Shown in pieces: positions 1 through 64,000 of a DNA stretch of 64,000 bases (position 1 is its first letter; every line of letters starts with the position of its first letter). The stretch is taken from the NCBI RefSeq assembly GCF_001625195.1, contig NC_054390.1, positions 10,017,222 to 10,081,221 on the forward strand, in the 5' to 3' direction. The translations under genes were made by a program, and so were the position numbers. Under the pieces are notes generated by a model that saw nothing but the letters and a program-made list of their open reading frames with translations, was not told the origin of the DNA and made no database searches. The DNA comes from Drechmeria coniospora (lineage: Eukaryota; Ascomycota; Sordariomycetes; Hypocreales; Ophiocordycipitaceae).

Positions 1-72
1 TCGCTGACACTCGACAAGTGTCATGGAGATGACTGGTCGCTGACACTCGACAAGTGTCATGGAGATGACTGG
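1..72. repeat. 36-bp tandem direct repeat, two copies
   Basis: Positions 1-36 and 37-72 are identical. Each unit contains the inverted pair GACACT / AGTGTC around a 5-nt centre (CGACA), so each could form a small hairpin. The array may extend left of the window. No function is evident. Confidence 0.85.
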
Positions 73-1596
73 TCGCCTTCCATGCAAGCCCGTGAAGACG
101 AGTGTCGCTGTCACTCGGGTCGTGATTGTTCAGATACGGTCCGCATTCTTCATCGTAAAAAGTGAATATCGGCTGAAGTTGGCTGGGAAGGTGAATTGAC
201 CTCACGCGGAACCACCGTCGGAAGTGTAGGGGTGATTGCCGACATTCGGAGACGAGCATTCCTGCTGGCGTCCAGCCCTTAAGCGGCAGTGACACCATTA
301 GCGTTCTCTGGTGGTATTCCGGCAAAGGAAGCCAATTACCCCAGCATACAAGGGCAAGGATTGCCTGATCCGGGTATTCACATACCTTGACTCGGTGGGT
401 CCTGGGTCCTTGCTAAATAACTGGGCAGATATTACCAGCAACAAGCCCTGCCGTCTCCGAGATCTGCCCATGCATGTATATGTGTTTCATGTGGTCCGGG
501 AAAGGGAGTGCCAACCTGCCTCGTTAGGTGTACGGTACGGCATTGCAACTTGCGGAGTAGTTGTGATCCAAGTACGGAGCATATGTGCATGCTGAGATTC
601 ATGCCACGATTATGCATCGTGCCGCTACGAGGTGGATGCACGGCGAGCACTAGTTATTGACAAGTATGCTCACGGAGAGCGGCTCGTTCCCGTCGGTCGG
701 TCAGTGCGTCGAAACTAAGAAGAAAATGACTCGATCAGCATGGTGAGTGACCCCACAACGATGGCATCAGTCTCGACCTACAGCACGACCTGGGTTCCCG
801 ATGGTTTGGGGGGCACTCCCCAGAGACTGCCAACCTGGAGCCTCATGGCATCCGGGATCGAGTCCGGCGAAGTGCAATGCAACGTTGGACGTTGAAGGCA
901 CGAATGGGCCTGTCTGGCATTCGCAAGCTAAACAACGATGGTGGGATGTGCCTCTTGTGGAGGTGAGATGGACGGAGCCACAACAGTTGTGCCCTTTGTT
1001 GCTCGTCACGGAAGACTGGATAGGGAGGGTAGCGAGTGTTGCAACCAGCTGCCGCCTGATCATGGAGTCATCGTCTGCGTCGATGAATAAATAGCCTGTT
1101 ATCGTGGCAGCATGGACGAAGTAATGATGCAAATGTTGTATTTTGTGTTCACACTTGAGCCTCCTCATCCGCACTCTCCTCACTGAGCAACATGACTAAG
1201 CAACCGCCTTAGTCAGTCGAGGTCCCTGACCAGTTGGGTTTGGCGCGTTTGCTTGTACTCCGTGCTGTTTGTTAGTCGGTGCTTACATAAGTACGTGTAC
1301 ATAACTTTGGTGTGTCTCTGCACTTAATCGCCGTGGGGCATGACATAACCGTCTCTTTTATAGGACAACGCACCTGTTTACACCGAGCACGCTGTCCATG
1401 CCTGTGGCCTTCTGGTGCGCAACGTGATCGCTCCGACTCTGCATTCCCTTGCATTTTGGTGTCACGGCGATGCGAGAGACTCGGGCGTACCGTTGATGTT
1501 GGATTTGCCCGCTTGCCCCAATCGCCTCCTTCTTACATCTGCTTCTGTTCCGGACCGACGACGACACGGACGGCAAACGTTTGAACGGAATCCAAC
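73..1596. other. Intergenic region and golgin 5' flank, no supported gene
   Basis: Short open frames occur on both strands, but none has a recognisable domain, a signal peptide or a splice structure, and they overlap one another. The last few hundred bases are presumably the promoter and 5' UTR of the golgin gene. Confidence 0.5.
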
Positions 1597-4500
1597 ATGT
1601 TCCAAGTACGTCTCGCACCCGCCCGCACTTGTTGCCTCCTAACCGTCATGTTTCGGTAGAGAATCCGGGGTGCCATCGACAGGACCATCGCGGAGGAGCA
1701 GGCTCGGCAGCAGAGGATCGACAGCGCGACACCCTCTCGGTCCGCGTCGACCTCGTCGCGAACCAGCACCGCCGCCGGCAGGGGCAGGCGTCCGCGCCGG
1801 AAACACCCCGTGGAGATTCTCGACTCGTCGGTGCCGAACCCCGATCCTGCCGTCTTCGAGGCCGCCTTCGTCATCGACGATAGCGATGAGCCGAGCCGCG
1901 CCGGCACGCCGAGGGTGCCCTCCCAGGAGAGGGCGGACAAGGTTGGCGGCGCGGCGGTCGTGCCGGTGATTGCGATAAACGGGGAAAGGGAGCAGAAGCG
2001 GCAGGTGAAGGAGACGGACGGAGCCGACGAGAAGACGCGAGAGGATGGCGACGACGTCGCCGTCGCAACGTCGACCGAGACGGAGCCTGCACCTGCCAAC
2101 GAGCAGAGCCCCGAGATTGCGAATCGCCTCCGCAAGCTCGAGAAACTCGAGGCCACCTACCCCGGTACGTCGCCCTCGAGATGACGCCCCCGTGGCCGGC
2201 TCGCTGACCGTTTTCAGAGCTGCTGCGCTCCTACCGAGTGGCCCACAAGCGAGCAACGGCCATCGAGCCCTTTGAAAAAGCCTTGCGAGAAAACACGCCC
2301 CTCACGTCCATCGGCGACCCGAACGCACTCGTCGAGTATCTGAACCAGATGAATCTGCGCAGCGAGATGGTCATGGCCGAACTTAAGAAGGTCTCGGCCG
2401 AAAAGGACGAGCTCATGAGCAAACACGACGAGACCCAAGAAAGGTTGAAGCAGGTCCAGCAGGAACTCGATGCTCTCGTGGCCGAGAAGCAGAGGGCCAA
2501 GTCGAGCGCAGCCTCCAGGAGATCCAAAGTCAAGGCAGCGACAGCCACCGATCCGTCCGATGCCAAGGGTCCCGACGACCGATCCGACGCGGAGGAATGC
2601 GTCGAGTCGCAGAATGCGTCCTCGTCCAAAGGTTCCGCACGATCGCGACTCGACGAACGTGACAAGGAGGTTGCAATGCTCCGAGAGCGGCTGGAAACAA
2701 CCCAGGCTCAGCTGACGGACCTCGAGGACCAGGCGAAGAAGCAGGACGAGGTAAGCGCAGCCGTTCGTGTGGAGTCCGGTGCGTCACTCGCAGCGTCTGA
2801 CAAGAAGTTTGCCGAACCGCACGTTCAGCTTAGCAAGGCCAACGACGCCAAGACGGTGTCGATGAAGATTGTCGACGATCTCAACACGCAGATGAGCGTC
2901 CTGAAGCGAGAGAACGCCGAAGCGACGACGAAGATGGAAGAGCTTGCGAAGAAACTCGAGATTATGCCGACGACGGCGACAGGCCAGCAACCTCCGGTGA
3001 CGCCCGCTTCCTCGACGCCCGCCGCGCCCGGTGCTTCGAAAAAGAAGAACAAGAAAAAGAAGGGCAAGGGGGGCGCGGCCGCGACGGCGACGTCGGGTGC
3101 ACAGGGTGCCAAGGGCGTGCCGGCGGCGGAACCATTGGCGAGTCCCGGCATCGTCGAATCGGAGAGAGCCGCTTTGGAGGCGGAGATTGCCAAGCTCAAG
3201 GACGAGGTTCGAGAAAAGGACGCTCGGATCGAGGCATTGTCGGTCAAGCGCAAGACGGAGGAGGACCTCCTCGAGGAAATCGAGACACTGCGCGACAACC
3301 TCGTCGACATCGGTCAGGATCACGTGGCCGCCAAGGACAAAATCAAGGACCTCGAAGCGGAGAAGCTGGCTCTGGAAGGGCAGATTACCGAGCTCGAGAG
3401 GATGAGCCCCTTGGTGCCGCACGAGGTCGCCGGCGACGATGCGGCGGGCGACATGCAATCCCTGCAGGACGAGTACGACGAGCTCCAGGACAAGACGGCG
3501 GCGCTGCAATCCGACCTCGGCGCGGCGCAGCAACTCGCGCAGAGCCGATTCAGGGACCTCACAGAGCTGCGCGAGCTGCTCCAAAAGGCGCAGCCCGAGC
3601 TGAAGACGCTCCGGCAGGAGTCGGCCGAGCTCAAGACGGTCAAGGAGGTGCTCGGGGTCAAGGTCAAGCAGATCATGGAGGCGGAGAAGAGGGAGCAGGA
3701 CCTGAAGCTCGAAACGTGCCGTCTGCAGCAGGTCGCGACGGATCGCGAGACGGAAATCATCAACCTCCAGGAGAGGCTCAGGGCCGGGGGCACCGGCAAG
3801 CAGCAGGCCGAGGAGTCGAAGCGGACGGCGGAGCGCGGCCTGCGGCGCGCCGAGGCCGACAAGATCGAGCTGAGCGCCAAGATTGAAAAGGCGGAACGCG
3901 AGGTGCAAAAGATGCAGGAGGAGTCGAGCAAGCTGCGGCCGCAGATCAAGGAGCTCGAGGCGCAGCTGCACAGGATGAAAAGGGAGAAGGTGGCGGCGCA
4001 GGAGGAGGCCGACTACAAGTCTCAACAGTACCTGACGGCGCAGGGGCTGCTCGGCAGCATGCGGGACCAGACGACGGAGATATCGACGCAGCTCAAGGAG
4101 TCCAAGGAGCTCGCCGAGTCGCTCGAGGAGGAGCTCGCCGAGGTCCAACGGCTGCTGCAGGAGCGGACGAGGGAGGGCGAGACGATGCGGCGGCTGCTCG
4201 CCGACGTCGACGAGCGGGCCGACCACAAGGTGCGGGAGATGCGAGGGCGCATGGAGGCGGCCGTCGAGGAGCGCGAGCGGCTCGAGGACGAGTCGAGCAC
4301 GCTCGCGAGGAAAAGGTCCCGCGAGACGGAGGAGCTCAAGCAGAAGATTCGCGAGCTCGAGCGGGAGGTGAAGACGCTCGGCAGCGAGCGAAACGACCTG
4401 GAGGAACGGCAGCGGGCGTGGAGGGAGCGCAAGTTGGAGCTCGAAGCCATCGAATCGCAGGCCGAGAGCGAGGGGAACGAGCTGCGCTCGGCCGTTGCCC

Positions 4501-4940
4501 AGCTGCGTTTGGCCCTCGACGCGTCGGAGAGCCAGCTGCAGGACAACGAGAAGCAGCGGGCCGAGCTGCGCAGGATGCTCGGCGACTCGACGCAGCGCTA
4601 CGACAGGATTGCCAAGGACCTCAAGGCGGCCCAGGCCAAGCTCGTCTCGAGCTCCACCGTCTCGGGGGCGTCGACGCGCACGTCGACCGACTCGAGCCGC
4701 AGCGGCGCCGTCGGGGGCCACCCGGAGATGCTGTATCTGAAGACGATCCTGCTGCAGTTCCTCGAGCAAAAGGACGGGCGACTCCGAACCCAGCTCGTGC
4801 CCGTCCTCGGGAAGCTGCTCAAGTTTGACAAGTAAGTCTACGCACGCCTGCCACCCCCGAGGTGTCACGGAATGCTGACGATGGGCAGAAGCGAGGAGCA
4901 GAAGTGGACCAACGCCGTGCAGCACATAGAGGTGAAGTAG
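1597..4940 (+). CDS. IMH1: GRIP-domain golgin (Imh1/golgin-245-like), 4 exons
   Basis: Long coiled-coil tether of the trans-Golgi; the family is recruited by Arl1-GTP through its C-terminal GRIP domain and captures endosome-derived vesicles. Exons as read: 1597-1605, 1660-2164, 2218-4831, 4889-4940, giving 1059 aa. Introns 1606-1659 (GTACGT..TAG, branch CTAAC), 2165-2217 (GTACGT..CAG) and 4832-4888 (GTAAGT..CAG) restore one frame. The first exon encodes only Met-Phe-Gln, and exon 2 opens with RIRGAIDRTIAEEQ, the N-terminus I expect for fungal GRIP golgins. Residues about 180-990 are Glu/Lys/Leu-rich coiled coil, interrupted near residue 445 by a Lys-rich linker. The GRIP domain is at about 1006-1050 and includes YLKTILLQFLEQ with the conserved Tyr used for Arl1 binding. 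Exon 4 completes it; without the last splice the protein would stop at 4835. The symbol is by family, not by proven orthology. Confidence 0.92.
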
Positions 4941-5713
4941 TCGCCGTCGGAGGGGCTCTGCCACGACACGTAGGATAGTCAACGAATGCAGGCTTGGCGA
5001 ACGGATGATTGCACCATGAATGCCGGGACTCCCACGATGCCCATCGACGAAATGCCTCGATGATGGCAAGCTTGGCGATGCTCGTAGCGATGAAGGTCGT
5101 GAAGGCGGCAGGGAGGAAGACGTCGACGATGCCTCACGGGCAAGCCTGCACCACTGGGGGCCGGACGAAAGCGACGAGGCGAGTTGAGAGGAACGATACG
5201 CATGGTGTCTGACACGGGATGATGGTACGAGTAGTATTATTCGTAGCAGGGAGCCTTTGACGATGAGGTTTGTGAACAAGTATAGGGTAATTATGGTGGA
5301 TGCCATGAAATAAATGCACTCCATACTTGGATATAACAGTATTATTAGTATTACGTAATAATTTCTTGGTGGAGGTGGCACTTGAGAGGAGGAGTATGGG
5401 GGATGAGTCAGCCAAAATATGGAGGCAAGAACCAGTGGGCATCGTTCCTGCCGACTACCGCTGGTGCACACTGTGCGGATTATTCCCGAGCTTTACATAC
5501 CGGTACCTAGGAGTACATTTAGATTGGTAGTCGGTCCTAGCGTTAATCAGGTACATCGAGGTACCTACGGAGGTGACCTGCTCGTGATGCAGGCACGCCG
5601 TGCTATTTCGTGCTTCTCGTGCTTCTCGCCACCTTGCAAACTTCATCCCCCCAGCCGCAGTTCATCTCTGCTTGCCTCGCTCCGACATCGACAAGGGCAT
5701 CCGTACCGCTGCC
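4941..5713. other. Intergenic region between golgin and lunapark
   Basis: Holds the golgin 3' flank and lunapark promoter. The part around 5220-5420 is AT-richer. No supported gene, repeat or RNA was seen. Confidence 0.5.
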
Positions 5714-6908
5714 ATGGTGTCCTTTTGGCCCTGGAAGGTTCGTCACCCCTTGGCCGCCGCGGGCGACGACGATGCGTGCTGACGGAGGCCCAAGGGCAAC
5801 ACCTCTTCCACCGCCTCGTTCGAAAGGACGCTCTCGACGCTCGCCGTCCGAATCGCCTCGTCCCAGACGCGCCTCGATGGCCTGCGCTCCAGCCTCCGTC
5901 GTGCCAAGGTCCTGTCGACGCTCTACCTCGCCTTCACCTACACGGTCTACGCCATCGTCCTGCTCCTCGCCGTCGGCTACCGAAACCTCGGTGCCTACGA
6001 GTGGACGGGCTTGGTCGGAGGGCCGGTGCTGTGGGTTCTCCGCGATGCCGCGCCGTCGAGAGCTTGCCTGACGGGTCCCACGCAGCATATACCTCATCCG
6101 CACCCTCACGACGGTGTACTACAACTTTCGCATCGAGAGCACCACCGCGAGGCTCAAGGAGTACCAGGAGGAGCGTGCCAAGACGATACAGGAGCTCAAG
6201 GACGCGACAAGATACGACTCGACCCTGCAGCTGATCGAAAAGTACGGCGGTGAGGGCAAGGCCAAGAACGCGGCCCAGGGACCGCAGGACGGCCAGAGGA
6301 CCAAGGGCCACGGCGCGCAGGCCAAGGGCACGGCGAAGCGAACGACGATGCCCCCGCCGCCGACGGCCAACATCCAACGCCCTGCTGCCGCCCCGGGAAC
6401 CCCCGACGGGCCGCCGCCCCGGGGATCGCCTTGCCCTCCGCGAATCGACGACGGGCCGCCCCCGGGTGCCGAGTTTGCCCCCAACGCCGACGCGAGCTAT
6501 GCCATTCCCCAGCTCGCGACCCCCCCCGGCGGTGAGGCCGAGACGCACTGGTACGACCGCATCTTCGACGCGCTCCTTGGCGAGGACGAGACGGCCCGCA
6601 AGAACCGCATCGCGCTCATCTGCCAGTCCTGCCGCCTCGTCAACGGCCAGGCGCCTCCCGGCACACGATCAGTGTCCGAGATTGGCATCTGGAGGTGCGC
6701 CGACTGCGGCGCGTCCAACGGCGACGTGGACGAGGACGAGAAGCTCGTGAGAGAGGTGCTCGGCTCCGCGGCTCCCGACGACGACGAAGACGAGGAGGAG
6801 TTGAAGGGCGACGAAGCCGGCAGCGCCGACGAGGTGGCGGCGCCCCGGGTGACGACAGACTCTCCGGCCGCCGAGCTGCGGTCACGGAGGGCCAAGGCGA
6901 AGAAATAG
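5714..6908 (+). CDS. LNP1: Lunapark (Lnp1) ER three-way-junction protein, 3 exons
   Basis: Integral ER protein that stabilises three-way junctions of the tubular network. Exons as read: 5714-5737, 5795-6030, 6086-6908 (360 aa). Introns are 5738-5794 (GTTCGT..AAG) and 6031-6085 (GTGGGT..CAG, branch CTGAC); both are confirmed by the protein they restore (MVSFWPWK then GNTSSTASFERTL; GGPVL then IYLIRTL). Two hydrophobic segments sit at about residues 48-70 and 76-102 with a short loop between them, then a basic coiled coil (RIESTTARLKEYQEERAK). A proline-rich linker follows. A four-cysteine zinc ribbon occupies about 265-293 (C-x2-C ... C-x2-C), the family hallmark. The C-terminus is acidic. Length and domain order match fungal lunaparks. 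The gene runs in the same direction as the golgin, 773 bp downstream of it. Confidence 0.93.
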
Positions 6909-6987
6909 CATGCCCCTCGAGGCTTCTCGACCCAGGAGCGGCGGTTGGAAGCAGAGCTGGACCTCCGAGCACATCAAACGGCGCGAC

Positions 6988-7434
6988 GATGCATCGTGGG
7001 TACATTATTCCCCGTCATTGTGCATCGGACATTGAAGTACATCGAATACCACGAAGATGCATTGTGAATACATTATTCTCCGTCATGGTGCATCGGACAT
7101 TGAAGTACATCGAAAACCACGAAGATGCATTGTGAATACATTATTCTCCGTCATTGTGCATCGGACCTCCAAGTCCATCGAATAGCGCGACGATGCATCG
7201 TGAATACATTATTCTCCGACATCGTGCATCGGGCCTTTATCTACGTCGAATACCATGACAATGCCCCGTAAATACATTATTCTCCGTCATCGTGCATCGG
7301 GCGTCTACGTCGAATACCGCGTCAATGCCTCGTGAATACATTCTTCTTCGTCACCATCCATCGGACCTCCGAGTACATCGAATACCGCGACAATGCATCG
7401 TGAATACATTATTCTCCGTCATCGTGCATCATAT
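6988..7434. repeat. 68-bp minisatellite, about 6.5 copies
   Basis: Units start at 6988, 7056, 7124, 7192, 7260, 7324 and 7392; all are 68 bp except one of 64. Each contains GAATACATTATTCTCCGTCA and GTGCATCGGAC with scattered substitutions. The array begins 80 bp after the lunapark stop codon, so it may lie in the 3' UTR or terminator. Confidence 0.9.
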
Positions 7435-8002
7435 GGACAGCTTGCCCTCTAGCAAACGCAGAAGAGCCCTCGCTCTCGCGGTGCGGAGAGGCAACTCGCG
7501 CAAGTCTATGTATCGTTTTATTTCCCTTCCATTTCCTGCCGTTCCGTTCCCATTCCCGCCCCGGCCCTGCCCTGCTTTTTCCCGCCGTCGAGGGCTGCGA
7601 ACAAGTCGAGGCTCGAGAGCCCACGGCGCACGTCACGCGAGTCGTCGCGTCCCCACGGCCCGTCGCGTCAACCTCGCCGCGGCCGACGGCGGAACGAGCC
7701 ACGCCCCGACGCCAGCGACGCCGTCGGCCGAGGGTCGGGGACCGTAGTGGCCGCATCGACCGTCGGGGCCGAGGCCGAGGCGGCGGCAGCGGCAGCGCAG
7801 GCGTGCATCGACGGGGACCCGACGCCCCGACACGCCCCGGCCCCCGTCGTCGCGGAGGAGGCAGTGCGCGGGCCGCGCCGAGGCGGCCGACGATTTCCAG
7901 ATTTCCACCGGGAAGCGGCAGAGAGAGCGTGGCCGCGGGGGGGGGCGAAGGCGACTGCTCCCGGCGCGAACCGTCGACGCGGCGACGACGCGTGCCGGCC
8001 CC
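7435..8002. other. GC-rich intergenic region between convergent genes
   Basis: 3' flank shared by lunapark (+) and the kinase (-). Several overlapping GC-rich open frames occur on both strands, none with a recognisable product. Confidence 0.45.
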
Positions 8003-9764
<1,762 letters not shown>

Positions 9765-9895
9765 TCAGCGACGGTCAAGGGGGCAAGCGAAGTGACGGCG
9801 AGGGCCAGCGGGAGAGGTGGGGGGATGAGGAGCGTGGGATTGCAGGAGCAGCCGCCGGAGCAGGATTAGGGAGGGTTAGGAGGGGATGGTCGAGG

Positions 9896-10222
9896 CGCCG
9901 AGGAGGATGAAGGAGAGGAGGAGGGAGGACGGGGGAGAGGAGGATGAAGGAGAGGAGGAGGGAGGACGGGGGAGAGGAGGACAGAGGAGAGGAGGAGGGA
10001 GGACGGGGGAGAGGAGGACAGAGGAGAGGAGGGCGGAGGAGAGGAGGACAGAGGAGAGGAGGGCGGAGGAGAGGATGACGGAGGAGAGGAGAGGAGGGCG
10101 GAGGAGAGGAGGACAGAGGAGAGGAGGGCGGAGGAGAGGATGACGGAGGAGAGGAGAGGAGGGCGGAGGAGAGGATGACGGAGGAGAGGCGGACGGAGGA
10201 GAGGAGGACGGAAGAGAGGGCG
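9896..10222. repeat. Polypurine minisatellite upstream of the kinase
   Basis: About 330 bp almost entirely of GAGGA-type purine units on the plus strand, with periods near 37 bp and then 30 bp (GAGGAGAGGAGGACAGAGG variants). It lies 170-500 bp upstream of the kinase start, so the coding strand sees a C/T-rich promoter tract. Mirror symmetry could allow triplex DNA; that is inference. Confidence 0.85.
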
Positions 10223-10576
10223 TGAAATCAGCGTCAACGGGGGCACGAGGGTAGCCACCTAGACTTGAGGAAGCTCATGTTGCCTGTGCCGCATGTCGTG
10301 AGCCGTCGTCGAGGGCGACTTGCCGCGGGAAGGAGGATGGATCTCGGCCGAGCTGAGGGAAAAGGCGACGACGGAGGGGACCGCTGGAGGCGAAGCCTAG
10401 CTGGCCGCCGTCGTCTCGTCGATGATGCGGCCGACGGCAGAGGACCGTCGAGCGAATCCGAGGGTCGAGGGCACGCCGGAGAAGGAAGCAAGCGGACGTG
10501 GAGAGCGCCAGGAAGAGATGCGGCGGCGGCGGCGAGTCGAGAGACGGCAAATCGACGGTGTGGGAGGAGGGCGGGA

Positions 10577-10616
10577 GGGGGGGGGTGTGTGTGTGTGTGT
10601 GTGCGTGTGTGTGGTG
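10577..10616. repeat. G-run followed by (GT)n microsatellite
   Basis: A run of nine G (from about 10577) leads directly into GT dinucleotide repeats with one GC interruption, ending near 10613. Confidence 0.9.
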
Positions 10617-10675
10617 GTTGTGACCTCGAGGAGGAGAAGCGCGGGTCGGGACGGGGGGTCGGACGACACCCTAGC

Positions 10676-10789
10676 AGGCCCCAGCAGGCCCCGGCAGGCC
10701 CTCGGCAGGCCCTCGGCAGGCCCCCAGCAGGCCCCCGGCAGGCCCCAGCAGGCCCCAGCAGGCCCCAGCAGGCCCGGCAGGCCCAACGA
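10676..10789. repeat. CAGGCCCC tandem array
   Basis: About ten head-to-tail copies of an 11-12-bp unit, CAGGCCCCAG or CAGGCCCTCGG variants. It explains the spurious Pro/Ala/Gly-rich frames across it. Confidence 0.9.
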
Positions 10790-11032
10790 CCCCTCACGGC
10801 CACGACCTGGGCGTCACTGGCTTCAGCGCCCCAGCGTCGTCAGCCTCGCCAGCAGCACAGGGCACGGTCCGACAGGCCTCGGATCAGCCTCGACCTCGGG
10901 CACGAGGTGCCTGGCCTTGGCACACGACGGCCACCAATGGCAGGCGGCCCGACGTCGTCGACGCAGGCATCGTGGCCAGAGGGAAGACGACTTGTCCTCT
11001 TTCCACACCGTCGGCTCCACGGGCTTGGACTT

Positions 11033-11088
11033 GGGCTTCTGGGCTTGAGCTTTCGGGCTTGGGCTTCTGGGCTTGAGCTTTCGGGCTT
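11033..11088. repeat. 28-bp direct repeat, two copies
   Basis: Two adjacent identical 28-bp units (11033-11060, 11061-11088) containing GGGCTTGAGCTTTCGGGCTT, followed by a partial third. Confidence 0.8.
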
Positions 11089-11212
11089 CGGCTTTCGAGA
11101 CGAGGCGAACCATCAAGGCCAGCTCGGCCCACGGCTCAGACGGGGCAGGCCGGCTCGGCGAGCGTTGAGGACGACGGGAGGCGTGAGGAGGCAGGGGGCG
11201 ACGGATACTCAC

Positions 11213-11373
11213 CCCGCTCGTGCCGTCGGGTCTTCGTCGTCGGCGTCGGTGGTGACGATGGGCTTGAGGCCGTCCTTCTTACGCTTCCTCGCGGCGAGGC
11301 CGTCGCCGCCGTCGACACCGGTGGCCGGGGCGAGCGGCGGCTTCTGGCCCTCGGTCGGCTCGCCGCCGTTCAT
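11213..11373 (-). CDS. Possible first exon of an unidentified gene
   Basis: On the minus strand an ATG at 11373 in a good context (GCCACCATGAAC) opens a 53-codon polar frame with a basic cluster (LAARKRKKDGLKP) and an acidic tail. It runs into a textbook donor, GTGAGT at 11212-11207; without splicing it stops within two codons. I could not choose an acceptor: downstream sequence on this strand becomes repetitive (10676-11088) with no clear second exon. It could be a small gene, a decayed gene, or chance. The product is not recognised. Confidence 0.3.
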
Positions 11374-11550
11374 GGTGGCGATGGTGTCGACGCGGCCGCT
11401 CGTTCGTGGCGGGCTCGTGCGGAGGCTTCGTTGGCCTCGGGCCGCCTCGTGTCTCGCCGGCGGCGAGGGGTCGGGGGGGGCGAAGTGCTCGTGTCGCGGC
11501 CTTGGGCTTCGAGCCGGAACCGTCGGTCGGTCGGTCGCGGCCAGCAGCTC

Positions 11551-11564
11551 GGGGGGGGGGGGGG
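11551..11564 (+). repeat. G14 homopolymer
   Basis: Fourteen consecutive G on the plus strand; a likely sequencing-error and slippage site. Confidence 0.9.
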
Positions 11565-12033
11565 AGACGAAGTGGTGATGTTCGATGACAGGGTCGGACT
11601 GCTCGCCGCCAAGGTGTCACGTTGGCCGACCTCACGGCAGGCGGCGGCGGACCAATGAGAGGGGCGGGTTCAGGACGGCTGGCGGCGAGGCAGGCCTGCG
11701 GCGGTGCAGGCGGGTTAGAGCAGCGAACAGGGGATACCTCGTCCTGATTGTGGTCCGCGGCATCGCAGGTACCGGATACCTGCGACGGCGGGTGCGCGCG
11801 AGGGCGAGACGGGGTACAGGGCACAAGCGTCGCTAGCGGGCCCGAGGTACCGAGGCTTCACCGAAGGCGGTCGGAACGGAACAACAGCAGCCGCGGCGGC
11901 GAACCAGATGCGACTTGGCCGTGCAGGAATCCCTGCACAGTGTGCTCACGGACGACTCCGCACTGAGCCGCCAGCTCGGTTCCAGACGGCGGCTCGAGGG
12001 TGGTGCGCCGCGGCTGGGCTTGTCGTGCGCAGC

Positions 12034-12207
12034 AAGAGATGATTATTTTGAGTAATAATTATCGTACGGAGCACGGAGCACTTTTCCATAAGCAGCAAGA
12101 TGATTATTTTACGGCGCAATTACCGTACGAAGCACGGAGCACTTGTCCGTAGGCAGCAAGAGATGATTATTTCATGGAACAATTACCGTACGGAGCACGG
12201 AGCAGTT
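12034..12207. repeat. 61-63-bp tandem repeat, three copies
   Basis: Units start at 12034, 12097 and 12158. Each has GATGATTATTT, then a variable stretch, then AATTACCGTACGGAGCACGG. This is the first array of the 12.0-15.3 kb minisatellite block. Confidence 0.85.
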
Positions 12208-12531
12208 GAGTGGTCATACAGTGCTCCGCACTGTACATGCGCACGCAGCTCGCGCTCTCAACGGTGCAGCTCCCAGGCATTACTAATTGTACAGTACTTG
12301 CTTGCACTTGCCGTGATACCATGCGCACGTGCTTGGATGTACTCGGGTGCCGTTAACGCCGTACATGAGCGCCGTCCTCGTGCAAGTACCCTCCCGGACA
12401 GGGCGCGGTACACCCACCGCGACCGCACGGCGGCGAGGTACTCTGCACTGCCGTGGCGAGTACATGCACAGCCTGGGCACGCAAGTCTCTGCCTATCCGA
12501 CGTACCTGCACGCCACCGCCGACGAGGCGCA

Positions 12532-12602
12532 GGGGATGCCTGAGGGGCAGCGGATGCCTGAGGGGCAGAGGATGCCTGAGGGCGCAGCGGATGCCTGAGG
12601 AC
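12532..12602. repeat. 18-bp tandem repeat, four copies
   Basis: Four units of GGATGCCTGAGGGGCAGC type. Translating either strand gives meaningless repeats, so it is treated as non-coding. Confidence 0.85.
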
Positions 12603-12753
12603 CCGAGCGACGGGGCTCGAGGGAAATTATCGAGGCCAAAGAAGGGTGGGTGTCGGTACTGTAGATGCGCAGGAGGGTGCTGCAAGTATGTCGACAGAAT
12701 GCACAGCAACACTGCACGGTAGTATGCGAGTAGGTGCCTGTAAAGTACCTACT

Positions 12754-12792
12754 GCTAGGTAGGCAAGGTAGGCAAGGTAGGCAAGGTAGGTA
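12754..12792. repeat. 10-bp AGGTAGGCAA tandem repeat
   Basis: About 3.5 head-to-tail copies of AGGTAGGCAA. Confidence 0.9.
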
Positions 12793-13092
12793 ATTACTTA
12801 CCAGCACTCGCAGCAAGCACAAGTAGGCGTGCAAGCTACAGCATCGACAGCGCGCCGTGACGAGGTGGTGCGCGGGTGTGTGTGTTGCGCTGGTACTTGG
12901 GGCTTGTGCCGCAGGTACTTGTGACGATGGCACGAGGGACCTCGAGATGCACCCGCGCCATGCGTGGGAACTCGGTACCGAGCGCTCAAAATTGCACGTG
13001 TGCTTGTACCGTTCTCGGGGGGCGTGAGTACCTGCATAACGCACTGCGGGGTCTGATGCGTCCGCCTGTCATGCCGTGCGTCACTCGTTCGG

Positions 13093-13196
13093 CGACGCAC
13101 CTGATGGCAACAATCACACCTACACCTACCGTGACGAATACGACGACGACGGCGATGCACCCGATGGCAACAATCACACCTATATCTGCGACGAAT
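13093..13196. repeat. 60-bp direct repeat, two copies
   Basis: Units at 13093 and 13153 share GATGGCAACAATCACACCTA and a GACGA-rich tail; the second is truncated. Confidence 0.85.
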
Positions 13197-13570
13197 GCGT
13201 GCCCCGAGCACGGCCACCGAGCACCCGTGTGCACACGTACACGTGCTCGTCGCCGCAAGTGGTCGCCATGCAGAGAGAGTGCAGCTGCTCGCGCTCCGTT
13301 CTCGACGCCGTCACCTTTGGGCAGGCGACGCACCCGCGACGTGGCACTCGGCATTCCCGTCTCGCCGCTGGATCGAGTGCAGGGAACCCCGACTGCGCGG
13401 CGACAATACTTGCGCGCCGGTTCGCCCGCGTCGAAGAAAGGAGCCGAGCAGGGATGCGGCGGGTGGGAGGAAATAATGCGTCGCCGACGCATGGCATGGG
13501 TAACCCTACGAGTGCTCGGGATGGGAATGCCCACGATGCCACGGCCACTGAAGAGCAAGTATAGATGATT

Positions 13571-14070
13571 ATTACAGCACTTGCACGGGCATCATGAGCA
13601 GCAATACGGAGTGCTCGGCAAGCACATGGGCTCATGGGAATGCCATGATGCTACGCCCGCTGCGGAGTACAGAGTACTGCAAGTAAGTACAGGTAATTAT
13701 TACAGCACTTGCACGGGCATCACGAACAGCAATGCTCGGCAAGCACATGCGCCCATGGGAATGCCCATGATGCTACGCCCACTACAGAGCAAGTACGGAG
13801 TACAGGAAATCATTACAGCACTTGCACGGGCGTCATGAACAGCAACGCTCAGCAAGCACATGCGCTCACGGGAATGCCCATGATCCTACGCCCACTGCAG
13901 AGCACTGCAAGTACAGGTAATCATTACAGCACTTGCACGGGCGTCATGAACAGCAACGCTCAGCAAGCACATGCGCTCACGGGAATGCCCATGATCCTAC
14001 GCCCACTGCAGAGCACTACAAGTACGGGTAATTATTACAGCACTTGTACGGGCAATATGAAGCAGTGCTT
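13571..14070. repeat. 111-128-bp tandem repeat, about 4.3 copies
   Basis: Units begin with ATTACAGCACTTGCACGGGC at 13571, 13699, 13812, 13923 and 14034 (the last with one change), giving periods of 128, 113, 111 and 111 bp. Units end in GTACAGG-type sequence before the next AATTATTACAG. No coding capacity is supported. Confidence 0.9.
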
Positions 14071-14433
14071 GCTCGGCATAATTGCCGAGCGCGAGACCCG
14101 CCAACGGAGTATTGAGCACCGACGACACCGCCCACGACGCCGAGCCTGTGGCGAATGTGCGACGGCGAAGCGCAGCACGAGATGCCATGTACAAGTACTT
14201 GTCGGCATGCCGAGCGGCTACGCGCGGTGCCGTGCAAGTAATCGTTCGTATCGACGCACGTAGCTTGCACGTCCAGGTACTTGTCAGGTACGTGCACCGA
14301 GCGCTGGCTCTCGGCGGAATCATTGCGCGTGGTGCTCGCAGCCTGCCGCGCAAGTAGCTGTACTTGCACCGCCACTGACAGGACAACCGCAACGTGCTCG
14401 TGTACGTAAGCACAACCAAGTTTTACCTGCCGT

Positions 14434-14672
14434 ACAGTATCAAGTACAAGCATGTACAGTATCAAGTGCATGCATACAGTATCAAGTACAAGCATGTACA
14501 GTATCAAGTGCATGCATGTACAGTATCAAGTACAAGAATGTGCGCTATCAATTACAGGAATGTGCAGTATCAGGTACCAGCACGTACAGTATCCAGTACA
14601 AGCATATGCAGTATCAAGTACGAGCATGTACAGTATCAAGTATTGCATGCATGCACGGTATCAAGTACAACG
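14434..14672. repeat. 22-bp tandem repeat, about 11 copies
   Basis: Degenerate head-to-tail units built on ACAGTATCAAGTACAAGCAT. Both strands stay open in some frames only because the unit lacks stops. Confidence 0.9.
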
Positions 14673-15002
14673 TAATACCGGACGGCTCCCAAAGCTGGTA
14701 CGCACCCTGACCGTGACCCGCATGGCCAATTCCATGGAGTAATAGGGTAATAATTGTTGAATTATACTGCACTTGCTGCGCTCGAGTAGAGGAATTCTCC
14801 GTGCAGGGAGCCAAGGGCGGCCGGAACTGACCTGTAGAATGAACGAGTACTGTACCGTGCTTGCAGTACTGCAAGCACCGTGCGTTGCAAGTATACGCAA
14901 GTATTCGGAGCTGTTCTTGCATGCAAAAGTGCCGAGCGAACCCACCAGCATCCACAACCGAGTACATGTGCGGTACATGCGGCGCAGGCACATCAGCTAC
15001 AC

Positions 15003-15310
15003 CTTCACTTATAGGTACGAGTGCCTTGACTTGTAGGTACGAGTGCCTTCACTTATAGGTGCGAGTGTCTTCAATTATAAGTACGAGAGCCTTCACTTAT
15101 AGGTGCGAGTGTCTTCACTTATAGGTACGAGTGCCTTGACTTGTAGGTGCGAGTGTCTTCACTTATAGGTACGAGTGCCTTCACTTATAGGTACGAGTGC
15201 CTTGACTTGTAGGCACGAGTGCCTTGACTTGTAGGTGCGAGTGCCTTCATTTATAGGTACGAGTGCCTTGACTTATAGGTGCGAGTGCCTTCACTTATAG
15301 GTACGAGTGC
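15003..15310. repeat. 22-bp tandem repeat, about 14 copies
   Basis: Regular 22-bp units of the form CTTCACTTATAGGTACGAGT with TTGACTTGTAGG variants. The array ends about 50 bp upstream of the TATA box of the 15463 gene, so it may form part of its upstream regulatory DNA. Confidence 0.92.
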
Positions 15311-15360
15311 GCTGTAGAATGACCCGGAGTCCCGCCGCGAGAAAACTCGAGCAGGCACGG

Positions 15361-15370
15361 AATATATAAA
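15361..15370 (+). promoter_or_regulatory. TATA box of the secreted orphan gene
   Basis: AATATATAAA sits about 93 bp upstream of the ATG at 15463, in otherwise GC-rich surroundings; position and orientation fit a core promoter. Confidence 0.6.
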
Positions 15371-15462
15371 CCCGTGCTCCGAGCGTTTGCCTGCTTGCCT
15401 GAGGTGTCGTTTCCGCCGCTGTACGACTGCACGCCTGCTCATCCTCGTCACCGTCCTCGACG

Positions 15463-16596
15463 ATGAGGTCAACCGCCGTCATTCCCCTCCTCGCCGTCGT
15501 CGCCGCCGCCGCCGTCGGTGGCAGGATCGAAGCGATCCGTACGGTCCAAGTCCGTCTCAACAACACCGTCACGTCCTTTGCCCGGAGGAACCCCCGCCGT
15601 CCCGTGAGCGAAGCCGTCCTGAGAGATGCCGCCCTGAGCGATGCCGTCCTGAGCGATGCCGTCCTTGGGCCCGTGCTCGAGTCGATTCACCGTTCCGTCG
15701 CCGACTTGGACGACGAGCTCGGTCGGTTGGCCCGTCTTTCCGAGGACGAGGCTACGGAGCTCGTGCGAGCCTTGGAGGCCTTTGAAACGACGGCCCGCAC
15801 CTTTCGACGAGCTCTCGGGGAGGCCGTCGAGGCCGTCGAGGCCATCGGAGACGGCGGCTCCTGCGGCCTGGCCATGGATTGGATGGGAAGCGTCGGGTAC
15901 GTCTCGTGCTCGCTCCCCGGCAAGCTCTCCGGCATCGTTCCTTTGGACCTCGAGCCGGTTGCCTCGAGGGCGGCCAAACGTTTGGCCCTCGTCTGGGACG
16001 ATTGCCACGAGCTCACCGAAATGGCCTGTCTCGGTGACGAGCGAGACGTGCCCACCGACGACGCCTCCGTCATCGGCCGCATATTCACGCCCATCCGTCG
16101 TGCCCTCGACAGACTCGGCAGGAGGATCGACGCCGCGGCCACGAGACCCAAGCCGTCGATGGTCGTCGATGCCAGCTTCGGCCGTCTTTCCGATGCCGTG
16201 GAGGCTGCCGCGGACGCCTTGAACGGCGTGCACAACCTCACCGAGGCCGACGCCGTCCGGTTTGTCGACACGCTCGGGAGCCTCGAGGCTCGGTGGACCT
16301 CGGTGTTTGGCAAGCTTTCGCGCGCCAAGGAGCAGCTTCTGCGTCGGCGTCGTCCCTGCGCTCACCGTGACCTCTGGGCGAGCGCCCTACGTTGGCTGCG
16401 GCAATTCGACGCCAGCTTCGCGTCCCTTTCCGGCACCGTCGCCCTGCTGGTGCCCCCGGGCTCCAGGCGGCGTGCCCTCGACGCGACGACGCACTTTTCC
16501 GCCGTCTTCTCGGGCCACGAAAACTTGGCCAGTCGTCCCTCCGACTTTCACGTCCTCTGCCACCCGAGCGGAGCGACACTCCGGGGGCTGCCGTGA
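15463..16596 (+). CDS. Secreted alpha-helical protein of unknown function
   Basis: Uninterrupted 377-residue frame. The first ~24 residues form a signal peptide (MRSTAVIPLLAVVAAAAVGG then polar), and the start is supported by the TATA box upstream. The mature protein is rich in Ala, Leu, Arg, Asp and Glu and looks all-helical, with two broadly similar halves (about 45-140 and 205-300) and six cysteines after the signal. Residues about 51-67 contain a short repeat (LSDAV twice) from a 15-bp DNA duplication. The overall look recalls HsbA-type hydrophobic-surface-binding proteins, but I cannot confirm that family by eye. A longer antisense frame crosses its 3' end and is rejected. Intronless. 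Confidence 0.7.
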   Translation: MRSTAVIPLLAVVAAAAVGGRIEAIRTVQVRLNNTVTSFARRNPRRPVSEAVLRDAALSDAVLSDAVLGPVLESIHRSVADLDDELGRLARLSEDEATELVRALEAFETTARTFRRALGEAVEAVEAIGDGGSCGLAMDWMGSVGYVSCSLPGKLSGIVPLDLEPVASRAAKRLALVWDDCHELTEMACLGDERDVPTDDASVIGRIFTPIRRALDRLGRRIDAAATRPKPSMVVDASFGRLSDAVEAAADALNGVHNLTEADAVRFVDTLGSLEARWTSVFGKLSRAKEQLLRRRRPCAHRDLWASALRWLRQFDASFASLSGTVALLVPPGSRRRALDATTHFSAVFSGHENLASRPSDFHVLCHPSGATLRGLP

Positions 16597-16650
16597 CGAG
16601 TCGGCGTCCCGAGGCATGAGGCGGTCGAGGCATCCTGCTGGGCCGCGGGG

Positions 16651-16812
16651 CAAGAGCCGGAGCCGAGACGACGACGACGACGACGACTACGATGGTGAAG
16701 CTGGTCGTTGCAAACGGCCCGTCGCGAGGCAAGAGTTTGAGCCGAGAAGACGACGACGATGGTGAAGCTGGTCGTTGCAAACGGGCCGTCGCGAGGCAAG
16801 TGTCGGAGCCGA

Positions 16813-16845
<33 letters not shown>

Positions 16846-16985
16846 GAAGCTGGTCGCTGCAAACGGCCCGTCGCGAGGCAAAGTCTGAGCCGAGACGACA
16901 ACGACAATGGTGAAGCTGGTCGTTGCAAACCGGCCGTCGCGAGGCAAGAGTCGGAGCCGAGACGACGACAATGGTGAAGCTGGCC
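16651..16985. repeat. 65-83-bp minisatellite with embedded (GAC)n, five units
   Basis: Each unit has GGAGCCGAGACGAC, a variable run of GAC triplets, then GGTGAAGCTGGTCGTTGCAA and GTCGCGAGGCAAG. Length variation is mostly in the triplet run. It begins 55 bp after the stop of the secreted orphan. Confidence 0.9.
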
Positions 16986-17030
16986 TCCTTCGGCCGTGGA
17001 GCACGCTCGACGCCACGACAGCCCGCGACG

Positions 17031-17200
17031 CCCACCGGCGGCTTCTTCGATTCCACGAGCACGAGATGCCGTCCCCGACGCCGACCGTCCCGGCCTCCCT
17101 CTCCCCCCACCGGCGGCTTCGTCGATTCCACGAGCACGAGACGCCGTCCCCGACGCCGACCGTCCCGGCCTCCCTCCCCCCCCACCGGCGGCTTCGCGAG
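17031..17200. repeat. 75-bp tandem repeat, 2.3 copies
   Basis: Units start at about 17031, 17106 and 17181 with CCCACCGGCGGCTTC, each followed by a CACGAGCACGAGA-containing core in the first two. Confidence 0.88.
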
Positions 17201-17449
17201 CCCGACCTGCCGACCCATCCTCGGGCGCTCCATGCCGGCGAGGGGAGGCGATGAGCGACCAAGACGCGACGCGACATGGGTTGCTCGAAAGGCGACGAGA
17301 GGATTCTTGCTTTTGCGCCCGCATCCGCCGCGGATGTCGGCAAGGCGCCCGGCAGGCACACGCCTAGGCGTGTCGCTATTTCCGCTACCGACGACGCCGG
17401 CAGAGGCGATGGTAGCGAAACCAAGGCCAGCGGCGTCGGCAAGCTTCAT

Positions 17450-17970
17450 GATGACGTGTTGCTTCGGGAACAAACCTGTCGGCCTGCGACTATCAATAAC
17501 TTGGTAGTGATATTCATTACTCATCGATTACCATGGCATACCGTGCTTGCAAGTACAGTATATGTGCGGAATAAAATCAAGTCATACCCACCCCGTGTAT
17601 ATGTATTCGCCGGTACGTGTAGGTCCTACGACTGAGGCACTCCATGATACAGTATGCTTACACGTGCCTACACCGTATTCGACTTGAGCATTGCTATTTA
17701 GCCGTGATACCCCTTTTACTATTCATCCATACACCTTGTTGGATGGACCTTACCAATAGCAAGTACACAATCAAGGTTACAGCCATCTTACGGCCACCAA
17801 TATTGGTCTAAGATAGGTAAAAGAAGGAGGCCCACCTTATACGACTGTACTGTACCTATAAAATAAGGTTGTATGATGGTATATATAGCGGATATGGTTC
17901 CCATACACTTGATTAAGACAAGGATTTCTACTAGTCTATCCATGTTCCACATACGTGACTATCTTGTTGT
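17450..17970. other. Compositional boundary: GC-rich to AT-rich compartment
   Basis: Base composition drops sharply near 17450. Upstream is GC-rich gene sequence; downstream nearly everything is transposon-derived or lies in the effector island. No gene is seen in 17450-17970; the right part may be the 5' LTR of the copia remnant that follows. Confidence 0.6.
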
Positions 17971-17975
17971 ATGAT

Positions 17976-17988
17976 GGTTATGAGCCCG
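17976..17988 (+). other. Probable copia primer-binding site (half-tRNA iMet type)
   Basis: GGTTATGAGCCC is the exact reverse complement of GGGCTCATAACC, the anticodon arm of eukaryotic initiator tRNA-Met. Copia-type elements are known to prime from a cleaved initiator tRNA at this internal site. It lies about 190 bp upstream of the gag remnant at 18165. Confidence 0.55.
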
Positions 17989-18164
17989 GTCTGCACACAG
18001 ATTTGGGACTCGCAGCACACAATAAGTTATTTTAATACTTACAATACATTACTGTATAAGAACGTATCTCGCAACGCATCAGTAATACAATACACTGCTG
18101 TTTAACAACGTATCTCGCAACGCATCAGTAATACAACTACAATACTTGCCATAATATAACAACA

Positions 18165-19208
18165 ATGGAACAAGATGAAAATTCTTCAGGCCTTATTCGT
18201 AATATGACTTCTGACTGGACTCTATGGATTGCACAAATTAAACAACTTGCTATATCACTTGGTATATGGCAGTATCTTGATCCCTATGCTGTTACAGTTA
18301 ACCAGGATTCTACAGTTCGGAGCGACAGGTACAACGACGAGTATATTATTATCGACGATAAGCGGCTTAAGTTGGAGCAACTAGAATCACTCAAGGTCTC
18401 AGCCTGTAACTCTACCGCACTGCAATTTTCCAATCCATCTACAGACGAAATGGTCCGTTTTCAGATGGCACAGGATATATTTAATAAGAGTTTTCCCGCA
18501 TACCGATACAAGCGAAAGGCATTCTATAGTATACAACAACACATACACAAAACAGTTGGGATATATAGTGTAAGGCGCGCTACAGGCGTGTAGGCCTTAT
18601 AAGCGAATGTGAGGTGCAGTACCCGCACTAAGTGCGGATACTGGCGGATCTTTTGACAGTTTGGCCATTTGGTCGAACGGTTAACTGGTCTATTGTCCAT
18701 ATGGGCACACCTCCCCATATGTGTTACATATAGACCAATAATCTCTAGAGCTGATACAGTTCCAGAACAAGTATTAGTCCCACGTAAAAGGGTTGCCCCC
18801 AACATATGGACACAATAAGAATATATCCAAAGTAAATACAAAAATATACTTACCTCGGCTAGCCGTACCAAGGGTACCGAGTGGATAACTCAGTAGCAAC
18901 ACGTCCTGGAAGAGGCTAAAAGTGTAGACCTAGACCAGGCTATGGGACTACAACCTACGCGAGCATTCCTGCGGGCAGTCTATCCAATAGACCAAGGCTT
19001 TACGGAACATTGGGAGAGAGAAATGCTCAAATACTCCAGGCCGGGTTTACCTAACTGGCAGCGTCTTATTCCTCATAGTAGGGAAATCTCGGAGCTGTTT
19101 GAAAGTGGTTACCTTGGGCGAGAAATATTAAATTCCAAGTCTATACAACAATCATCAGGGTCATTCAATTCCTCATTCCAAGGTCAACTATTGTCTACAA
19201 CTAATTAA
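18165..19208 (+). pseudogene. Copia-type gag remnant (element G), split by a solo LTR
   Basis: The frame 18165-18568 has the W-x2-W ... W-x-Y-L-D-P pattern of copia gag N-termini. It is cut by the solo LTR at 18569-18728 (TSD TATAG). Removing the LTR and one TSD copy lets the same protein continue (..GIYRPIISRADTV..) to 19208, with single in-frame stops at TAA or TAG. The nucleocapsid region is not preserved. Confidence 0.7.
18569..18728 (-). repeat. Solo LTR, family 3 (160 bp), TSD TATAG
   Basis: Runs from TGTAAGGCGCGC to ATATGTGTTACA (TG..CA ends) and is flanked by TATAG at 18564-18568 and 18729-18733. It is a near-identical inverted copy of 20133-20292. Strand is assigned relative to that copy. 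Confidence 0.88.
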
Positions 19209-19374
19209 CAAAACGCACAGGGTAATCCTTATTGTTGTGACGATATCGTATATCGTATTCTCTTCCTAGCCTACCCTACACCCTCCATCACGTGACGCGC
19301 GGACCGTCTGGGTATATAGGCCGTTCCTCGCCACCCTTACTGTTTTCTGTCTCTTTTCTTCCTCCTTAGTTCGA

Positions 19375-19822
19375 AAATTCTACAGTCTTTGCGCATACTG
19401 CCTTCCTGCTGGTCAGCTTCGTGACAATTGTATATACAAGGAGTACTATTACTTTTTAGAATGCCCCTATCTATTTCAACACATTCGTCCACCTATGTAG
19501 GTTGAGAAAAAGGATATAGTACGTTCAGTATACGATATACTTGCGCAAAATGATTTTATCCAACGAGCAATTAAACGATTACAATCTAAAAATTATACAA
19601 AGGGTACCGCGTTTATTACTAATACAGTCTTTACTATTACTGCCAGATACTCATTAAGAACAATTTACCCACTATGGAGAGCCGGAAAACAGGATACGGT
19701 TACAACGTTATCGACTGAAGCAGAATTACTAGCACTTGCCTATGTTGTTAGAGAAACTATAGCTACTTTTAGGCTATTCCAAGTAACCCACTATAAGAGA
19801 AATCTACTAAATGTAACCGACT
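19375..19822 (+). pseudogene. Copia pol 3' remnant (RNase H region)
   Basis: A frame ending near 19822 contains LSTEAELLALAYVVRETI, the ST-x-EAE(L/Y)-x-AL signature of copia RNase H, preceded by LWRAGKQDT. Reverse transcriptase and integrase are missing between this and the gag, so element G is internally deleted or rearranged. The upstream part (from about 19375) carries a cysteine pattern I could not assign. Confidence 0.55.
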
Positions 19823-19872
19823 AACTAGGCTAGGCAATATACGCTAGATGCAAGAGTACTCTATAATACTAT

Positions 19873-20048
19873 TGTTGGTTTGGTTCTGGGGGAAACTGGT
19901 AACAAGAGATCTCTTCTAATGGATTCAATTTGGTACGAAAGGAGGGAAAAGAGGCTGCTCCTAAGCGGCTACTTTTATCCTCTCTGTAATCGTACCCCAC
20001 ACGATTACGTGATCCTAGTCTACTATTGGCCACTATATACATATAACA
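19873..20048 (-). repeat. LTR-like repeat, family 4, copy 1
   Basis: About 176 bp starting TGTTGGTTTGGTTCTGGGGG and ending TACATATAACA; inverted ends suggest an LTR. Homologous to 34429-34604 (opposite orientation) and partly to 22853-22990. No matching TSD: the left flank is copia pol and the right flank gypsy gag, so this copy sits at a recombination or insertion joint. Strand is arbitrary (34429 copy taken as plus). Confidence 0.6.
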
Positions 20049-20900
20049 CATACAGATAATACAACCAGATTGGACTTTTAGGCAGATGTACAATACATTG
20101 ACACAAAAATTGAATACAGAGATCAAATTAACTGTAACACATATGGGGAGGTGTGCCCATATGGACAATAGACCAGTTAACCGTTCGACCAAATGGCCAA
20201 ACTGTCAAAAGATCCGCCAGTATCCGCACTTAGTGCGGGTACTGCACCTCACATTCGCTTATAAGGCCTACACGTCTGTGGCGCGCCTTACATTAACTCA
20301 ATAATTCAACGAATAGTCATCGGTTAGGAACGAAAAAGACAATACAGGCAAGGACTTACAGCAAATCCTACGGATACTAATACAATGGATACAACTATAT
20401 TAACGGGCGTTTGGTAAACACAAAATACCAGACGAAGTACTACTTACTACATTAACCCGGGCATACGAATATGTGCCGGGGTTAGACCAGGCTTTTCTAC
20501 AAACACCAGTAACGTTACGACAACTATGTGCTGATCTACAAGTATTGATACAGGCATACGAGAAAAGACACAATGCTACATGAATCAGCACCTGCTTTGT
20601 TGACCAACGGTATAACAACAACCGTAACCAACAACAACAGCAGTAGCAACGCTACCAAGGCACCTACCAAGGCACCTAACAAGGCACCCACTAAGGCACT
20701 CATAGAGGTACACAACAAGGCAGACAACGACAGCAGTGGAATCACAAGTGTTACATCTGCCGTAAGACCGGCTGTTTGATGCGGAATTACCTAATGGAGG
20801 AACAAAAACGTGCTATTAGGCAATGGAAAGAGGAACCCCAATTTCCAGTAATAACAAACAACCATTTTCGGTATACCTTACGGAATTCGAAGGCGGACTA
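20049..20900 (+). pseudogene. Gypsy-type gag/nucleocapsid remnant (element F1)
   Basis: Reads as a decayed copy of the gag at 35096-36916: QMYNTLTQKLNTEIKL before the solo LTR at 20133, then a GKDLQQILR stretch, a Gln/Gly-rich tail with TYQGT repeats and a zinc-knuckle remnant (C-x2-C followed by a Cys and a missing His). Several stops and small gaps are present. Confidence 0.6.
20133..20292 (+). repeat. Solo LTR, family 3 (160 bp), TSD TTAAC
   Basis: TGTAACACATATGG .. GCGCCTTACA, flanked by TTAAC at 20128-20132 and 20293-20297. Inserted inside the F1 gag. Its own TSD shows it is independent of the inverted copy at 18569. Confidence 0.9.
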
Positions 20901-21059
20901 GATAACAACAATAGTGACAAATACAATACTGGTACCGATACTCCCGACGATAAGGCTATAGTATACTAGAACAACCAAGTTCCTAATGCCTTTTTTGTGC
21001 ATTCGTTCCTTACTACCCAGGCTGCTTCCTACGACTTAACGGGAAAAGTACCACCACCA

Positions 21060-21647
21060 GAGACAATAGATAAAGTGGTATATGTACAGAAATTCCTTAT
21101 GGCTAGGTATTCAGACCACTAATTCCAAGGCATTCTCCCGGATACAGGAGCAGCAGTACACTCAGCGGGCGGCTACAACTAATCCCGGGCCCTACAACGG
21201 GATATCCCCTTTCGACTTGGCCAATTGCATACCAGGGAAGTTGTTATCCGATTTAGACATATGGAACGTATTTGTTATGGAGTCACTAGGCCACTGCTCT
21301 AGAGCTCTCAATGATATTTATTAAAAGACTTAAAGGAGGGAAAACTACTTAACAACTAGCGCTTCTAGTTGTATGCGTTCCTCCTAGTGGGTCCCTTGGT
21401 TCCCTCCGTTCTCCTATATCGGGCTAAGCCCGATACCATAACAGTATTGAATCAATTGGGTCCGTTGAGGTAAAAATACCAATTGGGACAGTAACCTTTT
21501 ACATTATGCGGACGAAAACACTGTTCCTATTGTACCTACAAGACCTAGACCGACTAGGTACTTATTTCAACTCGCAGAAAAATGAAATCGTTAAACAGAC
21601 CCTAACAAGTACAATTACAATACCAGTTACCCGAAAATAGGGACACC
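21060..21647 (+). pseudogene. Gypsy protease remnant (F1), split by a solo LTR
   Basis: Translation shows SDH-stop-FQGILPDTGAA, the retroviral-type aspartic protease DTGA motif, with stops where CAA or CAG would be expected. The domain resumes after the solo LTR (21273-21443) with ESIGSVEVKIPIGTVTFY and LQDLDRLGTYFN. This matches a Ty3/gypsy subgroup found across filamentous fungi. No reverse transcriptase follows; it is deleted before 21648. Confidence 0.65.
21273..21443 (-). repeat. Solo LTR, family 1 (171 bp), TSD GTATT
   Basis: TGTTATGGAGTC .. CCATAACA with GTATT at 21268-21272 and 21444-21448; homologous to the LTRs of element B, in antisense to it. Confidence 0.93.
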
Positions 21648-21818
21648 TGTTATGGTATTGGGCTTAGCCCGATATAGGAGAACGAAGGGAACCAAGGGAC
21701 CCACTAGGAGGAACGCACACAACTAGAAGCCCTAGTTGTCAAGTAGTTTTCCCTCCTTCAAGTCTTTTAATAAACATCATTGAGAGCCCTAGAGCAGCTG
21801 CCTAGTGACTCCTTAACA
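21648..21818 (+). repeat. Solo LTR, family 1 (171 bp), TSD ACACC
   Basis: Same family as B LTRs and in B orientation, starting TGTTATGGTATTGGGC. Flanks ACACC at 21643-21647 and 21819-21823. Confidence 0.93.
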
Positions 21819-21860
21819 ACACCCTTAGCTTTCGCTCCGACCTGAAGTAAATGCAAGTCT

Positions 21861-22061
21861 TGTTATGGAGTCACTAGTACTACCAGTATCTAGTGGTCGG
21901 AAATAGTTGTTAAGAAATCTACGGAACTCTAACTCGAAGTGCTAGGCATTGGAGTACTTATACTCCAATGCCTGCTTAGTCATAGGGTACGAGTCACGTG
22001 CGGTAGTACGTGACCCTATCCTAGGACATAGCTCTATTAGGCAAAGCCTAATATTATAACA
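21861..22061 (-). repeat. Solo LTR, family 2 (201 bp), TSD AGTCT
   Basis: TGTTATGGAGTCACTAGTAC .. TATTATAACA, homologous to the LTRs of element A. Flanks AGTCT at 21856-21860 and 22062-22066. Contains an 11-bp-stem hairpin with arm GCATTGGAGTA. Confidence 0.93.
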
Positions 22062-22660
22062 AGTCTCTATATTACCGATGTACAAATGCGACAAGTATAC
22101 CGAAGACACGGGCACCTATTAGTTGCAAAGTTATAGGATTTGTTGCTATGCGCAGGCGAAGAGGTAGAATACGACCGGATTGCAACAATGACCAAATTCT
22201 GCTCTACTGCTAGCTTAAGGAGGACGCACCTACTAGATTTAAATTTACGTTAATGGACGACTTCGAATTTAACCATAATGTCCTAGTGGATATTGTTAAT
22301 ATGGAAGGCAACAAGACCCTATATATTGTAGATAAGGCATTATTATTCTAAGCAGTACGATTATGCCCGATATGACTGTAAAATTAATATAGGAAAAGTT
22401 ACGAGAATACTGGATCGATATGTACCTGGGACTTCCGGATATCTCAACAATAGATATAGGTACCGATTTTACAGTATCCGAGTTCCATACAGAAGCACGA
22501 TTAATAGAAATTATATGCCACCAAGTGCCGACAGAAATACATTGGTTGGTAGGTAAAGTCGAACGGTACTACCGACTACAATGCCGAGCATACTAGATTA
22601 TCAGTAAAGAAATCAGGGGACATGCAACAAAGGAAGCAGTATTATAGATAGCTGTAAATG
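22062..22660 (+). pseudogene. Gypsy integrase remnant (F1)
   Basis: A degraded HHCC zinc region (RQVYRRHGHLLVAKL ..) leads into DDFEFNHNVLVDIV, then YWIDMYLGLPDISTIDIGTD and VERYYRLQCRAY. These are the integrase core positions of the same fungal Ty3/gypsy subgroup. Stops fall at CAA/CAG-type positions. Confidence 0.65.
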
Positions 22661-22830
22661 TGTTACGGAGTCGCTAGGCGACTGCTCTAGAACTCTCAAT
22701 GATGTTATTAAAAGACTTGAAGGAGGGAAAACTACTTAACAACTAGGGCTTCCAGTTGTGTGCGTTCCTCCTAGTGAGTCCCTTGGTTCCCTCCGTTCTC
22801 CTATATCGGGCTAAGCCCGATACCATAACA
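22661..22830 (-). repeat. Solo LTR, family 1 (170 bp), TSD AAATG
   Basis: TGTTACGGAGTCGC .. CCATAACA, flanked by AAATG at 22656-22660 and 22831-22835. Confidence 0.93.
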
Positions 22831-22852
22831 AAATGCTGTTAATAATACTGTA

Positions 22853-22990
22853 GGTTTTGGTTCGGTTCTGGGGGAAACTGGTAACAAGAGATCTCTTTTA
22901 ATGAATTAAATTGGTACGAAGGGAGGAAAAAGGAGGTTGCAGTAACGCGACCAACTTATTACAACTTCATCGCGCGGGGTGCACTCACAT
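22853..22990 (-). repeat. LTR-like repeat, family 4, copy 2 (left edge of effector island)
   Basis: Shares about 85 bp (GGTTCTGGGGGAAACTGGTA onward) with 19873-20048 and, inverted, with 34519-34602, then diverges but keeps CATAATCCTAGTCTA. Partial copy without a TSD. Confidence 0.65.
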
Positions 22991-23223
22991 AATCCTAGTC
23001 TAGGTCACTCTGCCTAAGTACCGACTTGCCTTGGTCAATATATAATACACACACCCCTCCTCTTTTTCCTGTACCTTATAGCCTGCCTAGCCTCCTGCAT
23101 GTTTTTTTTCGGTTTTTCCGGGCCCCACCCCCATCTACCTACCATAGCGTAGCGGGGGCCCTGCCACTGCCAAGTACAGCCCAACCACCTAGGGTAGATC
23201 CTTTTAGTAATATCGCATAATCT
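22991..23223. other. Intergenic spacer, 3' flank of enterotoxin-like gene 1
   Basis: Pyrimidine-rich with a T8 run near 23102; presumably the terminator region of the minus-strand gene. No gene seen. Confidence 0.4.
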
Positions 23224-25395
23224 TTATAGCCCCAATTCCAGCCAGGCTTCATCCCACGTAGCCATCAGAGCTGAATCCACAACACGTTCAACTAGGGGCA
23301 TTATCGCTAGTATCGTCAATAACCGTACGTTTTGCAAGTCACCTTGCTCGTCTACTAATTTGTCGATGCTATTGGCTTCCCCTCGTCGATGCTTTTGTGC
23401 CGGCTCCATCTGCTTTTTCGCTGACTTCTGAGAGAATACCGCTCGTCTCTCTACAGAGGTCGACGCCAGGTCTTCTTTGCTTGCCGTACTTTGAACATTT
23501 CGTTTGATTGCTTCCTCGAGCACTTCTGCTGCCTTTTCTGCTGCAACATCCGCCGACTGTCCAATTACTATTGCCGAAAAGCCTTCTCCAAGGGTTGATG
23601 CTCCAGCAGCTCCAGCAGCCGAAGTTCCGGCGCCTATTGTACCGGTAGAGACTGCTAGGGTTATCAACCCTGAAGCAGCTAGTGTTACTATACTGCCACC
23701 AAGTCCAATAAGAGCCTTGTCCATCCAACTACCGGGAGGTGCTTGGTCGTGGAGTTTCTCGGCCTCACGCACCGTTTCCATTAGCCTTAGCTTTGCATCC
23801 GTTATCGCTTTCTGTTCTGTGCCTAGCCTCTCTTGGGCCTTTTTTGCTTCTTCTTGTGTTTTTGCAGTTTTAAGTTCCTGTCTCTTCATTTCATCTGATA
23901 TCTCGTCCCCAATCCCTTTGACTTCATCCAGTATTTTTTTGAGGTTTTTGTAAAACTCTTGATAAATCGCCACTACCTTGGAAAGAAGTTCAACTTCTCG
24001 TGTTATGGCTGTAGCGATACCCTCTCGAGGTAGCCCTAGCCAGATTATTCTGCTTTTCTCCTGATCCTGAAGCGATGTTTCCGCTTGCATTAGCTTCTCG
24101 CTTAGCATAGCTCGCGACTTTACCATTTGGTTAAGCTTCCCTCTGGCCATATCTGTATAGAGTTCTAGTTTTGTTGTAACCCCTTGGATATTCGAGTTAT
24201 GTATATTCGCTTTATCGTTCAAAACCTGTTGCTTTAGTTTTGTGGCACCTTGCATCCAAGCCGCGCCACGGACTTGGGCAACATTTATTTTGGCGTTAAC
24301 GGTAGATACCCATGCCTCGTCAAATATGGAGCGATCGATATAGGGAGTGTCTTGGACAACTTGACCTACAACCTTGATGAGGCGCGAAATTCTATAGGAT
24401 GCATCAAGAACTTTGTCTATTGCTTCGTTGCCAACTTTTATGGTCCATTCAATTGTTGGTTCAGCTCCCTTCAAAGAATTTTTGTTTTTCGTTTTTTGGT
24501 CGCCGTATGATGATGGATTTTCTAGGGTTTTCATTACTTCGGTAATTGACAATGCCAAGTTTGCAATCTCAGCAGCTGCATTCATAGCGTCCTGAGGGGA
24601 GACAATTAATGGGAAGCCGTGACGCCACTGTACAGGTGACCCGTAGGCCTCCATAAACTCGACGGCGTACTGTAGAGTTTTTGATGGATCGTATTGGCTG
24701 TATCGAGGTTCTCGCCATGCTGGATGATTCACTGGAAACCCAGCAAGTTTTGGATAATCTTCCGTCGCAAAAAATTGATCGTAAAACGGGTTATAGTCCT
24801 TGTTTTCGACGTAAACCCTCTCTGCTTCAGGCGTTTTAACCCCCTGGGCTAGGTATGTATAACCCATGACTTGCGGCCACCGGATGCCTCCAAGGGCCGA
24901 ATACTCATCCTCATGGGCAATATGAATATCCTCCAAAGTCATAAAGTCGGTGAAAAACAACCACTTTCCTAGTGATTTGGGTTGGTGAATGAAATTCGCT
25001 GTTGCGTGGATCCGATAGAGATATCCTGGTTTCGTACCAAGAAAACGTTCGGCTGCGATCTGACTTCTGCTTGTGGATACGTAAAGGGTAGGCTGGCTGA
25101 ATTTCGGCTGAGCGCCTCCACACATATGGTTGTAGAGGCTCGCTGAAGCGCCTCCAGCCATTATGTTTTCCGGAGTACGTTTCAATGTGCCTACAGGTTG
25201 AAAACCCCCATGGGCCTTGACCTCGTCTGGAGAGCGAAAATCGCTGCGGCTAACGATATCGGTGCGAACCGTTTCGCTGGACGATGGCTCTACTGCATCG
25301 CCAGAAATTGGCTCTCCTGGTAGAGTAGCGAATCCAATGCTGGTCCATTGAAAGAGCAAGAGTGCAGTGACAAGAAATGATGAGGAGGGATGCAT
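23224..25395 (-). CDS. Secreted CT/LT-type ADP-ribosyltransferase (enterotoxin A-like) 1
   Basis: Intronless 723-residue frame; the ATG at 25395 is preferred over the in-frame one at 25461 because it places a signal peptide (MHPSSSFLVTALLLFQW) at the N-terminus and is shared with the paralogue at 27323. Residues about 45-230 match the heat-labile enterotoxin A-chain fold: Arg50 in SRSDFRSPDEVKAHGGF, the YVSTS motif at 105-109, a YLYRIHATANF strand, and the E162-D-E164 pair followed by YSALGG, i.e. the E-x-E of arginine-specific transferases. All expected catalytic residues are present. The remaining two thirds are unlike bacterial A chains: helical and coiled-coil (about 380-560), a long Gly/Ala hydrophobic stretch (about 575-625), then a basic/polar tail. 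Such genes are expanded in insect- and nematode-infecting Hypocreales. Target and B-type partner are unknown. Confidence 0.9.
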   Translation of the reverse strand: MHPSSSFLVTALLLFQWTSIGFATLPGEPISGDAVEPSSSETVRTDIVSRSDFRSPDEVKAHGGFQPVGTLKRTPENIMAGGASASLYNHMCGGAQPKFSQPTLYVSTSRSQIAAERFLGTKPGYLYRIHATANFIHQPKSLGKWLFFTDFMTLEDIHIAHEDEYSALGGIRWPQVMGYTYLAQGVKTPEAERVYVENKDYNPFYDQFFATEDYPKLAGFPVNHPAWREPRYSQYDPSKTLQYAVEFMEAYGSPVQWRHGFPLIVSPQDAMNAAAEIANLALSITEVMKTLENPSSYGDQKTKNKNSLKGAEPTIEWTIKVGNEAIDKVLDASYRISRLIKVVGQVVQDTPYIDRSIFDEAWVSTVNAKINVAQVRGAAWMQGATKLKQQVLNDKANIHNSNIQGVTTKLELYTDMARGKLNQMVKSRAMLSEKLMQAETSLQDQEKSRIIWLGLPREGIATAITREVELLSKVVAIYQEFYKNLKKILDEVKGIGDEISDEMKRQELKTAKTQEEAKKAQERLGTEQKAITDAKLRLMETVREAEKLHDQAPPGSWMDKALIGLGGSIVTLAASGLITLAVSTGTIGAGTSAAGAAGASTLGEGFSAIVIGQSADVAAEKAAEVLEEAIKRNVQSTASKEDLASTSVERRAVFSQKSAKKQMEPAQKHRRGEANSIDKLVDEQGDLQNVRLLTILAIMPLVERVVDSALMATWDEAWLELGL

Positions 25396-27322
25396 AACGG
25401 TAGGGTTGAAGTTTAATGTCGGCCTGCTTTGGAAGCTAGTAGGGCTTTGGCAGTATGGCATCTGCGAAAGAGAAGTACCGACGACACGTATATACGTATT
25501 TGCTATATGGAAAGATATGCTTGCCTTGCATCTTGAAAGCTCGTAGCATTCTATTTGTTAACACCAAATCCATCCGGGTTTCGGCAATTTTGCCTCTGTG
25601 GACCCTCAAGTTACAATTTATGTCGTGGGAAAGCCCACATTATAGCAAGTGTACCCATACCTTGCCGTTTGTAGAGTACGATTTAGTATTATGCTGCAAG
25701 CGACGGGATCTTCTTATGTGTTATCTGCTATCCACTTCATCAGCCTTACTCATACTCGCACAGTGGTTGTAGTTAGGCTATGGATTATAAGCATGAATGC
25801 TCGGACGGAGGACGCAGCAGACACAAATAAACAACACAGTTAGATCATATATAATACAGAATGATTCGTATACGTTTATTATATTTGTCATTTCGTATTG
25901 ATGAGGTCGTTGAGCCCCTGCTAGATTTCACATTTGCGTTACGTCGTCTTGACTCACTATGATGCTCGGCTCTCAGCAATACTTTCGTAAGCCATGACCA
26001 GCACCAAACACGTATCGACGGGCTCGGGGGCCAAGGCGAACCCATGGAAAGTCAGGAGGTGTTGTGCACGGTGTGGTGCTCATAGGTGCCCTGTACCTGT
26101 ATGAATCGATTTGGTGTAATACCCTGTACGGAGTAGTATGCGAGATAATAGTCCGCCCCAAGTGCCGTACCAGTAAGCGCATGTATATAGAACGAGCATG
26201 TAAGGTAGCGATACCAATAGCAGTACTTACTGGTTACAACAAGAAGGGCGTTAAAGGCCGGCCGTTGACACCTGCTTTTCGTCATGCATCTGCCATTGAC
26301 CAGGAGAGCTCGTACCCGTACGGCCTGGCCTATCCGCATGTACTGTACATAAATGTATAAGTTGGTTATAAGTATACCTGACTTTAGATGGAAAATACGA
26401 GTACAGTAGTAATAATACGACTGTTACTAATTCACCATCCAAGTGTACTGGAGTACCCATAGACCAGGATATCGCTAGCGTACCAACCTATATAGTCCTA
26501 CGATCCTTCGCTGGGCTGGTTCTTTAACCGAATGAGGAAGATTAGACGAGGGAGCTGTTGCCCTTAACATTTAGTAAATCGTTGCACCATATATAGGGGA
26601 TCCAATAGACGCACGGGTACCAGTGCATCCAAGTAATGTAATAATAACATTACCTAAGCGCTATTTACTACTAAACGCGTCGCGCGCACAACCATGGTAC
26701 GCGTTACGTAAACAACATTACCATTATTACCATTACACCATCGGCTAGGGCGTTGCTAGCGAAAGGTAATGCGAGACGACTAAAACTGTCAGAAGTTTGG
26801 TAATAAAATTACAATAACTTCTGTTACCGTTAAACGGATTGGAGATACGAATGTATGGGGATTGAATCTTCGTTTATTATTCTTCCTTGTCGTTGTCCTC
26901 CTAATTTTAGGTCGGGGCAAGGCAGGTTATATACAATTATTCTAGTTACACCTGTACTTAAAGACCGAATTCCTTGTTTCATTTCAACTTGGGCATCGGC
27001 TGCTTATCCTACAAACAGTCTCTGACGGTTGGTTGTTGCACCGGTGTAGCTGAACGGTATTGGTATTTCTATTGTTGAATATTGCTACATTCTTATTGCA
27101 TTATCTTCTGTTGATGGCTGGCTATTGCGACTTTTGTTAGCCTCTATGGCTGGTAAGCTGAACGATGTGACTGGTAGTGTATTATCCACCACACTACTTT
27201 TAATGAATCACTACAGTAAGTATATTGAGTGTGAATTCATAATTACTAGGTATACTGTGCAACAGCCAATCTTCTGACAGGTAGTATATCCACATCCTGT
27301 GTAATAGCCGATCTTCTGACAG
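25396..27322. other. Intergenic region between the two enterotoxin-like genes
   Basis: Promoter of gene 1 (minus strand) and 3' flank of gene 2. AT-rich, with GTACGGAGTA-type motifs (e.g. near 26125). Short open frames are present but none has recognisable content. Confidence 0.5.
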
Positions 27323-29437
27323 TTATAGACTAAATTCACGGTAAGCTTCATCCAAAGTGTCCATCAAAGCCGATTGCAAAATTCGCTCAACCATAGGCGT
27401 TATCGCTAGCGCCATTAATTGCCGTAGGTTGTGAGAGATATCTTGACCTCCGACCAACGTATCGATACTGTTCGGCTTGACGACTTCTCGTCGATGCTGC
27501 CGTGCTGGCTCGCGAACCAGTTGCTGTGCTGAGCTTTGAGAAATTACTGGCTCCCTATGGACTGAGTGCACTATCGGGTTGTTATCAGCAGCCACCTGGA
27601 TGGTATCTTGCACCAAGGTGCGCTGGAAGACTTTGGCCGCCTCCGATGACACAACTGTGGCCGACTGTTGAACTACCACCGCGGACAATACTTCTCCCAA
27701 GGTAGCTGAAGTTCCGCCTATTGCACCAGTAGCCACCGCAGTCGTAGTTAAGCCTGCGGCAGTAAGTGTTAACACGGTAGCGCCGAGCCCAACAAGCGCT
27801 GTCTCGAACCAAGTGCCAGATGCCGCTTGGCCATCGAGTTTCTCCGCCTCGCGTATTGTATCCATCTGCCTCATTTTCGCATCCACAATTGCCTTCTGCT
27901 CAATCGACATCCTCTCCTGGACCTTCTGTGCCTCCTCTTTTGTTCTTGCCGCTTCCATTTCCTGCTTTTTAATCTCGTCCAGTACCTGGTCTGCAATTTC
28001 TTTAATTTCATCTTTTGTTTCCTTGAGACTCTTGTACTGCTGTTGATAATGTGGGATGACCTTGGAAAGGACATCGACTTCTCGTTGTATAGCTGCTGAC
28101 TTTGCCTCGCGTAATCCCATCCCGATGGTGCTCGTTACCTCTTGAACCTGAACCGAATCTTCTTTATGCTCTAGTGCAACGCTTAGTCTGGCTCTCGACT
28201 TTATCTTCTGGTTAAGCTTCCCCCTTGCCATATCAGCGTAGAGCTCCACCATAGTAGCAGCCTGCTGTATATTCGGCGTCAACAATTTTTCTTTATCATA
28301 CGAAACCTGTTGCTTTAGCTTCTTAGCAACTGCCGTCCAGGTTACCCCATGCACTCTGGCTACAGTTTCTCTGGCGTCGCTAGCAGAATTCCATGCATCG
28401 TGGTAGACAGCGGGCTCGAGATAAGGGCAATCTTCGACCATTTGCGCCACGACTCGCAGATGGCCCGTAATCCTGTAAGATGCGTCCAGAACTTTTGAGA
28501 TGGCTTCGTTACCATGTTTCAAGGCAGCCTTGGCTGCCTCAGAGGCTTCATTGCCCGTCTGCGGATCGCCAGCCATCAACACATGTTCCAAGTCTTTCAA
28601 GACTTGCGTTATTTCCAGAGCCTCCTTTGAAACCTCAGCAGCTTCTAGGGTAGCGTGCTGGGGAGAACCCATTAATGGGACTCTATGACGCCATCGTACA
28701 CTTGCACCATTTGCATCCATGAATTCCATGGCATACTCCAATGCTTTTTTGGCATCAAACTGGTTGAATGGGTGTTCATGTGCTCCTGGATGCTGTTGGG
28801 GGAAAGCTGCCAGCTTCGGGTACGACTCTGTGGCGGTTTCCATATCAAAACTCGCGTTATAGTCCTCGTTTTCCACATATTCTCTTTCCGCTTCTGGAGT
28901 ATTCGCCCCTTGAGGTAGAAATGTCCAACCCATTACTCTATCCCAAGGGATACCGAAGGGAGCCGAGTACTCCTGCTGATATGCTACATCATCAATTATC
29001 ATCTCTGCTCCGTGGAAAATCTTGTACCAATTTCCAAGCGACTTGACTAGACCGACAAAAGTCGGCCCTGCATGTATGCGATAAAGATATCCCGGCTTTA
29101 GATGAAGGTATCCCTCAGATACCGTCTGGACCTTTGACGTCGAAACGTAAATGGTGTTTCTGGGTTCCTTAATGGAGCGAGGTAAAAATCCTCTACTCAT
29201 GTGGAGAAAAAGACTCGCTGAATCGCCATTAGCCATCATATTCTTTGAATATGGCCCTATGATGCCTAGAGCTTGAAAACCACCATCGGCCTTGACATCT
29301 TTAGGCGAGCGAGAATCGCCGCGGAAAACGATTTTGGTGACTTCTGTATCGCTTGTAGGCGGCTCGATAGAAGTAACAAGATTTGCCCATTGAAAGAGCA
29401 GCAGCGCAAAGAGTAATAATGACGACTCGGGATGCAT
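27323..29437 (-). CDS. Secreted CT/LT-type ADP-ribosyltransferase-like protein 2 (altered catalytic motif)
   Basis: Intronless 704-residue frame, start at 29437 chosen for the signal peptide (MHPESSLLLFALLLFQW); an in-frame ATG at 29503 would bury it. A clear paralogue of the 23224 gene along its whole length, including the helical C-terminal two thirds and final ~40 residues. ADP-ribosyltransferase features: Arg39 in VFRGDSRSPKDV, YVSTS at 97-101, GYLYRIHAG, and a Q154-Q-E156-YSA segment. The first Glu of the usual E-x-E is Gln here (CAG CAG GAG on the coding strand), so arginine-directed activity may be lost or changed; Q-x-E is the arrangement in C3-like, asparagine-directed enzymes. It may be active with another specificity or catalytically dead. 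Tandem, same-strand duplication with the neighbour. Confidence 0.88.
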   Translation of the reverse strand: MHPESSLLLFALLLFQWANLVTSIEPPTSDTEVTKIVFRGDSRSPKDVKADGGFQALGIIGPYSKNMMANGDSASLFLHMSRGFLPRSIKEPRNTIYVSTSKVQTVSEGYLHLKPGYLYRIHAGPTFVGLVKSLGNWYKIFHGAEMIIDDVAYQQEYSAPFGIPWDRVMGWTFLPQGANTPEAEREYVENEDYNASFDMETATESYPKLAAFPQQHPGAHEHPFNQFDAKKALEYAMEFMDANGASVRWRHRVPLMGSPQHATLEAAEVSKEALEITQVLKDLEHVLMAGDPQTGNEASEAAKAALKHGNEAISKVLDASYRITGHLRVVAQMVEDCPYLEPAVYHDAWNSASDARETVARVHGVTWTAVAKKLKQQVSYDKEKLLTPNIQQAATMVELYADMARGKLNQKIKSRARLSVALEHKEDSVQVQEVTSTIGMGLREAKSAAIQREVDVLSKVIPHYQQQYKSLKETKDEIKEIADQVLDEIKKQEMEAARTKEEAQKVQERMSIEQKAIVDAKMRQMDTIREAEKLDGQAASGTWFETALVGLGATVLTLTAAGLTTTAVATGAIGGTSATLGEVLSAVVVQQSATVVSSEAAKVFQRTLVQDTIQVAADNNPIVHSVHREPVISQSSAQQLVREPARQHRREVVKPNSIDTLVGGQDISHNLRQLMALAITPMVERILQSALMDTLDEAYREFSL

Positions 29438-32400
29438 TGCGGCAACCGATAGACCCTGGCCTGCCTGCCTTGAATGCGGTGTAAGTAGATGAGGGGGCGG
29501 CAAATGCCGTAGGATATCAGCAAGTGTAACGACCGGGTCGACGAATATTTGCTACGCCCGAGAGAGGATGAGGCGGCGTACAGCATACTATACTTGAATA
29601 TTCTCGCTGGGCTTTTTATCTATTGGACTCCAAGCAATAGCCCACTGCAAATATATGTTCAAATACAAGTACATGTACTTAGTGTCTGTGTTTTGCAGAA
29701 CCCCGCCGGTTTACCCTATCGCATTACATATACTAGCAGGGTATATTAATGGTTCAAGTCCATTACGTACATGCACGAAGTCATGAGTTTAAAGACGTAA
29801 TTGTATATGTACATGTACTGTAAAGTAATGTATACGTTTGGCTCTTGTTCCGATTGAATTACTCACAGAATGCGGAGGCCTGGCAAAACAGTTCCATACT
29901 TGCAGGAATACAAGCACTGTACATATAAGGCGACTGTATTAGTATGGGTTATTATAAGACGTAATTGATCCTGCAAGTTGCCTGTTATGCATGTAGTTGT
30001 ACGGAGTACTCGCGTAGTTGTACTGTACTGGAGGCAAAATATTAGATACTGGAGCGTAGTAGGGCATGTTTTATGGGTCACATATACATACTTTCGCTAG
30101 CCTTTGTACTCCGTACGTACCTTCCGCGAAATTTTTCAATAATTAATGCATGCATGCATTTTACATCTAACCAATCATATTGCATCAAGCACATAACAGC
30201 AGCAATAATATTGATTGTGCATAATATTGAAAGAATGAGGATAACTTACGTAAATGCGCTAACTAGGGTTACAAAAATAAACATTGACTACAATAGATGC
30301 TCGAAGTGAAATTATTTGCGGTTCATAGAAACGAGTTATACAGTACTTATTAGGCTCTGGAGCAGCCTTTCCTGTTTCTAGATAATTTTTCTTCTGTTGA
30401 GCAGTACCCAGTTCGAGCTGCGGTGTTTTTGGTACATGGCCCACCTTGAACATTTACCAAATGGCACAGTGTACTTATGGACGCGTCATAAATATGAATG
30501 CATTATGATTATTAATTACATACGAGCAATACTATTCACATTGCAAGACATCCTTGCACCCTACTTTGTTATAGTCAATCAGGTGCTGTCAACGCCGCCA
30601 TACCAAAAGAGAGTTGCAAGCATGGCCCGCCGCAGTAGGTATGCGTTAATCAATCGAGTAATGCTACCTGGCTGGCTCATAATAGTGCCCATAGCGTCAA
30701 CAGCGGCGTAGAAGGTCGTGATATGTACTCCGTATAGGAAGGAAGGTCGCAGGAGCTAGCCTAATTTGCTACCTGTATTGCGTTAGATGTACAGTACTCC
30801 GTACTGACTCTGTGCATACCCAGGAGCATACTCATGACCACTATGCATACAGATGGATCAATGGATAGGCAAGGGTAATGCACCTTTACTTACTCCGTAC
30901 TGTAAGTACAACTACTTGCCGTACGTAGGAGGAAATGGACTATAGCAATGTACCGGTATGGCAACAACTATGAGCGGTACGGAGCTGTAGTTGAATGTAC
31001 TTGGTGCTAATATTCGCAACGCAACAAATCAATATCCGAAAAGGCATCCACCGCCGTATTTCGTTACCTAAACCCACCTGGATTACCCAGCGCGCTATAT
31101 GATGCAAATTGTGTGTGCAGGGATAGCATAGGCTGCAGCCAGGGGATTAGTAAGTTACCTGTGTTACGTAATCTTACGCCCACCCAGCTTTGGCTGTAGT
31201 CACAGTCATTCCTGTTCTATCCGTACATATACAACACAACACGTAAGTATGTCCAACGCTAGTTTTGCAGCCATTCGACTCCACAATCATAACTTTGTTC
31301 TTGTTAGCATATCAGGCTAATGTAAGGAATGTCGCTGTAAGTAAATTTTACTGCACCTGACGAATGCCAAGTAACTGCTGCACCAACAAATGGTAATCTT
31401 AGTTTTGATATTCACTATCGCCACGTTTCGTCATTTTCGACGACCTGTTCGACCTTATATCCGAGTTCCGGCTACACAATGGTGCTGTAGGTGTGCTCAT
31501 TACAGGATCCGTCAGTCTTCCTACTTAACCGTCCAATACGACTAGGCCGAAGCGAGTGCCTGAAAATGCATGCATTCGCAAGCCCTAAGTACATGTACTT
31601 TTACAGTATATGCATACTTACTGTACATGTACGTGCAAGTAAGTAAGTACTTACAGAGTATTACTGTACTTTAAGTACAGACGTTAGATTGCCCCATCAA
31701 GGTGTTAACATCAGCCACTAAGTAATAAGCTAACTACTGTAGAACACATCTACTCAGTACTTACTTAGTTGCAAGTACATATATTTACAACTACACTACG
31801 TCGCTTAGGCGGCACGGAATGGATGAAATCAATTCAGCGGGGGATATGTACTTACAGTATGTCTGCTAAAACCATTTTTTGCGTTGTAAATAGTCATAAT
31901 ACTTTACACCCATGTAATAATAGCGTGATGACAGTCACAAGGGTGCAAACAAGGGTATAGGGATCGCATTATTGTTACTAGCGTGTACGGAGTAGTAACA
32001 GCATAAGTACTTGTACATGTACAACTAGGTGTACTTGTAAGTGCATGTGCGGAGGACAGTGCCTATTACTTTTGCCCAACCGCTTTGGCGCTCTGAATTT
32101 AATCATGGAATAGGAAGGGGCCCTAACGGAAAATATGTTAGCGGGAGGCAGTGGGATTCGGTACGCTACCAGGAATTACCCTCATTACTCAGGGAAGGGT
32201 CTCAGAACAAGGCACTAACGAGTATTACTTGTGGAGCATTTACTTCTGTTAAGCATCGGTACATTATTGCCGTAGTCGTATACGGAGTACAATTATACTT
32301 AACCGAAATGGCAGCAGATACAAGTAAGTGTCGTCCATTGTTTGACGAAGTACAAATCCTAACCCCGTATAGATGGATTGCAAGTGGCCATCGACCATTA

Positions 32401-32713
32401 AAGCACACAAAGCTGTACTGTACGGAGCAAATGTACTCGTAATGTATACTACAGTGTACATGAACATGAAAGTCTTTTCCGTTGCGGAGTATATTATCCC
32501 GTAATATTAATGGGTTATAGTGAAACGAGTACTCCATGTACAGTAAATACCTTGCCACAGGCAACCATGGTTATTACGTGTATGCCATACTTGTACAGTC
32601 CCAGCGTAGGCAGAACCGCGTTCAAAAAAAATAAATACTCGCCACAATCGTTACCTGTTCGCTGCGTACAAGTACGTCTAGTGGATTATTGGACTTGTAT
32701 TGTATCGGACAAA
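29438..32713. other. 3.3-kb intergenic region, divergent promoters
   Basis: Lies between the divergently oriented ART-like gene 2 and the Cys-rich gene. Rich in GTAC-based words: GTACATGTAC palindromes (near 29805, 31590, 31625, 32010) and TACTCCGTAC / GTACGGAGTA motifs (near 30001, 30108, 30726, 30795, 30895, 31984, 32281, 32412). Open frames up to 133 codons exist but carry no recognised domain. Confidence 0.5.
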
Positions 32714-34249
32714 ATGCACTCGTCTCCGTTTCGCCCGGCCTGTCTAGCTCTGGCCCTCCTTGCCTGCATTCTTCCTACGTTCGCCAAGGTAGTTCATGCC
32801 CCATACCGTCGAGAGACAAGAGAAGCACTAACATATCTACCAAAGTCAAAAAAACCATGGCAGATTGGACGGAATCTCTGCTACGACTGGACCGAAGCCT
32901 GCGCCGGAACGGACCTTTGGTGCGGGACTTATTATCACGACTTGGACGAGAACAAATATGCAAGCCAGGACGACTGCTTCCGTGATCGCCAGGAAAGGCC
33001 AAAAGGAGTATATGATGACTGGGCTCAGCCCAACACAGATTGCGTTGCGTCGAGCGAATTTTGCGTTGGAACTGATGAAGTATGCGGCCGCATCGTTAAC
33101 ATAACTATCCGGAGTGCCTGCTTTCACGCTCGAGAAAAGGGCCCTTGGCTTGCACCCAATTCCCCCCAGTGCCCCGGTGCGGGCGTCGATGTTGAAGCCT
33201 GTGTCGGTACAGATGCATGGTGTAGATCTCGCGCAAAGATATATGGATCCGTTTCGGCTTGTCTTGAGCGGAGAGAGGCCCGTCCATCTAATCAACCTCC
33301 CCAAATGCCTTGGCTTCCTGGCGACAGATCCAAATGCCATGGAGATGGTACCTCGGAGAGGTGCTTGGGAACAGCCGAATTTTGCGACATGTCCGCTACG
33401 GCGAACGTGACCAAGGGGTTGCATCCGGATGACGTGCCTATCTTTCTCAGTCTGAAGCAACAAAAAACAAGCGGAGGAACGAGCCAAATAGTGGAAGCAG
33501 CCCTGAAGCACTACTACCAACAAGTACGTGAGTGCTTGGCTGCCCGAGACCTCCGTCCCTTTTCTATCATCTACTCCTCACGCTGTAACGGCGAAGGACA
33601 TACCGAGGATTGCATGGGATCCAAGGCATGGTGTTCGCGTCCAGAGTCGATTAAGCTGCATGGATCGCAAGAACAGTGCCTAAATCAAAGACAACGGAGT
33701 CCTAGAAAGCTCTCCAACTGGCAATTCCCTGCGGCAAAAAACCAAACATGTATATCTGCAAATGAAGCTTGCGAGGGATCGGAGCTGGTCTGCATGAAAG
33801 GTGTACCTTTTTCCCAGAGAGCAGAGTGCCTTGCGGCCCGAACTATGCCTCTGTGGATGTGGCCGAGCTCACTAGATCAATTCCCAGATGCTGAGGTACA
33901 AGAATCTGTGAACGGCTCCGACTGGTGGTGCCATAATCGCTACGGCTGGATGAACTATGTCGATGAGATCGAGTGCTTCGAGACGCGTGGCTTGCAGGTT
34001 CGCAACTTTTCAGATGCCCTCTTTAAGGTGGTAAGGCAGAGTATGCGAGATACAATACGGGAAATGAGCATTAAGTTGGCTAGAAACGCAGCCCTCCACG
34101 AACTAATAACTAACCAAGCATCAGCTGGGGATGCTATGAATGCTACAAAGGCAGAAGTTCGCTTGTTTTTGAAGCAAACGCTAATTAATGTTAAAGATGT
34201 TATTCCTAAGTCAGTCCAGGTTGCATTAGAGCATATTAGCCAGCCCTAG
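32714..34249 (+). CDS. Secreted protein with seven Cys-rich repeats (C-x6-C core)
   Basis: Intronless; 511 residues from the ATG at 32714, chosen because it starts a signal peptide (MHSSPFRPACLALALLAC, cleavage near 24). The mature part contains seven repeats of about 45-80 residues. Each core is Cys-x-Gly-(Thr/Ser)-x3-Cys, preceded by a Cys 6-9 residues earlier and followed by another Cys 11-17 residues later (49 in repeat 4, which has an insert) and then Arg. Cysteine sets: 56/63/70/88, 110/117/124/136, 153/163/170/183, 208/217/224/274, 291/300/307/322, 346/353/360/372; a degenerate seventh keeps only 406/421. The spacing C-x6-C is exact in six repeats, suggesting a disulphide module. The last ~80 residues are helical and cysteine-free. 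The family is not recognised. Location beside two toxin-like genes suggests an effector, perhaps a binding or adhesion component; that is inference. Confidence 0.85.
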   Translation: MHSSPFRPACLALALLACILPTFAKVVHAPYRRETREALTYLPKSKKPWQIGRNLCYDWTEACAGTDLWCGTYYHDLDENKYASQDDCFRDRQERPKGVYDDWAQPNTDCVASSEFCVGTDEVCGRIVNITIRSACFHAREKGPWLAPNSPQCPGAGVDVEACVGTDAWCRSRAKIYGSVSACLERREARPSNQPPQMPWLPGDRSKCHGDGTSERCLGTAEFCDMSATANVTKGLHPDDVPIFLSLKQQKTSGGTSQIVEAALKHYYQQVRECLAARDLRPFSIIYSSRCNGEGHTEDCMGSKAWCSRPESIKLHGSQEQCLNQRQRSPRKLSNWQFPAAKNQTCISANEACEGSELVCMKGVPFSQRAECLAARTMPLWMWPSSLDQFPDAEVQESVNGSDWWCHNRYGWMNYVDEIECFETRGLQVRNFSDALFKVVRQSMRDTIREMSIKLARNAALHELITNQASAGDAMNATKAEVRLFLKQTLINVKDVIPKSVQVALEHISQP

Positions 34250-34428
34250 CTAGTATCATTACAATTTATGGAGAGGCAATAGGAAGTATTATATGGACTA
34301 GGGAATAAAAAGCGCTATTAGTATCAAATAGCAGGATATGCTATTTAGTAACGTCTCGTGTGATTTGCAAGAAAGACAGTTAGAAGTACGGAGTATATCG
34401 GACGGACTAGGGAATCAATCATACTGTG
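34250..34428. other. 3' flank of the Cys-rich gene
   Basis: Short AT-rich spacer. The segment GGACTAGGGAATCAATCAT near 34404 resembles part of the copia LTR sequence near 38563. Confidence 0.4.
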
Positions 34429-34604
34429 TGTTGTATGTATATAGTGGCCAATAGTAGACTAGGATTACGTGATCGTGTGGGGTACGATTACAGAGAGGAT
34501 AAAAGTGGCCGCTTAGGGGCAGCCTCTTTTCCCTCCTTTCGTACTAAATTGAATCCATTAAAAGAGATCTCTTGTTACTAGTTTCCCCCAGAACCGAACC
34601 AATA
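34429..34604 (+). repeat. LTR-like repeat, family 4, copy 3 (right edge of effector island)
   Basis: TGTTGTATGTATATAGTGGC .. GAACCGAACCAATA, inverted relative to the copies at 19873 and 22853. Flanking pentamers CTGTG and CTGAT match only partly, so a TSD is doubtful. Confidence 0.65.
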
Positions 34605-35095
34605 CTGATCAGTGCTGTATGTAAAGAACAGCGCAGATTGGCAAGGCTTGAAGAGGATCACGATACTACTACCCGTTTCCTACCAGAGAAGCCTGGCAGT
34701 AGTACGCGACTAAAAGGGTCAGATTCACCAGGTATCCGTACGTATTTAGGCGGACCTAATACCTAGAGTTTGATTGCTACAACAAGATAAAGACTATCTT
34801 TTCGCCTATACCTCAGGCCATTAGATATATTTACCTTGTGCCTAGAGACCTATATACTAGATTTCTAGGAGTATCATATTACACAACAACCAACAATCCC
34901 AGTACGACCGTACGTTATTGCCTCCGATTACCCCGCACTAAAGTACGTCATACTATACAACCTACAATAAGTGTACGCTTCCAACAAGGACACGTAACCC
35001 ACTTCCCCACTCGCTACAGTACCAGTACAACAAGTCAGAATAAAACCACAATACAGAAAAACAATTAAAAACAAATATAAATAAGAAAAACAATA

Positions 35096-36916
35096 ATGGA
35101 AGAATCAATGGAATATCAGCTATCTATATCGGAAGAGCAAGATTCGTTAATGGAATATATTAGTAAAGGGGCAGGTTGCGACAAGGAAACCGAGAAACTA
35201 CTACAGGCAGAATACTTGGATTTTAATTTGATCCCAGACAGTACCGCACCTATTGCATTTTTAAATAATTACGTTATTCGAATTATCGCTCGTTACAAAA
35301 GGGACAATAGCTTAACAATGGAGGAAATACAGGTAGACTTCCAAAATGATTTCAAGGGTTGGGATGCAAATATATTCCAACAAGTTCACCTACTGGTAAG
35401 AAAAATGCTACGGAATACACTAAAGTACTACGGTATTTATATAGGTCCATTACGGGCAGGTATATCCCGCCAGTTAGAACAAGTACTTCAAGGTGCAATA
35501 TTGCTAGAATGGGATAAGAAGGACCTTAGGAACTGTATTTATAAATGCTCACCTTTCTTTAGGAACTATATTAGTGAAACATTAAATACAGGCACTAACT
35601 ATAGCTCGTTAACTATTGTTGTTGATAATACGACCCCTAGTACAGGGAATGATTTTTCGAGCGGTACAGTATTACAAATACCTAATTCAAGAGATACAGT
35701 AAGACAATCGACCGTACGACCGACCGAGAACACACAATACAATACTATACGACCGACCGAAAACACATAATACGATATATCGTACCGATTCCAAACAACA
35801 GACACTACAATTCCAACAGATACAGCAAATACCACAATTCAACACACTACAATCCCAACAGATACAGCAAATACTACAACTCAACAAAACACAATTCCAA
35901 CAAATATTACAACCTAAGAATATAATAAAAATTCAACACTACCAGTATTGCAAATTTACCGCGGACAGAATGAGGAAATTGACCACCGGAATTTTATTTA
36001 ATTCCAGAAGATATGGAAATCGGAACATATGTTTTCTGGACAAATGTATGATATATTGGACGATAAAGTTAAGTATTTCCAGCAGACATGTAAAACAATT
36101 GGAATACGACTAAGCCAGTATCATACAGTATTTACAGAGATACTAAAAGGAGACGCACACATATGGGCTATACAGAATATACAACAAGAATGGACTTTTG
36201 GACAAATGTATAATGCACTAAAACAGGAGTTTAATACAGAAATTAGGTTCGAAGAATATTACAACAAATGGACAACAATTACATTTGCAGCAATTAGGGA
36301 CCAAGAAGAAAATACAGGTAAAGACCTACAGGATATTCTATGAATCGTAATATAAAGGTTACAAATATGCCAACGGGCATTAGGCTAGGATTACTTAGGA
36401 GAACGTCAATTAATGGCTGCAATAATCCGTACATGTAAACAAGTACCAGAATTAGCACAGGCATTTATAAAACCAGCTAAGACATTCCAGGAATTATATG
36501 CCGATTTACGTACTTCAATACAAGCACATAAAGAAAATTGTATATAAGGAAACTATTTTGTTAACCGGAGATATAATAACAATAACAACTACCGTAACCA
36601 AGGTAGTAGGCAAGGCACCTACCAAGGTAGCAAGCAAGGCACCTACCAAGGTAGCAATAAAGGCACCTACAAAGGCACCAATCAGGGCACCTACCAAGGT
36701 ACACCAAATAGGCTACAGCAAAAGTGGAAGAAAAGGTATTATATCTGCAATAAGACTGGATGCTGGATGCAGAACTATATATTAGAGGAACAACAACAAG
36801 CTATTGGTCAATGGACAAGGGACCGTAAATTTACAGGCAATAATACACAACAGGTCTTATTATACCTAACGGAATACGAAGGTAGACCAGACGAAGATAG
36901 CAATAAATGCACTACA
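35096..36916 (+). pseudogene. Gypsy-type gag/nucleocapsid (element F2)
   Basis: One frame (35096-35770, 36029-36343 and onward) interrupted by a few TAA/TAG stops. N-terminal ~200 residues are capsid-like and acidic/helical; a Gln/Thr-rich linker from short DNA repeats follows (35690-35920), then a second capsid-like block (QMYDILDDKVKYFQQTCKTI), a TYQGS/TYKGT repeat tail and a zinc-knuckle remnant, C-x2-C-x3-C with His lost. Best-preserved relative of the F1 debris at 20049-22660. Confidence 0.65.
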
Positions 36917-36917
36917 G

Positions 36918-37088
36918 TGTTACGGAGTCGCTAGGCGACTGCTCTAGGACTCTCAATGATGTTTATTAAAAGACTTGAAGGAGGGAAAACTACCTAACAA
37001 CTAGGGCTTCTAGTTGTGTGCGTTCCTCCTAGTGGGTCCCTTGGTTCCCTTCGTTCTCCTATATCGGGCTAAGCCCGATACCATAACA
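36918..37088 (-). repeat. Solo LTR, family 1 (171 bp), TSD TACAG
   Basis: TGTTACGGAGTCGC .. CCATAACA, flanked by TACAG at 36913-36917 and 37089-37093, inserted between F2 nucleocapsid and protease. Confidence 0.93.
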
Positions 37089-37093
37089 TACAG

Positions 37094-37462
37094 GTACTGA
37101 AATACCCGAAGATACAGTAATTATACAGTACAACGATTAAGCCCAGGATGCCTTCTTAATACAGTCGTACCTAACTACCCAAGCAGTATACCATGCACTA
37201 CTAGGCAAGGTACCTCCTCATAAGACTATAGATACAGTAGTCCAGGTACAATAGTTCCTTATCGACAGGTATTCGGACCACTAATTCCAAGGCATTCTTC
37301 CAGATACAGGAGCAGTAGAACATTTAACTAGAGGGTATAACTAATTTCGGGCACTGCAACGAGAAACTACATTACAACTTAACAAAATACGTACAGGGGA
37401 AGTAACTATACAATTTAGAGATGCAGAACCAATTAAATCTATTGGTACTGTTGAAGTCAATA
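37094..37462 (+). pseudogene. Gypsy protease remnant (F2)
   Basis: Contains YSDH-stop-FQGILPDTGA and IKSIGTVEVNI, parallel to F1 at 21060. It is cut off at 37462 by element E. Confidence 0.65.
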
Positions 37463-38529
37463 TATTACGGAGTTACTAGGCAGCTGCTCTAGGGCTCTCA
37501 ATAATGTTTATTAAAAGACTTAAAGGAGGGAAAACTACTTAGCAACTAGGGCTTCTAGTTATATATGTTCTTCTTAGTAGGTCCCTTGGTTCCCTCCGTT
37601 CTCCTATATCGGGCTAAGCCCAATACTATAATATACCGTCTCGCTCTACCCGTTCGAAGTAAAGTCTAGCTGTAGCTGTAGCCAAACTACCCTTCCTTGG
37701 GCTGGCTTCCTAATCTAAAGCTCCCCCTAAAAATAAATTTTTTTTTTTTGGGTATTCGTCGGGTGCTTAGCGTATACGGCCTCCTCCCCGCGTCGTCCCC
37801 TATTAGGAGTTTACTAGTTGGCTAGGGCAACTAACTCTACCCTACCTTAGCTTTTCCTTAGGTATTTACCGGGTGCCTAAGGCAACTACTTTATCCTGCT
37901 TCGTCCCCTCCTTAGGTGTTCCCCGGGTGCCTAAGGCGCCTAGCGTTATCCTACTTTTCCCCCTTACCGCTCCCTCTATATTAACCTCTCCGTTCCCTTC
38001 CTATTATACTTTATTGTTTCTCTTTCCTTTAACTATTATACCTACTTATTTCTCTAGCTTCTTACTATACAATTTAATATTAATTCCTTTACCGCCTCCT
38101 ACCGCGCTTGCTCCTTTATTACTATTATTCCTCCCCCATAAGGTAGGTTGCTGCTTCCTTATTGGAGCCGTTCTGTATATCCTTTGGGTAGTTAGCTAAT
38201 AGGCTAGTGTTAATAGGAACTATTAATCTTACTCTTACTGCTATTGCTCCTCCCTTATAGAGGATTTATTTACCTTTTTCGTTACTACTGCTACTGCCAT
38301 TATATCTACCGCTGCGGGTACTCCCCCCCCCTCCCCCTGGATGCAGTTTGGGCCCGCGTTACGGCTATTATACCGATAAGTCGGACTATCGTTGTACCCT
38401 AGGCGACTTTTTAGTAGAGGGTAATTCCTCCGATAAGGAGTTTGCTCCTCCGGAGGAGGTATAGGGAATGTACCTCCCTTGTATTAATCGCCTTATTACT
38501 AGTGGCCGTAACTCTTACAATTTGTATGC
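37463..38529 (-). mobile_element. Truncated chromovirus end (element E): LTR plus 3' internal region
   Basis: A family-1 LTR (37463-37633, both ends RIP-altered) is followed by the inverted 3' part of a B-like element: the same pyrimidine leader (GTCTCGCTCTACCCGTTCGA), a T-run, and a decayed copy of the Cys-rich opposite-strand ORF between about 38284 and 38520. The rest of the element is missing. No TSD can be paired. Confidence 0.7.
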
Positions 38530-39678
38530 GCAAGAGGAGGGGGTAGTAGAAGTATATCGCACGGACCAGGGAATCAATCAAGCTGTTAGTAACAGCATAA
38601 GGGGTGCCAGTTAGTAACTGGGCAAGAGTGCACAATTGGTAGTACCGAATTATACAAACGAATGCGATTATTCTTCTAACTAAAGTGCAAGGGAAGTACG
38701 GCTATTTATGCCTACAGAGTAGTACCTTGTAGGTCCAGATTGTGGCTTGCGCAGTCACACCATAGTTTGATCGCCCGTTTGATCGCACAATGGTTTGATT
38801 GCCCATTTGGTCGCACAATGGTTTGATCGCCGTTTCGGTCGCACAATACTTTGATTGCCCGCAGTAGTACTGTGGGCTGGCAATAGCTAGTAGCGACTGG
38901 GAGAGCGGCAATTGTCATTCCGACCAATTGGCTCCTGTAGTAGGACTGGCTACTACGTATACAAGTTGTATTGTAGTAGTGAGTTGGCCGGCAGTAGTAC
39001 TGCCGTCAGTCGTTCCGAGTGGTAGTTCGGAGAAGTAGTATGTTGTATACTATTGGTCAACTCGGTATGCTTACTAATACTCGCAGTATAGTACAGCATC
39101 TTTACTAGTAGTAGTACTACTAGTAACAATAGGATAGTATCCTATTTGGGTAGTCTTACTAGTATAAATACCAGTATTTTAACAAGTAGTACCTTGTAGG
39201 TCCAGATTGTAGCTTGCGCAGTCACACTATAGTTTGATCGCCCGTTTGATCGCATAGTGGTTTGATCGCCCGTTTGATCGCACAGTGGTTTGATTGCCCG
39301 TTTGGTCGCACAATGGTTTAATCGCCGTTTCGGTCGCACAATGGTTTGATTGCCCGCAGTAGTACTGTAGGCTGGCAATAGCTAGTAGCGATTGGGAGAG
39401 CGGTAATTGTTATTCCGATCAATTGGCTCCTGTAGTCGACTGGCTACTACGTATACAAGTTGTATTGTAGTAGTGAGTTGGCCGGTAGTAGTACTGCCGT
39501 CAGTCGTTCCGAGTTATAGTTCGGAGAAGTAGTATGTTATATACTATTAGTCAACTCGATATACTTACTAATACTCGCAGTATAGTATAGCATCTTTACT
39601 AGTAGTAGTACTACTAGTAACAATAGGATAGTATCCTATTTGGGTAGTCTTACTAGTATAAATACCAGTATTTTAATA
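38530..39678 (-). repeat. Copia LTRs (family 5) in a tandem pair, related to element D
   Basis: 38718-39184 and 39185-39678 are two head-to-tail copies of the same ~470-490-bp sequence. Both end (plus strand) in TACTAGTATAAATACCAGTA, the inverted start of the D LTR. Each holds four ~28-bp subrepeats with TTTGATCGC / TTTGGTCGC. 38530-38717 is extra LTR-like sequence sharing CCAGTTAGTAACTGGGCA (inverted) with D. The right edge abuts reverse transcriptase of element C. Confidence 0.7.
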
Positions 39679-39936
39679 CTACCTACTCCTACTAGTTAAA
39701 GAAACGCTCTGCTTACTCTTAAGGGTACGCTAGTTTACTAAACTAAATGTATAAGTAGTATTCTACAAATTATATATAGCGCTAGGAGATAAACCGCTTA
39801 TAGTATTCCGTATACAATTTAGCCTATTCGAATAGTTAGTCTACCCCTTCGGCCTAGTTAGAGTACTAGCTTTATTCTAAAAATATATTAATAGGGTATT
39901 ATAGGATAAATTAAGGGAGTAAGTTATAGCCTATTT
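39679..39936 (+). pseudogene. Element C, segment 1: reverse transcriptase part
   Basis: Matches the B element at about 49475-49735 (the LVKETLRLLLG .. FTKLNV .. region) with many more C-to-T and G-to-A changes. It is interrupted exactly at TATTT (39932-39936) by element A and resumes at 46922. Confidence 0.85.
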
Positions 39937-40137
39937 TGTTATGGAGTCACTAGTACTACCAGTATCTAGTGGTCGGAAATAGTTGTTAAGAAACCTACGG
40001 AACACTAACTTAAGGTACGAGGCATTGGAGTACTTATACTCCAATGCCTGCTTAGTCATAGGATACGAGTTACGTGCGGTAGCGCGTGGCTCTATCCTAG
40101 GACATAGCTCTATTAGGCAAAGCCTAATATTATAATA
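39937..40137 (-). repeat. 3' LTR of element A (201 bp)
   Basis: TGTTATGGAGTC .. TATAATA on the plus strand; the last bases are CpA-to-TpA altered relative to the other LTR. Contains a hairpin with 11-bp arms (GCATTGGAGTA) and a 4-nt loop. Confidence 0.93.
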
Positions 40138-40185
40138 TATCCCCCTCCTTCCCTAATTCCTCCAGTAGTCCTCAATTAATCCAAT

Positions 40186-40217
<32 letters not shown>
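40138..40217 (-). other. Polypurine tract and A29 run of element A
   Basis: On the element's sense strand GGGAAGGAGGGGGATA lies directly against the 3' LTR, as expected for plus-strand priming. A run of 29 T (40189-40217, plus strand) precedes it; B has a shorter A-run at the equivalent place. Confidence 0.75.
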
Positions 40218-40219
<2 letters not shown>

Positions 40220-40402
40220 CTCTGTCCTGTTCGCGGGTGGTTGCCGGGCGCGTGTGTTGATGCTTCTGTAGCTAAGGTTCCGTTGCGGCCCCGTTGCGCT
40301 GCCCCTTTGTCCTGTTCGCGGGTGGTTGCCTCTGTCCTATTCGCGGGTGGTTGCCGGGCGCGTATGTTGACACTTCTGTAGCTAAGGTTCCGTTGCGGGC
40401 AA
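40218..40402. repeat. About 110-bp direct repeat in element A
   Basis: 40218-40290 and 40328-40402 are near-identical (TTCGCGGGTGGTTGCCGGGC core), with a partial third copy of the core at 40305-40328. Confidence 0.85.
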
Positions 40403-40584
40403 GTTGCGTGTTTCCTCTTTCCTCCTTCGTGATTGCCGCTTCCTTTAACGCCGCCGTTACAATTTCTTGCTTCCTCCCGCTCTCCCGCCTTCCTTACGGT
40501 ACGTGCCGTACCGGGGTTCTTGCTGCCGCTTGTTGCTAACTGCTTGTGTTAGTCGATTACTCACTTTCCCGTCGCCGCGCCGCT

Positions 40585-41640
40585 ATGTCTGCCGCCGCCG
40601 ATACTCCTCCTCCTCCTCCCAACAACAACAATGGCCCTGTTCGTAGCTACGCTTTGGACAAGGCGTCGGCCGTTCGGTCGATGGGCGGCTTTGCCGTCCA
40701 GGGAGACTCCTCGGACGAGGAGTATGACGTCCCTACCGCCGAGGCTTAGATGTGTTTGCCCTGCATTAAACGTCTGGTCCGCACCGGCGCTGCCTACTGC
40801 GAACGTGGTGGCGGCAATGGCTGCACCACCTGCGCCTCGGCTTGGCGTAGGTGCGAATAGATTCCGCACCTGCTAACGCCGCATCCGCGCCTCCGCCGCA
40901 TCGTTCGCGAGCTCGTTCTTACCGCCGCCAAAGGCGACCATATTGTTTCGGCTGCCCGTGCCAAGACGGCTGAATTGCCCGGCCGCCGCGTTCGCCTCTC
41001 CGCCCCGTTTCGCCAGCTTGGCGATACCTGGCGTGAGCTCTATAATGCCGCCAGGACGACTCCCGCCGACGTTGTCCCCGCTACTCCCCTTACCCCCGCC
41101 GGCGGTGCTGCCCGTGGTGCCGCCGCTGCGGCGCTGCCCTCGACTCCCGGCGACCCCATGGGTGCCCTGGTGCTGGCCTCGCAGGCCCTAACGCCGTTGC
41201 GCAGCGGTGGTGTGCAGCAGCAGTAGCTGCAGATGCTAGTGCGCGGTTTTGCTGGCGCCGTGCAAGGCCTGCGCGACTATCAGGGCGCGCAGGACGCCCG
41301 GCTCAACAGCTTTAAGCTGGTGCAACAGCAGCAGTCGGGCCTTATGGCCGCGATCCACGAGGAGCTGGTTGCTGCCCGCCGCGCCCGCGAGGCGGGTGCG
41401 CCTCGTTCGCCCCGCCCCCCCCGTCGGGGACTACGGTCCCCCTCCTCCCCCCGTCGCGCTGCCGCCGACCGCTCCGGCCCGTCTCGTCTCGCTGCCGCCT
41501 CGCCCTCTACCGCCCCCGGTGGAAGTCGCGCCCGCCGCGTCCTGTTTGCGGACGGCCTCCCAGCGCCGGCCCCGCCCCTTTACCTTTCGTCCTCAGTCGA
41601 GGATAACTCGAGCGAGTTGCCGCCTCCCCCCGGCCGTTAA
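40585..41640 (+). pseudogene. Cys-rich ORF on the strand opposite gag-pol (element A)
   Basis: From ATG 40585 (MSAAADTPPPPP) one frame of 352 codons reaches the stop at 41638-41640, broken only by three TAG codons (after 40744, after 40855, after 41223), all explicable as CAG-to-TAG changes. Order: Pro-rich start, a DSSDEEYD acidic motif, then a cysteine cluster C-x2-C-x11-C-x7-C-x2-C-x6-C, an Ala-rich helical middle, and a Ser/Pro/Arg-rich tail. The equivalent ORF exists in B (53643-52690, minus) and decayed in E. It is not a standard gag-pol component and the family is not recognised; a zinc-binding accessory protein is possible. GC content here is well above the rest of the element. Confidence 0.7.
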
Positions 41641-41849
41641 GGGCCCAACGTTTGTGCGCTACGGCGCTGAGACTTCGTCTTGCTTGTGGCGCCCCGATTG
41701 GGGCTGGGAATTCTTCGGGGCCGACCTAGGTCCTTCGTTTTAAGACGTTCCGGTTTGGGACGGAGGAGTTATTTGCGCCCCTTTCGGGCTGGTTGAATGC
41801 AAGCCGCGCTAACGCCATTATCGCAAGGAGACTAGTCCGTCGTAAGTAA

Positions 41850-44800
41850 GTGCGCTACCCTATTTTTGCTCGTAGTCTGCTAGTGCTTTGGTCTCCTGTA
41901 GATTTTCCAGCGGTTCCTACATAGGTTGGTTATGCCCGGCCCATTTAACCAGGATATTGCGGCGCTTACCTTGCCCTCTTGCGTTCTTTGCGGCTAAGAT
42001 TTCCTCTACAATATACTCTTCCTGCGGTACGCCGTCCTCGTCCTCTACCAAGAGCGGCCCTGGCTCTATATTCGTTAAGGCTTAACTAGGTAGCGGATCC
42101 GTTGCGGCCCGCTCTACTAGGTCCACGTAAAAGGTAGGGTGCATGCCTTGGGGGACATCCAGCGTAACAGTTAGGGGGGTCGGTACGGCCACGACCGTAT
42201 ACTTAGCTGTTACCTAGTCTAGCTTCTTGGATAGGCGTAGAGACTTTATATAGCGTAGACTTAGCTATACCTTATCCCCTACCTAGAAACGCTCCGCTAG
42301 GCGCCGGTGGGAGTTTGATTCTTCCTCTAAGCGTTACTGTACAAATGCAATTGCCGCCTGGGCCAGCTCGGTGCCTTCGCGCAGGCGCTGTACGAACGCT
42401 ACTGCTCGCCCTTTACCCGTAGTTGCGCTTAGGGTAGGAGCTTCCACCCGTTGTACTGCGTTAACTTCGTATCCCAATAGGAGACTGTTCGGGCTTATGC
42501 CGGTAACGGAAGAGTCCCTACCATTTAGCGCTAGCTGGCATACCGCTAGATGGTCCGGCCAGTCAAATTGGTCGAACGCTATAAAGGTGCATAGGATTGC
42601 TTAAACTTCTTGGTTCGCTCGTTCCGTGCCTCCGTCTGACTGCAGGTGATATACTGTAGACAGCCGCTGTTCGATCCCGACAATACGGTATAACGTTGCC
42701 CAGAACTGGCCGACCTAGTCTGATCCTCGGTCGGATATAATGTATTCCGGGAACCTACGGAAACGCTACTAGCACTCCTTGAACCGTTCGGCACATGCTT
42801 CTGCCGTTATAGACGTTATAGCTTCTAGCTGTACGTACTTGGACAGCCTGTCTATAAGTACCATTATGTACTGTGGCGCTTGTTTGTCTTGTGCGGGTAG
42901 CTCCGTTATAAAGTCTACGGAGATCTGTTTCCAATATCTGTCCGGCGGCTCAATTTGCTGTAGTAGGCCCTAGCGGCGCTGCCTACTCTTATGGCTGCAG
43001 TAGTAGTAGCAGTTCCGTACAAATCGCCCTACCGCTGCCGACATGTAATCCTAGTGGTAATTCCTCTTTAGCACTGCAAATGTAGCATTTCGTCCTGGGT
43101 GCCCCGAGATAGGGGAGTTATGGACTTAGTGGATAACGCGTGTAGTTAGCGGTTCCTACAATAGTAGCTACAGGCGCCCTCGGAACTGTAGCGCACCGTG
43201 CGCGTTAATGGTGCAGTCGGCTACCTATTCCCGCGTATCTGCTTCGTCCGGGAACTTACGGTCTCCGCAACGTATAGTATCTAGGCGTACTGCATACGTC
43301 TGGTCCTTAATGACTGCCTGGTCCTATAGCTCCTGCAAGCTGGTGTCGTGGAATAGCCGTAATCCTGGTAGTAGGTTGCTAGGCGGTTGCTCTACGGGCG
43401 CGCTGCGGGTACTCGGCGAACTTCCGAAATTGCTGATTGATACAGGTTGTAATACTTGCATAGTTCGGGGTTAGTGCTCTACGTCCTGCTGCCTGCGTAA
43501 TAGTACATCTGGCCGTTGCGCTTAAGATCCCGGCCTGTACTGTAAATGAAAGTTAAACTGCGAGAGCTTCTCAGCCCACTGTGCCTAGCGCTCCGAGATT
43601 TCCCGCGGTCGGGTGAAGTATTCCAGGTTCTTGTGGTCGGTTAGAACCGTAAACGGTGCGGACACCCCTCGCAGGTCTGCCTACCATGCCTTAAGGCAGC
43701 GCACTACTGCCAAGAGCTCCTTGTCGTGGATTGTATAATTGCGCTCTGCGGCCGTTAATTTTGCCGAATGGTATGCAACCGGGCGTAGGATGCCTTTCTC
43801 GTCTACCTGTAATAGGCATCCTCCTAAAGCCGTACCGGAACAATCTGCCTCTACGAACGTTAGTCTCTCTGCATCCTATTGTGCCAGGATCGGGTGCAAT
43901 ATAAATAGTCGCTTTAGTTCTTCGAACGCATTGTCCTTGTCGGTAGTCCAGCGGAACGGCTGCCCCTTGTAAGTAAGCTGGGATAGGGGCGCTGTTAATT
44001 CCGCGAACTGGGGGATAAATTCCCGGTAGAAGTTAGCAAACCCCAAGAAACTGTATACCCCTCGGACGGTCCTTGGTGCCTCCTAGTTGCGGATAGCGGC
44101 TATCTTTGCTGGGTCGGTCCGGATTTCTACTCCCGCCTGAACAATATAGCCCAGGTACTTAACTTCCTTAACTGCAAAGGCGCACTTGTCTAGGTCCAAG
44201 TATAGACCTGCTTTACGTAGGCGTTAAAGTACCCCTTTTACCTTCCGAATATAGTCCGCCTTAGAGCCGCTTGTATATACTAAGATATCGTCCAGAAAGG
44301 CCGTTACGAAGTTACCTAAATCAGTTCCGAGTACCCCGTTAATATAACGCTGGAATATTACGGGAGCGCCTGTAAGTCCGAACGGGCAGACCAGCCATTT
44401 AAATAAGCCGAAGCGGGTGCGGAATGCCGTAAGGTGCTTACTGCCGGGCGCAATACGGATCTTATGGAAGGCCGCCCGTACGTCGAGTTTCGTAAACCAG
44501 CGGGATCCTAACAGGGAGCGCAACGTTTCCTTTATCAGCGGTAGGGGATACCTATCCTGTATTGTAATCTTGTTCAGTGCGCGGTAATCTACGCAAAGGC
44601 GCCAACCCCCCCCCGGTTTCTTAGTTAGGAGGATCGGTACCGCTGCCGCTAAGGAGCTAGCACGTATCCACCCTTTGTCCAACAATTCGGTAATCTACTG
44701 TCGTACCTCCAACAACTGGTCCCGTAGCATATTGTACAATAGTCCCTACGGTAGCTCTGGGGGTTCCCCGTTGGGCCCGGTTCGCAGCTTGATGTAGTGG

Positions 44801-45400
44801 TCCCTTAGTCCCTGGTGCGGAGGAAGGCCGGAGGCCTGCGCCTTATCGAATAAGTCGGCAAACTCCTTTAGGTAGGCGGGCAGGTGTCCCTCCGTCCCGC
44901 TGGGCTCGGGGCTCGGTGCTACTTAGCGGAGTACTGCCGAGATCTCCATTAAGTTGGTAACTACCGCTTGGCTCTCCGGTTCGGCCATAACAAATAAAAC
45001 AGTTGCAATCTCGAGGTTATAGCTGCCGCGCTGCGGCCGCGTATCTGCTGCTTGTACCACCTGGCCCCCTGCCGCTCCAATTGTAAGGCGGCGTTCGGCT
45101 GCATGCAGGTCGACACCGCGGTATTCCATCCACGGTAGGCCCAGTATTGCATCTCGGCTAAGGCCTAGCACTATGTATAGTACCGCTGGAGACTCCCAGC
45201 CGTCTATATCGAGCGCAACTCGTACTATGTGCGAGATATATAGATATACCTCCGTTGGGCCGCCCCGGCGGCGTATTACTGCTACGGCTGTCTTTAACCG
45301 GCGCCGTACCGGTAGTAGAATAAGCTTAAGGCGCAGACTTTGGGCCGTACGTTCGCTAATTGCGCCATAACAATCGCAACCGCAATCGATTTAAACGTCT
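41850..45400 (-). pseudogene. Pol of element A: protease, RT, RNase H, integrase, chromodomain
   Basis: Open stretches include 45171-44923 (post-protease region) and 44685-44224 (reverse transcriptase: LTKKPGGGWRLCVDYRALNK, then AFLDDIL at about 44308-44281 with both catalytic Asp). RNase H has an ELLAVV-type motif near 43730. Integrase keeps SDRGSD (next codon TAG) and DGGTERANQE near 42645-42611. A chromodomain (EEYIVEEILAAK .. ILVKWAGH) lies about 42020-41900. Stops are TAG where CAG or TGG is expected. Pol is in the -1 frame relative to gag. Confidence 0.8.
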
Positions 45401-45590
45401 AAGAAACGGGTAGAATTTACAAGCGTTGGGATAAGGAACGGCGGCCTATCCAACCGCGCCTCGATATCCTGAAATTGCTTCCTCTAACGCTTGGTCCTCC
45501 CGCTTTGGTCCTTATCTGTACCGTCTTGCCCCCGCGCAAGACTTAGCTCGGGGGCGCTTCGTTTTCCGAGAACTGGTCTAAGGATTCCTC

Positions 45591-46640
45591 CTATGCGTTC
45601 TCCCTCTCTGTATTTACCCGATAAATGGATAGATTTTGTACCGGTTGCGCTGCGGGCCGCATTTTGCAGTCTTTAATAAAGTGCTGCTTGGATCCGCAGC
45701 GTAAACAAGCGCCCTCCTCCTTGCGCGCGTTAATTGTACTGCGGGGGACCCAAGTTGCACGCTGGCTTGACGACTGCCCTGGGCTGGTCCTTGTTCCTTG
45801 GGTTACTGGGCGACGGCGCCCTACAGTTGCTGCATTGATGCCCGTCATCCGTGCGTTACCGTCCTCGTCCGTTATGGGTTTTGTCGGGGCTGTTGCGCGG
45901 CCGTAGCGGTTCCGGTATTTCTCCTCCAAGCGGTACGATTCAATATCTACCGCAATGCTACGGTAAATATTAACGGCCGCCTCGTAACTGTCTCGTAGGA
46001 TATTGCGCCCAATACTGCTATCCCGCATGGTCTTATTAAGCGCGCGACGCAGCTTGACGAGTTTAATTTCGTCGGGCCAATTTATTCCCCTAGCCAACGC
46101 CAGCTTTTGTTCGAAGCGCACGTAGAATAAGGTAAATGCCTTATTGCTTGCTTGCTCTAGTTGTTCGAGCTCGGTCTGCGCTATCTCCATCCGATGAGGG
46201 TCGGCGAAAACGGATTCGAGGTAAGCCAAGAATTGTAACGGGTTGTACTGGTACGACGGCCCTGCTTCGAAGAAGGCTGTAACGCGGGACTGAATCTTGG
46301 GCGCTAAGCACTGCCAGACGAACATCCACTGGTCCTTGTCGGTACCGATAAACTCGCGGTCGGTAACTAGCTTGTGGGCCATAAGTATCTTCCAGGCTGT
46401 AAATGTGGTCTTATCTCCATCGTATGGTGCCCCTGTTGGTATTGGTTTACGTCGGACTTGGGGAAGTATTGCTGGGCCATTGACAGTTGAGGGGGTCCGT
46501 ACCGATCCCGACGTGGTACCGGGCTGCGCCTCCCGGGACGCTTAGTGCTGCATTACCGTAGCGATTTGCTGGCGTAACTGCTGGATTTCTGTAAACCAGT
46601 CGGGTGGTGGTTGGCTAGCGGTAGCATTTTGTTCGCTAGG
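45591..46640 (-). pseudogene. Gag of element A with CCHC zinc knuckle
   Basis: Open from 46382 to 45591 (263 codons), with the same frame extending upstream to about 46640 through one TAG. Capsid-type sequence (YNPLQFLAYLESVFADPHR, FYVRFEQKLALARG) is followed by an intact nucleocapsid knuckle, CLRCGSKQHFIKDC (C-x2-C-x4-H-x4-C). Best-preserved gag in the window. Confidence 0.82.
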
Positions 46641-46709
46641 TAGTGCGTTGTTGTCCTGTTGATCTATTGTTCAATAGTCTGCGGCCTACTGCTTGCCGTA
46701 ACGAAGGGA

Positions 46710-46720
46710 GGTTTCTTAAA
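46710..46720 (-). other. Self-priming site of element A
   Basis: Just inside the 5' LTR (minus sense) TTAAGAAACCT is the exact reverse complement of AGGTTTCTTAA within the LTR (46770-46780), 60 nt before the LTR end. This is the arrangement of Tf1/sushi elements, where the RNA 5' end folds back as primer. Confidence 0.65.
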
Positions 46721-46921
46721 TGTTATGGAGTCACTAGTACTACCAGTATCTAGTGGTCGGAAATAGTTGTTAAGAAACCTACGGAACACTAACTTAAGGT
46801 ACGAGGCATTGGAGTACTTATACTCCAATGCCTGCTTAGTCATAGGATACGAGTTACGTGCGGTAGCGCGTGGCTCTATCCTAGGACATAGCTCTATTAG
46901 GCAAAGCCTAATATCATAACA
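46721..46921 (-). repeat. 5' LTR of element A (201 bp)
   Basis: Identical to the 39937-40137 LTR except two transitions at its right end (on the plus strand, ATCATAACA here versus ATTATAATA). Confidence 0.93.
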
Positions 46922-47037
46922 TATTTAGATAATATCCTAATTTATACCTCCGGATCGAAGGCCAACTACCTTACTAAGGTTAAGGAAATCCTTAAGCAGC
47001 TCTAGATAGCCGGCCTATACCTAGATCTCGATAAGTA
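46922..47037 (+). pseudogene. Element C, segment 2: reverse transcriptase after the active site
   Basis: Continues directly from 39936: AGATAATATCC encodes the position of the RT active site (DNIL as in B), then TSGSKA and LYLDLDK. It ends at AAGTA (47033-47037), where element B is inserted. Confidence 0.85.
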
Positions 47038-47209
47038 TATTATGGTATCGGGCTTAGCCCGATATAGGAGAACGGAGGGAACCAAGGGACCCACTAGGAG
47101 GAACGCATACAACTAAAAGCCCTAGTTGCTAAGTAGTTTTCCTATTCTTTAAGTCTTTTAATAAATATTATTAAGAGTCCTAGAGCAGTCGCCTAGCGAC
47201 TCCGTAACA
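47038..47209 (+). repeat. 5' LTR of element B (172 bp)
   Basis: TATTATGGTATCGGGC .. CTCCGTAACA; the first TG has become TA. Contains the palindrome ATCGGGCTTAGCCCGAT (8-bp arms). Confidence 0.93.
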
Positions 47210-47210
47210 T

Positions 47211-47221
47211 TTAAAAGACTT
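47211..47221 (+). other. Self-priming site of element B
   Basis: TTAAAAGACTT is the exact reverse complement of AAGTCTTTTAA at 47151-47161 in the LTR, 59 nt before the LTR end; same geometry as in A with unrelated sequence. Confidence 0.65.
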
Positions 47222-47270
47222 TACTTATACCGGTTAGGAGGAAGGAAAAGCCTAACTATCGTAAGTCAAA

Positions 47271-48540
47271 ATGGATAAGGGAAAACCCAAAGAAATTAAC
47301 CTCCAGTAAGTTATGGAGGACTTTATGGCAAAAGTCCATACGGAGTTTGGCCGAATGTACGCCTAAATGGAAACGTACTCTATCTAAATCTTAGCTCTAC
47401 AGAAGAATGGGCAGCAACAGGCACAGCAGGACCCAGGGCACTTGTCGGCCCAGCCAATAGATACCTTAATAATCGACCCCTAGCAGGAACGGACCGGGAA
47501 CGAGTCGGGCATACTACGGGCCCGTATTAAACGCAAACCGATTCCGGTCGGGGACCCGTACGACGGCAACAAGGGCACCTTTGCAGCCTGGAAGTTCTGC
47601 ATAGACCGTAAGCTTCGGGTGGATAGGGACTTCATTGGGTCCGCCTAGGACTAATGGATCTTCGTTTAGCAAAACCTCTTGGCCAAAGTCCAGCAACAAG
47701 TTATAACGTACTTCGAGGAAGGCTCCCGCATCGGTTACGACCCGTTCCAATTTCTAACGTACCTCGAATCGGCTTACAGCAACCCCTACCGCTAGCGACT
47801 AGCGGTTGTCGAACTAAAGGATATTAGGCAAGGGACGTTAAAGTTATTCCTAGCGTTCCTTATACGCTTTAAAGAAAAGCTTATACTAGCAGGAGGGATG
47901 CATTGGCCTAGCGAGGTAAAACTTATAAAGCTCCGTATTGGGCTAACTAAGAGAATAAGGGACTATATCCTCTAGCGGGGGACTACAATGGATAACTATA
48001 ACGAGGCGGTCGATATATATAAACGAATTGCATCCGAAATGGAATCGCAATATATAGAGGATAAAATTAGGGACCGGAGCGGGCCCGGCCAGGGGACGGC
48101 CAGAGCGACCCCCCGACCCAATAAGGACGGCGATACCCTAATATTAGGGGTTAATACGGCGGGCTCTAGGGCTACGGCCGGGCCCAAAGCGGCTATAACT
48201 AGACCGATAACAAAAACAAACCGGGGCCAAGGCGGGCCCCAACAGCAGGCGAAATAGGTTATACGGGAAGAGAGAGACAGGCATAGGGCGGCCGGTATAT
48301 ATATCCGCTGCAGGGAGGGAGGCCACTATATCCAACAATACCTATAACGAGCCGTAATCCTATATACCCTAGGGATAAGTATTTAGGCCGCTTAGGGAGA
48401 AGAATAGGTTTATAAGGAATTAAAGACCAAGGAAAAGGAGGGAAATAAGGCGCCTTTAAGCTAAGTCTCGCATAAAGGTATAAAGGGTTTACAGGCAAGC
48501 GGACTATAAGGAACCAGGGGAATTAGGAGACCGAGTTTAA
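47271..48540 (+). pseudogene. Gag of element B
   Basis: ATG 47271 (MDKGKPKEINLQ) opens one frame through about 48540 with roughly a dozen TAG stops. Capsid-like block FQFLTYLESAYSNPYR aligns with the A gag. The zinc knuckle near 48300 has lost its last Cys (to Tyr). The open stretch 47988-48257 is part of this frame. Confidence 0.8.
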
Positions 48541-48599
48541 AAAGATTATACTAAGGATGGATAGACTACTCTTTCTTATTGCTATACTTATAAATTCTA

Positions 48600-51500
48600 T
48601 AAGATTCCTTAATGTTTAAATCGATAGCGGCTGTAACTGCTATAGGGCTATTAGCGAAAGGATAGCCTAATGCCTGCAACTTAAGCTTATCCCTCTTCCA
48701 ACAAAATGGCTACTCCAAACGGCTGTTATAACTTCTCGGCGGAATATAGGCAATACCCTTACCTACCCTACAATAACCAATATAGTCCGTACGACAATCG
48801 ATATAGATAGCTAGGAGAGCCTAGTACTCCTATACGTTATCCTAGGCCTAAGTTAAGACGCTATACTGGGTCTACTATAGATAGAATACCAACGGGTTAC
48901 CCTAAATGCAACAGATCGGACCCTTATAATTAGGGCAGTAGGTAACTAAATCGTATAAGCAAACGATATCCACCCTCCCAACGGGTCCCAGGAGGTATAC
49001 CTTACGCTAGTATAAACCTTTTTACGGAAACAACAGGGAGTACTAGTAGTAATAAGCTTGCAAGAAATAGCAACAAAACTACAAGAAACAGCGCTATAAG
49101 CACCCGGAAGTATAAATATAATAGCAATAGCCCTACCTACTCTCCCGGTAGCCCTCTAGGACTATACTAATCTCTTCGATAAGGAACAGGCCTTAGGCCT
49201 ACCACTACACTAGGGTTCCCAGGACTACTACATCCGACTACAACAAAACAACAAGGGAGAAATACTATAGCTACCCTAGGGCCTACTGTACAATTTACTA
49301 CAAGACTAACTACTTAAAGTCCGTAAATAAATTACAAACCTACTAAATAAGGGATAGATATAGGTAAGTTCGTTAGCAGCAGTAGTACTAATACTACTTA
49401 CCAAGAAAGAAAACGGAGGATAGAGGCTATATATAGACTACCGGGCCCTAAATAAGATTATACAACAGGATTGCTACTTATTCCCGCTAGTTAAAGAAAC
49501 GCTACGCTTGCTCTTAGGGGTACGCTAGTTTACTAAACTAAACGTACGAGCAGTATTCCATAAGTTATATATAGCGCCAGGAGACAAACCGCTTACGGTA
49601 TTCCGTATACAATTTAGTCTATTCGAATAGTTAGTCTACCCCTTCGGTCTAGCCGGAGCACTAGCTTTATTCCAAAGATATATTAATAGGGTATTATAGG
49701 ATAAATTAGGGGAGTAGGTTACAGCCTATCTAGACAATATCCTAATCTATACCTCCGGATCGAAGGCCGACTACCTTACTAAGGTTAGGGAAATCCTTAA
49801 GCGGCTCCGGGCAGCCGGTCTATACCTAGATCTCGATAAGTATGCATTCACAACAACAGAAGTTAAATACCTTGGGTTTATTATCCAAGTAGGCGTTAAG
49901 GTTAGGCCCGACCTAGCGAAAATCGCTGCAATTTAAGAATAGCAACTACCTACTAAGGTAAGGGGGATTAGGAGCTTCCTAGGTTTTGCGAACTTCTACC
50001 GTAAATTTATTCCCAATTTTACAAGCCTTACGGAACTACTTACAGCCCTTACAGGGAGGGGTATACTATTTCGCTAGGGACCCGAAGAAGACGTAGCCTT
50101 CTAATCCCTTAAGCGGGCCTTTTCGTTATACCCAATCCTAGTACAATAGGACCTAGATAGGAAGACTCTTATTAAGACCAATTGCTTAAGTAAGGCACTA
50201 GGCGGATGCCTCTTGCAAATCGATAGCAAGGGGGTCCTACGACCAGTAGCCTACCACTTAGCCAAACTTACCCTAGCAGAAAGGAATTATATAATCTACG
50301 ATAAGGAACTCCTAGCAGTTATTAGCTGCCTTAAGGCGTAGTCGGTAGAACTATAAGGCGTTACGGAACTATTTACTATTCTAACGGACTATAAGAACCT
50401 TAAATACTTTACCAAACCGCGGGAGATATTGGAACGATAGGTACGGTAGGCGGAAGTCCTTGCAAACTTTAATTACTCGCTATAGTACAGACTAGGCTTA
50501 TAAGTATAACGGCCGGATGCGCTCTTGCGTTAGGAACAGGACGAGGAGGACGCACTACGCCTAGGACAAATACTTCGGCCGGTATTAATCTCTATACTGC
50601 AGGAGGCGCCCAAAGGCCAACCCGCGCAAGAAGGTCCCAACGCCTAGGACATCCAGGATACAGCAATTACAAATACGGGAATAAATCGGGCGAATATAGG
50701 GATAGACCGGGCCCGGGCCGGCTGCAAAGTACCAAGCGCCTAAGATATAATAGCTACAAATACGGGGGCGGACCGGGCCCGTCTAGAGACGGAAGGGGGA
50801 TAAGGAGCTATTAACATATCCTAACTACTCCCAGCAGTACAGGAACAGACAGGGAAGGAGATACTATTTTTACAGAATACGCTAGCCGGCCGACTGCTCT
50901 TCCCAGAACCCTACCTATAGGAATTATAGGACCAGGCGTTACAAAACAATACAATATACAAAGCCCGATAACAAGCAGTTGCAACAGGCGCACGGAAATT
51001 CCTAGCAGAAGCAAAGACAAAAGAACAAACGGCTAATTGTACTATTAGTACCTATAGCGCAATATACTATAGGGGACGCCTATAGTTACTAGCCTAGGAA
51101 CTACTAATAACGCAAATAATACAACAGGTATACGAATTACCTATATCGGGCCACTCGAATCGAAACGGAATATTCCGGGCACTTTAGCAAGACTTCTACT
51201 AGAATAGTATATTACAGAACGTAGTACGGTATATTCGGAATTACTACTACTACCGGAGCTGCAAGAGCCGTCTATAGAGATAGGGACTCCTATAACCAAT
51301 CCCCCCGCCAGACCGTTATTAGAAGTAGATATCGATCGACTTTATAACCGACCTACCAGTACAGAACGATAAGGACCCCCAATTCTTAATAGTTATTACA
51401 AACCGCCTCTCTAAATTCATTTAACTAGAGGCAATAACTACAATAAGTACAAAGGCTTATGCAGAACGGTTTAAGACCTATTGGTAGCAATTTAGGGGTT

Positions 51501-52420
51501 TTCCTACCTAAATTATAACGGATTAGGGATTAGACTAGCTTAGTAAGTTCTGGATATCCCTATACTCCCTTATTGGTACGGAATAACTCTTATTAACGTT
51601 ATACTACCCCTAGACGGATAGGGGCACTAAGAGGGCAAATCAGGAAATTTAAGCCACCCTTCGGATCCTAATCTCGTTTAAGCAATTCGACTGGCCGGCC
51701 CACCTAGCCGCCTACCAGCTTACCCTAAACAATAGGGAGTCTTTAGTTACAGGAGTTAGCCCAAACAAGCTATTATTGGGCTACGAAATCGGTACAATAC
51801 CTAGGGTAGAGGACGACTAAGCAAGCATAACAATACCAAAAGGGAGGGCTATTGCTTTCCTATAACACCTAAGGGAAGGAACAGAAATTACATAAGCGGC
51901 TATTACCTTTATACAACAACGCTTACACAAGTCGGTAGTAGCTTTAGGTCGCCCAGTAGAGAAGTTCTAAGTAGGTAATCAGGTCTAGCTTAGCCTTAGA
52001 TATATTAAAACCAACAGGCCATACAGAAAGCTAGACTAGGTAGCTTCTAAGTTTACGGTACTAGTAGTACTAATACTACTTACAGTAATACTAGATATTC
52101 CTTAGGGCTTACACCCTACCTTCTATATAGACCTTATCGAAAGGGCAGTAAACGACCCCTTGCCCAGTTAGGTAGTACGGGATTCGGAGCTAGGCCTACT
52201 GCTAGTCCAAGACGAGGACGGTACCTTGCAAGAGGAATACTAGGTCGAACGCATCCTTGCAACAAGGGGGGCCTAAGGCTAAAGGGGATAACGCAATGCC
52301 CTTATAAAATAGCTAGGTTACAAACAACCAACCTAGGAACCGATAGAGGCTCTAGTACAAACGGAAGCCCTAGAGGAATTTATATAGCAATAGGGAGATC
52401 CCTATACAAACGGCAGAGCG
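48600..52420 (+). pseudogene. Pol of element B: RT, RNase H, integrase, chromodomain
   Basis: A single frame with dozens of in-frame stops, overwhelmingly TAG, and no evident frameshift from RT onward. RT: RLYIDYRALNK near 49430 and AYLDNIL near 49725 (second Asp altered to Asn). RNase H: ERNYIIYDKELLAVISC near 50280-50330. Integrase: DFITDLPVQNDKDPQ near 51340, ITD..LD near 51520, TDRGTKRANQE near 51620. Chromodomain: VERILATRGA .. NALIK .. EPIEALVQTEAL, 52232-52380. Offset -1 from gag, as in A. Confidence 0.8.
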
Positions 52421-52689
52421 CGGGTAAGCCGCAAAACGAAACGTAAAATTTCGACTATACCGAAGGAAAAAACCGGCCCTAGAGCGCCCCCAATAAGGGC
52501 CCGACCCAATACTACTACTACGGATATACGCTAGCCGTACTACTTAGACTTATCGGTCTCCGTATCCTCCTTGCTCTTGTCCTCCTTGGTATCCTCCTTG
52601 GGGAGGGTCTTAAAACTATCCGTTGCGGTACTTAGGCGGGGGCGGGACGTTATTAAGGGGGGCGGGGGCGGGGGTATAAAACGGAGGCG

Positions 52690-53643
52690 CTAGGCGACTT
52701 AGGCAATGTAAGGGGCGGAGGCAACAGGGCGGTACAATAGAGTTGCGTTGTCTATGCAGGACGGGCGCGACCTGCTACTATTGCGGGCGATGCAGGGAGT
52801 AGAGGGGGCAGGATAGCGCGACGAGGGGGAACTATCCGCGCGAGACTCGCGCGACTTACAGATATTGCAGCGCATCTTGGCCAAGGTAGCTACTAACTCG
52901 GCGCTAACGCTCTCCTGCGCCTGCTAACGGCGGGCGAGACCGCGCACGTTACTCTGGATGCCCGTTAGGGCCCGGGCCACGCCCTAAGCAAATACGCCGA
53001 GCTGCGCGCTCGGTACGCTACCGGAACGGCCACTAGCCCGAGTCGGGGTTAAGGCGTTAGCGGCGAGGACGAGGGCGCGGTTCGGGTTGTCGTCGTCGGC
53101 AGCGGCGGGGGGGGAGACAACACCCGGTACGGGGGCGAGGGTGTAGGCAGGGCGTACGGGGGCGGGCTCTATCTCGGCTAGGGCCAGGGTGCGAGCCCAA
53201 ACCCGGCCTAGGGCTAGAAATTCGGGCGAGAGGACGGCGCGAGCGCCCGGTACGGTTCCAACCTTAGGGCGGGCCTCAACCAGGATGTAGACGTTGCGCT
53301 AGGCGTAAGTACAAAGGTCGCGCAGGGCGCAATACAGCTAAGGGCGCGCGGCGAATAAATGCAGTACCTAGACGCATTTAGCATACGCGCGCGCGTACGC
53401 ACGGCAACTAGCACTACAGCCCGGTACGCAGTCGTTGCGGCCGCTGGTAATAAGGCGATTGACGCAAGGGAGGCACATCCCGCGCACCTCCTCCGGAGGT
53501 GCGAACTCCTCGTCGGAGGAATTACCCTCCACTAAGTATTCGCCCAGGGCGCGGCGATAGTCCGACTTGTCGGCATAATAGCCGTAATGCGGGCCCGAAC
53601 CGTATCCGGGGGGGGGGGGGGGAGTACCTGCGGCGGTAGACAT
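52690..53643 (-). pseudogene. Cys-rich ORF on the strand opposite gag-pol (element B)
   Basis: ATG 53643 (MSTAAGTPPPPPGYGSG) starts a frame open to 53368 and continuing in the same frame through TAG stops to about 52690, including an open block at 52884-52699. It shares with the A ORF the Pro-rich start, NSSDEEF acidic motif and CLPC cluster (C-x2-C-x11-C-x3-C-x3-C-x9-C). Conservation between two diverged elements indicates past protein-level selection. Function unknown. Confidence 0.68.
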
Positions 53644-54307
53644 AATAGCAGCAGTAGCGGCAACGGAAAGGTAAACAAATCCTCCACAAGGGAGGAGCAA
53701 TAGCAGCAAGAGTAGGATTAACAGTTCTTATTATTACCAGCTTATTAGCTAACGGCCCGAAGGACATACGGAACGGCCCCGACGAGGAAGCAGCAACCCA
53801 CCTTACGGGGGAGGAACGACAGCAATAGAGGAGCAAGTACAACAGGAGGCAGCAAAAGAGTTAACAACAAATCGTACGGCAAGAAGCTAGAAAACGGGTA
53901 GGTACAATAGTTAAAGGAAAGAGGAACAACAAAGTACAATAGGAAGGGAACGGAGAGGGCAATATAGAGAGAGTAGCAAGGGGGAAAAGTAGGGTAACGC
54001 CAGGCGCCTTAGGCACCCGGGGAACACCCAAGGAGGGGACGAAGCGGGGTGGAGTTAGTTGCCTTAGGCACCCGGTAAACACCCAAGGAGGGGCTAAGGC
54101 GGGGTGGAGTTAGTCGCTCCGGGCAACCAGTAAGCTCCCGACAGGGGATAACGCGGGGAGGAGGCCGCGCGCACTCAGTACCCAATGAATACCCGAAAAA
54201 AAAAAAAAATTTAGGGGGAGCTACAGATTGGGAGGCCAGCCTAGGGAAGGGTAGGTTGGCTACGGCTACAGCTAGACTTTACTTCGAACGGGTAGAGCGA
54301 GACGGTA

Positions 54308-54479
54308 TATTATGGTATCGGGCTTAGCCCGATATAGGAGAACGGAGGGAACCAAGGGACCCACTAGGAGGAACGCATACAACTAGAAGCCCTAGTTGCC
54401 AAGTAGTTTTCCTATCCTTCAAGTCTTTTAATAAATATCATTGAGAGTCCTAGAGCAGTCGCCTAGCGACTCCGTAACA
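54308..54479 (+). repeat. 3' LTR of element B (172 bp)
   Basis: Matches 47038-47209 with about seven transitions and no indels. Confidence 0.93.
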
Positions 54480-56937
54480 AAGTATATATTTATAATAACA
54501 GAAGTTAAATACCTTAGGTTTATTATCTAAGCAGGCGTTAAGGTTAGGCCCGACCTAATAAAAATTACTATAATTTAAGAATAGTAACTACCTACTAAGG
54601 TAAGGGGGATCTAAAGCTTCCTAGGTTTTGTAAACTTCTACTATAAATTTATTTCAAATTTTACAAGCCTTACGGAACTACTTACAGCCCTTATAGGGAG
54701 GGGTATACTATTTTGCTAGGAACCTAAAGAAGATATAGCCTTTTAATCCCTTAAGCGTACCTTTTCGTTATACCTAATCCTAATATAATAGGACCTAGAT
54801 AGGAAGACCCTCGTTAAGACCAATTACTTAGGCAAGGCACTAAGCGGATACCTCTTGCAAATTAATAGTAAGGGGGTCCTATAACTAATAGCCTACTACT
54901 TAGCTAAACTTATACTAATAGAAAGGAATTATACAATTTACAATAAGGAACTTCTAGTAGTTATTAGCTATCTTAAGGTATAGTTAGTAGACCTATAAAG
55001 TATTATAGAACTATTTACTATTTTAACGGACTATAAGAACCTTAAATACTTTACTAAACTACAGGAGATATTAGAATAATAGGTATAGTAGGCAGAAGCC
55101 CTTACAAACTTTAATTACTTACTATAGTACAGACCGGGCTTATAAGTACAACGGCCGGATATACTCTTATATTAGGAATAGGATAAGGAGGATATACTAT
55201 ACCTAGGATAAATACTTCGGCCGGTATTAATCTCTATATTACAAGAGGCGCCTAGAGGCCAACCCGTACAAGAAGGCCCTAACGCCTAGGATATAGTAAT
55301 TATAAATATAGGGATAGATCGGGCAAATATAGAGACAGACCGGGCCTAGGCCGGCTATAAAATACTAAGCGTTTAAGATATAACGGCTATAAATATAGGG
55401 GTAGACCGGGCCCGTCCAAAGACGGAAGGGGAATAAAGAGCTATTAATATATCCTAACTACTCCTAGTAGTATAGGGATAAATAGGAAAAAAGATATTAT
55501 TTCCATAGGATATACTAGCCGGCCGACTGCTCTTTCCGGAACCCTACCTATAGGAATTATAGGATTAGGCATTACAAAACAATATAATATATAAAGCTTA
55601 ACGATAAGTAGTTGCAATAGGTATACGGAAATTCCTAGTAAAAGTAAAGACAAAAGAACAAAAAGCTAATTATACTATTAGTACCTATAGTACAATATAC
55701 TATAGGGGACGCCTATAGTTACTAGCCTAGGAACTACTAATAACGTAAATAATACAATAGGTATACGAATTACCTATATCGGGCTACCCTAGTCGAAACG
55801 GAATATTCCGGGCACTTTAGCGGGACTTCCACTAAGATAGTATATTATAGGATATAGTACGGTATATTTAGAATTACTACTACTACTAAAGCTATAAAAG
55901 CCATTTATAGAGATAGGGACTCCTATAACTAATCCCCCCGCTAGACCGTTATTGGAAGCAGATATTAATTAACTTTATAACCGACCTACTAGTATAGAAC
56001 GATAAGGACCCCTAATTCTTAATAGTTATTATAGACTGTCTCTCTAAATTTATTTAACTAAAGGCAATAACAATAATAAGTACAAAGGCTTATACGGAAC
56101 GGTTTAAGACCTATTAGTAGCAATTTAGGGGTTTTCCCGCCTAAATTATAACGGATTAGGGATTAGACTAGCTTAGTAAGTCCTAGATATCCCTATACTC
56201 CCTTATTGGTACGGAATAACTCCTATTAATTTTATATTACCCCTAAACGGATAGGGACACTAAGAGGGTAAATTAGGAAATTTAAGCTACCCTACGGATC
56301 CTAATCTTATTTAAGCAATTCGACTAGCCGGCCTACCTAGCTACCTACTAGCTTACCCTAAATAATAGGAAGTCTTTAGTTATAGGAGTTAGCCTAAACA
56401 AGCTATTATTAGGCTACGAAATCGGTATAATACCTAGGATAAAGGACGACTAGGCAAGCGTAATAATACCAAAAGGGAGGGCTATTGCTTTCCTATAATA
56501 CCTAAGGGAAGGAATAGAAATTATATAAGCGGCTATTACCTTTATACAATAACGCTTATATAAGTCGGTAGTAGCTTTAGGCCGCCTAGTAGAAAAGTTC
56601 TAGGTAGGTAATAAGGTCTAGCTTAGCCTTAGATATATTAAAACCAACAGGCTATATAGGAAGCTAGACTAGGTAGCTTTTAAGTTTACGGTACTAGCGG
56701 TACTAATACTACTTACAGTAATACTAGATATTCCTTAGGGCTTATACCCTACCTTCTATATAGACCTTATTAAAAGGGTAGTAAACGACCCCTTACCTAG
56801 TTTGGTAGTATAGGATTTAGAGCCAGGCCTACTATTAGTCTAAGATAAGGATAGTACCTTACAAAAGGAATACTAAGTCGAATGCATTCTTACAATAAGG
56901 GGGGCCTAAGGCTAAGGGGGATAACGTAATACCCTTA
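54480..56937 (+). pseudogene. Element C, segment 3: RT end, RNase H, integrase, chromodomain start
   Basis: Collinear with B from about 49850 to 52310 but with far more CpA-to-TpA changes; few open stretches exceed 60 codons. It ends inside the chromodomain region where the copia LTR of element D begins at 56938. Confidence 0.85.
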
Positions 56938-57850
56938 TGTTAAAATTACTGGTATTTATACTAGTAAGACTACCCAAATAGGATACTATCCTATGTGTTG
57001 CCATTTGCAACACCGGGCAGCAGTACTACTGCTTGCCCATATACTACCACTGTACTGCACGTACAGGTAGTATATCGAGTTGACGAATTGCACTTGCTAT
57101 GCAAATTCTCCTCGCTCCGACTTGGTACAATTGATGGCAGTACTACTGCCCAGCCAATTTACTACTGTCGCACGTTACGTGCAAAGTGGTACTTGGTCGA
57201 CTAAGCAAGATCATTGATCGGGCCGTCAATTAACGCGCTCCCAACTACTACTAGTAGTTGCCCGCCAACAGTACTACTGTTGCGCGGAAGGACCCACCCA
57301 ACTGCAACTAGCAGTTGCTTGCCAGCAGTACTACTACTGGCCCACTCGACTACTGCAGTACTACTGCTGTACTGTCGCGACCGAACCCTAATACTAATCA
57401 ACCCTGCTAGTTGCAACCAACTTGCAGTATGACTCAACCAGAGTATTTAGAGCTGCATTGAATGCAAGCAGATTGTTTGGAGATGCATTGTATGGAATCA
57501 GACAGAATTCCAACACGTGCATATTGCACTGATTGAGGTACTACCTCTTAGGTATAAAATGGTCCTCCCTTTCCTACACTCTTAGATAGTTAGGTACATA
57601 ACGCACGTATGCGCGCAAGCAAGTACAAGAAACACAACAGTCTTTCTTTTCTGAATTGTCCCTTGGTACTACTATTTGACTTATTCAAATCTGTATTCCC
57701 TGCCCAGTTACTAACTGGTGCACTTCCTGCTGTTACTAACAGCCTCGATTGATATCCATTTTGGATAGTCCGTGTAACTGAACTTCCACTGCGCACCCTT
57801 CCTATTTTACCCCTTTATTCCAAGAGGTAATTCCCCTTTTTATTTTAAGA
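56938..57850 (+). repeat. 5' LTR of element D (about 913 bp)
   Basis: Start is exact; the end is inferred from the primer site at 57851. The first ~665 bp align with the 3' LTR copy, differing mainly by C/T and G/A transitions. Rich in AGTACTACT words and small inverted repeats. Confidence 0.75.
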
Positions 57851-57862
57851 GGTTATAAGCCC
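57851..57862 (+). other. Primer-binding site of element D (half-tRNA iMet type)
   Basis: GGTTATAAGCCC is one RIP-type change from GGTTATGAGCCC, complementary to the anticodon arm of initiator tRNA-Met, matching the site at 17976. Confidence 0.55.
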
Positions 57863-59798
57863 GGAAGGACTACACCAAAATCCTCCGGAACAATCGACCC
57901 AGCTGCCAATACAACAAGTACTACTTGTTGTACTTCCTAACGCACTTCTGCTGTAAGTACTACTTACGGCAATTCCAGGAAATCAATTCAACTGCAGCAT
58001 CCAGCTGCCAATACAACAAGTACTACTTGTTGCAACTACTAGTACTACTAGTATAAAGGTAAACCGAAAATCTAGTTACTAACTAGATTGTGTCTGTGTT
58101 TTTAAAATGGATTCTACCAAGGAAGGTCAGGCCACCAAAACACCCATTATGTCGGAACTTAAAGCAATTATTCAAAGGCAACAAATGCAGTATAATGATC
58201 TTTCCAATCGGTTCAACCAACTTACGGACCAATTAAACAACACTATTATACCAATCCAAAAACGTCTCGACAAAATGGAGCCTGAACATACACCTATCCA
58301 AGGAATCCCAACATACAGTAGTGGTACTACTACTACTGAAATGACTGATCTTAGCTCCAACATGGAGCTATCCAAGAAGGCATTCTCATTTCCAGAGTAT
58401 ACTAAGCTCAAAGACACCAAGAACTTTAACTTATGGGAACAATTACTTTCCATCCAACTTGGTTCCCTTCGCCTGGAAGGATTTCTGAAAAACCCATCAA
58501 TTGCTATTGGTTACTCACATTACAATTAATGCTCCTTGCTTATGCTACTTCGGGATAGCTGTTCTGAGGGCCCACGAGCATCAATTGCATGGATTTACAA
58601 CCCAACCGATGCCTATCTGTTGCTAAAACAACAGTACTCAAAGGGCCAGGCAGCCCAACGCTGCAATCTCTACGATTCCTACCACAACCTTACACTTAAA
58701 GGGTACAAAGGAACACTTAAGGCGTTTAATTCGGAATTCAACAGCTGCCTCACTCGACTTTAACTTACTGGAGTAAGTATCGACCCACTGGATCAGGCAA
58801 ATCGATACCTTACAACTGTTGGTCCTGTTTTCTCACAATGGGCTGCAATACAACGCAACAATCTCCAAACCAATACCGTCTTAGGGATTAATACAGCATC
58901 CCTCAACCTGCAATATCTTTAGACCAACTTACTGGAAGAATATCAAAATCCTAATAGTCCCAGTTTCCAAGCATTCAGTCACAGGATAACACAACTATCC
59001 AAAACACCAGACACTAGGTCTACTAGACCTAGTCGACCCAACCAACCCAATCGACCTAACCGACCCAACTAACCCAATACACCCAATCGACCCAACCGAC
59101 CCAAACAATACAATCGAACCAAAAACCACACACCAGTCAAGGGTACTACTAGTTTCCTGACTGGTAACTACAGCCTATCAACTGGCTGTATAGGGTTACC
59201 TGATTCCTGTCAGGAATCAGATACCGACTCTGATTCCGAACAAGAATTGGTACTATTACCCGATTTGGGTAATATTGGTATGACATATCGTGTTGATAAC
59301 AACGATACGTACCGAATGGGCCTACTTTACGATACTGGCTCAACCTGTCATTTGGTCAACAACCGGCTTAAGTTTACGACTTTCCGACCCATTGCAAAAT
59401 CCCAAGCAAAACCAATTACAACAGGAGGTAGTCCAATTTATCCCAAAGGTATTGGCTGTACTGAATTTACTGTACTAATTCGTACCAATCCATCTGTCTA
59501 CGGTACTCTTGTTTTACAAGAAGCACTGTACATTCCGAAACTGAAGGTCAGTATTGTTAGTGGAATTCGCCACTATGCGTCTGGAGGAACACTTATTAAG
59601 GAACATCTGTACAACTTAAATCGATAGTTATGCGGACTCCTCAACTTCCAGAAACACGGCTTCTTCCTACAACAGCAAGGTCAACAAACGCCCTATCTAA
59701 CGAAATTAGATACTTCCCACTCTAGCTACTACAGTAGCTACGGAATTACAGTCGAAATTCCCTCCCAACCCCCCCCCTGGGCTACCGAAGCAGAGGAT

Positions 59799-60060
59799 TG
59801 GTCGGCACCTTCAACGGTGCCTCGGTCGGCACCTTCAACGGTGCCTCGGTCGGCACCTTCCCCGGTGCCTCGGTCGGCACCTTCATCGGTGCCTCGGTCG
59901 GCACCTTCATCAGTGCCTCGGTCGGCACCTTCCCCGGTGCCTCGGTCGGCACCTTCATCGGTACCTCGGTCGGCACCTTCATCGGTACCTCGGTCGGCAC
60001 CTTCAACGGTGCCTCGGTCGGCACCTTTACCGGTGCCTCGGTCGGTACCCAGATCGGTAC
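59799..60060 (+). repeat. 24-bp minisatellite inside D pol, 11 copies
   Basis: Units repeat every 24 bp from 59801 and encode SAPSTVPR variants in the gag-pol frame, lying between protease and integrase. The opposite strand is also open, giving a spurious repeat ORF. Confidence 0.92.
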
Positions 60061-61320
60061 TTAGCCCAACTGTCAGTTCGGCTACACCAAGGGACCTTAC
60101 TAAGGCTACCCTATTCAAAGACCCTATAGAAGACCCAATTCCTATAGAGGCAACAGACCAACTAGTAGTCCCAACTGCTAGTCTTGGGGAACAAGTTCTT
60201 CCAACTACTTGTTCGGAATCCAACAACCAGTCTTACCAAAGACTATTGCAACAAGCGGGCATTTGGTACATTCGACTGGGACATATCAGTCTCCCACTCT
60301 TGAAAAAGACCAGTAGTATTACTACTGGGCTGCCTGACTTTTCGTCTATTCAGGCTGCCGATTTCCAATGCCTTGCCTATATTCAGGCCAAATCCACTAG
60401 ACGCTAGTCTAGGGATCCCATTACCGATCCAGATTATGTTCTTAATTCAATTGCGGGCGATACATTTGGGATTCGACCAGTATCCTATAATCGTAAGTCT
60501 GTGGGTCTTATACTAATTGATCGAAAATCCCGCTTCCGTTGGGTATTAATCTTACCCAACAAGGAGGGATTAACTGTTCTCCAGGCTATTCGGAATCTCT
60601 TTAAAAGCCTTAAACGACAGTATAACTGTTACCCAAAACAGTTATTTTTCGACAAGGGTACAGAAATCAACACATTGCTCCAGACTTAGTTGGGTAAGAA
60701 AGGAATTCTATTCAATACATCTTGCCCGTATACGCCCGAACAGAACGGACTTACCGAACGGTCCATACGAGTCATCCTAGACCGACTACGTGCAACAATA
60801 ATCTAGGCAGGCCTTCTACTTTTCCTCTGGTCTGCCGTTCTTCCTGCTATAGTTAATCTTGTTAACTATACTGCAATTTCGAACCGGGATTTGAGTCCCT
60901 ACCAATTACTAAAGCAGGAATTACAGGGACTGAAAATGCCACTAAATCTCACGGCCTATAAGGCTATTGGTGCATATTGCGAAGTCCTAATTCCTTATCA
61001 GAAACGGATTCAAAGTGCCAAACTGGCATCCCGAACAGAACCAGCAAGGCTACTAGCCACGCTAGGTTCAAAAATATACCTTGTGTATGTGCCTTCTAGG
61101 AGGTCGGTTACAAAAACTACCTTCCTAAAAATCCTAGAAGGTATTGGCCCTATCTCCCAAGGGCTTCCCCAACTACCAAGTCCCAGTATTAAAGGACTAG
61201 AGTCAGAGGGGGAAATTGAGATAGTAGATTCAATTACTACTATCTCGCAAAGCAACTCCAGTCCCCTAACACCTAGGGAGACAGAGGGGGCTACTGGTCC
61301 TACGAGGACCAGTAGACCTA

Positions 61321-61525
61321 CTAGTCCTACTAGGACTAGTAGGTTGCAACTGGCCAATGGACCGACTAGTCCTACTAGGACTAGCAGGTTGCAACTAGCC
61401 AACGGACCGACTAGTCCTACTAGGACTAGCAGGTTGCAACTAGCCAACGGACCGACTAGTCCTACTAGGACTAGTAGGTTGCAAGAGGCTAACGGACCGA
61501 CTAGTCCTACTAGGACTAGTACTAC
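61321..61525 (+). repeat. 45-bp minisatellite inside D pol, about 4.5 copies
   Basis: Units at 61321, 61366, 61411, 61456 and 61501 encode TSPTRTSRLQLANGP between integrase and RT; each contains the near-palindrome CTAGTCCTACTAGGACTAG. Confidence 0.92.
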
Positions 61526-63334
61526 AGAGGGGGTCCTAGCCCAACCAACAGAGGATTTACTAGATACCTCTCTTCCAGATAAACCTGAATTAGAAGACAA
61601 TTCTAATTCAGTAGATTTCAACCTGGCATACTGGATTAAGAACCTATGCTACCAAGCTAAGGCAAAGCAACTACTAGTTAGTAGCAAGCCTACTAGCTGG
61701 AAGCAGGTACTTAAATCAGACAACAAAGACCAGTGGATAAGTGCTATATTCTCTGAATTTCAGCAACTTATCCTGGCAGGGGTATTCTATTTTATCCTAC
61801 TTTAAGAAATACCAACTGGTAGACGACTCCTCAAAAGCCGTCTTATCCTACGAGTCAAAAAGGACCAGCAAAACAATCCCATTAAATTCAAGGTACGTTT
61901 AGTAGCCAAAGGATTTATACAGATTGAAGGTCTTAACTACCTAGAGACCTTTGCAGCTACAAGCATTCCACCTACCTGAAGGATACTACTAGCTCTTACT
62001 GCCCAGAACAATTGGTATATTGAACAAATCGACTTCATTAGTGCTTTCCTCAACAGCGAGCTACCTAAAGTTAATTTCCTTAAAATGCCTAATGGACTAG
62101 AAGTATTTATTAGTCTCAACAAGACTAATAATATAGGTATGCAACTAGCCAAGCTAGGCTACAACCCAGCAGTCAAACAAGGCATTCTTTTAAAGAAAGC
62201 ACTCTATGGTCTTAAACAAGGACCTAGAGAGTAGTAAGATGTACTTTCCAAACTGCTCCAACAATATGGATATTGCCCTCTTGTATCCAATCCAGCTGTC
62301 TACTATAATGGTACTGCCAGTACCTATATAGTTAGCTATGTTAACGACTGTTTGCTTATTGGGCCGAACCTTGTGTATATCAATAAGTTGAAACAAAAAC
62401 TACATAAGGTTTACCCAATTGAAGATCGCGGGCAGGCTGCATTCTTCTTAGGCGTACAGATCAGCCGAACGACCAAGGGTATTACCCTTAGTCAAAAGGG
62501 ATATATTGAAGAAGCACTATTGCGATTTAGGCTAGAGGGGGCTAAGGCGGTAGCAATACCGTTACAGCCAGGTGTACTTAAACAAGCCACAACAATACCT
62601 CTTCCTCCCTTACCTGCAACCGATCAATTAGTATACCAACAGATAGTTAGGACCCTAATGTACCTAATGCTATTGACCCGACCAGACATAGCCTTTGCAA
62701 TCCAATGGCTATCTCGGTATATGCATTAGGCTACTAGTCTCTAACTATCAACCGGTAAGAACCTTCTTCGATATCTGAAAGGAACCATAGACCTAGCTGT
62801 TTGCTATTGGTCTAAGTCCCCAGTACCCAGCCTGTCTGGATTTTCAGACAGCGACTTTGCAGGTAACTTAGATTCCTCTAAGTCTACCTATAGGTACCTC
62901 TTCACCCTAGCAGGTAGACCAATCTGCTGAAAGTCAAAAAGGGCAAGTACAATTGCTCTTTTAACTATAGAGGCAGAATCCAATGCCCTACTGGAAGCAA
63001 TTCGGGAACTCAAATGGCTGGACGGTCTGTTTACAGAAATAGGTAAAAGTCTTCAAAAACCCATTCCACTTCTATGCAATAACAATGGATCCATCTCCAA
63101 TGCCAACAACCCAAATCAGCACTCTCGCACCAAGCACACCTTACTAAAGTTTCGGTACATTCGGCAAGAAGCAACAAACGGCTTGGCTAAAATTAGCTAT
63201 CTCGATACTAAGTCAATGCCTGCCGATAGTCTTACTAAGGCCCTTACTGCTAATCTCTTCCAATAATACCTGGGCCTACTAGGTCTTCAAAGGGTTCCTA
63301 TTTAGCAGTATCCTTACTAGCTAAATAGAGGGGG

Positions 63335-64000
63335 TATTAAAATTACTAGTATTTATACTAGTAAGACTACCCAAATAGGATACTATCCTATGTATTGCCA
63401 TTTGCAATACCGGGCAGTAGTACTACTGCTTGCCCATATACTACCACTGTACTGTACGTATAGGTAGTATATCGAGTTGACGAATTGCACTTGCTATGCA
63501 AATTCTCCTCGCTCCGACTTAGTACAATTAATAGCAGTACTACTGCCCAGCCAATTTACTACTGTCGCACGTTACGTGCAAAGTAGTACTTAGTCGACCA
63601 AGCAAGATCATTAATCGGGCCGTCAATTAATGCGCTCCCAACTACTACTAGTAGTTGCCCGCCAACAGTACTACTGTTGCGCGGAAGGACCCACCCAACT
63701 GCAACTAGCAGTTGCTTACCAGCAGTACTACTACTGGCCCACTCGACTACTGCAGTACTACTACTGTACTGTCGCGACCGAACCCTAATACTGATCAACC
63801 CTGCTAGTTGCAACTAACTTGCAGTATGACTTAACCAGAGTATTTGGAGCTGCATTAAATGCAAGCAGATTGTTCGGAGATGTATTGTATGGAATCAGAC
63901 AGAATTCCAATACGTACACATTGCACTAATTAAGGTACTACCTCTCAGGTATAAAATGGTCCTCCCTTTCCTATACTCTTAGATAGTTAGGTACACAACG
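63335..64000 (+). repeat. 3' LTR of element D (partial, 666 bp visible)
   Basis: Begins TATTAAAATTACTAG, with TG changed to TA, after the purine tract AGAGGGGG. It is cut by the window end at a point equivalent to about 57603 in the 5' LTR. Confidence 0.9.

What the first reader, a model, noticed from the sequence alone, without database searches (positions are those of the whole stretch)
40585..41640. Conserved Cys-rich ORF antisense to gag-pol in chromoviruses
Elements A and B, which differ in LTR sequence, and the fragment E each carry at the 3' end a convergent ORF with the same order: Pro-rich start, SSDEE motif, CLPC-led cysteine cluster, Ala-rich region. In A the 352-codon frame is broken only by three CAG-to-TAG changes. 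Such an ORF is outside the standard Ty3/gypsy coding plan. It could be an accessory or regulatory protein, or a captured host gene.
Basis: partly seen in the sequence, partly recalled or inferred. Interest (0 to 1): 0.75.

Follow-up and report, generated by a model that had tools for sequence, protein, structure and literature searches.

The report
Retrotransposon antisense gene, editable stop codon
Jumping genes of the nematode-killing fungus Drechmeria coniospora carry a backward-facing cysteine-rich gene interrupted by the same stop codon in 51 of 53 copies read, sitting in a predicted RNA hairpin; the fungus's own RNA-editing machinery would likely change that stop to tryptophan, so the element's extra protein would be completed only when the host edits its messages.

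Summary
The ORF is real. The window lies in Drechmeria coniospora (Sordariomycetes). Element A is a Ty3/gypsy insertion with 5-bp target duplications; its antisense ORF lies between pol and the 3' LTR. Genome-wide, 90 stretches resemble it; of 60 with a matched reverse transcriptase within 6 kb, 51 show the same convergent layout. Families A and B share about 38% identity and six cysteines.

Codon 92 is a stop in 51 of 53 copies read, and CAG or TGG in none, although homology in the same frame continues past it. It sits in the 9-nt loop of a 7-9-bp stem predicted in both families. This resembles fungal premature-stop editing sites (UAG to UGG by Tad2-Tad3-Ame1), and the host has an Ame1-like gene with the diagnostic Met-Val pair. 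Ten public gene models all avoid codon 92, as reported for such genes.

Best reading: a conserved accessory protein predicted to be licensed by host A-to-I editing (confidence 0.6). No RNA was tested. Main counter-evidence: RIP alone made a pol codon TAG in 20 of 22 copies. Antisense extra genes (Boty brtn) and stop editing are each known; I found no report of the combination.

The parts
39932..46926 (-). Element A: Ty3/gypsy LTR element in sense on the minus strand, with 5-bp TATTT target duplications at 39932-39936 and 46922-46926
39937..40137 (-). 3' LTR of element A (begins TGTTATGG)
   Evidence: 2 differences in 204 aligned positions to the other LTR, both T against C
46721..46921 (-). 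5' LTR of element A (ends CATAACA)
40138..40155 (-). Purine-rich stretch in element sense next to the 3' LTR, probable polypurine tract
   Evidence: read in sequence; inferred role
40585..41640 (+). Antisense ORF of element A, 351 residues with TAG at codons 55, 92 and 214
40753..40854 (+). Six-cysteine cluster CX2C-X11-C-X7-C-X2-C-X6-C (residues 57-90), predicted to bind zinc
   Evidence: six cysteines invariant in the four sequences of alignment A1, two of family A and two of B; zinc binding inferred
40858..40860 (+). Codon 92, conserved in-frame TAG: predicted A-to-I edited stop (UAG to UGG, Trp)
   Evidence: stop in 51 of 53 copies read; editing inferred
40849..40871 (+). Predicted hairpin AGGTGCG [AATAGATTC] CGCACCT with the UAG in its loop
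44140..44622 (-). Reverse transcriptase (PF00078) of element A
   Evidence: E 2.6e-35
47038..54479 (+). Element B: Ty3/gypsy LTR element in sense on the plus strand, LTRs 47038-47209 and 54308-54479, AAGTA target duplications at 47033-47037 and 54480-54484
49403..49885 (+). Reverse transcriptase (PF00078) of element B
   Evidence: E 6.9e-22, C2:10066624-10067106
52540..53643 (-). Antisense ORF of element B (367 codons before the final stop, several internal stops)
53368..53370 (-). Codon 92 of element B antisense ORF: TAG in predicted hairpin AAATGCG [TCTAGGTAC] TGCATTT
38324..38506 (+). Fragment E: 5' part of a B-type antisense ORF, ends before codon 92

Best explanation
Retrotransposons of Drechmeria coniospora carry, antisense between pol and the 3' LTR, a conserved cysteine-rich gene whose frame is interrupted at codon 92 by a conserved TAG, which is predicted to be changed to a tryptophan codon by the host's A-to-I mRNA editing, so that a full-length, probably regulatory protein would be made only where editing is active. 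Shown: the ORF, its position, its conservation in two element families, the conserved stop, same-frame homology beyond it, and an Ame1-like host gene with the diagnostic residues. Predicted from sequence: in the antisense mRNA the UAG lies in the loop of a 7-9-bp stem, with U before the target A and G after it, like U33-A34 of an anticodon loop. Inferred: Tad2-Tad3-Ame1 (or another loop-specific deaminase) edits UAG to UIG; without editing a 91-residue protein ends one residue after the sixth cysteine; with editing a protein of about 350-370 residues is made, which probably acts in the nucleus on the element's own expression or on host silencing. Inferred: because the reverse-transcribed RNA is the opposite strand, editing of the antisense mRNA would not be copied into DNA, so transposition cannot erase the switch. 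The other stops are taken as RIP decay after insertion.
For: Conserved stop: codon 92 is TAG or TAA in 51 of 53 copies, never CAG, CAA or TGG; every other column listed with two or more stops also has sense codons. L012, with 17 CAG/CAA/TGG codons intact in its frame, has TAG92 as its only stop. Two proteins of the second strain (RJ55) agree: P0007 keeps 15 Q and 1 W in the part after codon 92, and if its first 15 residues are this stretch in another frame, as the match to L012 indicates, codon 92 can only be TAG, TCG or TTG; P0006 keeps 8 Q and 1 W there, and its model resumes exactly at codon 93.

Same-frame homology: A against B (L012, L033) is 49% identical over 55-91 and 35% over 93-129 in frame, against 24% and 14-22% in the other two sense frames.

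Hairpin: same geometry in A and B. 45 of 53 copies keep an uninterrupted stem of at least 7 pairs, G-U allowed. On 27 distinct sequences of the first set 95.8% of cells pair (slid controls 24-50%), covariation score 0.641 (slid 0.10-0.26; 0 of 500 shuffles reach it). Synonymous shuffles of nine copies reach the observed Watson-Crick stem with P 0.0026 (L012) to 0.024 in seven, 0.010 for L033. z=-4.45 for L012.

Host and rules: fungal sites favour U at -1, A/G at +1, hairpin loops, often UAG. F. culmorum P0098 has MV500-501, S531, D589, H629, the positions published for Ame1; D. coniospora shows MV in that column, its two paralogues RN and LD.

Annotation: ten of ten public models avoid codon 92, as described for PUK1-like genes and CHE1.
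Against: No RNA data: editing, antisense transcription and protein are untested. No sexual stage has been seen in D. coniospora (passages of PMC4792172). RIP can make near-universal stops: pol Trp309 is TAG in 20 of 22 distinct A/B copies read, and codon 102 is a stop in 28 of 32 B-type copies as printed. The coding signal beyond codon 92 is modest: A/B differences show no third-position excess over 130-182 (27, 28, 26), one antisense frame is as similar as the sense frame over 55-91 (49%) and nearly so over 130-182 (34% against 36%), and the transversion test is not significant in B. RIP can produce paired changes in a palindromic stem, which inflates covariation among decayed copies. In 'pairs with a change on both sides' was reached by 30 of 500 shuffles and 'further pair types' by 500 of 500. 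With any loop geometry allowed the shuffle P is 0.013-0.027. The B hairpin alone is weak (z -1.39 and -1.67). MFE folds of 63 bases pair the target A in 10 of 33 copies, mostly decayed ones. The preferred A/G at +3 is not met (U). Only two families carry the site, so few independent lineages speak.
Confidence: 0.6

Rival explanations
1. Codon 92 was an ordinary Trp (TGG) or Gln (CAG) codon and is a hotspot of repeat-induced point mutation; the hairpin is incidental.
For: RIP-type stops are common in these copies; pol Trp309 is TAG in 20 of 22 copies read and codon 102 is a stop in 28 of 32 B-type copies. A TGG-to-TAG or CAG-to-TAG change is RIP-like.
Against: TAG92 is present where RIP is low: L012 (1 stop, 17 intact CAG/CAA/TGG), whose own element keeps the pol hotspot as TGG (L001); L033, whose element also keeps it (L084); and probably the RJ55 copies behind P0006 and P0007. 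No copy of 53 has a sense ancestor at 92. RIP predicts no shared hairpin geometry; the GG/CC to AA/TT difference between the families is not in the CpA context.
Confidence: 0.13
2. The stop is conserved but is passed by programmed translational readthrough or an amber suppressor tRNA, not by RNA editing.
For: A conserved in-frame UAG with same-frame homology on both sides also fits readthrough.
Against: Known readthrough signals lie downstream of the stop (recalled); here the UAG sits inside the loop, with U at -1 and G at +1, the geometry of fungal editing sites. An Ame1-like gene is present. Suppressor tRNAs were not searched.
Confidence: 0.12
3. The TAG is removed by splicing: either it is a 3' splice site, or it lies in an intron, as public gene models draw it.
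For: Nine of ten public D. coniospora models appear to splice over codon 92, and three (P0003, P0006, P0010) resume exactly at codon 93; the tenth (P0007) reads it in another frame.
Against: The models use about six different joins, and all ten lose at least one of the six cysteines. No GT[AG]NGT donor in the stretch of L012 scanned; one GTACGT at codon 81 in L033 and L034, about 30 bases before the TAG; no CT[AG]A[CT] branch motif in the 45 bases before the TAG in the three copies scanned. The supposed intron keeps six cysteines and 49% amino-acid identity between families.
Confidence: 0.07
4. The stop is the true end: the product is the 91-residue cysteine protein, and the rest is a second gene or no longer coding.
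For: The stop falls one residue after the sixth cysteine in both families. Codon-position differences give little coding signal over 130-182.
Against: Downstream codons 93-351 lean synonymous for transversions in family A (43 N, 24 S, P=0.03), though not significantly in B (7 N, 4 S, P=0.27); the frame matches between families in one alignment, and no in-frame ATG near the stop is shared.
Confidence: 0.08

Closest known systems
Boty-like elements of Botrytis with antisense gene brtn (Zhao et al. 2011, not held; known here only through passages of PMC8365987 and PMC4227169 and parts of PMC7264820)
   Same: Chromodomain Ty3/gypsy-type element of a filamentous ascomycete with an additional antisense gene.
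   Different: No protein outside D. coniospora was found with these queries, so homology to BRTN is not shown; a stop or editing site in brtn is not described in the passages I read; a review states that genome-wide editing was not identified in B. cinerea apothecia.
Plant aORF-3R elements (Grande gene23, RIRE2, Retand, PvRetro13)
   Same: Antisense ORF between pol and 3' LTR, kept across copies; Grande's product is nuclear with its own promoter (review PMC7264820, parts 1 and 2 of 3).
   Different: Different hosts; no recoded stop described in the parts of the review read.
Fungal premature-stop-correction (PSC) genes: PUK1, AMD1, FgRID, FgAMA1, CHE1, zao-1/2
   Same: In-frame UAG inside a continuing coding frame, U at -1, hairpin loop, gene models with false introns or starts; CHE1 and ZAO also switch between short and full-length zinc-finger proteins.
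   Different: Those are host genes with editing measured in RNA; here the gene belongs to a retrotransposon and editing is predicted only.
Zn2Cys6 (GAL4-type) zinc cluster proteins
   Same: Six cysteines with CX2C ... CX2CX6C spacing (family pattern recalled).
   Different: X11 between the second and third cysteine and no such Pfam match.

Membership tests
Ty3/gypsy chromovirus | Two LTRs with short target-site duplication | tested here: met
   A: 201-bp LTRs, TATTT; B: 172-bp LTRs, AAGTA
Ty3/gypsy chromovirus | Reverse transcriptase of the RVT_1 family between the LTRs | tested here: met
   PF00078 E 2.6e-35 for A and 6.9e-22 for B in the genome search; piece of A E 8.3e-27
Ty3/gypsy chromovirus | Chromodomain at the C-terminal end of integrase | tested here: inconclusive
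   A piece with X at the stop matches PF00385 over the whole profile, E 0.0027, 18 bits, below the 25.1-bit cut-off; pieces cut at the stop gave nothing
LTR element with antisense extra ORF (brtn, aORF-3R) | ORF antisense between pol and 3' LTR | tested here: met
   Window A and B; 51 of 60 stretches with a matched RT within 6 kb
LTR element with antisense extra ORF (brtn, aORF-3R) | Sequence homology to BRTN | not tested
   BRTN sequence not available here; protein searches returned only D. coniospora
LTR element with antisense extra ORF (brtn, aORF-3R) | Own antisense transcript and promoter | not testable with these tools
   no RNA data
Fungal A-to-I premature-stop-correction site | In-frame UAG conserved within a continuing coding frame | tested here: met
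   stop 51 of 53; same-frame homology beyond it, with the limits told under evidence against
Fungal A-to-I premature-stop-correction site | U at -1 and A/G at +1 | tested here: met
   49 of 53 copies TAG; preference from PMC11156358
Fungal A-to-I premature-stop-correction site | A/G at +3 | tested here: not met
   +3 is U in the copies listed; described as favoured, not required
Fungal A-to-I premature-stop-correction site | Target A in a hairpin loop | tested here: met
   predicted in both families; MFE folds pair the A in 10 of 33 copies; not probed in RNA
Fungal A-to-I premature-stop-correction site | Host has editing-competent Ame1 (MV at 500-501) | tested here: met
   residues present in one of three DUF726 genes; activity not tested
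Fungal A-to-I premature-stop-correction site | A-to-G in cDNA, stage dependent | not testable with these tools
   no RNA data; no sexual stage observed
Zn2Cys6 fungal zinc cluster (PF00172) | CX2CX6CX5-12CX2CX6-8C (recalled) and Pfam match | tested here: not met
   spacing X11 at the second gap; no PF00172 match listed at E up to 10

The most novel reading that the evidence does not exclude
A retrotransposon has placed a host-edited stop codon in its accessory gene, so that the host's A-to-I editing, known to act mainly during sexual reproduction, is the licence for the full-length protein at the same stage at which RIP attacks the element. The antisense orientation is part of the design: the edited mRNA is not the reverse-transcribed strand, so the stop survives every round of transposition.
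Probability: 0.5. Interest if true: 0.88.

Novelty: new variant of a known kind. Interest (0 to 1): 0.73.

Why it matters
If true, it would be a mobile element whose gene depends on the host's developmental RNA editing. That links three fungal systems studied apart: retrotransposon accessory genes, A-to-I stop editing and RIP. It would suggest a job for antisense extra genes of LTR elements, whose functions are unknown, and a simple reason why such a gene lies antisense. It also predicts editing in a species with no observed sexual stage, and warns that gene models of such ORFs are wrong. The test is a single cDNA base.

Tried and rejected
Captured host gene: no Pfam family over cut-off, no PDB match below E 4.7, no cross-species protein found. 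Weak RING-type matches to the cysteine part (PF17121, E 0.0056-0.13, below cut-off) were not used.

A third family 'C' was first suspected from 24-30% matches; the codon-92 context shows that those read are decayed B copies.

A second conserved stop in pol (column 309) was examined as a possible editing site and rejected as RIP: L001 and L084 keep TGG, 20 of 22 have TAG. Of the 16 stretches fetched for this, L093 did not align and L094 and L095 (more distant elements, both TAG) were left out of the 22; one search lists 101 stretches in all. Pol column 94 is similar.

Splicing signals. OLD-type deaminase (PF14441) not found, but no control genome rang, so absence is not shown. DNA methylase matches (PF00145) had no inside stops. 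Five kinase stretches with a TAG were read; in four the TAG lies at or near the edge of the matched stretch, one is told under Noticed in passing.

Literature on editing in fungal transposable elements: nothing found in the listings; 'transpos' does not occur in the main text of PMC11087585 or PMC4817773. The library lacks most subscription papers and preprints.

Full report
Where it is. The window belongs to a 32.8-Mb genome with three large contigs. Its antisense ORF matches proteins named from Drechmeria coniospora, whose listed contig lengths (12,542,233; 10,204,147; 9,751,215; 100,297) equal those of this genome. D. coniospora is an endoparasite of nematodes in Ophiocordycipitaceae; the genome paper reports active RIP, retrotransposons enriched in centromeres and chromosome ends, a MAT1-1-1 gene and no observed sexual stage (passages of PMC4792172).

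The element. Element A (39932-46926) has 201-bp LTRs, a TATTT target duplication and pol on the minus strand. Element B (47033-54484) has 172-bp LTRs and an AAGTA duplication, and runs the other way. A chromodomain is likely but below the Pfam cut-off.

The antisense ORF. A's frame (40585-41640) has internal stops only at codons 55, 92 and 214; B's homologue is 33.8% identical in the window. In four little-decayed copies (two A, two B) B is 38% identical to A and all six cysteines are invariant. Pol of the B copies read is 53-63% identical to L001 pol, so the antisense ORF appears to evolve faster than pol. The genome has 90 matching stretches. Of 60 with a matched RT within 6 kb, 51 lie in the same convergent layout, 9 otherwise; 30 of 90 have none.

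Is it coding? RIP makes transitions, so transversions were counted in 15 A and 8 B copies: family A 46 N and 25 S (expected N fraction 0.76, P=0.023), family B 10 N and 6 S (P=0.16); before codon 92 alone the numbers are too few (3 N, 1 S; 3 N, 2 S). Between families the in-frame identity exceeds the other sense frames over 55-91 and 93-129, but one antisense frame equals it over 55-91 (49%) and nearly does over 130-182, and codon-position differences in L012/L033 show a clear third-position excess only over 55-91 (12, 14, 24). Taken together I read it as coding, with modest support beyond codon 92.

The stop that is not decay. In the 33 copies of the first set covering it, codon 92 is TAG in 30, TAA in 2 and TAT in 1; every other column listed with two or more stops also has sense codons. 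Adding 20 further copies gives 49 TAG, 2 TAA, 1 TAT and one frameshifted copy that still holds the TAG. These 53 were read out of 73 stretches covering the codon. L012 has TAG92 as its only stop, with 17 CAG/CAA/TGG codons intact; its element keeps Trp309 of pol as TGG (L001), although its pol has stops just outside the 554-codon open stretch. The product of per-copy stop rates under independent RIP over 33 copies is 10^-7.8, but copies are related, so this is only a guide.

A control that cuts the other way. Pol codon 309 is TAG in 20 of 22 distinct A/B copies read and TGG in two; antisense codon 102 is a stop in 28 of 32 B-type copies. So RIP can make near-universal stops, and universality alone does not prove a selected stop. 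What separates codon 92 is its presence in the least decayed copies: L012, L033 (which has RIP-type stops of its own but whose element keeps TGG309; L084), and two RJ55 copies judged from their gene models.

The hairpin. Family A: AGGTGCG-AATAGATTC-CGCACCT; family B: AAATGCG-TCTAGGTAC-CGCATTT. Geometry is identical (2 nt, UAG, 4 nt in a 9-nt loop). Nine copies were tested by synonymous shuffling: seven reach the observed Watson-Crick stem with P 0.0026-0.024 (L012 0.0026, window A 0.008, L033 0.010); in L034 and window B the innermost pair is G-U, so only the G-U-allowing count applies (P 0.026 and 0.016); with any loop geometry P is 0.013-0.027. On 27 distinct sequences 95.8% of cells pair, 6 of 8 pairs show double changes and the covariation score is 0.641 against 0.10-0.26 for slid versions; two of the five shuffle measures do not stand out (30 and 500 of 500). 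Some double changes among decayed copies can come from RIP striking both arms of a palindrome; the GG/CC to AA/TT difference between families is outside the CpA context. Fold z-scores are -4.45 and -3.80 (L012, short and long), -4.51 (window A sequence) and -1.39 and -1.67 (L033); MFE folds pair the target A in 10 of 33 copies. If the outermost loop bases stack as a mismatch, the inner seven nucleotides have U second and the target A third, the places of U33 and A34 in an anticodon loop (inference).

Why editing. In Sordariomycetes, Tad2-Tad3 with Ame1 edits mRNA adenosines, mostly in hairpin loops with U at -1, which often recodes UAG to UGG (PMC11156358 parts 1 and 2 of 3; PMC4817773 passages; PMC11087585 passages and section 17). 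PUK1-like genes and CHE1 carry premature stops that gene predictors hide with false introns or other starts. The ten public D. coniospora models of this ORF all avoid codon 92: nine appear to splice over it, with about six different joins, and one reads it in another frame. Ame1 is a DUF726 protein in which Met-Val 500-501 is essential. The host has three DUF726 genes; one has MV in the matching column, and F. culmorum P0098 shows MV, S, D and H at exactly the published positions 500-501, 531, 589 and 629. In D. coniospora the Ser is Gly, which fits the report that the catalytic triad is not needed. An OLD-type deaminase (PMC12754623 part 1 of 3) is an alternative editor, not found here (inconclusive).

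What the protein might do. Unedited, it would end one residue after the sixth cysteine. Edited, it adds a region with a conserved Trp149, Ala/Pro-rich linker, Gln-rich stretch (A) and, in B, an acidic tail. By analogy with nuclear plant antisense proteins a nuclear regulator is likely; this is inference. The zinc cluster resembles but does not meet Zn2Cys6. No structure could be predicted.

Novelty. Antisense extra genes (brtn in Boty) and stop editing are both in print. Searches for editing in fungal transposable elements found none (listings only). I therefore call it a new variant of a known kind, confidence 0.6 in the mechanism.

Noticed in passing
L056 (G000:C2:5229900-5230700), kinase domain: A host protein kinase has TAG exactly at the Trp position of the DVWSLG-type motif (normally conserved, recalled) in an otherwise open stretch: a candidate host premature-stop-correction gene. 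Its local fold does not put the A in a hairpin loop.
   Followed up: partly
pol codon 309 of elements A and B (PWGPLY motif), e.g. L001, L084: RIP hotspot: TGG kept in 2 of 22 distinct copies read, TAG in 20.
   Followed up: yes
L012, L013, L014, L016, L018 (family A copies): A sub-type of the antisense ORF lacks about 50 residues (267-315) but keeps the C-terminal end.
   Followed up: no
window 39679-39934: Matches 49474-49729 inside element B pol (88%): element A lies beside, and may have inserted into, an older pol fragment.
   Followed up: no
window 1-17000: GC-rich part with tandem arrays of 22-bp (14959-15375), 68-bp (6959-7432) and about 111-bp (13686-14020) units.
   Followed up: no
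window 59743-60102: Tandem array of 24-bp units in the AT-rich part.
   Followed up: no
window 38718-39676: Tandem duplication with a step of about 495 bp (main segments 94-97% identical), near the 3' LTR of element A.
   Followed up: no
window 56940-57603 and 63337-64000: Direct repeat of at least 664 bp, 95% identical, running off the window end: possibly LTRs of a further element.
   Followed up: no
L047 / P0012: The Ame1-like protein of D. coniospora has Gly at the catalytic Ser position, unlike Fusarium; two Hirsutella proteins (P0017, P0026) share this.
   Followed up: partly
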